Source of the DNA: Bimuria novae-zelandiae CBS 107.79
Taxonomy: Eukaryota > Ascomycota > Dothideomycetes > Pleosporales > Didymosphaeriaceae
Assembly (NCBI GenBank): GCA_010015655.1
Contig: ML976733.1
Coordinates: 170,489-234,488 of the forward strand
Direction: 5' to 3'
DNA: 64,000 bases
Below, piece after piece: positions 1 to 64,000 of this stretch (position 1 is the first letter of the stretch; each line of letters begins with the position of its first letter). Both the position numbers and the translations under genes were made by a program. The notes under the pieces were generated by a model. That model was not told the DNA's origin. It searched no databases and saw only the letters and a list, made by a program, of their open reading frames with translations.

Positions 1-1281
1 CTAGAGCGCGCAGGTATATTAACTTCTTTATAGGAGTAATAGTAACTTGGTTCTAATTTATTTATGGACGTCCTAGGATAATGTCCTCTTTAGCATTGTT
101 TGGCGTGAAATACGCAAATCCATTCTTAGTGTAGCTATTTATATTAAACGTAAACTTTATAACTTTGTTAACCTAGCTAACTTAATTATTTACCCCTATA
201 ATAGGCTTTTGTGGAATCGCTATGCGCTCAAGTTTGGCTCGTCTTATAAAGGAACAGGTTATAAGGGCGTAAGAGAGGTATCTAGAGTTAATTAGTGCTA
301 AGGTGTAATTAGTTTAATTAACTAGTATATGTACTGTGAGCGGGGGTGCTAGCATGTTTTTCTTTTTAAACTTATCCTATTCTATCCTTGTATTCTTGCT
401 TACTCGTGAAGGCTCCTGATCGCGACTTCGACTAGGAGCTACTCTTTTTCTAACTTATTATTATCTACTACTATCGCGTTATTATTATCTTTTACTTTTA
501 ATTTAGTTTTCGCTTTCGCGGCTTAAGTTAGCTATTACTTAAGATTCTAAGCAGCTTTTAGAGTGTAAGACTTAATTTAGTGGCCTTTCTTTTTATATTA
601 TAAATATAATCTATTATCGCGTTGTTAATTAATCTCCTTTTAAGGGACCTATTTCGCTTATTGCATCTGTGTTCTACTTAGTTCCTAGTTTATAAAATTA
701 GTAGAAATATTACTTAAGGTAGTATTCTATAGTAGTGCGTCTCTCTTCTTGCTGCTTAGCTTTAACCGCTATAGATTGTCTAATATAGTAGTAATGTGTA
801 ATTGTATCTCCTTAATTATAGTGCTCTTAGGAAAGATAGTGCCTGCGAGGGTAGTTTATAACTCGTGATTAAGAGCGTGTAGGAACATGCTCTTTAAGAT
901 AGTATAGTTAAATAGGCTAGCTATTAGAGCTTCCTTATTAAAGTCCTAAATAAAGTCGCGTACGTTGTGTGTTTTCTATTACATATTCTAAAGCTTGCTC
1001 CTTATAGTCTTAGCCATGTGCGCGTCCTTAAACGCTCTATTAAGATGCTAAAAGAACTAATTAAGCGTGCTAGTTATGGCGTAAATAGATACCTATAGGA
1101 AGATACGTGCTCTAGCATTGCCTGTTATACAACTAAAAGTGTAGTCGATCGCGAGTTAGTCTATATAGAACTATTAAGTCTTAGACCTTAGCTTTGCTTT
1201 AATCTAGTATTTCTATAGTAAATACTGGCTTCGAGTTCTATTAAATGCCTTAGGGTCCTTAAGTCCTTTTGGTTCGTACGC

Positions 1282-1360
1282 TGCCACAGGTGTCGCAGGT
1301 GTTGTAGGTGCTATAGGTGTCGCGGGTGTTGTACTAGCAGTAGTCGCAGTAGGTGCTAGG
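1282..1360. repeat. Short-period (about 9 bp) minisatellite
   Basis: Imperfect copies of a 9-bp unit related to GCAGGTGTC follow one another (CAGGTGTCG, CAGGTGTTG, TAGGTGCTA, TAGGTGTCG, CGGGTGTTG). On the minus strand this would encode a Thr-Pro-Ala-rich tract, so it may be a leftover of a coding repeat in the decayed element. Several copies differ by C/T or G/A, as RIP would produce. Confidence 0.6.
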
Positions 1361-1550
1361 ATATTAGTACTTTTAATTCTTGCTATTCGCGCTATAAGTT
1401 TACCTATCTACACTATTATTTACTGTATTATCGCTTTAATACTTAAGTTTAGTAGTGTTAGTATTATTTGCTAAGATTGTCCTTTATTATCTTATTAAGC
1501 GTTTAAAACTTTATAGTAAGTGCTAGTCTCTATCTTACTACGTTCGTCGT

Positions 1551-1725
1551 AGTGCTTAGGCAGGCGTTTAACTGTTAAAGGTCCCTGCACTGGCGTTGCT
1601 TGTTATTATAGTGCTTAGGCAGGCGTTTAACTGTTAAAGGTCCTTATACTAGCGTCGCTTATTATAGTGCTTGGGCAGGCGTTTAACTATTAAAAGTCCC
1701 TGCACTAGCGTTACTTATTATAGTA
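1551..1725. repeat. Three-copy tandem repeat, 56-59 bp period
   Basis: Copies begin with AGTGCTTAGGCAGGCGTTTA at 1551 and 1610 and with the variant AGTGCTTGGGCAGG at 1666. Differences between copies (for example CCCTGCACTGGCGTT against CCTTATACTAGCGTC) are mostly C/T and G/A transitions, consistent with RIP acting on a tandem duplication. A second short repeat, CTTACTGCTTRGAAGCAGGTC, follows at about 1730 and 1810. Confidence 0.8.
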
Positions 1726-2555
1726 GTGCTTACTGCTTAGAAGCAGGTCTTGCAAGTCGTTCTATTAAGGTAGCTAGGGATTAACTATATAGCTTAGTTT
1801 ATTACTACTTACTGCTTGGAAGCAGGTCTTGTAATTAGTCTATTAGTAGAGTACTAGGGGACGGCTACACTAGCTACTTAAGGGTAATTAAATATAAAAT
1901 ATAAGGGGCTGCGCAAAGGTTGCTAATACCTAGTAATAAGATTATATTTAATAAGGAGCAAACTATTTATAAGTAAGGCTAAACTTATATGTGCGCTGTT
2001 ATTGTTAAGAAGATTCAAGAGATTTCTAAGGCCCCACTTAGTCTAAAGGAGCACTGAGAGTTTCACCGAGGGTTTCACCAAGGAACAGTACAACAAGGCA
2101 TCTAGCCTATTACACTTACTAAGAGCTTTATAGTAGTTATTATATAGTTTAGCTTTATTATAAGTTATAAGCGTTAAGACGTAAGCGTAAAAATAATAAA
2201 AAATAAAGAATAGTTTACTACTATAATTATTAGTTAGTATAAAATAAGTATATTATAAAATATTATAAAAGTACTAGGCTTATAACTATAGCGCATAGTT
2301 ATAATAATTAAGAAGCTTAAAAATAAAGTTTATTAAGAAGAGGAAGCTCTATAATAACTAATTATTTATAAGTTTAGGGGATCGCGTGCTTGGCTGCTTG
2401 GCTGCTCGGCTCAACCCTAGCTAGCGCAGAAAGCTCTAGCAAGGTGCCTTTTGCAACAATAATCTTATAGTACTATACTAACCCCCTAGCTATAGCGTAC
2501 ATACCGTAATAAGCAGCAACAGTAACGTAACCGTAGTAGGGTCGAACCGTCCGTA

Positions 2556-3010
2556 TTACCTACTGTTGCAAGCGCTGGGTAGGGTGCTGGTTCCGTGGCA
2601 GAGCTGTAAATGAAGCAGAGGTTTCGTAACTAGCAGCAGACCACTAGACCGAATGATGAATGTATCGACTCCCAGGTCAGAAAGATATGTGCTCGTGGCG
2701 AAGGGGTCGACCTTGATCTTTGTAGCAGCATTTGCGAGATCGTAGACCTTGTCAAGCTCCTCAATCTGTTCCAAGAAGTCCGCCTCTCCGACGTTCAAGT
2801 CGCCCCGAAGCTGCTTCACGAGATCAACGAGTTTGGGTGAGAGCTTAAATCCTGTCGCAACATGGCATCCCATAAAACCACACGAGTTCGCTTGAGCTCC
2901 TCCGCGAACCCGTGCTGTTTAGTCCTCGCTGGCACGGATCCGTTGGGCTTCATGGCGAGGACAGCGGCGAAGAGTGATACTGGATGCATGTTCGTGGCGA
3001 TGATTAACAA
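2556..3010 (-). pseudogene. Unrecognised coding fragment, probably broken
   Basis: Two overlapping minus-strand open frames lie here. The longer (2556-2873, 105 residues) begins MGCHVATGFKLSPKLVDLVK and looks protein-like in composition (KLSPKLVDLVKQLRGDLN, then EADFLEQIEELDKVYDLANA). The upstream frame (2816-3010, MLIIATNMHPVSLFAAVLAM) is in another phase. They could be two exons or a frameshifted gene. The left part runs straight into the RIP block, so a truncated gene at the edge of a decayed transposon is plausible. I recognise no family. Confidence 0.3.
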
Positions 3011-3337
3011 GAGCTCGGTGGCAAGGGAAGAAAAATGCTTGAAAATGGGTACCGATCCCTCACCGCTGTGGCAACACGTTTGGACGGACTTGAAGGCATG
3101 TTGAGCGTGTTGAGAATGGTAGGACGAGAATTGAGTGTATAAAATAACTGGTTGTAAGAGAATATTGCCGACGGAAGGAAATACAGGCTCTGGCGAAAGT
3201 TAGAAATGTTCCATTCGTTGGCGCTGGGGAATGGGGAAGACAGACCGGCAAGCTCTAGAATAATCCACACGTTTATCTCGCCAGCAAACGTGCCAGCAGA
3301 TGGACTCGAGCTCAAGAGATACCCGCAAATATGCTAT

Positions 3338-3525
3338 GGGCAGGCAGGCAGGCATATGAGGACAACAAGCTGTATTGCTATCTGCAGAAAAGAGTGTGTG
3401 AAGTGAGGAGTCATTGTTGAGCAGAGAGAGATAGCGGGGGAGAGTTTGTTGGGTTAGTAGTCCGTGCACCTAAGTAGTACGTTCCATGTATACCACCTCT
3501 GACGTCAGTCACGTGGCTACATATA
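3338..3525. repeat. Dispersed repeat, copy A (partner at 58689-58877)
   Basis: About 185 bp here are repeated at 58689-58877 in the same orientation. Shared blocks include the GGCAGGCAGGCAGGCAT run, AAGCTGTATTGCTATCTGCA followed by GAAAAGAGTGTGTG, TTAGTAGTCCGTGCACCTA, and ACCTCTGACGTCAGTCACGT followed by GGCTACAT. The copies differ by point changes and small indels. Both keep a CRE-like TGACGTCA next to a CACGTG box. No terminal inverted repeats are visible, so its class (solo LTR, MITE or segmental copy) is open. Confidence 0.85.
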
Positions 3526-4931
3526 CCGAGTGTTCAAGTGGCGGGAGTGCGTATATCTTCTAACAGGGCGCGTAGAATGGCTGTGGAGAGTATGCAGAGA
3601 GCAGAGCGTCGCCCTTAAAAAGTATCTACCCTTCGTACTTTTCGATCTGCCCCGTTCAGACAATGATGGCATAGTTTCGACGCCCAAAAGCTCGACCTAG
3701 CGTAAGTAACCTTCCGGAAGCCAACGGTTGGCTAATTTTCTCGTGCTCTTCGGTTGGCTGTACTGTCTTATCGACGGGACTAAGTCACCCCTCCTTCAGG
3801 AACAGGATGTGCACATAAAATATCGACGAAGTCGAGACTGGTTTGTCGTAATGAACGCACTTCTGGGACTCGAGCATAATAGATTCCCATAGTGCGTAAA
3901 ACGACTGCTGAGAACTAGAGTAGATCCGCTTCGCAATTCTACCTCACAAACATATCCCACTCGCCCTTTATACGCTAATATATACATAAGAGCAGCAACT
4001 AATTCCAACACAGCAAGCCGAACCGGTAAACACAGCAAAGGGATGATGTGAGAATCCAAGTAAATATTAATTACATAGCAGCAGAATGGCAACCGGTGCC
4101 TAGGAGAGACCCTGGGAAAAACATCAGTGATAGCCACAGCTTCGCCGACTCTATACTCGAACCAAAGCGCAAATAAAAATCTTCACAGTGTTATCTTTAA
4201 GCTGTAAACAAGAGGAGAAATGTCTTTCTGAGCCTAAAAATGACCCAAAGGTATATCCGCCGAAATAGAAATTATAGAATGACCGTACCTTTGCACCATT
4301 CCCTGGGTCATCTAACACTTTACTCGCGCCATTTCTCCTGTAATTGCTTCCCAGACTTCCCCCAAACCCACCACCTCTACCCTTAACAAACACCCCTTCC
4401 AAAACAAACCCTCTCCCAAACCCTTTCACAGCCACCACCCCTTGCCATCCTCTTCAACACCTTCCAACGACCCCTCTCTAATCACAAAACCACGAGCTTC
4501 GTTAAACCTACAATATCTAGCGTTCTTTTCCTCTTCCATGTTACCCTAGGACGAGCCATAAACTAGGTGACTTACTACTTTATACCTGGGCGGTAGGACC
4601 GGAATATAGACATAGACGGGGGCGTAATAGCAGTTTTAATATTATAGCGAAGAGCTTTGCAAAATATTGTCCGAGACCGCTGACGCTTCTCCGTGGGGTT
4701 GTCGTCTGTGACCGTCAGGGCACAAGGCTAACCCAAAGCTGCGCAACCATCTACGTGCGCCTGTTACGAAAATGTGGAATATATAATTCAATCAAGACGA
4801 ATCATCTAGGGCCGTCTCATCAGCGCAGCGCTCATGCTCGCATCCCACTCAACAAACGCAGCGTGACCCATGTACACGTACAAGTCCGCACCCAAACCCC
4901 CCTCTCAATACCTCCCCTAACCACTCCATGC
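3526..4931. other. Intergenic, no gene supported
   Basis: Open frames on both strands are short and biased by composition (C- and A-rich around 4340-4480 and 4830-4990). The right end is the 3' flank of the LAA1-like gene. I see no conserved domain, RNA gene or clear repeat. Confidence 0.5.
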
Positions 4932-7900
4932 CTACCCAAAGTTCATCTTCAACGCAATACTCGGCTCTCCCCTTTCCTCCTCCACCTCTCTCCGTCCCCC
5001 CTGCCCACTCCTCAGCACCCCCTGTAAAAACTCCCTCTCCTCCGTTCCTAGCGCTTGCACAACCTCTCTAAACGCAGCCTGATCCATACTCGCAAGTTCC
5101 AACAGCCTCCCCGCCGTCTCAGGTGCAGCTTTCTTCTCCCACCCCACGCGCGCCAGCAGGGCAGGCACCACAATCTTACTCGCGAGCAGTCTTTGGGCAG
5201 GTGTCTGCAGGGTACCGATGAAAGCGACCAGCGTAGCCGCAAGGGTAGATCGCGACTCGTCGAGGCCCTCGACGTCACTCGGGGTAGTCAGGAAAGCCAG
5301 GAGCGGTGGGAGAGCCTGGCAGGCGATGGTGGTCTCAAGGGAGGATTTCTTGGCCAAGAGGAGCAGCGAGCGGCAGCAGCCGGCGGCGACTTTGCTCGTC
5401 ATCCGGTTGCCGAGGCAGTCGAAGAGCTCTTCGACGAAGCGCTGGACGAGCGGGTCGTCGCTGGAGAAAACGGCGCTCGCGGAGCTGAGTAGGATGGTTG
5501 TGGTGAGGATCGTGTTTTTCTCGCAGGCGACGCTGGCGTCAAACTCCCTGCCTTGAGCTCGCTTGAGGGTCCGGAGGAAGCGGACGAGCGTGGCGCGGAG
5601 CTGGTTGCTTGTGTCGCTGCCGGGCTCGGCGGTTTGGGAAATCGAGGTGACGAAGCGCTTGAAAATGGGGAGAGATTGAGGGATAACAGCGGTTTGGCAG
5701 GATGGTGAAGCGAGGATGGTGGCGAAGATGTGCAAGATGCAGGCGTGGAGATCGGTTTTGATGATTGAGGGGAAAACGTGAGCTGCGTCGACGAGGGCAG
5801 AGAGCGCCGTGGTTAGGAGGGCAACAGCTTCTTCGTTGAGATCGTGGCGGACTGTTAGTCAGTCAGACTAATGAACAATCGAGCATGGGTGGAACAGGCA
5901 GACGTACCAGAGGACTTGCTTTCGTCAAGGCTGGGGACGAGACCGGTGAGAACGAGTACCATGATGCGAGTGAGTTCAAAGAGCTGCTCGATATCGTCGG
6001 ATAGGTGCTCATCACCATCAGGAGTACTGTTGATCAATTAGCATATTGCATAACGAGGACGTGTAGAGCACGTACGCATGAGTTCTCTTTGCAGAAGGGT
6101 GGCCTAGACAGAGATTCCTCGCTATTTCCACAATGACCGTCTGAACCTGCAACCCTTCCGTCAAGACCAGGCGGTCAAGCATGTCCATCGTTTCCGAGAA
6201 CACCACTTCCTGGTAGATTGCGTGACCAGATACAGATGGCCGTAATATCTTCTTCAATGCTTGTAAGATCTCAAGGATCTGCTCCTTGGAGGCTTGCAAG
6301 TCACCGGGGCGCCCCGCTAACGCTTCAAATGCTAAACCAAAGAGCACGAAGAAGAAAGCTACGGGTTCGTCGCGGTAGTTGATGTGGTCGGGATTCCTGC
6401 TGGGAATTGATGCCTCTTCGGTAAATTCCGTTTTCCCGTCCAGCGCATCAAACACAAACTCGCTGTCTTCGTCGATCAGGCTTGCGATAGCGTCCACGAG
6501 GTTCAGCCATGATTCTTGGTAGAACTACTGGAGGTGAGACAGGATGTTTGATTGGGGAATGGTACTCATACCTTGAGCAGCGTTTCTCTGTTCAGCGCGG
6601 CGTAGATTGTGTCCAAACTGCCAGACATGGACGCTGACCCCATTGAAGAAATGTCAGGCTCGAACCTCAGGCGGGCGTACTCTCGGAGTGAAGCGAGCCA
6701 AAGAGGGGTAAGACGAGCGATGTGAGGTCGGAGGACATCGACGAGGTACTTTTGCTCTGCGCTGGCAATTTGTAGCTCCGCCCATGCTGAGAATACCGAC
6801 ATCTTGACCATGACTGCCGCATTCGAACTGAGACCTTTGAGGTCACCAATAGCGGCAGCTTCCGACTCGCCTAAAAAGAGTCAGAAAACCTGCCAGACAC
6901 TCACGGTGTACTTGGACTCACTGGAGAAATTTTCGAGTGCAGCGACGAGAAGCTTCAGGATACGTCCCATGCGATCAACATCCGTCACGATTCCAGTGGC
7001 AATGAATGTTGCGCACACGTTGACAGCTTCCGCTGCTAGCTCGGGCGAGGAGTCTGCAGCGAAAGCGGGCGTCAGAGCAGATCCGATTTGTGCCTGATAT
7101 TGCTCAAGCAATGTAACTTCCGGAAAGTCTGGATCTGGCGTTTTGCCAAACAGCTATAGAATCCCTGTCAGCAAAGCTTCCACAGCTGCAGGAGCCAACA
7201 TACCTTCAGGACCTGGTCAATGATCTTCAAACCGCGTATCCTGAGCTGCACGACACCCGCCGTAGACGCCGAGAATGCGATGCGCACAACATCCGCTACC
7301 CGCTTCTGCAACGCCAACACACAAGGTGCCTCTTCGCGGAACGCCGCCTCTTTGCTCACCATCGCCACCAGCTCACTCAAGCAGTCCATACCAAATGTGC
7401 GCACCTGCCATTTCAAAAGCTCTTGACTGGTCTGCGCAGCAGTATTATCTTCACCCGGCGCATTAGCGGCCGCAGCAAACCCAGCGACTTCATCATCCTG
7501 CAGGTCCGTCTGCCCACCTTTCGGCTTCGTGTCCACTTTTTCTTCAACTTCGGCTACCTTCTTGGTCTTGGTGAGCACAGAGTGACATCGCTGGACCCAC
7601 GTAGCTGTATCCGTGAGTCCGGTCTGATGCAGCCAGTTCCGGATGATGTTCCGTACGACTTCGTGTTCGGGTTGCCGGTCAAGAACATGCCACAGCTGGT
7701 CTTCAAGTCCTGGATCGCCAGACCGTATGACCTCCTCGGTGTCCCTTCGCATGAGATTATGTAATCCGTCGATGGCCATATCACGTATCTGTGTCGCGTT
7801 GCTCTCAATCGCCTGTTGCAGTTGTTTGACATATACAGCAAAGTTCATATGACCAGGTGCATAAAGCGAGAGATGCTCTTGACACTTAAGGCTTTCAATA

Positions 7901-10900
7901 GTGATGAGCACATCTGATTCGGCTTTGAAAAGACCGATGAGCGTCATAACCATATCCCGCGCTTTGGCCATGTCTTGAAGGTCGGGACCGAGAACGTTGA
8001 TTGTGCTGTCGATACAGCGGGCAATGACAGCTGGAGTCGGCAGATCCAATTCCATGTTCGACGACGCCAAAACTGCCGATTCGGCGTTATGCGTGTCAGC
8101 GCCGTACAATTGCGCCAGCATGCCGAGCGTGCTGGTAACATAACTGGAGAAAGTGAGTCCTGCGGAGTCGGCGACCTTGGACAAGCTATCCAGAGCCCAG
8201 AAATGTACAACAGGGTGTTGATCGTTGCCAAGCGACATGAGGATGCCAAGTATGTTCTTCAAGTGGTACCCAGCAGCCATGCCTCCAAGCTGCGAGTGTA
8301 TGCAGCCCAGTGCGACCGCATACCCCGACCGCGCGTTCGGTTCGCGATTGGCTACAATCTGATCTACCAGGTAGCTTACTTCGGTCGTCGTGAGAGAATT
8401 ACCGGAACTGTTGCACAAGCGGCCCAGAGCTTCTCCAGCAACTTTGCGCACATAGGGATCGGGTAGAACGATGAATAACTATAGACGTCAGTATCGTATC
8501 GAAAATGGAAGCATCTTACTTACATGCAAAAGCTCCTGAATGACCTTCTCAACAGCCGATCCCTTGAGATCGCCAGCAGCGGAACGTGTCTCCTTCACGG
8601 CAACCTTTAACGCGCCAAGGAGAGCATATGCGATGTTCACCATCATTGCCGACTTTCGATGTACGTCTCTCTGCAGATTGCCAGCCGACAGAAACGATGT
8701 GATCTGTTCGAGGATACTCTCTTGGATCTTAGGTGTTTGCAAAGGTAGGCATATAGCAAAGAGCTGGAGGGCCGAATTGACAACCTCAGTGGCGGGCGGA
8801 TTAGGTAAATTGAAAGGGTCGTTGGATTTCCGAACGTATAGTGATATCGAGTCGTGTTCGCGAGCGCTGCATATCGGTGAAAGAAGCTATAAAGAAGAAG
8901 TCAGAGAAAGATCGAGATGATTGATGACACCACACATACCGTGCGATCAATGATTGCTTCCGGACCATGCCTCGTCACCCAGTGGTGCTTATCCTCGGCA
9001 TCATGCTCGCCAGGTAACGGTTCGATATCGTACCCCTGGACCAGCCCTGTCACACCGAAGCCGTAGTTGTCCGCGACTTCCCATATGCTCTCAAAGTTGC
9101 CCGCTGAGCTGGCGATAGCAATGCCCAGCGAGCTTGGCGTGTAATTGTCTGGGTCGGCAAAAGCTGCGACTGCGAAGGGAAGCAGGTTGGTCTGGAGTAG
9201 TACCTCGCTACTTCCTGCAGGACTCAAATCGACCAATTTCGTATAACACTGGAGAACTCTTCTTCGCACCATCAGATCAAAGTCGTGCAGTTGGAGCACC
9301 GGTGAGAGTCGTTCGGAGACATTGTCGGTGGTCTTCTTACTCGGCAATGTGTTCAAGAACATGGTAGTGTTCTGCAACATCGCCGCTAGCCTTTTTGTAA
9401 CATCCAGAGTCAATAACCTACTATTAAACTCCAGGAACGTAAGTACTGAACCCAGTGCGCACTCGCGTATATGCGCCAGAAAGCTGAGCTCCAGCACGTT
9501 CCGTTGCACCATGTTGTCTTTATTAAGCGGTTTTGGCAGCGCATTCTTCCAAAGGAGTAGGAGCTGCGATAGATGGATTTTGACGAAGTTAGGGCCCAAG
9601 GTCATTAAACCGCCGATCAATATCCAGGCAACCTGGATTTGAGTAGACGATATTCGCAAGTCAGAGTTGCTGCTAGATTTCAACAGTGATGTCGCTTGCG
9701 ATAACACTCTGGAATTGACGTCCACGGAGCCATGGAGCGGTTGCGACGTAGATGTGCTTAGCACTGCCGACAGTCCATTTGCAAGTCCAACACACCTTCT
9801 AGGCGATTGTCGTGGACCGCCCAGAAGCCCAAGTTCGCGGTTGACACTGTTCATACATATCGTAACGGACGGTAAGAGCTGCAACGGACATGCTAAGACG
9901 AACGATCGCAAGCATGACGATGCGTATACCTGCACTGAGTAGCTAGGATGCTGGAGGACCTGAAGTAGCGCATCTCGACACGAATCGGCGATGACGTTGG
10001 TCGCAGACCCAAGACTGTCGAACAACGAGGACAACGTGCTGAGCGCTCCGATCAACGTCTGTTTTGAAGGCTCAGGTCGTTCCTTTAACGCCTGCGGGTA
10101 GTCTTTGAGGATTTCATTGACGAGAAAGCGCGCCGCGTTCAACTGCCCCGACTCTCCTAGCATTTCGCGGCCTACGACAGTCTCCAGAACGACGGCGATG
10201 TATCTTCGACTGCTAAGCGTTCGGTATCGATTCTGGACAATTGTCGGGTTGCTAAGGATATCGAGGAAAAAGTGGCGCGCGATGTCCGCATACTTGGTCT
10301 CGACCACATGTTCGCCCAATCCCTGCAGAACTTTCAAGTAGCAATGCGCGATGCCAGCCCTTGCCCGACTGCTGGTCGCAGGTCGACAATATTGAATAGA
10401 CAGTTGCTTGAGCAAGGTTGGCACCGTAAACGATATTCTAGCAGCAGACTTCTTCGGAGCTGGAGAATCGGGCTGCTCAATGATGTCTTCATCGCCATCC
10501 ATATCAGTCGGCTTCCGGCTCTTCCTCTTGTTGGTCTTTGAACGCGCCAGGGGTATCTCGGCTGGTGCAGTTTCCGAGTAGTTTTTCACCAGTGACGCAC
10601 TTATGCATGAAGCCGCCGCATGTCTCACGGACGCCGACGCGCTATCGATCGTCTTCCAGATCGCAGTCTGCAGCTTATCAAAGTCGGTAGAATTGTCAAA
10701 GAACGGCGTATGTCGAATCAGCTGTTCCAGAAGATAGCAAGCGCTCGTCTGTACCAGCGCAGACTTGTCGCTGGTCGACAGCGCCCGGCCCTGCTTGCAG
10801 GCGTCTCTTGCGACGGTCTCTTCGACCGAGCGCCCCACCCCCTTGAACACTTTCCCTGCTGCCCTCAACACTGTCGCCCGCAGTCCCGTGTGGTTTTGGG

Positions 10901-11384
10901 CAAACTTCACGAGGCGCAGCAGCGACGTGGCTGCCAGAGGATGCAGTCCAATCGCACTGTCCCCTGCTGCCTCGAACACGGCGCCCAGACAATGGGCTGC
11001 CGCATGCTTTGCCCTGACGTCCTTGTCCGCCTTCCCCGTGCCATTGAGTATGCCGATGAGCTCGTTGATCGACTCAAAAAGTAGCTTCCTGTCTCCTTTG
11101 CTGAAAATGCCATGGAACGCTCTCCCAAGATTCTCCCGTATTACTCGAGTGGGGGGCGGCGAAGCGAGATTGATGATCTGGAACAGCTCTTTCTTGATGT
11201 ATATCTGATGCGCAGATGCGCCGTCGGCATCGAGCGAGGCGACATGGCGCGCGAGATCGGACGAAAAGGTCAGGAGGTAGAGCTCCTGCTGCTCCGAGGG
11301 GAGCGCGTGCAGCTTCTTGATGTCGAGCTCGGGGTTGGAGGTGGCACCATTGGCAGGCACAGGCTCGGGATCTTGAGTCGCCAT
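4932..11384 (-). CDS. LAA1: HEAT-repeat AP-1 accessory protein, LAA1/HEATR5 family
   Basis: Eight exons (11384-8940, 8886-8524, 8478-7204, 7153-6922, 6870-6572, 6524-6076, 6026-5908, 5851-4932) total 6102 nt and give 2033 residues, matching the roughly 2000-residue LAA1/HEATR5 family. The N-terminus carries the family's helical signature (LHALPSEQQELYLLTFSSDL, later RENLGRAFHGIFSKGDRKLL and VRAKHAAAHCLGAVFEAAGD). The rest is alpha-solenoid HEAT-type repeat. A basic low-complexity linker (KTNKRKSRK) sits near residue 290. Introns are 45-56 bp with GT-AG ends. In yeast, Laa1 works with the AP-1 clathrin adaptor at the trans-Golgi and endosome; the same role is inferred here. The gene is divergent from the YebC-like gene, with a shared 0.2 kb promoter region. 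Confidence 0.93.
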
Positions 11385-11595
11385 AGCGGTGGGAGGGCCC
11401 TGGGGCTGTCAGTAGGGCGTTCAAGGAGAGGCGACGTATGCGACGGGCATAGCGTGCTGAACGTGTCAAGCTTCGCGGGGGTTGCGGTGTGGGCACCGTG
11501 TGCGGAGTTGTCCAGCACCTCCGCTCTGATCTTGGCAGTACGAACCATCAATCTGAATTTCTTCTATCGCCTGCGCATAGCATCGCATACACTCA

Positions 11596-12567
11596 TTGAC
11601 GCCCATGTCCGCTCCTTTCAGACGGCTATTCAGCCCTTCTTTATCATTAGACGCTTTTGCGCAATGCGCCTGTCGTCGCGCACCCAGAGCCGCTCCTTTT
11701 GAGCAGGCGCGATGCTTCAGCAGTTCGCCAGCAACATTTTCCGGTCATTCGTATGATATTCAACCCCCCTTGATACAATTATCGCTAATTTTGTTCAGAA
11801 AATGGGCGACCATCAAACACGACAAAGCCAAAAACGACGCCGGAAAATCCAAACAACGCGCCCTCCTCACCAACGACATCACCCACGCCGTCAAGCTCAA
11901 CGGGCCCGACCCAAACATGAACCCGCGCCTCGCCCTCGCTCTGACCACCGCAAAGAAGGCCCAGATCCCAAAAGCCACCATCGAAGCCGCCATAGCGCGC
12001 GGCCAGGGCCTCTCTACATCCGGCGCCGCGCTCGAAAACGTAGTCCTCGAGACAATGCTGCCCGGCTCCGTCGCCGCCGTCATCGAATGCCAGACGGACA
12101 ACAAGCTCCGCACGCTGGCGGACCTGCGGCTGATGATTAAAGAGACGGGCGGCACAGTGAGCACAGTGGGGTACATGTTTGAGAAGAAGGGGCGGATAAT
12201 CTTGCAGAAAAAGGACGGCGTCGGCGCGGACGAGGTGCTCGAGCCCGCCATTGAAGCTGGCGCCGAAGATGTACAAGATCTAGACGACGGCCGGGTGGTC
12301 CTGTACACCGATCCGAGCGACACCAAGACGATTGGCGAGACGGTCGCGAAGGCCATGGGGATGGAGATCGCGGAGTCGGAGATAATATACGATCCGAACG
12401 AGGACACGATGGTGCCGTTGGACGATGCGGAGGTGGCCGCCAAGCTCGGCGAGTTCGTCGATGAGGTGCAGGAGGAGAGCGGGATCCAGGGCGTGTATTT
12501 GAACTGGGCGAAAGGCTCGATATCGGATGAGCTGTGGGACGAGCTGGCGAGCAAGACGGCCATATAA
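11596..12567 (+). CDS. Mitochondrial YebC/TACO1-family translational regulator
   Basis: The open frame shows the YebC/PmpR fold: KWATIKHDKAKNDAGKSKQR, NPRLALALTTAKKAQIPK, then AALENVVLETMLPGSVAAVI and a C-terminal LDDAEVAAKLGEFVDEVQEE. The N-terminus is Arg/Ser-rich and fits a mitochondrial targeting peptide. A 48-bp GT-AG intron (11751-11798) has no stop and keeps frame; removing it restores the conserved GHSKW at the start of the domain and gives 307 residues. A second in-frame ATG lies at 11605. Bacterial YebC relatives relieve ribosome stalling at polyproline, and human TACO1 supports COX1 translation; the fungal role is inferred from family. Confidence 0.92.
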   Translation: MTPMSAPFRRLFSPSLSLDAFAQCACRRAPRAAPFEQARCFSSSPATFSGHSYDIQPPLIQLSLILFRKWATIKHDKAKNDAGKSKQRALLTNDITHAVKLNGPDPNMNPRLALALTTAKKAQIPKATIEAAIARGQGLSTSGAALENVVLETMLPGSVAAVIECQTDNKLRTLADLRLMIKETGGTVSTVGYMFEKKGRIILQKKDGVGADEVLEPAIEAGAEDVQDLDDGRVVLYTDPSDTKTIGETVAKAMGMEIAESEIIYDPNEDTMVPLDDAEVAAKLGEFVDEVQEESGIQGVYLNWAKGSISDELWDELASKTAI

Positions 12568-12821
12568 CGTCTCCCTTCTGTATGTGTATATAGCTGTACA
12601 CATACTATACAATATCGTAATATACTGTACAAACCCCATTCGAGCAGCGCATATTTTTCCGCCCAAACGCCTATGCCTTCAGCATGCGACCAGTGGTGAG
12701 ATCTCCCAGCAGTTCAATTATTGCCCTTGTCCTTCTCTGAGCGCCTCCGCTCGTGCCTTCACCACGCGCCCAATTCTAACATCCTCCCTTTCCCCAGCTC
12801 CTCCACCCCCTACTTCCTACT

Positions 12822-13141
12822 TCACGACCCCCTCCCTTCCCTAAGCGCCTCCAACCTCTCCCTCTCCTCCCTCAACCTCTTCACCTCCGCATTCCGCTTC
12901 TTCAACCGCTCTAGCTCCGCCTTGATCTCCTCCCGCTCATACGGTATGCGATGCGTCTGCTCGGGTTTAGGCCAGAATTCTGGGACGCTGAATTTTCCAT
13001 CGAGGTTCGTGCCGAAGTAGTACATGATGCCGATGGGGAAGAGGATGTACATGCCGAACTGTCGGGGCGTGTTAGCGAGGGTATGAGGGGGAGGGGAGGG
13101 GGTGGACGGACTTTGGCGACTTCGAGGTTGGGGCCGCCCAT
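12822..13141 (-). CDS. PET100: Cytochrome c oxidase assembly protein PET100-like
   Basis: Exon 1 (13141-13112) encodes MGGPNLEVAK. After a 53-bp intron (13059-13111), exon 2 (13058-12822) continues FGMYILFPIGIMYYFGTNLD and then a basic coiled tail (EEIKAELERLKKRNAEVKRL). The spliced length is 88 residues, normal for PET100. It has one N-terminal transmembrane segment (MYILFPIGIMYYF) and then a charged helix. PET100 acts in the mitochondrial inner membrane on a late step of complex IV assembly. An unspliced read-through frame from 13478 is not the gene. Confidence 0.9.
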
Positions 13142-13659
13142 TGTAGGATTTTATGGGAGGGTTAGGTGGTGGTGTGGGGTAGAGGTGGGTGGCGCGCGGC
13201 GGGCGGGTGAGGTTGTATAGTGGAGGTGTGGTTCGATGAGGGTAAAATGCGATGGAGATGGTTCGGTGATGGTTCGGTGGGTCATCGATGTTATCGATAC
13301 GGTTCACAGGCGCGCCGTGGCACCTGAAATGTTGGCGGCAACGCTCTAGGTCAAAAGCGCCTCTGGAAATCTGTTGGGAGCTCCAAGGAGGAGAGCAGTT
13401 ACATGGGCAATCGCATACCGTCCTAAGCATAGTATGTAGGTAACAAAGCACGAATGACATGCTTACCCACTGCGCCAACCAACCTATCAGGTCCCTCCAA
13501 CTCCGCAGCCAGCATTGGACCGAGGCACAGCACTTTGAGTCTCACGGCGGATGTCATGGTCCCCAGATTTCCCCACGCGCACTGCACACCCACTTAGACA
13601 CACTTTCTCTACCTTCATAACCTATTTTTATCAAAGGCGCGAGTAGAACAGATCTCATC
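13142..13659. other. Divergent intergenic region between PET100-like and ECI1-like genes
   Basis: About 0.5 kb containing purine/pyrimidine-biased stretches (G- and T-rich at 13150-13290) and several palindrome-like ATCGATG motifs near 13284-13300. Presumed promoter of both flanking genes. No further gene is supported; short frames at 13430-13500 lack a recognisable product. Confidence 0.5.
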
Positions 13660-14529
13660 ATGGCAGACCAACCCGTCCTCGTCGAATACAAAGACAACGG
13701 CGTCGCCATTATCACGCTGAACCAGCCCAAGAAGCTCAATGCGCTCAACCAAGATGGATACTTTCAACTAGCAGTAGCGCTCAGAGAGATCGCCGAGCGC
13801 GAAGACATATACATCACCGTGCTCACAGGCAAAGGGCGGTTCTTCTCCGCGTATGTCCGACCTTCCGTCCCAAGCACATGTCGATAGTAACGCGCCCACA
13901 GCGGCGCCGACGTCTCGATCGGCGGGCAGACCTCAAGCGAAGAGTCAGAGCGCAAACTCTGGCTCAAGAACTTCGTCGCCAACAACCTGCACATCACGCA
14001 CGCCTTCTACACGCATCCCAAGATCCTCGTCACCGCGCTGAACGGCCCGGTAGTCGGGCTCTCAGCTGCGCTAATCGCGTTTTCGGATTTCATATATGCG
14101 GCGCCGCACGCCTTCCTTCTTACGCCGTTCTCGTCGCTTGGGCTCGTCGCGGAGGGTAATGCTAGCGTGGGCTTCGTGCGGCGGCTGAGCATCAGCAAGG
14201 CGAACGAGGCGCTGATCATGAGCAAGAGGATTGGGATAGAAGATCTCGTGCAGACGGGGTTCGTAAATAAGATCATCGACGTGGGTGGGAAGGACAAGAG
14301 CGACGAGCTTCTCGGGGAGGTGCTGAAGGAGGTCGATGAGAGGCTGGGCGCGCATCTGAACCGCGAAAGTGTGATGAAGATCAAGGCGCTGATTCGGAAG
14401 CCGGATATTGAGACGCTGGATCGGCAGGGAGTAGTGGAGGTGTTCGAGGGGTTGGATCGGTTCTTGAAGGGTGTGCCGCAGCAGGAGTTTATGAAGATTG
14501 CGAGTGGGGAGAAGAAACATAAGCTATAG
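13660..14529 (+). CDS. ECI1: Peroxisomal delta3,delta2-enoyl-CoA isomerase (crotonase fold)
   Basis: Exons 13660-13850 and 13902-14529 join to 272 residues across a 51-bp GT-AG intron (FFSA joined to GADVS). The crotonase core is visible: VAIITLNQPKKLNALNQDGY, TGKGRFFSAGADVS, then VTALNGPVVGLSAALIAFSD and the acidic LGLVAEGNASVGF segment, where hydratase/isomerase catalytic acids lie. The protein ends HKL, a plausible PTS1 peroxisomal signal. Family members isomerise 3-enoyl-CoA to 2-trans-enoyl-CoA so unsaturated fatty acids can enter beta-oxidation. The gene converges on the FMP32-like gene with only 46 bp between stop codons. Confidence 0.9.
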
Positions 14530-14575
14530 ATGGCATTAATGTAACGCTGTGCGAGAAGGGAATTGGGTATATTGT

Positions 14576-15779
14576 CTATGCAAGAGATACTCCGCCTTTG
14601 GTGGTGAGAAGTTCTCCGCCCATGGGCTCGTCTCTGCCAAGCGCGGGCTTGCCTGTCGACGGCGAGTTATCCGGTACGTCTGGCGGAGTTTCTCTCTCTT
14701 CTTTCTTCCTATGTTCTTGCGACTGGTGGTTGGCGTAACTCATGTACCGTAGGAGCGTGAAAAGTATGAAGGCGGATATGCCAATCGCAATGGCGGCTCT
14801 CCGTGTGAGGATCCATCTCAACCCTTCGACTTCGCTACGTGCATCGGAATTGAGCTCGACGGTGATCTTGTAGCCCAGGCGTTGGATCTACGCACGTATT
14901 AGCTGTGTAATTCGTCCTCACGTTCATAAGCCTTACCTGAGCCTCCATGTGCCTCTGTTCATTCCGCACCGCCATTTTCCGATCGTCAAATAAACCCCTC
15001 AGCTCATCCTTCAGATGGCTCGTCTCCTGGCCCATCCGCTGACTTAAGATGTCCACCTCGTGCTGCAATTGGTTCCTCTCGCTTCTCATCCTCTCCACCT
15101 CCGTCTTCCTCGTGTTCCCGACTTCGGTCCTCAGCTCGCTACAAGCCGCGCGGAACAGATATGTCTCGTTCTCCACATTCGACTTGCTGACCAGCCCTTC
15201 GCGCGCCAGCTCCATATTATCCGTCAGTATGCCGCGCACCGCCTTCATGATCGTGGTAGACTGTTCTTCCGAGAAGCCCGAATTGGTGAGGTCCTTGACC
15301 AGACTGTACGTATCGAAGTGGTGCAAATAACGCGGTGTTTTGAGGTGAGGAGGTTTGCGCTCTTCCTCCTCCTGCGGAGAAGGCATGTGCAGTATCGTCT
15401 CTATCGGCTTCGCGTCGGGCGCTTTCGGCGGGTCAGGAGGCGGTACAGAAGCTGCCGCATCTGGCGTTTCCGCCTCTACGCGCTTCGTTTCCTTGGGAGG
15501 TATCGTTGACGGAGGTGGTTCGTTCTCTTCTTCCTCTACCGGCTCCGGCTGTGCTTTCGCATCCTTCTCACCACCTCTTGCCTGTTCTTGACCTCGCAGG
15601 TGTAGCGCAGGCTCATGCGCTGTGCCATAGCGCTGCGCAATGGATTCTTCGCGGGCGCCTGTCGTCGCAACAAAACGTCGGACTGTCGTGCGGCGCCTTA
15701 TATTCGATGGCCGGGCTCGGGGCGCTTGGAGCGGCTTGAACAGCATAGGCCATAGAAAAGGTAATCGCGGGGCCGCCAT
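14576..15779 (-). CDS. Mitochondrial coiled-coil protein, DUF1640 (FMP32/MCUR1 family)
   Basis: Exons 15779-14937 and 14887-14576 give 384 residues across a 49-bp intron. Order of parts: Arg-rich N-terminus (RPSNIRRRTTVRRFVATTGA) fitting a mitochondrial presequence; a Pro/Glu-rich linker; the DUF1640 core (FDTYSLVKDLTNSGFSEEQS, then TIMKAVRGILTDNM); a long coiled coil (ERMRSERNQLQHEVDILSQR); and a C-terminal transmembrane helix (AAIAIGISAFILFTLLRYM). Yeast relatives are inner-membrane proteins linked to complex IV assembly or proline metabolism, and animal MCUR1 to calcium uniporter regulation. The exact role here is unknown. Confidence 0.87.
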
Positions 15780-16319
15780 GTTGAATGATGTTCAAAGTTG
15801 TGTGCTCCCGCCGATTCGGAAATCTAGAAAGCATCAAGCTCCGATTCAAGCCGAGGCAAGTTGAGTCAGCTCCTCTAGGCCCGTTGAAACATCGTGTTTG
15901 TGAACCTAACCCCAAAACGCACAAGTGCGAAGTCAGTTAAGACGACACTCGTGAAAGACCTGGAGAACTTACTTCTCTACTACTCAGGGTTCCGTATCCA
16001 TAATCTTAAGCACGTTCACCAGGACATATGCCTCCAGAACGAGTAAATTTAGATCGTCATTACTGCGAAAGCACCCAAGATAACGAGAAAAACAGTCTTC
16101 ACAAGATCTTCACTGAACAAATCGAAATGGTTTGAAAAATCCAACAGAGACATAAGAACATAGGATGCGAAAAAAGCCGGTGGAAAACAGTCACGAGTAA
16201 GAGAGTACTACGCTGTAAATGCAACTCAATATCACTTCCAAAAATCACAAGAAAGACCTATAACGTATTCCACATGCGAGCTGCGCACCCTGGCGAGCTG
16301 CGCGCTTTTGCCAAGCCCA
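15780..16319. other. Intergenic, no gene supported
   Basis: Upstream flank of the DUF1640 gene, ordinary base composition, short frames only. It leads into the AT-rich block at about 16320. Confidence 0.5.
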
Positions 16320-17700
16320 TACTAACTTACAATTAACATATAATAGCTTAATAAAATAATAGTTAATCTACTTCGCAAGAAGTAAATATATAGCTTATTT
16401 TATAATTTATTTTTAATAATTAAATTTATTTAGTCTAATGCGGTGCTGCTACGTATAATATACCTAAGTTTACGCTATATAATAAATGCTCTAGTATCCT
16501 TTTATATACTAAAATATAATTAAACTTAATAAAACTTATAAAATTAAAGGAGGAGATAATTATCTAGTATATCTTAAATTTTACTAAGTAAGGATACCTT
16601 ATAATTCTTATATAAGTTTAAAATATAATAAAAACTTTACTTACTACATGTACCTAAGGCTAAGTTAATAAAAACTAATTATTAAGCTTTATTAAGCGTA
16701 TATTTAAGCTTATAATAAGGTTTAATTATAAGTTAAACTGCTTACGAATACTATATAAGGATCCTACTATTATATTAAACTAGTTTTAATATATATAAAA
16801 TATAAAGGCAAAGTACAGTATACAGGATAAGAATATATAAAATTTTAATAAGCTAGAAGGTTATTACTACCTTTAAAAAGTATACAAGGCTAAAATGAGT
16901 ATAAAAAGGTAATAAAGAGTAAATATTAATAATACTGTCCGTACGCAGTACGGGCAGCTACCTAATGCGATGTCTTAAGACAGGTGACAATGGTTATGTA
17001 ATACCGCACAGGCAAAGGCACAGACCATAGTCACCGTGCGCGAGCATCAATCCTTATAACCCCCTTTCCTCCGTACGTAGAATAGACAGACAAGACTTGA
17101 ATACCAGACCCTTTTCTCACCCGTACCATCGTACAACTATCTAGCCCTATCATATCGCGATATGCTTGGCTTAGTATAGCCCATTCAACAAATACTAAAT
17201 ATTAGTAGCGCGAGATAAAAGATCCTACTTTTTATTATTTTTTAAGTAAAAATATATCTTGCTAGCTAGCATACTAAGGATAATTTACCTTCCGAATAAA
17301 AATTATAGTCTTTAAAAATAGCTAAATAATAAAGAAGCTTAAAGTTATGTAAATTAAGTACTTTAACGTGTATATAAAGCGCTATATATAGGGTATATAT
17401 AGGCTACTTATTATGAATAGCTACGAGAGCTATAGCTTTATTACTTTTAAGTATTATTATAAAAATAATAAAATTATTTATTTTTAATACTGCTACACTT
17501 ATCGTATATCCTATAGCTACTAAATATAAGTTATTTTTTTTACTACTAAAGAAGGCATACTTGCGCTAAGTTAAGTAGTTAATATAAAATTATATTAATT
17601 ATATTATTAAAACTAAGTTTTTACCTACGTTTAATAACTCGTTTAACGCGTTAATTAATAAAAAATACATTAAAAAACTTTTATAGCGCTAGATTAGTGC
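16320..17700. repeat. Second RIP-degraded AT-rich block
   Basis: Very TA-rich with no coding frames on either strand, in sharp contrast to both flanks. It is interrupted by a normal-composition island at about 16937-17165. Reads as a RIP-mutated transposon relic; no terminal repeats could be matched by eye. Confidence 0.75.
16937..17165. other. Unmutated-looking island inside the AT-rich block
   Basis: About 230 bp with balanced composition (CTGTCCGTACGCAGTACGGG near the left edge, an inverted repeat CCGTACGCAGTACGG) between heavily TA-rich flanks. It could be a single-copy remnant between two inserted elements. No gene is seen in it. Confidence 0.5.
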
Positions 17701-17844
17701 CTTTTTTGTCAGGAGCATTCCCAACCAGGCCCTAAGAAAGCCCCTTTGGAGATTCCCTGAATCGTCTTCGGGTTACCTCTGGACCGACCCTGGGCCAGGT
17801 CACATGATGGAGTATATATATGCTTCTATATCTCCTTACCGCAT

Positions 17845-18051
17845 GTCCGTTTCCTTTGGCCGTTTTTAGACCCCAAGTTCAACCGGACATGATTTCGTCC
17901 TTTGTAATTTTTTCGTCCCACCAAAACCACATAGCTGCTTTAGCTTTGCGGTTTTTGGACACCTCGTCCAGCAGTACATGCACTTGCTCTATGATGTATT
18001 TTTAGACCCCCAGAGGCGCAACACATAGGTCGACACGTGACCAGTTTTTAG
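17845..18051 (-). ncRNA. Candidate spacer-array unit S1 (five spacers)
   Basis: Plus-strand reading shows repeats beginning TTTTAG, TTTTCG or TTTTTGG and ending ACAT, separated by spacers at 17845-17863, 17891-17909, 17933-17951, 17980-17998 (19 nt each) and 18027-18044 (18 nt). Transcribed on the minus strand, each spacer is preceded by an AAAA-ending repeat (GGTCTAAAA, TGTCCAAAAA) and followed by ATGTNN. The promoter-like elements lie just upstream on that strand (18108-18180). Spacers share no similarity by eye. No frame is kept across repeats, so I read it as non-coding. Function is unknown; a processed guide-like RNA is the working idea. Confidence 0.55.
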
Positions 18052-18107
18052 TCGACCGCCCCAGCGCCGTTCTGTGAAGACGAGGAAATTGTCCAGGAGG
18101 TTGGGTG

Positions 18108-18180
18108 TTTATATCCATGTCACCTGATCGAAAGAGGACGGGATGGTGCTTCCATTGATGGTGAAGTTCCCCATCATCAA
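18108..18180 (-). promoter_or_regulatory. Operator-like palindrome plus TATA box of unit S1
   Basis: On the minus strand a palindrome with arms TTGATGGTG / CATCATCAA (18155-18180) is followed by a TATA box (GGATATAAA, 18108-18116). About 60 bp further lies the first CTAAAA box of the unit. The same order and spacing recur in the other arrays, which supports a real promoter. Confidence 0.6.
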
Positions 18181-18259
18181 CCTTGAGAGCAAATACATTT
18201 GGAAACCTGCATGCGTGCTTCACGCTCGTGGATTCAGAAAGGCCAGGCTCGGCTAACAT

Positions 18260-18329
18260 GTAGCCGTGTGTTAGAAGGTTTTAGAGACAACGACGAGGCA
18301 CGCATGGCATTCTGCGAGTCCTGTTTTAG
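18260..18329 (-). ncRNA. Candidate spacer-array unit S2
   Basis: Two spacers, 18260-18278 (19 nt) and 18306-18323 (18 nt), flank a 27-bp repeat (18279-18305) that starts TTTTAGAGAC and ends CGCAT on the plus strand. The unit is driven, by position, from the TATA at 18387-18396 on the minus strand. The left end passes into unit S1 territory near 18250. Confidence 0.5.
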
Positions 18330-18386
18330 TGCGGCAATTCTACGCAGGATTGTGTAGGAGGAAAGAGTCTTGAGGATACAGTGGGG

Positions 18387-18455
18387 TTTATATAGGTTTT
18401 TGCGGGGGACGGGCAGGATTTTGGTATTTGGCTGAGTGGTGGTGCGCGTCATCAC
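18387..18455 (-). promoter_or_regulatory. Operator-like palindrome plus TATA box of unit S2
   Basis: Plus-strand GTGGTGGTGCGCGTCATCAC (18436-18455) is the imperfect palindrome; TTTATATAGG (18387-18396) is the minus-strand TATA. Order and spacing match the other array promoters. Confidence 0.55.
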
Positions 18456-18727
18456 GGTGGAAGCACTCACGGCAATAGAGTGTAGTCTTTGTAGAAATAC
18501 CAGAGAGTTTCGGAAGCGGTAAGATCTGTATAAGAGGATTTGAGGTGCGGTGGGATGTGTGATGGATTAGTTTGACTTGTCCTCTATTGTTGAAGTATCC
18601 GTGCCCGTATCCGTATCCATCTAGATCCATTGTAAAACGCCTTCCTGATATGCCGTGATGCTGGTATAACCCTCCCATCTCCCTTCGTGTTCCCTACTTG
18701 TAGAGCTTTCATCGCCGCCAGCGACCC

Positions 18728-19477
18728 CTACTGCTGCTCCCACTCCAACCCAAACCTCCCCTCCGCACAACGATACTCCCTCAAACACCTCAACACCTCC
18801 TCCGCACTCAACGCCTCGACCACAATCCCCGCATTCGTCGGCCCGATAAATCCGGCAGACACCGCGTTCTTCACCCAATCCAACAACCCTGTCCAATACC
18901 CATCTACATTGTACACTACCACCGGCATGTCGTGGATACCCAGCTGGTTCCACGTTGTGACTTCCATGAGTTCTTCGAGGGTGCCATACCCGCCGGATAA
19001 AGCGACGAAGCCCCCGCCCGGCCCACCAGAGAGAACTTCGCGCGCCATGAGGGACTTGCGTTCGTGCATGGAGGCGACGATTGTGGTGCGGCCGTAGATG
19101 GAGGCGTCGATTTTGTGGGCGGTGGGGTCGTTGGGGTCACTGTGTCGCCATCATGTAGGTATTACTCGCCTTGGTACAGGTGGTGGTGACACTGGGAGGA
19201 GGGGTTGAACGTACTGGTTCTGCTCGTACTTGACGAGCGGTTGCGGTATGATGCCGTGCACCGAGTCAGGCCCGGATAAGGAGACGAGGGTGCGGGCTAC
19301 CTCGCCCATGAGCCCGACGGTGCCGCCGCCGTAGACGAGGTTGATATTTGCGGCGTGTAGGGCGTGCGCGAGGGATCGGGCGGCAGCTAGGTGGGCAGGT
19401 GAGGTTCCGCTGGAGGCGCCGCAGAAGACGCATACGACGGGTTGGCGGGTAGCTTGGGCCTCTGATGGGTTCGTCAT
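18728..19477 (-). CDS. LOG-family protein (cytokinin-activating phosphoribohydrolase fold)
   Basis: Exons 19477-19215 and 19139-18728 (75-bp intron) give 224 residues. Motifs: VCVFCGASSG at the nucleotide-binding start, NLVYGGGTVGLMG, SMHERK, and GGYGTLEELMEVTTWNQLG. The LOG family hydrolyses cytokinin riboside monophosphates or related nucleotides; many were once labelled lysine decarboxylases. The canonical PGGxGTxxE here reads SGGYGTLEE, with Ser for Pro; I believe this substitution occurs in other fungal homologues, so activity is not excluded. The start is supported by the short N-terminus before the first beta strand. Confidence 0.9.
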
Positions 19478-19941
19478 TTTGGAAACACTGCTCGGGGCTG
19501 GAGGGGTCAGTTCAATTTGGGTGTGGAGTAGGAAGTATGCTCGTCGTGGCGGAGGATATAGCGGGGATGGCGGGGTATCGTCACGACTTAAGGAAAGAAG
19601 AATGATGGAAGAGTGGGATGGGATTGAAGGATCTATTTCTTATAGCGTAAATGCAAGGTCATATGCACTCATTGAGTCACCGAACAGAGCACACAGAAAT
19701 CAACATCAACGCGCTGACGCAGGGAAAGCATCGCGTGGCGCGAATCGCTGGACGCGAAGCTCGCATGTCGCGCAGCGGTGCTAACGTTATACGGTTTCCC
19801 CCCGGTCCTTGGCGGCTTCCATCCATGACACAAGCGTTAAGCCGCGGCCGCAGAGGAAAACCGCCCTGACCTCGAACCGGCCAATCTAACTGCCTTACTT
19901 CCTTACGCACGGCAAGTTTTATAGGAAGAAACGGAACAGTC
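19478..19941. other. Divergent promoter region, LOG-like and CLPTM1-like genes
   Basis: 464 bp between two divergently transcribed genes, ordinary composition, no further gene supported. Long frames read through it are antisense to the CLPTM1-like gene. Confidence 0.5.
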
Positions 19942-22048
19942 ATGCCTGAGCAACGTCGCCAGGAGGAGCAGCAGGGCGCTGGTGGGGTATGTGTGCTTTC
20001 CGCGGCCGCTGTGGGATCAGAAAGATGTACTGACGCATACGGCTGCAGATTGTGAAGACGCTGGTTCAGAGCGTGGGCATCTTCCTGCTCATCCAGTTCG
20101 CTTCGAAGCAGTTTTTCGGTCAGGCACCCGCGACAGGAGGTGCATCCGACCCCGCGAAGAGCGGTGCCGTCGTCCCCAACACGAAGGTTTCCATCCCAGC
20201 TTTTGAGAACCGCCCCAGCCAGTTCAACGATGGCGCAATCCGCAGTGCTATCCCCCAAAACATTGCGCCCATGTGGCCCGTCGGCACCGAGGTCGACATC
20301 TCCATGTACATCTCGCCGTCGGTGGTGATGCCCCCGCTCAAGCAGCTGCCCAAGGACACGTTGTTGATCGACGAAAAGGGCTTCAAATTTGGCGACTGGA
20401 AGGAGAACAGGGTGGTGGAGACCGAGTTCAAGGTGCCCGCCGAGGTCCAGCGCAATGCTACGCTCTTTGCGCACTTTTATGTTGGACAGAGCGGCAGTGT
20501 GCTTGATCCCACGCAGCCGGGCTACGACAGGACGAAGGCGTACCACATGATTCGCCCGCTCACGCAGTATCAATCCAAGAAGAAGATTTCCAAGACGAGA
20601 AACTTGCTGTCCGACTTGCCCGATACAGTGCAGAGCGAGGAGGAGAAGAAGGGGCCCAAGGTCATGGGGAACTATTACCACTCGAACTTCTCCATTAGCA
20701 TGATTCCGGACTCGGGCGTGGTTAACTTTCCGTCGATACATCCTGGTGTGAGGGAGTTCTTCCAGTTGGATCAGACGGGCTCAAGGGATGCTACGGGGCA
20801 GAATGGGTGGTACTATCCCGTGCTGTTCACGAACACGTTCTGGCAGCTGAAGAAAGATATGATTGAGCTTAACGACACGGTGCGTCTTGTATTTGCGATA
20901 TTTGTCTTGGGCAAACGCTGATTATATGACAGGTCACAACCCTCCCGCTTAATGTCAAAATCAACAACCTCTCCAACTGGAAATTCAACATCTACGCCTC
21001 CATGGAAGCAAACATCCGCTCGAACCAAGCTGCGGCAGCAAACGGCCAGGCCATCGCCGGCGGAGGCGACGGCACCGAAATGGAAATGTTCAAAGAGATC
21101 CTCATCGACAGCAACTCGTACCTGCTCGCCATCACGGCCGTCGTCTCCGTCCTGCACATGATCTTCGAGATGCTCGCCTTCAAAAACGACGTGCAGCACT
21201 GGCGCAAGAAAAAGGACAACGTCGGCACCTCTGTCCGCACCATCCTCGCAAACGTCTTCATGCAGTCCATCATCTTCCTCTACCTTATCGACAACAACGA
21301 AAACACGTCTTGGATGATCCTCTTTGGCCAGGGCATGGGCATCGCCATCGAAGCCTGGAAGATCACAAAGAGCGTGAACGTGCGCGTGCGCCCCGCCCCC
21401 GCGGGGTCTTGGCTGCCCTACACCGTCGTGTTTGAGGACAAACACGTGCTGTCTGAGACGGAAAAGAAGACGGAGGAGTACGACGAGATTGCATTCAAGT
21501 ATCTGACTTGGGTCGCCATCCCCCTCCTCGCCGCGTACGCCGTTTACTCTCTCATCTACGACACACACAAGAGCTGGTACTCTTTCATCATCACTACGCT
21601 CGTCGGATCAGTCTACGCGTACGGCTTCCTCATGATGGTGCCGTCGCTGTACATCAATTACCGCCTTAAATCCGTGGCCCATATGCCCGGGCGCGCTATG
21701 ACGTACAAATTCCTGAACACGTTCATCGACGACCTTTTTGCGTTTACGATTAAAATGCCGACGCTGCATAGGTTGGCGACGCTGAGGGATGATGTTATTT
21801 TCTTTGTGTATTTGTATCAGACGTGGGTATATAAGGTAGATTACTCGCGTGTGAACGAATTCGGTCAGGGCGGGGATGAAGAAGAGGAGGAGGAGAAGAA
21901 GGCGAATCAGCCGTTGAAGGCTCCGACGGGTGGGGAGAGGGGGTTGAAGGTCCCGGATCAAGAGAAGGTAGCAAAGGTTGAGGCAGAGAAGGAGAAGGCG
22001 ACTGCGACGGGCAGCGCGAAGAAGGGCGAGGGGAGGAAGAGGAAGTAA
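19942..22048 (+). CDS. CLPTM1-family polytopic membrane protein
   Basis: Exons 19942-19986, 20049-20879 and 20933-22048 give 663 residues, the family's usual length. The N-terminal helix (TLVQSVGIFLLIQFASKQFF) is followed by a large lumenal domain (PMWPVGTEVDISMYISPSVV) and a multi-helix C-terminal half (YLLAITAVVSVLHMIFEMLA; TWVAIPLLAAYAVYSLIY; SFIITTLVGSVYAYGFLMM). The tail is highly charged, ending GEGRKRK. CLPTM1 relatives are ER membrane proteins; CLPTM1L has been reported as a glucosaminyl-phosphatidylinositol scramblase and CLPTM1 as a receptor-trafficking factor. The fungal function is not established. Both introns use GT-AG. Confidence 0.92.
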
Positions 22049-22837
22049 ATATCCGCGGTATATGAAGATTGTACGCAGTGCGTCAGTGTGAGAGAAAGAG
22101 GAGGTAGTGCAGTCAGATGTAAATAGATATAACTTACTATCAACGATGTATGTGCTTGCGCTCGTACGTCTAGAAAATCTCCCTCGTGCGTTCCATATGC
22201 TTCTACGGGCGTGTCTAAAATCCGCTTCAACCCCTCTCTCCCTGAGCTGGGATCGGAGCGAGCGAGTGGTCGTGTATGCTGGTGCGGCTCCATTCACAAT
22301 GGCGACGTGATTGGGTATGTGCGTGTTGGTTGGCCTGCTTTCCGTCCTAAAACCACAAAGAAGGCTCCAATAAATTCCTCCACCCTTCTCTCAAACACCG
22401 AAGCACAAGATCGATGTGATGCCCTGGGCGTGTCTAAATCTGCCCCTGTACCTACACATGTGGGACTCGCGCTTCCGTGACTTAAAAGCCGCACGCTGGA
22501 AAACGAGGATAGAGGAAGTTTCTCTAGGAGGGGTTGGAAAATATCAACCTTGGCCTGCATGGGTTGGTGCCGCTTTGTTGAAAGTAGTGGGGTGAATTCG
22601 ATGTGTACGTGTGGCGTGCTGTTGGGACTAAAAACTGCACAGAGGAGGGTTACGTGTTTCTCCAGCTTAGATGGAAACATATGGGAATACGAGTGATGGG
22701 CTGGGCTGCTCGCGGTGGGGAGAAAGCTATATTAAGAGACCTGCTAAGGTGCTTCGCGCGTGTCTAAGGTTTGACGCGCCGTGGTGATGTTCCTCACTAT
22801 CGTTCGAATTACCCCATCCTTTCTTCTTGGGGAAAGG

Positions 22838-23074
22838 TATATAAACCTCTCTCTGCCGCGTTGGAGTCTTCCTTCTCACACTACTCCTCCGAGCCTTGCT
22901 CACTAAAATTGTACGAAGAATGTTTCGATGGGCTGCTTTTGCGCTCTAAAAGTACCCAGACCTGCTCTCGATATGATGTGGACTTTCTGCCGCGTCCTCT
23001 ATAACTTCGTCAAACATTCAAGGAAGAAGACATTGGCTGCCTTTAGGGTCTAAAATGCACTGCGCACTTCTCGC
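22838..23074 (+). ncRNA. Candidate array unit L1
   Basis: TATATAAA at 22838-22845, CTAAAA at 22903-22908, spacer 22909-22927 (19 nt), repeat 22928-22951 (starts ATGGGCTGC, ends CTCTAAAA), a 24-nt second spacer to ATGTGG at 22976, then a further CTAAAA (23050-23055) with a 19-nt spacer 23056-23074 before ATGTTGTGC. A 42-codon frame from 22928 also stays open to a TAA inside a CTAAAA box, the main coding alternative. Confidence 0.45.
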
Positions 23075-23488
23075 ATGTTGTGCGGATTTTCTGCGGCGTC
23101 TTATGAATGAAATATTGCAGATGTTTCGATTGTATAGTGTACGGGGCTTTTGTTGATGATGCGAACCATCACTGTTTAATCGTGGTTGTGGGGTGTGAGT
23201 TAAGACGGGCGGCGGGTATATAATCCCGCTCTTCCGCGACGAAGTCTTCTCCTCACACTACTCTCGAGTCGTTCTCTAAAATAATGGACTCTGCTCCTTC
23301 GTGGGCTGCTTCTGGACTCTAAAAGATGCGCAGCAATACTCTATTGTGATGTGAACTTTCCGCCGCGGCTCATGAGCATGAAGAATCACCTTGGTCGTAG
23401 GATTTACTAAGTTTTTTGTTTGTGATGGTGCGCATCATCACTGTCTATATAGGTGGGTTTTCAGGTGTAAGTTAAGACGGTTGGCCTG

Positions 23489-23840
23489 TATATGAATCCT
23501 CCTCCTCCACATCCAAAACTTCTTCCACACTACCCGGCTGAGCTCGTTCTCTAAAATGACCCGACAGAGGAATACATGGACTGCTTCCCGGCTCTAAGAT
23601 CCCATGCCGCCACCTCCATGTGCTGTGCAATTCGCCACTAAAAAGTCTATCTCATGAAGAATATGGACCTTCGCTGTGTCGAGATTAAGCCTTCTTCAGA
23701 CTAGTCCCCTGCGCCCTGCTCTCTAAAGGCAACCAGAAACTCGGCATGTGGACTGTTTCTAGGGTCTAAAAGTCCCTGCGGCTCCGCCTGATAGGGAGCG
23801 GCCCTGGCTTCGCTTCTAAAATGTTCATGCGATGAGGTGC
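23489..23840 (+). ncRNA. Candidate array unit L3 (six spacers)
   Basis: TATATGAA at 23489. Spacers: 23557-23575 (19), 23600-23617 (18), 23644-23662 (19), about 23728-23745 (18), 23772-23790 (19), 23822-23840 (19). Boundaries are CTAAAA, CTAAGA or CTAAAG on the left and ATG or ATA on the right. It looks like two fused units, since a TATA is missing between them and the distance to the next TATA is longer than usual. Confidence 0.5.
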
Positions 23841-25070
23841 ATGAGCTCCTCGCCGTGCTTTGGGGAAACGGCTTTGAGCGTAGGCGTCTTGAGACTTTTG
23901 ATGATGCGCGCCATCATTGGCTGCTCGAATCGGCGTTTCGGTCTCCTTCGAGATGGTAGGCGTGCATTTAAGCCCTTAAATTCTCTGCAAGAAATTTTTC
24001 TTCTCACACTACTCCGCTAAAACATTTTGTCTAAAATAAAGCCCACCAAGATGCCATGGGACTGTCTAAAAATCGCTCTACATGGGCTGATGTGGATCCA
24101 AAACAAGATACTTGCACGTCATGGACTGCTGCAGTTTGTGGGGTTTCCGGGGATGGTTATATCTCGATAGCTGTTCGGTGGTGCGCCCCATCACTACAAG
24201 TACTTCCTTAAGCGGTTTATCGCGCCTCTGTCAAGATAATCAACGGGCATATAAGCCCCTTAAATCCCAGCGAGAGACTATTCTTCTCACGCTGTTCCGC
24301 AGGGGCATTTTGTCTAAAAACCAGCGTTCTTTAAGAAAATGGGACTGTATAAAACTCATCGTACACGCCTTGATGGGCGTCCAAAACCACAATGGCATAC
24401 TTGAATTGGGGGTGCGGGATCTGGTTTGGCTCTGTGGATCGTTATCTTGAGGTAGCGGGATAGCGGGATACATATGTAGTGGGTTTGATGATGATGCGCA
24501 CCGTCAACGCTAAAGGAGTACCTTATCTCTGTTCAGCTGGGTAGCGTGTATATAAACCCACACTTCTGTTCGGAGACATTCCTCCTCGCATCTCTCCCCT
24601 AAGGCACCTATATTTTCTCTTAAAACAGGCGACCAGAGTCGTTATGAGATTCTCTAAAACAAGGAAGACACGAATTCATATGGCTGTGATTCTGGGTCTA
24701 AAAACATGGACCTTAAATTTTATGAAGTACTGGACGTCGTGTGGCACTAGAAGACCCTTGCGTCTTGATGACGGTGCAGAGCTTGATGATGATTAAGCTC
24801 ACTACTATCTAGGTGAGTTGAGCCCATTTCGGCTGACTGGCGTGTATATAAACCGCCATTCTGAATGGAGTTTCTTCACACACTACTTTTCTAAAACGAT
24901 TTGACTAAAAAAACATAAGACACCTGACCATGTGAGATTATCTAAAAAAACTCAAACCGACCTCATGGGTTGTGCCCGCGGGTCTAAAAACGAGTATCTG
25001 AGGTCGCTATGGACGCGGGCCTTCGTGTGACTGTGGGGGACGTGCATGTCCCAATAGCGATGCAGTGTTT

Positions 25071-25136
25071 AATGGTGATACTCACCATTACACCGGGTGA
25101 GATGAGTCCGCTCTGGCTGGCTGACGTGTATATAAA
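25071..25136 (+). promoter_or_regulatory. Operator-like palindrome and TATA box of unit L8
   Basis: AATGGTGATACTCACCATT (25071-25089) is a perfect palindrome with 8-bp arms and a 3-bp centre. TATATAAA follows at 25129-25136. This is the cleanest operator copy in the array; others are variants such as TGATGGTGCGCATCATCA (23423-23440) and GGCGATGCGCATCATC (25657-25672). Confidence 0.65.
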
Positions 25137-25656
25137 CCGACGATCCCTTGCAGAACCTTTCCCTTTACGCCACTCTGCTAAGGCCTTCACTAAAAAGCAC
25201 GCAAATAGTAAACGCAAAGCGTGATGGGGTTGTCTAAAAACATAACGAGAATAAGATCCATGAGATGCGCTCTTGGGGCTGAAAGCTAGCATCTTATCTC
25301 TTCATGGGTGCTGGACTTTCTGTGGCTCTAGGAGTGTCTATTTCTCGACGGCCACGCAGTGCATAATGGTGATACTCACCACTACTGTCTAGCTGAGTTG
25401 AGTCCGTTCCGGTTAGATAGCGCGTATTTAAATCCGTAAATCTTCTATAAACATAGTTCCTCACGCTACCCCACTCCTACTCTCTTCTCTAAAAGACAGG
25501 AAGCGCCATTGTATGAGCACCTTTCGAGATTGGGTCATCGATACTGAATGGGCTGCGCCCGCGGGTCTAAAAGCATATTGGACCACTCTTATGGGCCGCT
25601 GGGTTTGGCGTGTGCAAAGGAATTATTTTGTGCTTGGATAGCATTGTGTTATAGCT

Positions 25657-25877
25657 GGCGATGCGCATCATCCTCGAATACGTGAATTGGAACCTGTTTG
25701 GGCCACGGGCGTGTATATAAACTCTACGCTTTGCTGGATTGAATTTCTTTCACACTGCTTCTCTGTAATGCCTCCAAAAACATGCCGAGCTGGTGATCAT
25801 AGGCACCTTGAAAAATTGGATCATCAACACACAATGAGCTCTGCCCGTGGCTCTAAAATTTGTTGGAACCCGTTGAA
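25657..25877 (+). ncRNA. Candidate array unit L10 (three 19-nt spacers)
   Basis: Palindrome 25657-25672, TATATAAA 25714-25721, CCAAAA 25774-25779. Spacers 25780-25798, 25815-25833 and 25859-25877 are each exactly 19 nt. The first repeat (25799-25814) is only 16 nt, ATAGGCACCTTGAAAA; the second (25834-25858) is 25 nt, starting ATGAGCTCTGCC and ending GGCTCTAAAA, with GAGC/GCTC arms that could pair. Constant spacer length next to variable repeat length is especially clear here. Confidence 0.55.
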
Positions 25878-27060
25878 ATGGGCCGCTGGACTTATTTTGC
25901 GCCTGAGAAGATCTCCTTTCACGTCTGGACAAGGTTGTATGGTATCTAGGTTTGGTGGCGATACGCATCACCGCCAGCCGTGAGAACTTGCTACTCTTGG
26001 GAGGGCTAGTGTATATAAACCCCTCACTCCACCGCGAATATTGTTTTCTTTGTACACAGTTCTGCACTGCGGTGGTGCACTAAAAGGCAACTATGGTGAT
26101 GATAATAGGTGTCTCGAGCAGGGGGGATGTCTAAAATCCTGGGACCAATACGAGATGAGCTGTTGGGAGGTGTTTTAAAAAATGGAATACGCTGAATTAT
26201 GTGCTGCTCGTGGCCTTTGGTTTGCCTGAGCTACAAACTTCGCAGCTACGTGTTGGTATTGGGGGATGGAAAGGTCGCTTGGGTGCGTTTGTTGATGATG
26301 CGCGTCACCGTTAGCTATGTTTTGAGTGAACTCATTACCCTTGGGACGGCCGGCATGTCATATAAACCATCCGCTTTTTTGTGATAGATTCTTTCATTCT
26401 AAACGGTACAGCACTTCGGTGATCACTAATGATCACTAAAACTCGACCCAATTGCGACCCATGTGTGGTTCCTGGGTCCGAGGTCTAAAATGCCAGTGTC
26501 ACATCCACTATGTGGATCGCCGGGGCGGGCCCAATTACCCCATCCCCAACACGCGCGCGTGCCCGTGTCAAATATGCGACGTGTCGCCTTGGGAGTGTCT
26601 AAAAAGGTTTGAAGACTCACTATGGACTGCCCGGCCCGGTTCGCCTAGGCTCATAAATCATGTCGCGCTCTGCCATGCGTTGTTTGTCAGAGTTTTATAG
26701 TAGGGTCTTTTAAGCGCTAAATTGATGATGCGCGTCACTGTCAGTCGTGTGAAATCATTTCCTTTGAGACGGTCGGCGTGTATATAAACCTCCTCACTCT
26801 ACTGCGACAGAGACTTCCTCTCCACACAGAATTACACCAGGAGGAGGTGCACCAAAAAGTCCAAACCCTGGCAAGCATGCGTGCTTCCTGGGATTTAAAA
26901 AAAAGGTGCGGAGCCTTGCAATGTGCTGCTCCAGCCTCGTATCGTCGGAAAATGAAGATGGAAATTGGCTATGGACTGTCCGTCCTGGTTTTTTGAAAGC
27001 ACTGTTCGGCAGACTCATGTTGTGCTTTGTCTATTATGGCAAGATCCTCCAAACACCTTT

Positions 27061-27126
27061 GGTGAATATGCGCATCGCCATCAGCTGTGTAAGTCGAGCT
27101 CACTTCAGCCGGACGGCGTATATAAA
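27061..27126 (+). promoter_or_regulatory. Operator-like palindrome and TATA box of unit L14
   Basis: GGTGAATATGCGCATCGCC (27061-27079), continuing ATC, is the operator variant; TATATAAA lies at 27119-27126, 54 bp before the TTAAAA box at 27180. Confidence 0.6.
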
Positions 27127-27179
27127 CCCTCCCTCTACTGTGACAAACTTTTCGCCACACACTTCTGCACCGTGGTGCA

Positions 27180-27300
27180 TTAAAAAGTTCACCTCTAGAG
27201 CTCTATGTGTGGCCCGTGGAGTCTAAAACACACGAATCGTCACGAAATGTGCTTCTCCGGGATTGTCTAAAATACGTGCCTCAAGGTTTATATGCCGTTG
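27180..27300 (+). ncRNA. Candidate array unit L14
   Basis: TTAAAA 27180-27185; spacer 1 27186-27204 (19 nt); repeat A 27205-27228 (24 nt, ATGTGTGGCCCG... to GTCTAAAA); spacer 2 27229-27246 (18 nt); repeat B 27247-27272 (26 nt); spacer 3 27273-27291 (19 nt); then ATGCCGTTGGGACTGG. Repeat A is identical in the next unit while the spacers are unrelated. A 21-codon frame (27205-27270) runs through repeat A, spacer 2 and into repeat B. Confidence 0.55.
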
Positions 27301-27380
27301 GGACTGGTGGGCGTGAATAAAAACTCCTCCCTCTACAGTAATAAACTCTTCCCTACACACTTCTGCACAGCGGCGGTGCA

Positions 27381-27510
27381 CTAAAACAAGAGCACCAGCG
27401 GTTTCATGTGTGGCCCGTGGAGTCTAAAAGAATCGGTGCATGAATGCATGTGTTTCTTTGGGATTGTCTAAAAACCCATGCATCAAGATTCATGAGCTGG
27501 TGGGACTGGC
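27381..27510 (+). ncRNA. Candidate array unit L15
   Basis: CTAAAA 27381-27386; spacer 1 27387-27405 (19 nt); repeat A 27406-27429, identical to that of the previous unit; spacer 2 27430-27447 (18 nt); repeat B 27448-27473, differing from its neighbour at three positions, all C/T; spacer 3 27474-27491 (18 nt); then ATGAGCTGGTGGGACTGG. The TATA is degenerate (TGAATAAA, 27314) and no operator lies between this unit and L14, so it may be a partial duplication. Confidence 0.55.
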
Positions 27511-27870
27511 AGACGCAGACAAAATCTCCTTTAGCCATGTGCCGCGATTTGAGCATCTACAGGAAGGTCCAACAAGCACTTCGGTGAAGATGCATATCAC
27601 CATCGTTAAATAGAACGAGGTTTCCAAGTCTGTGTTAGCTTGGAAGCGGTGTATACAAATCTCTTGCTCTGCTGGGAGCGACTTAACTCTGCATGATACT
27701 GCACTGTGGTGATGCACTAAAACAGAACGACCACGCGTTGATGTGGCTTGTGGTGTCTAAAACTTGTTGAGCACCAGCCAATGTGCTGCTTCGCAGGCAT
27801 TAAAAGATGAAGGAGGAGAACGCTATGTGCTTCTTCTGGGAGATGTCGTAAACTTTAACCGCGTCATCGT

Positions 27871-28674
27871 GACTAGGACGTGTTGTTTATGTCGTGGTTG
27901 ACTCACTGTTCTCCTAAGTTAATCTGATTTTGTCGCGTTAGGAGATGCGAACTATAGATAATAACCTTAACACTAGAAAGTCTAACAAATAATTGATTAC
28001 TAGATATACTGTTTTTATAATTAACCTTCTTGCACTGCGAACGCGCTCTAGGCAGCATCCTAACAGCCTTTTAGACCTCCTATCTTGTGTTGCTCATGCT
28101 GTCCATGGGCACCAAACCCCAAACAACAAAATCATTTGGACACTTCTTCACATCTTCGCATTTTTGACAACAACTGCCTTTTCAGGCTGCGCTGCGCAAT
28201 TGGTTCGACGAACTGCGGAGAACGAAATGACTTAGGGCAGTTTGGATTACACTGCACCCCAGACCCTTGTTACAAAACGTATTGCTTTTGAATTACAGTT
28301 CTTCCCTGCACACCTTCCCTCCCGAAAGCTATAAACAAACTAGTTATACACGCACTATCGGTTACAATCCCCCCAAAGGGTCGACAAGAAAACCCCCGTG
28401 AGACGCTGATAGCGCCGCCGAAGCTTGCCGCTACGCCATGCAATGCAGGAAAGGTGGAAACAAAAACAGTCGCTCGTGAACATGCTCAAAGAACCCCCCC
28501 CCCCCCCCCGGGTTTGGTGTACGAGTATCTCTCGCAAACCATAACCATGTCGATATGATAGCTTTTCAGTTTTCGGTGGCGAGATCTAGGGTAAACGTGT
28601 CGATGCTTTCAGCCTCCCCGTTACCCATGACAAGGTCTTATACCTGTCTTGTGGCACTGTAGATCCAGGTTACC
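27871..28674. other. Intergenic, C homopolymer
   Basis: Separates the array from the 3' end of the NRD1-like gene. Holds a run of about 17 C at 28493-28509. No gene is supported; the short frames have no recognisable product. Confidence 0.5.
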
Positions 28675-31273
28675 CTACTGCAACTGAAACGGAAGCTGGA
28701 AACCAAACCCAGGTATGGCAGGCGGCACAGCGACGCCTTGCTCAGCGCGTGGTGAGATGTGACGGTTGTCGGGCGCGGGAGGGCCACGCTGGTCTGCTGC
28801 GCGACGGAACCGGTTGTCATCGTAGCCGCCGCGTCCTCGGAAACCGCCACGGCCTCGACTAGCCTCAGGAGGCACTCTTTTGCTGATGGCTGCGCACAAG
28901 TTAGAGGCCTGATCCAATTACAATGGGGAGACAACTCACCTTTGGACGACACACCAGCTCCAATCTCGATATCGGGTTCTTCGATGACCATGCCCTCTTG
29001 AAGGGGAACGCCACCGGTGCCACCGTACTCTGCAGTTAGAACCCACTTCCGGTCGGCATCCGTGAGTCGCGAGATGGGAATAATGCTAATACCAGTGTCG
29101 TAGTCGCTGCAGTCGCGGGGACCGAAACCTACGCCCCATCGTGTCTGTATGAAGGTTAGCAATGTTCGAGAAATGTGCCTGCGGTGTTTATTCCGAGGCG
29201 AAATCTAGTGCTGTAAACTTGGAACGTACCTGACGAGCCTTTGACACAGCAACCGGGTCCTGGTTGTTGACCATGCCGGCCTTTGCGGCAAGAGCATCGG
29301 GGCGGGTCAGCATCTTGACAAACGCGTGGCGCTTGTCCTGGTTGACGATACAGCTCTGCACTCTGCCGAACCGACTGAAGATGTCGCGTATCTCTGACTC
29401 GGTCCCAGAAGCACCACCTATGAAAAGTGTACGGCTAAGGACCTTGATGTGGTCACGGGGAAGCGTGGGATCCCACTCTATGAACTTCGACGAGCCATTC
29501 TGGGGTGCACTCGCGTTGTCCCATGTTGACCTAGTAGGCGGAGGCGTTCGCTGACGATATTCATTACGATCATTACGACCGCCGCGGTTCCTACCTCGAC
29601 CACGGCCGCGATCACCTCGATCGAAGCGGTCCATGGCATTGCCTTCTGCACCTGCATTGGGATCGTAAACCCCATAGGTTGGACTATCGCGCCGATTAGG
29701 TGGCGATCTACGTGGAGATTGACGACGGCGGCTGTAATCAGGTGAGCGGCTACGATCTCGGAATCTACTGCCATTCTGATCATATCGCTCTGAATGTGCT
29801 CCATTGGGCATTAGAGGCGCTTGTATCGGAGCTGGTTGCGCTGGGGGTGCAGGGAGACCGCCATTCTGAGCCGCAGCCATCATATTGAGTACTTGTAACC
29901 CTTGTTCTTGACTCATTGTACCCGCCTGCATAGCTTGAAGAATTTGACCCGCAATTTCAGTGATGCCGATGGGTTGAGCGGCATTACCATTGGGCTGAGA
30001 ATTGCTAACCACGGGCGCCGGAGGAGGCGGAGGCATGAATCCAGGGGGCGGAGGAGGGAAATTTTGAGCAAATGGTAGCGGTGGTGCTGCTACAGACACG
30101 GGGTTAGTTTGATTATTTTGCTGCGGCGCCAGGCCGGCCAAGACCGCAAGTAGAGCAGTTGGATCCTGTGGTGGCGCTACCGCTGGTGGCGCTGTAACAG
30201 CAGCAGTGGGTGGGTTAGTCAGGGCATTGGCGGATGGCGCTTGGAGACCCTTAGGTGGACTACCTGGCGGTGTGAATGTGCCTGTTAAGCAAATGTCAGT
30301 GAAACGATATACGCAATAACGAGGAGTTTGTGCAAGGAAATGGCAGGAACTTCATTCCAGACGCATCACTTCTGTCTTGACCTAAGATAGACGATAAGCT
30401 GGCGGATGTTGCAATCGACAGTCGCCAGCTGGACGTAGTTTCTTGAGTGGTTCGGCCTTCGTATTACACGTCCTGGGACTGCAACGAGGTGACAAGTGAG
30501 ATGCGTCCGAACATTTCTGACGCCAGCAGTGAAGGAAGAGCGGCTCTTACTAGTCTTTGTCTTGTTCAACTGTTGTTTGAAACCGGCGAGCATTTCCTTG
30601 GGAAATGTTTGTCCACGCTCCCATATATCAAGCAATTTGAGAATCTTCGGTTTCTGGTCTTCGGGTGCCGATTGGAATAAGTCGTTCATGAGAAAGGGTA
30701 GTACGTCGTTTATCTTCTGTACGCCAGACGCAAACGTGCCGGGTGCAGCATTGCGTGAAACGGCTTGCCCAGTTTTTCTAGCACGATCAAGCCATTGGCG
30801 GGCTACTGAATCTACAACGTATAGAACGCCGAGCTTATGGGTGGCGGGACTGTTCTTGAGCTGCTGGGCGATCTTCTCCACGACAAGGACATCGGACTAC
30901 AAGCGGTGAGCGCCAAAGTCAGTATCTATCCAATGAACCAAGCTTGCGTGTTATCCGGGAGAGGCGGTGGCGGGACGGATTGCCGGACAGCTTTGTGTGG
31001 TGCCCCAGGAGTATAGAATACATAGGCCGATGAAAACACTACTCGTTCGGTCGGGGCGTACATCTTCTGTATTGTATATCCCGGGGCAACACAGCGACAA
31101 GTTGTTGTTAAGATATCCGCATCTCATCATCGCCCATGACGGCTGGCCTCACATACCTGTACATTGTCCACAGCCTTCTGAGTAATCTCCTTGATTTTTG
31201 AGGGTGTCACGCCCGGCGCTTTCAGCCCCTGGAGCGATTGTAGGAGGGCCCCGATCTCGTCCACGGCTGCCAT
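28675..31273 (-). CDS. NRD1/SEB1-like RNA-binding transcription termination factor
   Basis: Exons 31273-31157, 30896-30551, 30281-29230, 29144-28940 and 28889-28675 total 1935 nt, 644 residues. The N-terminal CTD-interacting domain is clear (KIAQQLKNSPATHKLGVLYV, then DVLPFLMNDLFQSAPEDQKP). A Pro/Gln-rich middle leads to an RS/RGG-type stretch (RDRGRGRGRNRGGRNDRNEY), an RRM (RTLFIGGASGTESEIRDIFS) with its conserved extension (RWGVGFGPRDCSDYDTGISI), and a C-terminal RGG tail. Nrd1/Seb1 binds the Pol II CTD and nascent RNA and directs non-coding transcription termination and 3' end formation. Two introns near the 5' end are unusually long for this window (about 260-270 bp). It lies 0.8 kb from the end of array L. 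Confidence 0.92.
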
Positions 31274-32229
31274 TGTGAAAGGCTACGATCGACTTTTTGG
31301 TGTATCCTAGGGTAGCACAGAGTATCAAACTAAAGAGTAAGGAAATCCGTCGGCAATGAGACAGAAGAGGAAGATGTGGGCGTGTTACTCGCAAGCTCCG
31401 ACGCAGAAAAGTCTAGATGACACGGCTGTTGATGGGACACGGGAGTGCCAGGCGGTATTACCTAGGTAAGAGCTTGGAGCGCAGGCGCTCAACAGTAGCG
31501 CGATTGCGCTGTCCTCGAGAGCTGAGTTGGCGGCTGCCGTTCAGACCTACACACGCGGCGAGGGCGGAAAGAACGCGATCTACCGCACGGTGGCGGGAGC
31601 TGCAGCAGCAGGCTTGATATAGTCGGTGGTTAGGAGATGAGCAGCTCTGCGATGGCAGGTTGCTGCAGGGTGCGCGTGTCTTAATGAGGGGAAAAAGTGA
31701 ACAGCCTGCGCGAGAGGTTGCAGCAGCCGCACGGGCCCTTGCATCACTTACATAATACATCACGTGATTCCGAACCGCGGTTGGTGAAATTCCCGCGGGC
31801 CGCGATAATCAACAACCGCGAAAGCCGGAAACAGAGTTTTACGACGGGGGTGCGCCTCGCCGATAGCAACCACCTGTTGAGCAGCTGCATAGTGATATCA
31901 AATTTGCATGGCATGGACCTTCCCTCGCCTTGGGCGACCGCGAAAACCTCGTTGAATTGAGCGATCCACCAAGCTCTGTAAACTATCTGCGTTAGTGAGT
32001 ATAGACGGTCTGCGTGCCTGCGCAAATCTCCGATGTGGCGCATGTCAACGATGGCCTCCGGGTTGGGGACGCTCTCCGAGCTGTTGTTGGTGGTTGAGCT
32101 GATGACGGAACGCCTAGCTCTCGTTGTGGGTCCGTGCTCCGATCGCAGCTCGCTCACCCATTGCATCTTTTTTTTCGCTCAACGGTTCCTCCTTCCTTCC
32201 TCCCTCATCCGTCTCCAAGTCCATCCATA
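31274..32229. other. Divergent intergenic region, NRD1-like and citrate synthase genes
   Basis: Nearly 1 kb with normal composition. Pyrimidine-rich tract ahead of the citrate synthase start (32166-32222), typical of fungal promoters. Short frames on both strands have no recognisable product. Confidence 0.5.
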
Positions 32230-33800
32230 ATGGCCACCTCATTGCGATTGAGCACCCGCGCTCTCCGCGCTGTGCCCTGCACTCCTCTGCGATCGTCTGC
32301 CTTCAATGGCTTCCGCGCCTACTCAACCGGAAAGACCCAGGTTAGGATCCACCGCCAATGCCATCGGACCAGATGCTAATTCATCACTTGCAGACCCTGA
32401 AGGAGACTTTCGCCGCGAAGCTTCCCGGCGAGATCGAGAAGATCAAGAAGCTCCGAAAGTACGCGCTCTTACTCCCGCGGCTCGCATCGCAGTGTTGACA
32501 TGGTATCACAGGGAACACGGCAACAAAGTTGTTGGTGAGGTCACCCTCGACCAGGTCTATGGCGGCGCCCGTGGCATCAAGTCCCTTGTCTGGGAGGTAA
32601 GCTGCACCCGATACAACCTAATGGGAAGAAGCTTACCACATTTAGGGCTCCGTCCTCGACTCTGAGGAGGGTATCCGCTTCCGCGGCAAGACCATCCCCG
32701 AGTGCCAGGAAGTTCTTCCCAAGGCTCCCGGCGGCCAGGAACCCCTCCCTGAGGGTCTTTTCTGGCTCCTCTTGACCGGCGAGGTTCCCTCTGAGCAGCA
32801 GGTGCGCGACCTGTCCGCTGACTGGGCCGCCCGTTCCGATGTTCCCAAGTTCGTCGAGGAGCTTATCGACCGCTGCCCGACCGACCTCCACCCTATGGCC
32901 CAGTTCTCCCTCGCTGTCACTGCTCTCGAGCGCGAGTCCAACTTCGCCAAGGCTTATGCTAAGGGAATGAAGAAGACCGAGTACTGGGAGCACACTTTTG
33001 AGGATTCCATGAACCTCATCGCGAAGCTTCCCACCATTGCCGCCAAGATCTACCGCAACATCTACAAGGATGGTCGCGTTCCCGCTATTGAGAAGGACAA
33101 GGATTACTCCTACAACTTGGCCAACCAGCTCGGTTTCGCCGACAACAAGGACTTCGTTGAACTGATGCGTCTCTACCTCACCATTCACACTGACCACGAG
33201 GGCGGCAACGTCAGCGCACACACCACCCACTTGGTCGGTTCCGCTCTCAGCTCCCCTTACCTTTCCTTGGCTGCCGGTCTCAACGGTCTTGCTGGCCCTC
33301 TCCACGGATTGGCCAACCAGGAGGTGCTTGTCTGGCTCCAGAGGATGAAGAAGGCCATTGGCAACGACCTCAGCGATGAGTCGATCAAGGACTACCTCTG
33401 GTCCACCCTCAAGGCTGGCCAGGTCGTTCCTGGCTACGGCCACGCTGTCCTCCGCAAGACCGATCCCCGCTACGTGTCCCAACGCGAGTTCGCCGAGAAG
33501 CACCTCCCCGACGACCCCATGTACAAGCTCGTCAGCCAGGTTTACAAGATCGCTCCTGGTGTCCTCACCGAGCACGGCAAGACCAAGAACCCCTACCCCA
33601 ACGTCGACGCTCACTCCGGTGTCCTCCTCCAGTACTACGGTCTCACCGAACAGGGCTACTACACCGTTCTCTTCGGTGTCTCCCGCGCGCTTGGTGTCCT
33701 TCCCCAACTCATCATCGACCGCGCCGTCGGCGCGCCCATCGAGAGGCCCAAGTCCTTCAGCACTGAGGCTTACGCCAAGCTTGTTGGCGCTACTTTGTAA
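32230..33800 (+). CDS. CIT1: Citrate synthase, mitochondrial
   Basis: Exons 32230-32340, 32394-32458, 32512-32596 and 32646-33800 give 471 residues. The first exon ([20 protein letters not shown], ending YSTGKTQ) is a mitochondrial presequence. Catalytic residues are in place: His in [19 protein letters not shown], His in [16 protein letters not shown], Asp in [15 protein letters not shown]. The enzyme condenses acetyl-CoA and oxaloacetate to citrate in the matrix. Strong codon bias (C-ending codons) fits high expression and explains the long antisense open frame. The citrate carrier YHM2 is the next gene downstream. Confidence 0.97.
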
Positions 33801-34948
33801 GCTCGCATTGAAGGTGTCGGAGAAGATTATAGACAGATCGGAAAGGTGGCTCAAGATTGAGCCGACTTTCCGTGTACCACTTGTGTAGGGATGTAAGGAT
33901 ACTATGGGTTGTGCGTTTTGGTGTATTAGCATGCATCGAGCTTTCATTTACCTGATGATATCTGGGATGCAGCAATATCTATTTAGTATCGAGCGATCAA
34001 AGTCACGCTTGAAATTTCAAGAATACCCTCATCTTTATTTGCCTCTCAAATTTGGTGAAAAGAATGCTGTATATGAGTTTGTTTCACATGCTAATTCGTC
34101 GATTAAAAGTTGCCGCGGCGTTTGGCCACCAGCATACCGAAAGCCGCAGGTGGGTAAACACGATGTGCTCAGCCAGGCCCGCGTACGCAGACTTTCTCTA
34201 CGCCCCTAATTCCAAGCTTGAAGATTTTCTCTTCAACAAACGTAGTGGCCGTCGTCAAAGCAGCCTCAGTTCTTCCCGCGGCAACGAGGGTCCAACCCGC
34301 GGGAAGCGACAGGGCATCAGCGCTGTGGCTACTTGCCTATGCCTCAGCTCAGCTCAAGCACGACAGTGCTCCGAGTTCCCGATTCACAAAACTATCCAAC
34401 ACAGAGGCAATCCCGATACCGGGAAATGTCGGGCCTGCAGGGTGTCCTTTGGGATGACAGGCAGGCGGGTGGGCTGTTGAGCTCTGGGGCGCTATTCTTG
34501 GGGAGCTGCGGCTACCCCATCACTTTGGAGTCGGGCATTGTTGAAAATGCGTGTCCATGGAATGGTACTGAGAGCACCTGCTCGTGTAGCACTTTATACA
34601 CGTAGAGAATAGTCTAGGAACATGTACATACCGAAATGGCCCGTAAATTCTATATCGGAAAAGTTCCATGTAGGCATTCTTGTGTGTAACGCAGTAGCAC
34701 TCCGCGCCTGCTTGCACATGGGCTTGGCGCACCTGCATCATCCCGACGATCAACACCGGCGACTCGCTCGGGCCCTGTGCTAGGGCAACATCTCATTCCC
34801 GCGACTTTTCTAGACGTCTGCTTTTCTTCCTCGTCTTCCACTTGCGTGTTATCCTCTCCAGGTCACTTTTACGTCCCCGTAGGTTTTACAGCGAACGACG
34901 CGCCCTTCTGCCTCGGTCCGGCCCCCGAAGAGACAACTACTCCCAGAG
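33801..34948. other. Intergenic between citrate synthase and YHM2 genes
   Basis: 3' flank of the citrate synthase gene and promoter of the carrier gene, including a C/T-rich tract at 34800-34860. A 142-codon plus frame at 34052-34480 has no domain-like features and is not called. Confidence 0.45.
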
Positions 34949-36239
34949 ATGAGCGCACCGTCTGCCTCGGTTGCTGGCCTGCCAGCTGCACCGGCGAAGC
35001 TGGAGAAGAAGCCGGTCAAGTTCAGCAACCTGTTGTGTAAGTTCTGCAGTGGAAATGGTTGGGGCGTGAATTGAAGCTGATCGGCGCATTTTGGGTACAG
35101 TGGGTGCTGGACTGAACATGTTCGAGTAAGTTGGCAAGAATGGTTCACGGGATATGTGAGGGCATCACTGACGGGTTATTTACAGGGTCACCACTCTAGG
35201 ACAGCCACTTGAGGTGGTGAAGACGAGTAAGGCCGCTCACGACACGCCTGTCGCGTGGAACAAGGGTTAATGACGAGTGTAGCAATGGCCGCGAACAGAG
35301 CCGATGGTTTTGGAGGAGCTATTCAGCGCATGTGGTCGCGTGGTGGTGTCCTCGGATGTAAGTCCCCGATCGCACCCATCTGAGACGGAGCGCAGATGGC
35401 ACAACAAGCTACAGAGGACCGCAGCTAACACGTAAACCACAGTCTACCAAGGTCTCATCCCCTGGGCCTGGATCGAAGCGTCTACGAAGGGCGCCGTCCT
35501 CCTCTTCGTCGCCTCCGAAGCCGAGTTCTACGCGAAGTCTTTCGGCGCGAACAACTTCGTCGCAGGTATCTCCGGCGGCATGGTCGGCGGTCTGGCGCAG
35601 GCCTACGCCACGATGGGCTTCTGCACGTGCATGAAGACGGTCGAGATCACGAAGCACAAGGTCGCGGCCTCGGGCGCGAAGCCCCCGGGCACCATGGAGA
35701 CGTTCATGGACATCTGGCGCCGGGAGGGTATCCGTGGTATCAACAAGGGTGTCAATGCCGTCGCAGTGCGCCAGGTCACCAACTGGGGCTCGCGCTTTGG
35801 TCTGTCTCGTGTCGCTGAGACTGGTATTCGCAGGGTCACTGGCAAGGAGGGCGGCGAGAAGCTGTCAGTCATGGAGAAAATCACCGCGTCGGCGCTCGGT
35901 GGTGGTCTCAGCGCGTGGAATCAGCCCATCGAGGTCATCCGTGTGGAGATGCAGTCGAAGAAGGAGGACCCCAACCGTCCGAAGAACCTGACTGTCGGCA
36001 AGGCGGCGAAGTACATCTATTCGCAGAACGGGATGAAGGGATTGTACCGTGGTGTTGCTCCCCGCATTGGGCTCGGCGTTTGGCAGACGGTCTGCATGGT
36101 TGCTTTGGGTGATGTGTAAGTCCTCTTTTCCCTCTCCCTCAAACCCACGATATTTCCTGCAAGCATATACTAACATATCCACAGCGCCAAGGAAGCCGTT
36201 GAGAAGCTTACCGGCGACAAGGTCACGGCCAAGCACTAG
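34949..36239 (+). CDS. YHM2: Mitochondrial citrate/oxoglutarate carrier, YHM2 family
   Basis: Exons 34949-35036, 35101-35125, 35186-35226, 35283-35357, 35443-36115 and 36185-36239 give 318 residues, usual for a six-helix mitochondrial carrier. Carrier features: FSNLLLGAGLNMFEVTTLGQ and PLEVVKT, FYQGLIPWAWIEASTKGAVL, the long YHM2-type segment MGFCTCMKTVEITKHKVAAS, and QPIEVIRVEMQSKKEDPNRP. Yeast Yhm2 exchanges citrate and oxoglutarate across the inner membrane and feeds cytosolic NADPH production. Small 5' exons (25, 41 and 75 nt) are typical of fungal carrier genes. Adjacent to citrate synthase, a functionally sensible neighbour. Confidence 0.95.
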
Positions 36240-37160
36240 ACGACGTCCCTCTCTCGTTATAAGCACCCTCATACTTTACTGTCCTGTCGCCCGTTTATGT
36301 CGAGGTATACGTGGGTTCAGGGATTGTTGTGATATTCACTTTATGCCTCGCAACTAGGCATTATCGACCCGGCGGTTTTCCGCTGCATAGATTTACTTTG
36401 GCCTGGGACGTATGGATAGACTTGTAATGCCCGATTAGCCAGGGAAAAGCAATTATTCTGGGAATGTTTGAGGTTGATTGTTGTGATGTGATCGTTACTT
36501 CGATTTTATTGTACCGGCCGGCTTGGTGCAGACAACTGAACGGGTGGCGCTTTCTTTTCATCTACTGGAAGGCTCGAAGTGGCTCTCACGCCCAGGGAAG
36601 AGTCGCGAATTATGTCTTCCCAGAACTAACCGAAGTACGTTAAGTTACCCCAGGCTAATCTGTGGCTTTTTCGAGGGTGTGAGAGAGTGGGTAGAGCGAT
36701 CAGTTTAAAGGCAATTGGCCCAAGCTCCTCCTGCGGCCCCACGTAACCGGCAGCGGGCTCTGGAACCACCGTGTTGGGCTAACCACCTGAATCTACTACA
36801 CCAAGCGCCGCGCAAGACCTCATCGAGATGCCACCATGTACAAGCTAATCTCTTGTGTTGCGACGGGCGTGCAGAAAGGGTACGAAAGGGTGAGTCAAGT
36901 CACGCTGAGCTATGAAAGAAATGATCAAGGGATTCCACTACTGCAATTGTCACGACGACCTTCCATGGAAAGCTAAAAGCTGGCTATACACGGCTACGTT
37001 TGCAATTAAAGTTTAGCTATTGTATTATCTATCCTAGGGTTACTCATCACGCTTTCCTGCTATACCTCTGGCCTACTTCTATCTTTACGCGAGAGACAGC
37101 TTGCAAACAGAGTCGCGAGACAGTCTCAGGAAGAGCCGCACTGATCCTATGTATGAGTAG
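36240..37160. other. Intergenic; may hold the unplaced 5' exon of the CRT10-like gene
   Basis: A short candidate exon begins at ATG 36836 (MYKLISCVATGV...), followed by GTGAGTCAAG, but I cannot prove it is joined to the CRT10-like gene. No other gene is supported. Confidence 0.35.
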
Positions 37161-39548
37161 TTCCCGGACCACAACGCGCCCATAGTCAAGCATTGGCGCT
37201 GCGACCTCACGGCCCTCTCGCACGTCTACAATCTGTACTTCGTCGCCTACAACACCAAAATCTATATCTACGAGCCCTCTTTCCCTGCTCAAACGCTCGG
37301 CGAACCTATTAAAATTCTGAAGCTGCCAAGGACGGGTGCTCCAGTTCCACGAGGCATCGATAACGAGGACCCGCATTCGATCACCAGGGTGTTGGTGGAT
37401 TTTTTTGGCAATGACGAGGTGCTTTTGTGCACGTGTGATGACGGAGACGTGGTGGGGTTCTGGGTTCGGGACTTGGTAAGCATGTGCCTTGGGTTATCCC
37501 TGGACAACTTTTGGTTATATCACATGCATAAGCAAGTGTTAATTAAATCAGTATGAAGCGAGACTGACCAAACGAGACATTTTTTGTGCGAAAGAAGAGA
37601 TAGATGAAGAGGAGTGTATTCGGATTTTCACAAAACTTAACGTTGGACAAAGCGCTTGGGGTCTTGCGGTTCATCGCAATGCGCGATTGATCGCTATCAG
37701 TGCGAATACGCACGAGGTCAGGGTTCTGGCGTATGCTCTCGCGCAACCAGATGATTCATTGGAAGATGATACGAGCGGATTCCCAGTTCCCCGGCACAAG
37801 GATTGGTTGATTACTCTACAGGCGAAAGCTAACATTCCCGCTGTATCCTTTGATAACAGTGGCGCGGATCCTACCGGTATGTCCTCAGTCGTCGTTCTCT
37901 GTGTCTTGAAAAGGAACGAGCAGGTTCCTGGTCCTTTGGCCTGCGCACCACTTTCTCGAGGGGGCGGTGTGCACCAGACGGCCGGGTATAAAGTAAATGC
38001 AGTCGGCGACTGTATAGCTCGTCCTGGGGCAACACAAAGGATTAAGACAAGTCTAAACTGAAGTGTCTTACCCGACCTTGTACCTACACGACTGGGCAGT
38101 AACTGGACTTTTGGCTGACTAGTATGAACTCACCAGGTAGATGGCTCTCTAGCAGTAGCATCGACGGACTTACCCATCTATGGGACCTCAGCAGACCGGA
38201 TCAGCCAGCCCAGATCATAGCAATTGGCCACTGTGCAAGTGCGACAATTCTACCAAACATTGTAAGCACATCAAGGAAGCTTTGCAGGTGCAGATCACTG
38301 AACCTGGGCTTACGAAGGCTAGATTCCCAAGCCGTGCACGTGTCTGAACACTCATTCGTATCCGCATGCTACCTGGTCCGCTATGTTTATCGACCCTCGG
38401 TCATGCCACTGTGTTGGCTCGCTCGCGGAAGCTTGTGGTTCTAGTGTAGGTTCGAAAGGGGAACCGGCGTTCCGCCCACCGTGCTTCTGGGACATCACGC
38501 CTATGAAAGACGAAACCTTTTCGAAAGACCAAACGCTTGCGGTTGCACTGGCTGGCGAATCTGAAGCCGAAAGCGAAGAATCGGGAGAGATGTCTATCGA
38601 CAGTAGCAATCCCAGCGTGGAGCTTCTCTCTAATCTCGCAGCTGCGCCCGAAGACGAGGAATCTCTCTTTGTCTATGATGCACCACCGGATATACCCTCA
38701 GAGCTCGAGGGTCAAACCGAAATCCCTTTACCGCTTAGCGCCAACGCAGATATTGCTGATGCTGACGACGACGACGTCAGTTTAGAAGACGAAGACGGTG
38801 ATGTTTTGTGGTATAAGGAGTCGAAGAAGCCCTACTGCTCGTACAAAACGGCGAAGTTCGTTTCAGAGAAGGTGAGTAACCCCACGGTACATTAACAAAT
38901 CAATCACGGTGCATATCGCCAGGCTTCGAGATAACCCTTTCTACAACTCACCCTGACAATACACGCTCTCGCGTACAGCTGAAAGTTGGCTATTGTATTG
39001 CCCATTCTGGGGTAACACAGCAGTGATAACGCTAACAGTCCCACCAGGACATCCCAGAACTCCATCCCCTTATCATCGTAACAAAAGACGAAATCTACCT
39101 CCTCCAACGCGCCCTGCACCGCTCCCTCGCCACGGTCCTCACGATGCGCAGCCCACTCTACTCGGTCCAACGCCCCGACTCGGTCCTTTACAATGCATAC
39201 CACCGCCAATTATTCACAGCGCAAATTCCCGACCTCGGCGTCTTCATCGTGGCATCGCCGGCGGGCGCCGCCGGTATATTCAGGCTCACCCGGACTATAC
39301 ACGAGGGGAGAGAAATGATCGGGTTCCGCCTGGATCACGTGCTGCCAGGGGCGCTGGGGGTTGATGGAGAGGAGCATTTGGTTGGTGTGGCGGTTGGGCC
39401 GGTGCAGGGCATGCTTGATGGGGAGGGGTGGGAGGCGGGGAAGAGGAGGTGGAGGTTGTTGATGTATTGGCATGATCATACGGTTTCGGCGTATGAGTTA
39501 GGGAAGTTTGAGGAGGGAGAGGGGGAACTGGAGGGGTTGGTTGTTTAG
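37161..39548 (+). CDS. CRT10-like WD-type protein, 5' end uncertain
   Basis: Exons as placed: to 37475, 37552-37876, 38137-38261, 38323-38871 and 39048-39548; phases agree throughout. Signature parts: HVYNLYFVAYNTKIYIYEPS, VLLCTCDDGDVVGFWVRDL, NVGQSAWGLAVHRNARLIAI, DPTGRWLSSSSIDGLTHLWD, then an acidic region and a C-terminal WD-like half (DIPELHPLIIVTKDEIYLLQ). Yeast Crt10 affects transcription of ribonucleotide reductase genes; the role here is by homology only. In the reading frame a TAG stands at 37158-37160 directly before TTC. Either an intron ends there (AG precedes TTC) or the gene is broken at its start. No convincing first exon was found. Confidence 0.75.
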
Positions 39549-40148
39549 AGGGTGGGGGCGGTGGAGATTATTGATTGAGAAATTCATCACTGGTGCTTTG
39601 GAGTGGGATTTCGGACGAATAGCTACGCTGGTCGAACTCGATATCCTCTTAAGTATGCGTGCGCTCTCCAGCAGGTACCCTGGTACTTTGATGTCTTTCT
39701 GCCACGTACAGTTTCATGTTGTTCCCCTTCTGAGGTGGACACCAATCAGGCACGAGGGTTAGTCATCTGGTGTTCTGCAAGGCTCTTCCCTGGGATAGGT
39801 GGCTGCCTAGCCGAGACCATGATACCCCTCAGCCTTTGCCCGTGGAGATGTACTCTCTTCACGCCTCCTCCCCACGGCTTTGATTGAAGACGCGTCTGAA
39901 ATCCGGCCTTGCCATGGATGCTACACACTTGCGCACCAGGATCTCCCCAAGCTGCGGCTTCCTGCACTGCAAAGATGGCAAATTGCGATCTTTAGATTAC
40001 AGCTTTTGCCTTCCGATTCAAAAGAACAATGTGAAAGTGGCAGATGCCTTTCTGGTAAAGAGTGTAGTTTCTGGATATATTTCATGCATATCGCGACAGC
40101 AGACACAGTCTTTTTGGAGCCAGCGACCCAGCGACCCAGCGACTAAGC
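39549..40148. other. Intergenic, no gene supported
   Basis: Short frames only, none recognisable. Contains a small CAGCGACC tandem (40121-40142). Confidence 0.45.
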
Positions 40149-41858
40149 GTGTTCACTGGGCGTAATCCTTTTCCATCTGAAGAGTATCTGGAAGGGAAGA
40201 GTTGCCGTTGTGTGGTGACAAATAATAGGTCTCTGAGTGAGCACTTTGAGACGGGGCACCCACTTTACGCAGAGGAGGTGTATGAGAGTGTTTCGCGATG
40301 GATCCGTCACTGCCTACGTATGCATTCTGAAAATTGCTCTCCAAATCCTATGTGGCAGGATTTCGAGTTGCATTGCATCGATTGCGAAGCCTTAGAAGTC
40401 ATCGCCCTCCCTATGGGTGCTCAATACCTCGCGCTGAGTTACGTATGGGGTGCCTCCACGGTTTCGGAAAACTGTGGCAGCCTTGCAAATGCCCCAGCGG
40501 TAGTCAAAGACTCAATAGTAGTGACCTTAAGCCTGTCTTTACGTTTCCTGTGGGTGGATCGCTATTTTATCGACCAAAAAAATGCGGCGGAGAGGCATCG
40601 TCAGATTGCCAATATGGGAAGCATCTACGCTAGCGCGATCCTGACCATCATCGCAGCAGGAGGCCCACATGCCGATGTTGGTTTACCGGGAGTTTCGTCA
40701 TGCCAGTGTGACAAGAACACCGATTTTCAGTTAGGTCCATATTCCTTTAGACGTACTTTTAGCCAACCTGGCGATGCGGTCAAAGAGACCAAATGGTCTA
40801 CCAGAGGCTGGACCTACTAGGAAGCTATCATGTCAACGAGAAAACTGGTCTTTCTACCGGAAAGCTTATATACCTAGTGCAATGAGCATCATACACTCGT
40901 AGGTATACATTCTGTACGAGGTCAGAGGATTAGGTACCCAATACGAAGAAATCCGGAGGATTGGTCGCCACTCTTTGCAACCAAATCGTTGATATTCCCG
41001 TATCCCAACATGTCGCACGTAAGGGAAACGTTGTCCTCAATCTTGGGTGAGTTTTACGGACACGTCAACAACTATCAGCGGCGGAGTCTTACCTACGAAT
41101 CGGACCGATTTGATGCAATCCAGGGGGTGCTCAATACTTTCCAGCACCGGAATACCCCCATTTTCCATGTATATGGTGTGGCGTTCACAGTTCTTCCAAG
41201 TTTTAAGATAAATAGCCGATTGATTTGGCACAGAAATGCAGGATATCATCGTCAGCTTATGTTTCTATCCTGGTCGTGGCTCGGCTGGCACTCTAGAAAC
41301 CAGAATAAGGACCATCTAATCGTCATAGGAGACCTTGCCCCTGGATATGGGAATGAGCTCCGCAAAAGTTTGCTCTTCGATAAGCATACAGCAAGAATCA
41401 AGATAGAAATCGAAGAAGGCAAACTCTTGGACCTGACTGGGGCAGCATTGTCCACTCCAGGTCTGGCGAAAATGCTGGAACCTGGAGCTCGGCCTTCCCC
41501 TACGCTTATAATTGAGGCTTGTATCTTTCCACTTGTGCTTGGGAAAGCCGACCACGGTGCCGGATGGGAGCTCCATCCTGACCCGGGGACTTTTGGCGAC
41601 CTTGAGTTTTCCATGTGGCTCGATGGGTCAGGGGAAGCTGCGCCAAAAGACCTGGTCTTTGTAGAAGGGCTAGTGTTAGGACGCTTCGAAGACGCTATTC
41701 ATGTTTTGATAATAACGAAACCGCAATCTGTCCGGACGAGGGTGGGGATTGGTATGTTCGATCGGTCGGCCGTCCACTACCAACCTGAACAAGATCTTGA
41801 GGAAGTGTACTCAAACACGATGAAGAAGCTCAAAAGACGTACTATCATACTCGGTTAG
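40149..41858 (+). pseudogene. HET-domain gene with a premature stop
   Basis: The first part (40149-40820) carries HET-domain hallmarks: QYLALSYVWGAS, LRFLWVDRYFIDQ (normally LWIDxLCIDQ), MGSIYASAILTIIAAGG and KWSTRGWTY. The frame then meets TAG at 40818-40820 exactly where Gln (TRGWTYQE) is normal, and continues EAIMSTRKLVFLPES before further stops. From 40989 a 289-residue frame supplies the rest, including the downstream SWSWLGW motif. CAG to TAG is a C-to-T change of the type RIP makes, though the region is not AT-rich. HET proteins trigger non-self recognition and cell death after hyphal fusion; this copy is likely inactive. The Cys of the FCIDQ-type motif is also replaced (YFIDQ). Confidence 0.85.
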
Positions 41859-42041
41859 CTGAATCAGCTGGACGAAACCCATGGTATTTGGCCATCTACC
41901 ATATAGGCGACAGTAGCATCACCCTCACGACCCAACACGACCCACCCAGAGTCGAGGACGGCCAAAAATGAGAGTTAATACGGACAAATACCAATCAGGC
42001 AAGACAATTTGATAGCTGGATCCTCTTCACCACAGTCCTGT

Positions 42042-43355
42042 TCATCGTCCCAGTTCACTACCAAGCAGCTGGACGACTTTCTGAGCAGACCCCACGGAAT
42101 TCTGATATCCCGCCCCAGCATGGCCGTAGCTGTGGCACACCACTAACCCATTTACCTTCTCAACTTCAACTCTCACGCCACCCTTCCGCGCAGGTCTGAG
42201 CCCCACTTGCTCACTGAGCACCTCAAAATCTCCCTCCGGATTGAGCAGCTCAGGCGCCCATTCCTTCGCACGCTTCAAAATCTCCGCAGTAATATCTGCA
42301 GAAGGAGAAGGATCCCAATTATCGGCCTCTTTCGTTCCGCCGAGGATCGAGGTGCCCGAATGCGGACGCGGCAGGATATACATTATGGGCGTGCTTGTCG
42401 AGGAGGTCAACGAAGGCTCGGCGGAAGACGGCGCATCTATCGTGGTGATCTGCTTAGCTTCGCCGGCGACGGTGATGGTGTGGCCTCGGATGGGGTATAC
42501 TGCGGGGTCAGGAACGAAGCTCTTTGCGCTGATGCCGGTGGCGTTTACGAAGGCGGCGATTGCGCCGGAGTGGTGTTCTGACACTATGTCTTGCGCCGCA
42601 CGAAGGCTCTCAGAGAGGTTGGAGGTGGAAGGGAGCGCGGCGTGGATCATTTGAACGCCGAGAGCTTTGGCAGTGTGCAAGAGGTAGACGAGGTACATGG
42701 GTACATTTATCATGATGGATGTGTACGTCGTGCCGTGTTGGGTACCTGGGGCTAGGGATGAAGATGAAATGTTCTGGTAGCCTCGGACGAGGTTGGACCA
42801 CCATGGAGCTGATGCTGAGGTGCTGAAGTAGCGAGAATGGCGAAGCTGTGTTTTTGGACTTAGAATTAGAGATGATGTTAATGGATGGGTCTGGCTTTTG
42901 GGCGCAAACGTACTGCGAGTCCTGACAGGAGACCTCCTCCTTCGTCGCGAGCTTCTTTCTCGATGATCTCAAGCATGTGCTTGTATGTCTCGGTGTCCCA
43001 TTGTTGCTGCTCGAGATCATCCTCGCCTGCATGAGAGCGCCAGTGAGCCCCAGCCCTTTCATTCAGGTCAGCAATTGTTTTTGTACCTCTTGCAAACTGG
43101 TTGACGTGATCATCAATTGATTACCAACAATCAGAAACCCTTGAACATACCACGGCGAAGTGTACTCTATTGATTGGTCTCCTGGGAAGTGCTTCGCGAT
43201 GAGGACAACTTCGTAGCCAGCCTCTCGGAGGGAAATAGAGGTCTGCAGCCCTGTCACACCGGCTCTAGACAATTGTGTTAGTACCCTCAAATTACATTGA
43301 GAAGTTTCGAGCGAACCTACCCAATCACTACAACAAGACGTCCTCCAGAACTCAT
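42042..43355 (-). CDS. D-amino-acid oxidase (FAD-dependent)
   Basis: Exons 43355-43321, 43264-43151, 43055-42914 and 42845-42042 total 1095 nt, 364 residues. The N-terminus rebuilds to MSSGGRLVVVIGAGVTGLQT, with the GxGxxG FAD motif interrupted by intron 1. Later motifs include SPWAGAHW, YTSIMINVPMYLVYLL, and the C-terminal GHAGAGYQNSVGSAQKVVQL. D-amino-acid oxidases oxidatively deaminate D-amino acids, giving 2-oxo acids and hydrogen peroxide, usually in peroxisomes. The C-terminus (SELGR) is not a standard PTS1, so peroxisomal import is doubtful or uses another route. It is divergent from the intact HET gene. Confidence 0.9.
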
Positions 43356-43819
43356 TTTTGCACTCTGTGACCTAAGTGTTTGGGCGAGAAAAGACGGTTC
43401 TCTGAGAACAGCTTCACTTCTTCGTTGTTAAATATTGTGGAGTTCTAGTGCCAGGAGCTCCGAATACGAACGGCTGCAGCTGCCTGGCAGTCCGTAGCCA
43501 ATCACTGAACGAAGCAGCGCAGCCTCTCGTGGACACAGCCTTCCAGCTTCTCGACCTTTCTTATCAGTAATACTCCAACAACGACATGACAACTGACATT
43601 AAACTGCCTGAGATCGAAACAGCGCAATCTTCAGCGAATCGCGGTTCCCTACATAGCTGGGAAGAGACTAAGTAAATGCTCAGCCCCACGAGTGCTACCA
43701 TAGCAAGCGACACTAGAATGCTGCAACTCACCGGTCTTCCAACTACAGTGACATTGACCCGCATTCGAAGCTCCATGGCCTGACAGCTCCCCATCATCAC
43801 CGGAGATACTTGCGATACT
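43356..43819. other. Divergent promoter region, D-amino-acid oxidase and HET genes
   Basis: 464 bp, normal composition, no additional gene supported. Confidence 0.5.
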
Positions 43820-45886
43820 ATGTCTAAGCCCACTGCGACCACCTTAGCTGCAGTAGCTGGACCGGCTCCATTTCTGAACGTCACTGCAATCAGCCCCCGA
43901 CACGATCTCATCTGCTTAGACTGTCACCTGGTTGTTCGTTATTTCGAAAACGCCTCGCTGGATCAATGCCATGGCACGGAGGTTATACTGAGTCAGAACG
44001 CTTCTGCAACATGCATGTTTTGCTCTCTCGTGCAGTACTGTATCAACAAGAGTATCGGAAGCATCACATCACAAAGTAGCAATATCTGCGGAGTCTTCAA
44101 CGGACAGGAGCTTCACTTGTACGTCGGGGAAGCCAGGCTGAATTATAGCATCATACGATGTGATCAAGAAAACAGTTTGAGTACAAAAAACGCGCTTCAT
44201 CTCTCACAAAACTTTGATCCAACCGAGCTTCGCGAATGGCTATCTGTCTGCGATCAACGACCATGTGTTCTTTGGGACGAAAACTTAGACTTACGTGCAC
44301 ATTTGCCGAAAGACTTTCGCCTGATCGACGTGAAACAACGGTGTATCGTCCAGCCAACGAAGCTAGAACGATACTGCGTGTTAAGCTACGTATGGGGCTC
44401 AGCCGGGCAGTTCCTACTGAAAGAGAGCAACTTCGAGCAACTTACCACCAGCAACGGCATCGACACAATCACCAATCTCCCCCAGACGATCCTCGACGCC
44501 ATCGAGCTGTGTGTCAAAGTCGGCTGCCCCTACCTCTGGGTCGACAGCCTCTGCATCATCCAAGACTCCCCCTCCGACAAACACAGTCAAATCCGCGCCA
44601 TGGACGCCATATATAGCCAATCCTACCTCGGCATCTTCGCGGCCGCCGGCGACGGCGCAAACGCCGGGCTCTCGCCCTTTGGCCGCCACGGTCGCCAACC
44701 TGCCATCGAGTCGCTGCTCGTCAATGTCAAGCCCTCTCTCCGTCTCGCCGCGACGCTTAGTCCGCAAATCGCGGCTGAAGGTATCGCCCGCTCGACCTGG
44801 GCCTCCCGCGCATGGACCCTCCAGGAGCAATTGCTCTCCCGGCGCGTTCTCTTCTTCACCGGCGCCTACGCCTTCTTCCGCTGCAAAGACACACTCCAAT
44901 GTGAGCACCTCGGTCTCGGCCTGCGGAACCACTACAGCGCGTTTCGTATCTGGGACTTACCCCTCGTGCCGTTTTACCGCCGCGAGCCGGACGACGGGCG
45001 GTATTTCTCTAGCACCTTTAGGAAAGTCATTGGCGCGTATCTACGACGGCGGTTGAGCTATCCTGAGGACTTCCTGAATGCGATTACGGGCGTGCTGGTG
45101 AGACTTGAGAGAGATCAAGGGGGTTTCCATTGGGGACTGCCGAGCTGGCCGTTTCCGGTTGCGCTGCAGTGGGCGCCGGAGTGGCCAGGGTGGTGTACGC
45201 GGAGGGAAGGGTTTCCGAGTTGGTCGTGGACGGGGTGGTACCATGAGCCGCCAAACCTAGAGACGAGGGCTTCGGAGCAGTTCCATGATATTTATGAAGG
45301 TAGCGATGGTATGGGGGATAACTTTTCGGCTGTTACCTGTTGGAGGGTAGGCGAAAAGGGTGGGGTTGAGCTCATTGCTGAGCCGGAAGTGGACCAGCTC
45401 ATGTCAGCGAGCAAAAGTCATAGGACTGAATGTTTCAGAGAGTTCAAAAGGTCTTTGGATGTCCCGTACAGTCTGCTCCAAAATTGGATTCCGGCAACTG
45501 GCATCCCGCACTCACACTACCGCTTCATCAGGGCGAGCTGTGCAACGCTTTACGTCGACCCGCTTGGTAACGGCCACTATGCCATCCGTCCTGGTTCCGG
45601 GGAACGACAGATCGGTGCAGTTGAACTACGGCCTTTGTGGCGCAAGGACGAGCCCGAATTTCTGCAGTTTCTTGCTATAACGATAGGGGTTTTGCCTTCC
45701 CAAGAGAATCGACCGAGCTCAGAAGAGAACGAGATTGGAGTGCGCGTACTGTTGATCAAACCGCGTCTTGATATAATGGGACATGGCCTACCGGTCTACG
45801 AGCGTATCCAGTTCTCGCATACGCGCATCCGCTTGAAAGATTGGATGGCATGTAAGCCGAAAAGCAGGTTGATCGCCCTTGTCTGA
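43820..45886 (+). CDS. HET-domain (heterokaryon incompatibility) protein, intact
   Basis: A single exon of 688 residues. HET-domain motifs: YCVLSYVWGSAGQF (about residues 185-198), PYLWVDSLCIIQDS (about 237-250), MDAIYSQSYLGIFAAAGDGA (about 261-280), and STWASRAWTLQEQLLSRR (about 325-342). Downstream FPSWSWTGWYHEP is the usual second landmark. The N-terminal part has a Cys-rich stretch (LICLDCHLVVRYF, then CMFCSLVQYC). HET proteins act in vegetative incompatibility through a cytoplasmic cell-death reaction; partner and specificity cannot be read. It is not a close copy of the broken HET gene 2 kb upstream. Confidence 0.93.
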   Translation: MSKPTATTLAAVAGPAPFLNVTAISPRHDLICLDCHLVVRYFENASLDQCHGTEVILSQNASATCMFCSLVQYCINKSIGSITSQSSNICGVFNGQELHLYVGEARLNYSIIRCDQENSLSTKNALHLSQNFDPTELREWLSVCDQRPCVLWDENLDLRAHLPKDFRLIDVKQRCIVQPTKLERYCVLSYVWGSAGQFLLKESNFEQLTTSNGIDTITNLPQTILDAIELCVKVGCPYLWVDSLCIIQDSPSDKHSQIRAMDAIYSQSYLGIFAAAGDGANAGLSPFGRHGRQPAIESLLVNVKPSLRLAATLSPQIAAEGIARSTWASRAWTLQEQLLSRRVLFFTGAYAFFRCKDTLQCEHLGLGLRNHYSAFRIWDLPLVPFYRREPDDGRYFSSTFRKVIGAYLRRRLSYPEDFLNAITGVLVRLERDQGGFHWGLPSWPFPVALQWAPEWPGWCTRREGFPSWSWTGWYHEPPNLETRASEQFHDIYEGSDGMGDNFSAVTCWRVGEKGGVELIAEPEVDQLMSASKSHRTECFREFKRSLDVPYSLLQNWIPATGIPHSHYRFIRASCATLYVDPLGNGHYAIRPGSGERQIGAVELRPLWRKDEPEFLQFLAITIGVLPSQENRPSSEENEIGVRVLLIKPRLDIMGHGLPVYERIQFSHTRIRLKDWMACKPKSRLIALV

Positions 45887-46369
45887 GCTTCTGAGGAAGA
45901 CGATCAGTGGAAGAACGGCCCGCAGAGAGGGACAGCAGCGTATTGACTTCGCTGGGCTGGGCGGCTCACAATGTTTTCGACGACCTTTGAAGGGCAATCC
46001 GTCTCCATCCGTCTCCAGGCAGTCATCGCACATGCGCGTAGGCACAAGTGCAGTGGGCTTTGATAACCCGCCGAAGTTCTTGGTGTTGAGGTCGTGGCGT
46101 GGGCAGGATCCTGAGACGCGCACGAAGGACGGCACAAAAAGGAAGCGCATCATGTTCGTACCATGCTAGGAGTTCTGTCAGGCCACTTAGTCGCGATGGC
46201 CCAGCAGGCTACTTACCTACATCGTACTCCACTTTGAAGTCGCCGTGCGCGCCACGTACCTAATACCTAGGTACCTCCTGTTGAGGGAGGCGCTCCCCAG
46301 CATACAGAAGGAGCATGCTAGCCCTATATAGGCGGCTTCCCCGCCTACAGAATTGATCACTCTTACACT
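45887..46369. other. Intergenic, HET gene to transposon
   Basis: 3' flank of the HET gene and left flank of the Tc1-like element. Contains CTATATAGGCGGCTTCCCCG near 46324. No gene is supported. Confidence 0.5.
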
Positions 46370-46371
46370 TA

Positions 46372-48093
46372 CAAAGGGTAATCTCAATAAAGTCGGCCGT
46401 CACGTGCAGCAGGGATTCCTGCAGGGGTAGCAACTTCAAAAGTCGGGCATCTTGATTCCATCTAAAGTATGAGCAAATACACCTAAATAAGATGTTCTAA
46501 TTATGCTGTAAAGTTGTTCTAGCCACCTGCGTCCTCGCAGAGCTCTGCAACGCGCATAAAGTAGGTGGGATGAAGCTTTTCGGCCATATACTGCCTGAGT
46601 GTCTTATCACCTTGCCAGACCTCCTTTTTGGCCTCCTTGGAACTTGATAGGCATTCGTAACTTGCTAAAAAACCTTCTAGACGCCCAAAACAGCGCTCAA
46701 TTGGGTGTAAGTTGGGTGAATTAGGAGGCTGAGGGCCAAACTTAATTCCTAGAGCTTTAATTTCTAGCTAGCAGTACTAGAGGCCTAGTAAGTATAAGTA
46801 AACGTTATCTTAAATTAAATAGACAGCTGCGCCTTAGTTATTATCGCGTATAGTGTAGTAATAAAGGAATAGGTGTTTCTTAAGTATGTTCTCTGCGTAC
46901 TAGATGCCGTTCATGCCCTTCCCTCCTTTGCATACAAACTCCTCTATTTTAAAAAACTTTCTATAGTAAGAGGTTTCTTAATACCTGCGCGGAGAGCTCC
47001 ACCTTTCTTACTAGTAGCCTTATTAGTAGCTTAGTATTAACTATTATTATAAGTAATATTATAGTTAATTTCTTATAGTTACTACTTTTTATAGGTGCTA
47101 GTAATAGTTGCGCAAGAGCGTTTAACCTTAAGGGCCTCTTTTACTATATTATTTATATAGGAGTCGCGTTGTATAAGGTCTTTACGGCTTACATTATTAT
47201 CCTAAGCCTAAACAACGTAAGGGCGTTAATAAGAGTAAGTAGTATTAGTTAAAGTAGTAGCGTAGATTATAAGACTAAATTTAGGTGGCGTTATAGGCAG
47301 TGCGTAAACATTACTATCTTATCTAACTAATCTTAAAATCCTTTGCTTTCCGCCACGTATATTGCTCCTGCTAATAGACTTAGAGGTCTTATTATAGCAA
47401 ACGAATATAATGCGTAGAAAGTGTAAGTTATTTTTAGCCTTAAGCTAGGCATAGTACTATAGTTATTAGTCCTTATTGTTACTACTAAGCGCTAGTTTTT
47501 TAGGTCGTACTCCGCGAGTTATTACGTATAGGTGCTACTTATCGCGGTGCTCCCTAGCAATGTTATAAACTATATTCTTACTAAGTGTGATGCTAGCTTC
47601 TGCGCAGAGGTCTCTGACAGCGTCATGCACCCAGTAGGTGCCATATACGATGATGTCATGCCGTGGTCTTGCGCTCAGCGTAGAGCCATCGCGTACCTTT
47701 ACAGGTCTGCCAGGAGGAGACTGCTTGACTGTAGGTGTTGCAGCTAGCAATTCCTGCAGTAAGTCAACCTTTGCAGCATCTTTGACGCGTCGAAATGCCT
47801 TACCACATGCGTGGTCAGTTATACCCAAATCAGTGGCGATTTCTGGGAAAGTGAGGTTGTATTATGTTCTAAGAACGACGATAGCAGCTAGCTGGGCTTC
47901 TGACAGCAATCGAGAGTTTTTTTTTTTTTTTTTAGGCAGGATTTGAAGCCATATTGAGTGAGAAACGTGAGGTTGAAGTGTAGGTGTTGACGCTCTACAG
48001 AGCTCTTGGAGGCTCGGAGACTCTGTTCCGCTAGTGACGCGCTAGCGTCTTGGCAAGTCACATGACGGCCGGCTTTATTGAGATTACCCTTTG
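46372..48093 (-). mobile_element. Tc1/mariner-type DNA transposon relic with TIRs and TA duplication
   Basis: Left end CAAAGGGTAATCTCAATAAA (46372 onward) matches the reverse complement of the right end (to 48093) over about 35 bp with two differences, both C/T. TA flanks both ends (46370-46371 and 48094-48095), the target-site duplication of this superfamily. Total length about 1.72 kb. The transposase remnant is on the minus strand. The centre (about 46780-47530) is TA-rich and RIP-mutated, while parts nearer both ends remain readable. Confidence 0.92.
46520..47952 (-). pseudogene. Tc1-like transposase, RIP-inactivated
   Basis: The start (47952) reads MASNPA and then meets TAA at a long A run (T18 on the plus strand at 47921-47938). 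Further on, MGITDHACGKAFRRVKDAAK and PPGRPVKVRDGSTLSARPRH (47535-47828) look like the helix-turn-helix N-terminal part. The C-terminal end is intact: NLHPIERCFGRLEGFLASYE, then YFMRVAELCEDAGG and stop at 46520-46522; LHPIE matches the region after the second catalytic Asp of DDE enzymes. The catalytic centre lies in the mutated section and cannot be read. Confidence 0.85.
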
Positions 48094-48095
48094 TA

Positions 48096-49156
48096 ACTTC
48101 AACACCTCCCACCTACCTTCACTTACCCACGCACGACCCACCTCCACCCAGCCCTAGCTCCAGGCACCAGTCCTCACGTGACCCACTGCCTAACACGTGA
48201 CCGCCAAGCCGCTATCACGCACGGTCCACGCCCACGTACACAAAAGCACTCTTTCCCTCGCACTCCAAACTCTCTTCCCTATACTTACCTTCTCGAGGCA
48301 GTCCGGGCTCAAGAAGCCGGGCGCCCGGAGTTTTCGCCTGCATTGCACATTGCGGAGTGAGAGCTTCGTCACTATCCTTCGGGGTCGTGATCGGGGCAAT
48401 TTTTGCTGGTCGAAAGCATGGGCTTTTCATTGATGCTTGCGCCGCTGGCGAGGCGTTGAGGAAGGGTTTGAGCGAGGGAGGGGCGCTGCAGGTGGACATG
48501 GAGTGTGGGTGTGTGCGGCTGGTTGGCGACGGGTTTTGCCTCTGCTATTTCGTAGAGACGTAGAGATACTTGTGGCTTGATGGCGCGCTGGCTTGTGGTC
48601 ATGGTTGCGGTGCGCATCGTGCGAGGGTTTTGACGGGCTCTGACGAGCTGCTCCATTGAGTAGAGGCCTTCGGATTGTTATATACTACGCTGCCGCTACT
48701 GCTATCGTGAAGGTCGTGCTGGTTTCGTGGCGATACCTTCCTACACGGCCATGTATCCAGCGACCTGGACGCGTCGCCCTAAAGACGGCCCTGAATGTTT
48801 GATGACAAGCGACAAGCCTGCGCTGTCTCGTCCTCGTGTGCTTGTGCGGCGCGGAGCTCAGGGTGTCTTTTATCGTCGTTATCAACCTGAACAAGCGCGG
48901 AGCTCTTCATCGACGGCAGTTCTCTTCCTTTGCGACTCCTTACCGAGCTACAAGGCAGGCGCTCTATGCCACTCTTATTTTATCCCGAGGCGTCATCACC
49001 CAGACGCCTCCCAGAGAGTTTTGAGTCCATTCGCGCTACTTTGCTACGAGCGGCCTATGCCTCGAGTTGCTCTAATGATTTTGTATATGCCTCCCTCGCT
49101 GCTTCCTCTGCCGTTTCCGCTTCTTCCACCGCTCTTGTCCTTTGGAGCTGCCAGGA
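48096..49156. other. Intergenic, no gene firmly supported
   Basis: Contains open frames up to about 150 codons (48727-49185 plus; 48372-48656 minus, beginning MEQLVRARQNPRTMRTATMT), none with recognisable domains. The minus frame at 48372-48656 could be a small gene, but I have no positive evidence. Confidence 0.4.
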
Positions 49157-49762
49157 TTAATGCCGTGGACGTCGTCTGTGTGTAGCACTTCCAGCCCCGC
49201 CCTCCTCGCCGTCCTTACCTTCACGGTGGTCAACCGCCCCCCCCTCAGCCTCCTCAGTTATCTCGTCCCCCTCAGCCATATCCACCTCGCCCTCTCCATC
49301 CCCATCCTCATCAACCTCCTCCGCACCACCCTCTGCCTCCCTCCTCAACGCGCGATACTTCCTCCTCTTCTTCTTCTCTGCACTCCCCTTCCGCTTACTC
49401 TTCTCCCTCGCCTTAACCCTCGTCCTCGCCAACTCCCCCAACTCCAGCTCCTCGACCTTCTCCCCCAGTATCTTCCGCGCCGTCTTCCTGTTCTGCGTGC
49501 GCGACCGTGTGTCCTGGCACTTCACCACGATGCCCGTGGGCAGGTGCTTGAGCTGCACGGCGGACGAGGTTTTATTGATTTTCTGGCCGCCGGGGCCGCT
49601 ACCTTTGAGGAAGTTCTCTTCGAGTTCGGAGTCCGGGATTATGCGGCGGGGTGGGAGTGGTTTTGCCGGGAGGATGGGGGTCGTTGTGAAGGAGCGCGTG
49701 AGGTGGAGGGGGAGGCGGAGGCGGACGAGGCGGGGGAGCGCCATTGGGGGGAGCTTCATGTT
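49157..49762 (-). CDS. Mitochondrial release-factor-like protein, RSO55/MTRFR family
   Basis: From the ATG at 49762 the protein is about 201 residues. The N-terminus ([20 protein letters not shown], ending TRSFTTTP) is a good mitochondrial presequence. The catalytic GGQ motif is in [20 protein letters not shown], followed by [20 protein letters not shown] and a very basic tail ([20 protein letters not shown]). This short codon-independent release-factor form matches C12orf65/MTRFR in animals and yeast Rso55, which rescue stalled mitochondrial ribosomes. The frame stays open upstream to 49918, but the presequence fits the start chosen. Confidence 0.88.
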
Positions 49763-50033
49763 GGAGGGTGGGAGAGGAAGGGCTTCATTGTAGCATAGCG
49801 TGTAGAGATCATGGACGCCGTGGCGCAAACATCTGCTTCCCTGCGTCAACGGCGCGATGCGCGTGCGTGCCCTCGGAACCTTCGGAAACATCCCCGACCG
49901 GTTCGCGCTAATTAACACGCCCCTTCAATGCCCATCATCCAACCCAAACAAACCACGAAACACACCTCTCCAGCATTCTCGACCCACTCCACGCGGGGAG
50001 AAAACCACCAGCAGCTCGCAAATCCACCATAGC

Positions 50034-50537
50034 ATGCTCGATTCCACCTCGACCTCCACCGTCCTCCTCCTCGCCGCGGCCGCCACGCTCCTCCTATCCG
50101 CCATGCTCTACCCATCTTCCCTCCTAAAATGGCTGCAGCGCAAGCGGTACCAGTACGAAGTCACGTTTTCGCTGTATATGCTTACGCCGACGGAGAAGTT
50201 CATTTTGAGTACGTCCTCCGTCCCTTATCTTCTTCCTCCACACACTCAGGAAAGCAATCGGAAAAGAGATAGAGAGGTAGCTGACAGAAGTGATGGGTGT
50301 ACAGACTCAATCCTATTCCTCCTCCTGAGTTTGTTCATCATCGCAGCGAGCTTATACCTTCCCGAGCACATCGCCTTCATGGCGAACCGCATGTCGTACT
50401 ACTTCTCGGGCGACGCGGCGCACTTAACCGCATCGGTGGCGGGAGCGAAGCCGGAGTTTGCGACGCAAGCGGCGGAGTTTTTGAGTAATGGTGAGGCGTT
50501 GAGGCAGGGTGCTGTGGCCGCGGGAAGGGAGTTATAG
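50034..50537 (+). CDS. Serine palmitoyltransferase small-subunit-like protein
   Basis: Exons 50034-50208 and 50305-50537 (96-bp intron) give 135 residues. The core YQYEVTFSLYMLTPTEKFIL followed by NSILFLLLSLFIIAASLYLP resembles the small SPT subunits (YQYLL-x-YMLEPWER-x-FNS pattern), which stimulate the enzyme making 3-ketosphinganine at the ER. An additional N-terminal hydrophobic helix (VLLLAAAATLLLSAML) and a C-terminal extension of about 50 residues (GDAAHLTASVAGAKPEFATQ) go beyond the metazoan form. Divergent from the RSO55-like gene with a 0.27 kb shared promoter. Confidence 0.82.
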   Translation: MLDSTSTSTVLLLAAAATLLLSAMLYPSSLLKWLQRKRYQYEVTFSLYMLTPTEKFILSTSSVPYLLPPHTQESNRKRDREVADRSDGCTDSILFLLLSLFIIAASLYLPEHIAFMANRMSYYFSGDAAHLTASVAGAKPEFATQAAEFLSNGEALRQGAVAAGREL

Positions 50538-50541
50538 GTGC

Positions 50542-50611
50542 GAGAGGGAGAGGGAGAGGGAGAGGGAGAGGAAGAGGGAGAGGGAGAGGAAGAGGGAGAG
50601 GGAGAGGGAGG
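50542..50611 (+). repeat. GGGAGA purine microsatellite
   Basis: An almost pure run of GAGAGG/GGGAGA units begins a few bases after the stop codon of the SPT small-subunit gene and so lies in its 3' UTR. Two interruptions read GGAAGA. Confidence 0.95.
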
Positions 50612-51728
50612 GCATCGGGTGGGATAGGGCAGCTGCGAGGGTATACGGAGGGATAGGGATGGGTGCGAAGGGACAGCAAAAACTCTGCAGCGAGAATATA
50701 CAGAGGGATCGGTGGGTGCGAAGTGGCAGCAGGGACGCTGCAACGGCTCACCGCTGCGCGCTCTCTGGGGTCCTCAGACATCCTTCTTAGACACGGGCGT
50801 TACAACACGCACGGGCGGCGTTTTGGTGCATGGAAAAGACACTCACAGGCCGCTCCTTGCAGCGCTGATATACTACATAATGTTAATGAACTCTACCACA
50901 CACTCATTGGCTGTCCACTTCATCCACATTCTCCGCGACTGGATGCCCCATCCCAGTACTCTCCAGAGAACAGTCCTGCTTGGCACCTCCACTCGTACGA
51001 CCAGGGCGCGTCGAAACATTCCAGAAACCTGCTAAAGCCGGCTAAACGGCATCACGCCTGTTTTATATACCTTCAATTTACTCGCTACATTGAGAAAGTC
51101 CGGGGACCAGGTTTTCGGACAACGAGACGGTATCGCCATTCCCACAGCGTCCAGGACATCAACAACCGTCTGGCCGCCATGCTCTCCAGAGCTTCGCAAG
51201 CTTTTCAAAGCCACCGTCAAGACTGGGATGTGTGGTACGATGATAGAGCAAGGATATCAACTTTGGAGCCTCGCAAGCTTCGAGAAGCCGCGGAAACCAA
51301 GGATGTAAACGTGAAGTATCATGTTTGCCTATAGTGTGGGACATGGTGATAGAGCGAAGATAAGAATACGTTGCATTATATATGCCTTTCGACGCGTCGT
51401 CGAAGGAAGAATAGTATACAGCATAGCTGAATGTGTGTACATCGTAGGTAACGGTAACGATCATCGAAAAGCCAGACCAGACATACAATCAAACGAAAAC
51501 GTGAGGTAACAAAGTACAGCGAACTGTAAGAATGTGAAAAATGTTAAGACGTATCTAACACCCAAGTGTTCAAGATACTGTGAAAGGTCAAAACGCTAGC
51601 ACAGGTCGACCATGCAAGTCATGGGACACCGAGAGAATGTGAAGGATGTATACCGGTCAATGTCGGGGTTAATGGTCCTTTGGAGGTCGTCGTAGTGATA
51701 CTCCAGAGAGCGGTCGGATCGGGACAGA
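50612..51728. other. Intergenic, no gene supported
   Basis: Frames up to 223 codons (50663-51334 plus) have low-complexity or random-looking content and no domain. Left unannotated. Confidence 0.45.
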
Positions 51729-52307
51729 TTATTTGCCAAAGAGCACCCGCACAGCGTTTGTGAGTGCGGCGGTAGAGTAGTCGTTGAGCGTGACGAGTGT
51801 TGGAAAGTCCTGAACCCCATGCTCATGAGCTTGCTTTGCAGATCCGTTTGAGACCAGGAGAAGGACGATAGGCACATTGGCTAGAGACCGATTCTCCGCA
51901 ACCCGCTTCGTAATGTCCTGGGCAAAATGTGCCTGCCTCTCGAATGCGCTGGAATCGTGGTTGAGGACGTTTTGTGAGGAGCAGATGACAACGACAATCG
52001 CTCCGCTGGCAGGAAGGAAATCCGCGTGGGTCTCTGTCATGCCGTGGTCAAGGCGGTAGGGCACGTGGCGTACCTGTCTTGGTAGAGCTCTTCCCAGTGG
52101 TTCGAACGGGTCCATGTCCTTTGCCAGCGATGTTCCAGGTGGGTGAGGCACAAAGGGAGTGAACATGGTGATGACTTCTGCCTCGTTGAGCTGTCGCAGC
52201 TTGCTGAGTGCCTGGGTAGAGTCCCGGACGAGCGTTGGGTCTCCTGCAGTGGGAGCACTCTGAAGGAGTGCTGTGAGATTTGACGTCCTGGGAGCTGGCG
52301 AAGCCAT
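51729..52307 (-). CDS. Conserved-looking hypothetical protein
   Basis: From ATG 52307 the frame encodes 192 residues beginning MASPAPRTSNLTALLQSAPT. Hydrophobic strand-like segments alternate with helices (SGAIVVVICSSQNVLN, NVPIVLLLVSNGSA, FPTLVTLNDYSTAALTNAV), suggesting an alpha/beta fold. I do not recognise a family. An in-frame ATG upstream (52469) would add 54 residues of low-complexity sequence; I prefer the downstream start because the sequence becomes protein-like there. Confidence 0.6.
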   Translation of the reverse strand: MASPAPRTSNLTALLQSAPTAGDPTLVRDSTQALSKLRQLNEAEVITMFTPFVPHPPGTSLAKDMDPFEPLGRALPRQVRHVPYRLDHGMTETHADFLPASGAIVVVICSSQNVLNHDSSAFERQAHFAQDITKRVAENRSLANVPIVLLLVSNGSAKQAHEHGVQDFPTLVTLNDYSTAALTNAVRVLFGK

Positions 52308-54097
52308 CTTGCGAGTGTGTGTTGGGAGCAGTTGTGGCGACGGTAGATAGGGCCTGACCCGGCAGTCGCCCATTATGGCCGTGAGACTAGTGCTTTTATG
52401 GGTGGGTAGTATAGTGGGCCTGAACCATTCCGTTTGGCGGTAGCGTGATGTTCCGGAGAGAGACGACACTCAGTGACTGATCTGCGAGTATGTCGATGAG
52501 GCGCAACAATGAACAGCGGACTTCCTTTGTACTGCAATTCTGAGCAACACAAAGCGTTCCAAGATCGGCCTCTATTGCGATAAGTCTCGGACTTCCGGCT
52601 GTGATATCGATGACAGGTGTACAGTCTTCAACCTCCAACGTCCGTCTGATGCTTCAACGCTCGAATTCGAACCACGCAAATGGGCCTCAATGCTAATGGA
52701 CACTGCAGAGGCAAGATAGAGTGCGTCGAGATCAGTCGAGAAGAGGACTAAAGAGGATCCTATTCACAGACATCAGCCTCAATGCTGATGAAGGGGCGAA
52801 GTTGATGTTTTAATGCTCGCGGATCGCCAATTGAACTGTGAGGTTACTGCGATATCTCTCCCTCTGTATCGTTAATTAAGGAAGACGTCTCCCAAATATA
52901 ATGCCAATAATACTCAAGGTGACCCCCAGGGTGCTACGGCATGAGTGAAGTCAAAGGTAGCACGACCTCGAGGGCACATACGTCTCCGCGTGCTCATAAA
53001 AAGCAACATGGCGCGGCCCGACCAGAAGAGCGACACAGCTGCAGGGCGATGTCGTTCAAAGGCCCGAAGTACCGCTGACACCCGGCATAGTGCCTCGATG
53101 TGGCTTGGTTGCACAGAGGATCAAGCTATACTGAGCCAGTATTCGTCAATGGATGGCTTCCTGGATGTTGGGAAGCAAAGGTGACAGCTAGGCAGAAGCA
53201 AGGCATCGTGGCGAACGGCTCCTTCACATGCTACATAGTGTAGGATCGAATTTTAAGCAAGGACCCGCTGCTCATGAATAAACGCTCAGATATTGGCGTG
53301 ATGAAAGCGAGTGCCCATCCTCCTGACCGAGTCGACCCTCTTGGCCGACAGGCAACGGGAAGAGAAACGAGCCGACCCAGGCTCGGGCGGCCAACAGTCC
53401 AGTTGAGGCAATGCGGCAGCCAGCAACCGGGAATGCAGGAGCTGAGGTGGAGGATTTGCTATACGTATGGCATCTTCGATGTGTGCGATGCGCGGGGGTA
53501 ATTGACGCTTCTGGCCCACCGTGCAGAAGCGTTGCAAGTCGAGTGCTGGCTTACGAGGCTGCCAGCCATTCACGGTGCGCCAGCCGTGCGGGCTATCAAT
53601 CGATGCGTGCTGTGTAACGTAGCAAACGGCGCTTCGTGGCAGAAGTCGGCGGAATTCCAAAGTTTAGATGGCGCGCCCCCCAGTGACCGAGGGCATATGC
53701 GGGTGACTGCTGCAGCCAGATTGAGTGCGTGCAATTGGGCCGCCCCGACGAGCCTCAGCCGAAGTCGCGCGACGTGCATGCCAGCTTGCTCGTGTACGCG
53801 CCTGGCAACGGGCGTACTCCTGCTGAGCGGAGCGGGTCGCATTGCGGCGGCGCGGTCGGCCGTGATGATGCAAAGAAGCGTCCGGTGAGGTTGAAGGCGA
53901 CACAGAACGTGGGTGTCGAGATGGTGCCTTCTTCGAGTAACCCACCGCTGACTGATCCAGCTCGAAGCGGCAAGCGCGATCTGTGAGGTAAACAGTAGGG
54001 CTACGCGACCACCAACAGGGCCCCTCTCAACGGCTGACCGCCCATCTTACTGCGTGCATGAACCGATGCCAACGTGATGCCCTCCATAGCGGACTGT
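52308..54097. other. Long intergenic stretch, no gene supported
   Basis: About 1.8 kb. GC-rich part (53300-53950) is open in several overlapping frames on both strands, typical of composition rather than coding. Includes GATCAGNNTCAATGCTGATG-like short repeats near 52685-52790. Right end is the promoter of the CENP-I gene. Confidence 0.45.
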
Positions 54098-56651
54098 ATG
54101 ACGACTCCTTCTCCTGCACCGCACACCGCTAACGCATCGGCAGCAGAACGGCCCGCCAGCTTGCGCGACGCGCTAGAGGCCTTGGAGAGAGGTTTGCATG
54201 TCCTCGTGCAACTTGGACTGCTGCTGATCAGGGGAACAAGCATCTAACACTCCAGCTAAGCAGCGAGCTGTTAAAGTCTCGGGCGTTGTCGATGTCATCT
54301 GCCGTCATGCATTCGACGTTGGACTAGACCAAGAGTCCCTGCGGACTGTGGTACAGATCGCGTCAGTCAAGACCGAGCTGGACCAAACGAGTGTAACCAC
54401 ACTCATAAAAAACCTCTATCCTGCTCAACGGGTGCCTGCGGGCTTGGTGGTGACCATTGTGGGTGCTCTCGGACAGGGCAAAGGCAAGCCTACGCCTGGC
54501 ACTCAGAATGGCTTCGTCAAGTGGCTCATCACCGTTCACGAGATCATCGATGACTCCACCGTTCTCTCGCGACTATACGGTGTATTGTTCGGGATGCTAG
54601 ATTCGATCAGTATTAGGTGGGCATCGGTCATGTCCAGATCCGGCTCTAGATTATGCTAAGCTTATCAGGACTTCGTTGTGTCATCTGCTCTCTCTGATTA
54701 CCCTCCGCAAGCACGTCAAGCCTTTCAGGATCGAGCAGCTGTACGTGGATACGGGCCTCGCTATGGGTCTCGTTATGATGTGTCACAGCGGGTACTGACA
54801 TGATCTCAGCCTGGAGCTTGCCCGCGGTCTTGGTAACGAGCCTGCTCTTCAAGGCCTTCTCCGCGTTTACAAGGATTACTATCCTGACATCATCCTCGGA
54901 AGTACATCCGCGAGCCGCAACTCGTTCCCTCCTGTGAGTAACCTTAGCTATGTTGCGTGCGACATGTGCATCCTCGAAGCAACGCTAACCCTATAGGCCC
55001 CTGATGCCGAGTGGCGATCAAGGATTACTGCGATACAAGAACGGGCTGCAGCAGAAGCAGACGCTGGATTTGAGCAGCACAATGGCTTCAAGGTATCGAG
55101 GAAGGGGCCAAAGAGGGGGAAATCATCGGCCATCCCAGATGTTCATACTTTCCATGCCAATGAGGCAAGTAACGCAAAGCCTTGGAAACAGGCGTGTCCT
55201 AATGAGTTTAACAGACTTCAGTAACGCTTGAGGGGATCGATAATGTAGAAGACTTCGTCGAGAAGCTGGACCTGATTGACCCACCAGGGCAGATGGTCTC
55301 TTTTCTAACTGATCCACTACTGCAGAAATACGTGGAGCTGAGGGATACACCAATCATCTCGCGACGAATCCAACTGTGGCTGGAATCGTGTCTCGAAGAT
55401 CAATATAACGCGAGTAGAGAGGGTGTAGTTGATGTGCGCTACCTGTCCCAAATCCTGGAGGGTTTGCTCAGGCACGTGCAGTATACAAATGTGGGTCCAA
55501 TATCGCTCGTCTACTATCAAGCCCACGCTCACTAAATTTAGAGTCTACTACCGACAGTTCAAGCGTTTCTCAAAGAGTACCTGCTGGTTTGGGATGGACT
55601 GCAGAATGTCGATACTCTTCTCAGTTTGATTTCTTACATTCCAATACAACCTTTCGCAGGCAAGTTGCGTCTATCTCCGCTTGAGTGATGCACCGCCTGA
55701 CCCCTGATAGATGCACGTGTAACCTTCCTACAGCCACTTGAACGCGCCCTCGGTGGACACGACCTACAATCATACGAGTACCTTCTCGGGTTCTACACCT
55801 TGCTCTTTCGGCAATGGACGAACCAAGCGATGCGGCAGTCCTCTCGGTCTGGCTCGGCTCTGGAACACCCCGACCAGCGGGCTCTATTCGACCTTGCCTC
55901 TCATTTTTCGACCCTCTCTTCATCACTTGTCCTGGATCTACCGCCCGACTCACCCTCCGCCCTATCCATCACATCCGCCATTTTGACTTTCTATGAACAA
56001 CTGTCGACATCATCAAAACCGCAACACATCCCTATCATTCTTCCTCCAACCACGCTCATAAACCTCCTCACACTCTCTTCAAGCACAACAGTCTTCGCCC
56101 GCATAACTGGCATCGTGGCAAACTACCGACATGCCTTCAGCGCCCACCCTGTGCCGATCCACCAATACTACCCGGAAGAAGTAACTGCTGCGTTCAACAG
56201 CACCATGCGCGACATCCATAACCTACTCTGGCTTTCTCGAGGCTTACTCATCGACCCTCCCAAATGCGTAGGTCTCCACTGCGAGCCCGAGCTCCGCGAT
56301 ACTCTGCACGCGTACCTGACTGACCTCGACCACGAATACGGCATCCAAACCGCGTTCAACATGACTCACAATCCACTTCTGGCCTCGCTGGCGCTGTCTG
56401 CGTGGCTTGATGTCGAGAACGAAGAGATTGAGAAGGAAGGGTATGGTCCGGATGCGATAACGCGGCATGCGGGTCCCATGAGCCAGATTAGTCTGGAGAG
56501 ACTCAGGGCTAGAGGGGGTGTGAATGTTGATTGGGAGGCGTACAGGGTTAGGTTGTTGAGGTGGCTGGAGGAGAGAGGCTTGCGGGGTCCGGAGGACTTT
56601 ATGTTTGCGGCGTCGGTGCCGCTGAGGACGAAGTATGGTGATCAGGCGTGA
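54098..56651 (+). CDS. Inner kinetochore protein CENP-I/Mis6
   Basis: Eight exons (54098-54191, 54256-54616, 54669-54740, 54810-54933, 54997-55164, 55215-55490, 55542-55659, 55711-56651) total 2154 nt, 717 residues. It starts MTTPSPAPHTANASAAERPA. Mis6/CENP-I features: ICRHAFDVGLDQESLRTVVQ, NLYPAQRVPAGLVVTIVGAL, TSLCHLLSLITLRKHVKPFR and ALQGLLRVYKDYYPDIILGS, then a long helical C-terminal half. The protein is part of the constitutive centromere-associated network. Two introns (55165-55214 and 55660-55710) begin GCAAGT, the non-canonical GC-AG class; both are required to keep the frame and the conserved text. Confidence 0.9.
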
Positions 56652-58688
56652 TAGGGGATGGATGAGCTTTAGAGGAAGTATGACATGATGGTATGCTCGT
56701 GTATAAATAATGATTGGTTTCAAGGTTGCGCCTTGGACTACGTGAGATGTGATTTCCAATCAAGAGTGAGGCATTGGTAAGACACGTGATCACCGCAAGG
56801 AACGAACCAGGATGATGGAGATCATCATCACCACTCGAACTTCTTTCTCCCACAATCACTTCGCCGCGGGCAAAACTTCTCCATAGTGTACCGCGCTGTT
56901 CCATTTTAGCTCCGCAGACGCACCATTAATCGTTGTTGACATTATTTTTAGTCCTGAGCAGCAAGCCATCAACACCCCCATCCAACTTTTTTTGTGAGAG
57001 CTAGTGATCCATACGCATAAGGAAGAAATTGAGAATTGTACTTGTTGTTGTATTGGGTGAAGCTACGAACAGTAGGTATACATGAGTGGCTGTAAACAGC
57101 GCTAGTGTAGGATGGGTAGTCGCATCTCAACACAGGTGAGGCGCCACTGCAAGTGGGGAAAGGGAGACTCCAAACCGTGACATTTTTAGTCTCTGTTCCA
57201 CAGAGGTAATCCTGTGAAGAAAATTATCCAGCAGCTGAGGGGGGTTATATACTCCTCCCACCCATGAAAAACCGATATAGGGACTTTGGTGCCCGGCATC
57301 GCATCTTGTTCAAAAGCTTCCAGTCATGTGTCGCCCAAGCATGAGATGGAGTTTTATTCGTGGTGAGTGCCATCACCACCACGATATAACGAAATATCGC
57401 TATGTACGGCTGAGGGACGCAGCGGCTCTTTCACATAGACGTGTCGGAGTGGTTTTTGAGAGTGAGAAAAGATGGACTCACGAAACCAGCGCCGCCATGG
57501 CGATTGCAGGAACGAGTTTTTAGTCACGCGGCAAAACTCCCATAACGATTCATCTTCCGTAGTTTTAGTGCTGCTATTCGCAAGTGAAGTGGCGCGCTCG
57601 TCTCGGAAAGTGTTCAAGTTTATAAACAGCGGAGAGAGCCTCACGCCTCCATAATCAGAATCTTCGTTGAGTTGAGTATTATAGAAAACCTTCCATCGGC
57701 TTGCGACGGTTGAATTTGTAGCGCTGCTCTCCGTTACCAGAGTGGTGAGCTTGTCTCGGGAGAAGGTTTTAATGTGATAAAGGGTGGAAGAAGGCTCACA
57801 CCGCCATGATAACCTTCGTGTATTCTTTTAGTCCCACAGACAAGACTACCATGTGGTCTTGTGTGGGCTACTTTTAGTGCATAACTGGATTCCAAGCTCT
57901 CCTCCAGTAAGATTTTGAGGTGATTAAGTGTTGGGGAAGGCTCACGCCGGCGTCAATTTGCTCGGTATTCTTTTTAGTCCTACTCGAACGCTCCATGGCA
58001 GGTTTGTTGGCAGGGTTTTGTTGCGGGTAGCCGGAGCCAGATTCTCGTACTTCTCGTGGAAAGATAGGCATTGGAAGCACAGCGACGCCATTTCATGGCG
58101 AGGTTGAACATTTTAGTCCCACCGCAAAGCTCCATAAACAACTCTTCACGGAAGTTTAGTGTGGTTGCTTGGAGCTGGGATTCGGAGTTTCGATGGAGGG
58201 ATGGTGATTGTATAAGTCCAGCGCCACCATTTCGTGCTTTGGACGTTTTTTTGTTGCCACAGCAAGTTTCCATAATTGCTGATTGTCGATGATCTTAGCG
58301 CTGGCATCTTTAGCTAGAGTTTCGAACCCCCCTCAAGAGAGAGATACGCACTAGACTGAGTCCAACGCCACCATGAATATGCTCCAGGAAGTTTTTAGTC
58401 TCACAACGAGGCTCCCATTTGTGAAGCGATGATCTTTTTAAGTGCGGCTCTCTGTGGCGTGGGATTCGGGCTGTTCAAGATAGGTTGGCATTTGAAGGAG
58501 TCCATAACCACCATGTTTCTGCCTTGAAGGAGTTTAAGTCCCACAGAAAAGCTCACATAGAGAGATCACAGGCCAATTTTAGAACTTGCATATGAAGCGG
58601 GAGTCCCCCGCCGCCATACGAAAACGTTCTCATCCTTTTTTGCTCTCACAAGAAGGCTCCATATTGGCCATCAACAATGACTTTTAGT

Positions 58689-58877
58689 TGTGGGCAGGCA
58701 GGCAGGCAGGCATGGACAAATAAGCTGTATTGCTATCTGCAGAAAAGAGTGTGTGGAGTTGAGTGAGGAGTCTCTATGCAGAAGGAAAGCGGGCGAGAGT
58801 CTGTTGACTTAGTAGTCCGTGCACCTAGGTGGTACCTTCCACACACGCCACCTCTGACGTCAGTCACGTGGCTACAT
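58689..58877. repeat. Dispersed repeat, copy B, inserted in array R
   Basis: Partner of 3338-3525. It interrupts the array: the unit before it ends with TTTTAGTTGT and array text resumes only near 59038. Flanking 58878-59037 is not array-like, so the insertion may be larger than the part shared with copy A. TGACGTCAGTCACGTGGCTA is conserved in both copies. Confidence 0.85.
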
Positions 58878-59865
58878 TAGTATTCTCGGCTGTAGCGCAA
58901 GAAGGAGGACCGGGTCCAAGGCCATTACTGGCTATTTATACTTTCTCTAGTGCCATGGAAAGGCTGTGTTATCATTTATATAGAGCGTTCTCAGTTCTGA
59001 CAGTAATAGTTGCAGTCGCAGGTGCTTTATCAGAAGTATGTGGAAGGAAATAGTCCAGATTCGACGCCGCCATGGGACTTTAATGTCGCGTTTTAGTCAC
59101 AAAATCAAGGCTCCCATCATGACCATCTTGCGGAGATATTTAGTGCTATCTGTTGTAGTTGGTATTGCGAGGATCTTGTCGAGTTCTCTGCCTTTGAACC
59201 ATTTTTCCTGCATCAAGACTGCCACAGGTCGCCCAAGGCTTGGTTTTCAGACTCCCGGAAAGACTTCCATATTTTGCCACTCGAGTTCTTTTAGTGCTCA
59301 CGTTCCTAGCTTGTACAGCAAGTTGCTCTTTAATATTTAACAGATATGCAAAGGGCCAACTCGAACGCCGCCATAACGAGCCTTGCTTTCATTTTTTTGG
59401 TCACAGCGGGACTCCTATACTATTGCTCTTGTCGTATTTTGAATGCTCGCATAAAGGACCTCACTTGTGAGTTTCTCACTAAGAGTGGACGAAAAGTGAG
59501 GGAACTTGGCCTAACGTCGCCATGATTGTCAAGGGTGCGTTTTTTGTCCCAACAGGTAACGCCCCCATGATATGTTTGATCATCTGATTGTAGTACCATA
59601 TCTGTAGCTGGTGCTTCTGGATTCAAGACCGAGTTCAACGCCGCCATAATTTGGTCTAGTCACGTTTTTAGTCTCACAACGAGACTCTCATGAATCAATG
59701 ATCTATGGTGTTGCACTGCTTTCAAAACTGCTTTCGGGAGCAACAAGTCGTCCAGACCCGCCATGTCTCTACATATCATGTGTTTATAGTCCAGCAGCGA
59801 GGTTCCATAACATGGTCAGCGTAGTCTTTTAGGGCCACATCCGTCGTTAGTGTCGGTAGAAGCAA

Positions 59866-60009
59866 GATCAAGCAGACTTGTCAACAATCAAGCCAATCAA
59901 GCCGGTCTAGCCTAATATGGTAATTCACTAGCTCGTGTAGGTTAAGATGTTACCAAATTTGGCTAGATCGGCTTGATTGGCTTGATTGTTGACAAGTCTG
60001 AGATCAAGT
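59866..60009. mobile_element. hAT-type MITE with 8-bp target duplication
   Basis: Element 59874-60001 (128 bp) has terminal inverted repeats of about 40 bp beginning CAGACTTGTCAACAATCAAG at each end, with one mismatch. It is flanked on both sides by AGATCAAG (59866-59873 and 60002-60009), an 8-bp duplication typical of hAT elements. It carries no coding sequence. It landed just upstream (plus reading) of a CCAGCGCCGCCAT segment of array R. Confidence 0.95.
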
Positions 60010-60120
60010 CCAGCGCCGCCATAGTCTGAGATATAGCCGCCCTTTTAGTCTAACACGCAAGACTCCATGGAAAGGCTGTTAGTTCAATTTTAGTCCTGCC
60101 ATCCGTAGGTTGTACCAGTA
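60006..60120 (-). ncRNA. Candidate array R unit next to the MITE
   Basis: Plus reading: GCCGCCAT, 20-nt spacer, TTTTAGTCTAACACGCAAGA continuing CTCCAT, 19-nt spacer, TTTTAGTCC. On the minus strand the repeat reads ATGGAGTCTTGCG then TGTTAGACTAAAA; AGTCT and AGACT can pair, placing a hairpin directly before AAAA and the next spacer. Confidence 0.5.
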
Positions 60121-61361
60121 AGGACGAGACCAAGTCCAACGCGGCCATAAGATGATGTTGCATGGATTCCCAGTCCAAAAGACAAAAGTTCATGATGGTG
60201 GTCGCTTCTTAATTTGAATACAGCTTCTGGAAATGCTGTGGGTAGAAGGGAAACCAAGTCTAACGCGGCCATTGAAATGCTTGAAGACAGTTTTAGTCCC
60301 ACACGCAAGAGTCCCATGCTTTTTCCAGGTCTATCTTTTATTGCTACCCCAATTGCTGTAGTGATGTAAGAGAAGTAAACCCACCTTGAAGAAGGGGTCT
60401 TTTATACCTTCACGGAGTTTTGTATGTCCGAATGGCGTTCAGTTCGCGGATCTCACTTTAAAAACATCGTGGGAGAGAGATAGATAGTGGAGATCATCAT
60501 CGCAACTAGCAGTGCTCACGTCAAAACCAGAGTCATGGGTCCGTGGGGAGTGAAATTTAGGTATTTTTGCTGAGGTACACCGCTTTTTGGAAAGGCAGGC
60601 ACCACATACCTCATAGCCGGAATGTGTAGTATTTTTTAGACCACCCTCAGAGCGCAAAGCGCATGCCTTTGCTCGGCTGCCGTTTTTAGGGTAGATGCTG
60701 AAGATCTACAGTTGTGTGTAGAGAAGAAAGGAAAGTAGGATGCATATGGAGGATTATATACCCAAAAAGGATGTCAAGTGATATGAGGCGGAGTCAGAGC
60801 GCCCCATAGTCGGTTGGTATAGGGGAAGCATCCACAAAGCTGCTAATCACAGTTGTGATAATCATCATCACCAATTTGACGACCTCTCGCGAAAATACTG
60901 CTAGTAGTAGTAGTAGTAGTAGTATTGATTAACGTCCAGGAACATAATGTTCTAGCCTCCCATGGGGCATGGGGACGTGCTAAGCTATATTTACAGAAAG
61001 CGTTTCGTGCCTGTCGGCTGGCTACCATCACAGTAGCCTTGTTGTACATAGCCCATCCTCCCTTTAATAGGTCTACCTGCTACTACAGGCACCTAGATAC
61101 CTATAGTAGCCGGCCCTCATCTGTGAGGGTGTTGTTGTCCTGCCCCTCTCTCCCTCGCCCTTGTAGCTCTGCTCCCGTACTGTCTTCCTCCCCCTACCTC
61201 GTACGAAGTAGGACCTCGTACGAGTTAGCAAGCTGCCTTGTACCTTGAGTAAAAACCTCGTAGGGGAAAACCTCAAGCTTGAACAAGTAGTAGCGAAAAT
61301 ACTGCTAGAAATGCTGCACTGCATATCGGGCACGTTAACTGAAATTTGAGAACGCCGCAAC

Positions 61362-61485
61362 GGGCCAGCTACATGATGCGAATCCTTACGTGTTTCTAGA
61401 CCAGCACAGAAGCTCATGATATCTTGGTTCGACTATTTTGGACCAGCACCAAAACGCATATACCCAGATACACGAAACTTTAGGC
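61362..61485 (-). ncRNA. Candidate array R unit with three 19-nt spacers
   Basis: Plus reading: ACAT, 19 nt, TTCTAGACCAGCACAGAAGC continuing TCAT, 19 nt, TTTGGACCAGCACCAAAACG continuing CAT, 19 nt, TTTAGGCCACCAG. The TATA for the minus strand is near 61586 (CTTATACCC on plus). The two repeats share GACCAGCAC. Confidence 0.5.
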
Positions 61486-63017
61486 CACCAGCACACATCA
61501 GCTTGCTCCTCAGTCGCTGTTAGCCTGCATCTTGCAGAAATGAAGTTTTGTGAAGAACCAAATCTGGCCGAGAGAAAACGCGAACTTATACCCGCTGCTC
61601 GAGCGGTTGCGCATGAGATGCTGCGATGCCGATTTGATCGCTTGCCATGTCTAAGATGCGATCTTGCAGAGAGGGGGAGGTGATAGAGTTGTCCGTTATC
61701 ACTTTGGATCTATCCGAGCTGCTGGCTAAGCTAGTAAGATGGGTCCCGGCAGGATTCACAGCTGCTGCTCATGGGTCAATCACAAAGAGTTTTAGTGTCC
61801 GGAGGCTCGTAGTGTATGGTGCGAAGAAGAAACATTCGCGACAATTTCCGGGGTTTATTTACCCTCTTAAACCGCGCTATACCACATTGATAATGCTACA
61901 TCGATGCGTATAAGTGAGGTAGTGATGCACGCCATCATCATTCTTCGAACCAGAAACCCGTTATTGTCCGCAGACACACCAGCCCGTCGCCCATAGTACT
62001 TGAAGCTTTTGTATTTGAGAGCTCGCATCCATTGGATTCGCAATAAACCCAAAGTCCGTAGCACTCATGGCTCTGCATACAACATGCTTTTAGACCCCGC
62101 CCCAGACTACCATATGAAATACCCGCTCATGAATTTCTAGCGACACATAATCGGTCAATGTGTGAATGGGAGGATTCGTCAGAGCGATGGGGTTTCATAG
62201 TGCCTCTGCTCTCACCTCGAGATGCTGCTTTGATAAAATCCTTCGAGGAGAAACAGCCTCACCGCACTCCATGGTCTGACATTGCTGTACTTTTTAGACC
62301 CCACTTCCACTCCATGCTAGGAAACGTCTGGCAATTTTATTAGTCAAAGACTGGTAGTTTTGTGTGAAGAAGAAGCAGTCTCAGCGAAGGAAGTACGGTT
62401 TATATAGATTTTGAGGCGGCGATATACCACGTGAAACTCTGAGGCTCAAAGGGGGGTAGTGACACGCTGATGGGCAACATCATCTACACTGGAATCAATG
62501 GAGTTTACTGTTCCCAAGGCGACCTCTCCGACACCCATTAGAGTTGTGGTATGGTATATAAGACTCGGTCCATCAACCGCTTCCAACAATCTTTTTAGAA
62601 TCCACCACCACAATCCATAGACGGAATCGTCCACTGGTTTTAGTGGCCAAAAGCCAGTGTTATTGTGTGAAGAGGAAGCAGTCTCCGCAGATAATTAGAG
62701 GGTTTATATACCCATTAGACCAGCGCTATATCATGTCCAGCCTCTAAGACGCACTGAGGGCAAGTGTTGATACGACGATATTGATCATCATCTTCATCAT
62801 CATCCTAAACAAACAGTAGGCCCCGGACTGCTCGCAGAACAACCTCACCGACGCCCATAACAACTTTTCGTTGAATTTTAAGACGTCCTCCATCAGGCAC
62901 CTATCTCATGCTTTTTAGACTCCACCGACGCCATACATTCTATCTAAGTCTCGTCGTATTTTAGTGGCCCAAGGCCAGAGTTGCTTCGTGAAGAAACACC
63001 TTTACGAAGAAAAACTG

Positions 63018-63111
63018 GGTTTATATACCCTTCCAACCGCGCTATAACGTTCCAAAACCACAAAAGACCAAGTACGTCAACTCTGAATATTGCTGCTCAT
63101 CACCATCATCA
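63018..63111 (-). promoter_or_regulatory. TATA box and operator-like region of an array R unit
   Basis: Minus-strand GGGTATATAAACC (63018-63030) with a CTCATCACCATCATCATTG block upstream (about 63091-63109). The first TTTTAG box of its unit lies at 62959-62964, about 57 bp downstream on the minus strand, the same spacing as in arrays L and S. Confidence 0.6.
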
Positions 63112-63811
63112 TTGACCCTCCACACTCCACACTTACTCCAGGACTCACCAACACACGATAACACTGCATGTGCCCGAACGCCGAGAGGCAGATCCATACG
63201 GAAAAACCACCATGGTACAGCTGTCGGACGATTTTAGAGAAAACAGTCCGTCCCATGAAATGCATGTGTGCTTGTTTTAGAACCACCAGAAAAACAGCAT
63301 GGCTTTCTCCTTAATGTGGTTTTTAACGTCTACGGAGTGCGGACAGGCGAACCAGCATAATATAATTGTGGCGAAGATTGATTTTGGAAAACGGATCTGT
63401 CCCATCAGTCAGGACAATAACGACTTTTAAAGACTCCAGGACACGCCGCAAGCCTTCCACAAACATCACTTTTTAGTATCTAAGCCAGCCAGGCGAGCCA
63501 TCATAATCGCGGCGAGTGTCGATTTTGGAGAACGGATCTGCCTCATAAAATTCGTGGCTGCTTGTTTCGGAGCCCCCAGGGAACGCCACATGATTTATCC
63601 TAGCTTCACTTTTTAATGTCTGTGCCCATCGCCGGGTGCGGACAGGCGAGCCAGCATTAAAGCGTCTTCTCACGAGTTTTAGACAAAGCAATCTCTCCCA
63701 TATGTCGTTCCCATTGTGATTTCTGGCCTCCTGGAAACGCCACATATATCTCTTGCATACCGTCTTTTGGTGTGTGCTCTGGCAGATAGGTCCAGACACC
63801 CGACCCACCAT

Positions 63812-63920
63812 CGCACCATTGCTTTTGAATTTTAGATAAAAAATCTCCCATATACCTCGTTACTGCAAGTTTTCTGCCCCTAGGAAACGCCGCATGTTCT
63901 TCCCCTCTTTGAATTTTTAG
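63812..63920 (-). ncRNA. Candidate array R unit near the window end
   Basis: Spacers 63812-63829 (18 nt), 63852-63869 (18 nt) and 63896-63914 (19 nt) separate repeats 63830-63851 and 63870-63895. Minus reading: CTAAAA, spacer, ATGCGGCGTTTCC...AGAAAA, spacer, ATGGGAGATTTTTTATCTAA, ending AA, spacer, ATGGTGGGTC. Three preceding units of similar build follow each other with about 150-bp period back to 63480. Confidence 0.5.
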
Positions 63921-63979
63921 TGTCTGCTCCAACAGCAGGGCGGACAGACGGAGCCACCATATAGCAGCTGCAGACGGTT

Positions 63980-64000
63980 ATTTTTTTTTTTTTTTTTTTT
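63980..64000. other. Poly-T run at the window edge
   Basis: The window ends in about 20 T. It stands where a TTTTAG box of the next array unit is expected after a 20-nt spacer (63961-63980). It may be a real homopolymer or a sequence/scaffold end; it is not a TTAGGG-type telomere. Confidence 0.7.

Follow-up and report, generated by a model that had tools for sequence, protein, structure and literature searches.

Prokaryotic CRISPR arrays are long and single-direction, with unique spacers of near-constant length between near-identical repeats of constant length and a leader that carries promoter-like sequence. In tandem box C/D or H/ACA snoRNA clusters, a constant frame surrounds variable guide segments in tandem units, which are Pol II genes, and fungi possess small-RNA precursors of the milRNA and siRNA types. 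The TIGR arrays (TIGR-Tas) of prokaryotes and their viruses adjoin Nop-domain genes, and their two alternating repeats of 8-12 nt enclose spacers that measure 9 nt and reach at most 12 (PMC12045711).

Array L lies in a window of 64,000 nucleotides (the whole stretch of DNA analysed) from the fungus Bimuria novae-zelandiae and had been presented in an earlier note as a CRISPR-like repeat-spacer architecture in a fungal chromosome. Both the fungal location and the repeat-spacer appearance were supported, and with CRISPR it shares long single-direction arrays, a leader with promoter-like sequence, and spacers that are all different (593 of 593 strong ones) and of uniform length (gap 18-19). On the other hand, strict likeness to CRISPR was not upheld, as the stretches separating the spacers lack the near-identity and the constant length of CRISPR repeats. 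What had been called a repeat indeed varies in the length of its middle, but its sequence varies widely as well, and it is a linker rather than a true repeat. Moreover, some spacers are diverged copies of their neighbours, which makes capture unlikely as their sole source, no cas-like protein was found by PADLOC among 10 ORFs from the window (the sole match was a weak one of CorA to the CLPTM1 ORF, E 0.025), and the arrays occupy about 20 places on 13 contigs, spread over a fungal nuclear genome. Thus, the arrays are not CRISPR. Tandem short spacers, short conserved boxes and a single precursor, here a predicted one, are features in common with TIGR arrays, whereas the spacers of 18-19 nt and the variable linkers (length mode 20-22 nt, all arrays pooled) fall outside the TIGR definition. 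A constant frame with variable segments in tandem units is shared with snoRNA clusters, but no known C/D or H/ACA family, nor any other known Rfam family, matched at gathering score in the window and six loci, and the only C/D-like hit in 18-32 kb was sub-threshold (sR11, E 0.29). Like fungal milRNA and siRNA precursors, the arrays might give rise to RNAs some 20 nt long, and Piwi-domain genes are present in the genome; unlike in hairpin precursors, the spacers lie outside hairpins and show no pairing within the array (self-folding z -0.1; pairing with linkers or neighbouring spacers z 2.0, 0.2 and 0.6). A linkage between Piwi and arrays on one contig was set aside: a Piwi match lies a few kb from array elements, but the frames are broken and a putative transposase-like ORF is found there.

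The repeat-spacer pattern of Array L was confirmed as genuine, and its extent exceeds the first description (Table 1). On the plus strand of 22.3-27.9 kb, TAAAA-to-ATG distances gave 16 pairs at 19, 13 at 18, 3 at 20 and 2 at 17, a peak that is absent from the minus strand of the same interval and from the remaining plus strand of the window (at most 2 pairs at any distance). By matrix scan of 22.1-28.0 kb, 54 elements were found against a mean of 1.3 and a maximum of 3 in 50 Markov shuffles, so shuffled sequence yields no equal clusters. The near-constant spacer length that had been claimed held under a prior uniform over gaps 12-26, which has no built-in preference for 18 or 19: among the 62 box pairs called in this interval, 48 have a gap of 18 or 19 (22 elements at 18 and 26 at 19, against 5 at 17, 2 at 20 and a total of 7 over the remaining gaps).

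Table 1. Coordinates of array features in the window
Feature	Position	Strand	Basis
Array L: 55 elements called, each a CTAAAA-like box, a spacer of 17-20 nt and an ATG-like box	22170..27860	+	matrix scan and gap calls
Array L, about 16 units in tandem	22170..27860	+	TATA and element layout
TATA box TATATAAACC, first clear unit of Array L	22838..22847	+	sequence scan
Further Array L TATA boxes	23217, 24549, 24845, 25129, 25714, 26012, 26781, 27119	+	
Degenerate Array L TATA boxes	~23486, 23971, 24250, 25425, 26364, 27315, 27652	+	by hand
TGATG...CATCA upstream element, 23217 unit	23153..23177	.	repeat family D6
Similar TGATG...CATCA elements	23422, 23898, 24488, 26292, 26722		
Region of leader hairpin GAGC-ctt-GCTC, directly ahead of first CTAAAA of 22838 unit	22888..22901	+	folding
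Region of leader hairpin TGCACT-gcggt-GGTGCA, ahead of CTAAAA at 26080	26064..26079	+	folding
Region of leader hairpin TGCAC-cgtg-GTGCA, ahead of TTAAAA at 27180	27166..27179	+	folding
Spacer 1 of 22838 unit	22909-22927 (stretch 22918..22928 listed)	+	preceding box 22903-22908, matrix scan
Neighbour units 27180 and 27381: first linkers identical, first and second spacers dissimilar, third spacers partly similar	27180..27520	+	
Second array, 60 called elements, units headed by TATA, continues towards window end	56909..63940	-	scan and gap calls
Third array, small, 7 called elements at 17869-18329	17850..18400	-	scan and gap calls
Third array TATA	~65 bp ahead of element at 18329	-	

The earlier note's entry on Array L mentions neither the window's two other arrays, nor the leader hairpin (described below), nor the spread of the element over the genome. 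In 216 kb of DNA, 865 elements with gaps of 17-20 were found, compared with 115 in reversed sequence; the total number of spacers is estimated at about 1,200. With the uniform prior, gaps of 18 and 19 account for 318 and 348 elements in this DNA and gaps of 17 and 20 for 116 and 83, while each remaining gap holds 25-50 and the reversed control 24-45 at every gap. Spacer length is therefore preserved in paralogous arrays elsewhere in the genome, whereas linker length varies. The elements of each locus point in a single direction (for example, counts of 33:0, 0:51 and 1:46).

Many units begin in a common way: a TGATG/CATCA motif lies about 60 bp ahead of TATATAA, and about 35 bp further on come TCACAC, a short hairpin and the first CTAAAA. 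The internal promoter-like sequences that had been proposed were recovered as TATA-like boxes, with the first CTAAAA-like box 59-72 bp downstream in 16 units; where the TATA is degenerate, as in several of these units, its position was set by hand. In 51 of 110 cases, the element that follows lies 50-79 bp downstream of a TATA on its own strand, and TGATG/CATCA elements concentrate 50-69 bp upstream of TATA (51 promoters). The hairpin ahead of first elements has a folding energy of z -5.0 relative to dinucleotide shuffles. Stems of at least 4 bp occur in 28 of 51 units, compared with 7.1 in shuffles (maximum 14 in 200) and 14.5 after arms were swapped between units, and the signal disappears when the anchor is shifted by 6 bases or the arms are exchanged. 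The 40 stem-bearing units carry 36 different 5' arms; the sequence of the leader hairpin changes while its pairing is maintained. Later elements have no such hairpin (383 elements, z -0.7), except those in GA context. No hairpin was found as a general linker structure (z +1.9) or downstream of the last element at the 3' side, and the z of -4.9 for linkers with CTAAAA added is likely an artefact of their invariant A run. As for a helix that would close across the element, only scattered weak cells appeared (best z 4.6), and duplex energies did not support it (T-type elements z -2.3, two null means being invalid there).

Units have multiplied by tandem duplication, with linkers and leaders diverging between copies (one of seven units, with its second slot uncalled, was left out of the comparison in locus L028). 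Spacers are rich in A/C and linkers in G/T, and the interior positions of spacers carry only 0.004-0.09 bit of information. Six near-copy spacer pairs (at least 13 of 17 identical) were found where about 0.2 would be expected, all six in locus L056, suggesting that at least some spacers were inherited with the unit and drifted rather than being captured. In eight element pairs whose flanks are at least 80% identical (a ninth, a dispersed repeat, was left out), spacer identity is 0.21-0.63, with a mean of 0.44 that is close to random. In Array L, spacers diverge about as much as the least conserved promoter piece; in this comparison, as in that of units, TATA positions and some elements were set by hand. 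This divergence, together with the unit-like drift, implies no demonstrated selection on spacer sequence.

Two boxes at fixed spacing around a free spacer, a single direction per array, a common start and unit duplication can be recognized at the level of sequence, as can, in some cases, spacers that have diverged from a common copy and retained their length. The arrays are tentatively read, at somewhat below an even chance, as a multi-copy family of non-coding RNA genes, likely Pol II, whose 18-19-nt spacers are predicted to be held by a length-measuring RNA-binding complex and would most likely act as exchangeable guide-like segments. The arrays would be transcribed from their promoter-like starts into non-coding RNAs, and the product would act as RNA. 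An RNP partner may measure 18-19 nt between the CTAAAA box and the ATG(G/T)G box, and the spacers may base-pair with targets as guides. A measuring partner and target pairing are proposed because loose single-stranded RNA would tolerate changes in length, whereas a spacer stretched along protein or paired would not; in known guide RNPs, a spacer lying along protein or paired to its target does not tolerate length change. The fuller version, a eukaryotic guide-RNA system, is possible but more doubtful: hairpin-headed, promoter-driven precursors would each carry from 2-3 to about 75 exchangeable 18-19-nt guides, about a thousand per nucleus, to be read by an RNP that measures their length, and the system would evolve as units duplicate and guides drift. 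Several results count against the main reading: the arrays have no effector gene linked to them, the four spacers searched genome-wide revealed no target, spacers pair neither with linkers nor with neighbouring spacers, the hairpin is lacking in linkers generally and in later elements outside GA context, and no Rfam family matches.

The conserved boxes, the free spacer sequence and the drift of spacers by substitution with length retained would also suit an RNA sponge or scaffold, in which a protein binds CUAAAA and AUGG at a set distance and the spacer merely keeps that distance and pairs with nothing. A genome-wide search with four of the several hundred spacers points the same way, having revealed no target (7 two-mismatch matches, compared with 5 for reversed patterns). 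Such a sponge is nevertheless rather unlikely, as flexible RNA has no need of a spacing of 18-19 nt kept to within about one nucleotide if the protein does not grip the spacer, and long arrays of all-different spacers would be unnecessary. Bipartite DNA sites, too, typically consist of two short motifs at a fixed distance around a free middle, and arrays of double-stranded binding sites for one protein, with no role for RNA, could look similar; the single direction of each array, the set distance of the first element downstream of TATA and the hairpin pairing maintained through differing sequences make this improbable. A comparably low probability is given to a decaying minisatellite or non-functional duplicated genes, in which constant spacer length would be a relic. 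Tandem duplication does generate the units, linkers and leaders are divergent and some spacers are diverged copies, but Tandem Repeats Finder (22-28 kb, score 50) reported no array, the copies being too unlike for a classical minisatellite, and spacer length, unlike linker length, is retained over about 20 places, together with the hairpin and promoter layout.

The least probable alternative is that the arrays produce mRNAs encoding short or repeat peptides, with the ATG box as start codon. Leaders (from TATA+30 to the first CTAAAA) are rich in C/T and lack ATG in 47 of 51 cases (37 expected), in favour of this reading, whereas ATG is not depleted in first spacers (16 of 51, 10.8 expected). 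The repeat in multiples of three within an open frame that marks repeat-peptide precursor genes was not seen: linker lengths of 16-27 are even over remainders by three (53, 59 and 62), in line with the absence of coding constraint, and spacers show no frame-specific stop depletion. The codon-phase result of spacers (z 1.65) resembles that of non-coding DNA (array and intergenic DNA 1.5 and 1.8) rather than of coding fragments (3.7). An origin of spacers as pieces of coding sequence was considered on trinucleotide correlations of 0.80-0.84 with coding and 0.00-0.33 with intergenic sets, the larger of which was picked for absent open frames and is biased; it was set aside because array DNA outside the elements also reaches 0.73 with coding sequence and the codon-phase behaviour is like non-coding DNA.

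If transcribed, the arrays would make up a large class of repeat-spacer RNA loci in a eukaryote, marked by a promoter layout and leader hairpin of its own, and, in keeping with the claim that no fungal element of this kind had been described, no description of such arrays was found in the part of the literature covered by our search. Even if the spacers are not guides, a factor that gauges the 18-19 nt of RNA separating two boxes would still be unusual. If they are guides, the arrays would constitute a programmable RNA-guided system in fungi, unrelated to CRISPR.

In array L, the plus-strand array of the window, and in the similar arrays below, the consensus element runs from CTAAAA (CCAAAA and TTAAAA also occur) through 18-19 free nucleotides, the last of them often a pyrimidine, to ATG(G/T)G, and successive elements are separated by linkers of varying length. 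The fixed spacer length proposed in the earlier note was confirmed, as TAAAA and ATG within 22.3-27.9 kb most often lie 18 or 19 apart, and the clustering also withstood comparison with shuffled sequence (54 elements in a matrix scan vs 1.3). With a uniform prior over gaps of 12-26 and a loose threshold, array L contained elements with gaps of 18 (n = 22), 19 (n = 26), 17 (n = 5) and 20 (n = 2), all other gaps together accounting for 7. At the loose threshold, the window outside the arrays gave scattered calls (15 plus, 16 minus), and one more minus call was adjacent to the small array, at 18,703.

Similar arrays were found elsewhere in the genome (77.4 Mb in 191 contigs, the window lying within contig C78). 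A first whole-genome pattern gave 13 matches vs 0 for its reversed form, and a second gave 86 vs 6, at least five of the 86 representing one dispersed repeat. The DNA fetched around these matches (216 kb distinct, selected for matching and hence no random sample) yielded 865 calls with gaps of 17-20, compared with 115 in reversed sequence. Outside the window, 20 fetched loci were one-directional, one strand carrying at least 8 strong elements and the other no more than one; since two of them overlap, there are, with the window, about 20 array places, on 13 contigs (C2, C3, C13, C16, C18, C25, C35, C43, C78, C92, C107, C130 and C146). As 54 of the 86 exact matches of the second pattern fall in the fetched pool, the genome may hold about 1,200 elements by extrapolation. 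No description of such arrays was found in the literature searched, also by species and fungal Argonautes, with subscription journals mostly outside its coverage.

Arrays and accompanying features
Feature	Location	Strand	Remark
Array L	window 22.1-28.0 kb	plus	
Second array	window 56.9-63.9 kb	minus	60 elements called
Third, small array	window 17.9-18.3 kb	minus	7 elements called
AT-rich stretch	window 16001-18000		GC 0.29-0.35; adjoins small array
Ordinary tandem repeats	window 1550-1732; 50542-50610; 50635-50742		56-59 bp; 6 bp; 53 bp
~160 bp stretch (GACTGACGTCAGAGGTGG...) common to two arrays	window 58715-58880; array locus L025 ~3470-3645	minus; minus	dispersed repeat or mobile insertion, judged by eye
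16-base direct repeat CTAGCAGTATTTTCGC bracketing ~400 bp	window ~60900-61310	in minus-strand array	by eye; like an insertion with target duplication
Five near-identical dispersed copies	C2:1553679; C3:1786330; C7:1154388; C75:164336; C110:164162		chance matches to element pattern

The minus-strand ORF at 14,838-15,791 of the window matches a protein of Bimuria novae-zelandiae CBS 107.79 with 96% identity across 93% of its length. Its neighbours are ordinary fungal ORFs (CLPTM1, LAA1-like, CCDC90-like, an RRM protein and HET), and no defence proteins were found among 10 window ORFs, save a weak CorA match. Rfam gave no match at gathering score in the window and six loci, and weak matches below the cut-off in 18-32 kb were at chance level. 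In the whole genome, 19 exon-level Piwi-domain matches were observed on C9, C31, C42, C94, C98, C99 and C124, many of them grouped on C31 and several with internal stops; Argonaute-like genes are apparently numerous and partly broken. One match on C31 is no more than a few kb from array elements.

The start of units was examined using 51 first elements from 20 sources (strands counted apart). Of 110 TATA boxes followed on the same strand by an element no more than 400 bp away, 51 have it at 50-79 bp; the figure for opposite-strand boxes, 15/54, is partly to be expected, TATATA being the same on both strands. In 27 of 34 occurrences, a TCACAC-like sequence is situated 33-41 bp downstream of TATA, and 36 of the 78 occurrences of TGATG/CATCA/TCACC/GGTGA within 160 bp upstream sit at 50-69 bp. 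Perfect palindromes (arms of at least 5) at -100 to -40 occur in 19/51 promoters vs 10.3 in shuffles, whose maximum of 21 leaves palindromy unproven. ATG is absent from 47/51 leaders (37 expected). L025 has 76 called elements and a single TATATAA, at its start.

A short hairpin directly 5' of the first CTAAAA has a folding z of -5.0 against dinucleotide shuffles. Leader stems of at least 4 bp are present in 28/51 units (7.1 in shuffles, maximum 14) and of at least 5 bp in 15 (2.1, maximum 7); 11/51 have no stem by the same rule. The signal vanishes when the anchor is shifted by 6 bases. The 5' arms differ widely (36 different among 40 units with any stem), and swapping 3' arms between units lowers the pairing score from 7.93 to 4.85 (maximum 6.36 of 200) and the stems from 28 to 14.5 (maximum 24). 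Such pairing, kept despite differing sequences, points to action as RNA. Linker hairpins are in excess before GA-CTAAAA (35/100 vs 19.0), with no excess before CT (9/74), GT (10/60) or TT (2/35).

All 593 spacers of strong elements are distinct, with 0.004-0.09 bit of information at interior positions and up to 0.18 bit at the last base and at the first base of 19-nt spacers. Spacers are A/C-rich and linkers G/T-rich. At up to 3 mismatches, linkers resemble other fetched DNA more than shuffled ones do, and the likeness of 726 spacers is not above that of shuffled spacers. Eight element pairs share 80% identity or more across their 40 flanking bases; the spacers of these pairs are 0.21-0.63 identical, with a mean of 0.44 (random pairs 0.43). 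Across six units of another array locus, L028, identity is 0.47-0.49 in spacers (shuffled 0.43), 0.63-0.80 in linkers and 0.58 in the leader. Between neighbouring units of array L, the excess over shuffles is 0.13-0.19 in linkers and 0.13 at the leader end. It is smaller around TATA (0.07), in tails (0.06) and at TATA-100 to -55 (0.03), and spacers show 0.01-0.04. Within arrays, 6 spacer pairs are alike at 13/17 or more positions (about 0.2 expected), all in locus L056 with elements partly shared among pairs, and 9 at 12/17 or more (1.4 expected), two of these nine lying in L025 and one in the minus array of the window. Some spacers are thus duplicated along with their units and drift, length being kept. 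Spacer divergence is compatible with drift at a neutral or faster rate, and capture need not be invoked. A genome-wide search with four spacers, allowing up to 2 mismatches, returned themselves and 7 two-mismatch matches, vs 5 for reversed patterns. In fetched-locus spacers, TA, TAA and GTA are depleted and GA, AAG and GAA enriched, resembling coding DNA.

Judged by their sequence, the arrays are laid out like RNA genes, with a promoter-like start in common, then a hairpin close to the predicted 5' end and one-directional modules (one to many). The CRISPR-like character suggested previously extends to the appearance of the arrays and no further. A coding role, ranked last, is very improbable, the check for protein-coding constraint across units having given no coding signal. 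Decaying repeats and DNA sites are equally improbable, and both follow an RNA sponge or scaffold. The latter would likewise act as RNA and, ranked second, appears rather unlikely.

Since spacer sequence is free and length is fixed, something must hold the spacer, and in known guide RNPs this is done by a groove in the protein or by a target paired with it. A guide-like RNP is tentatively ranked first on these sequence features, with putative transcription, partner and targets; such a putative particle would hold the 18-19 nt spacers at their fixed length.
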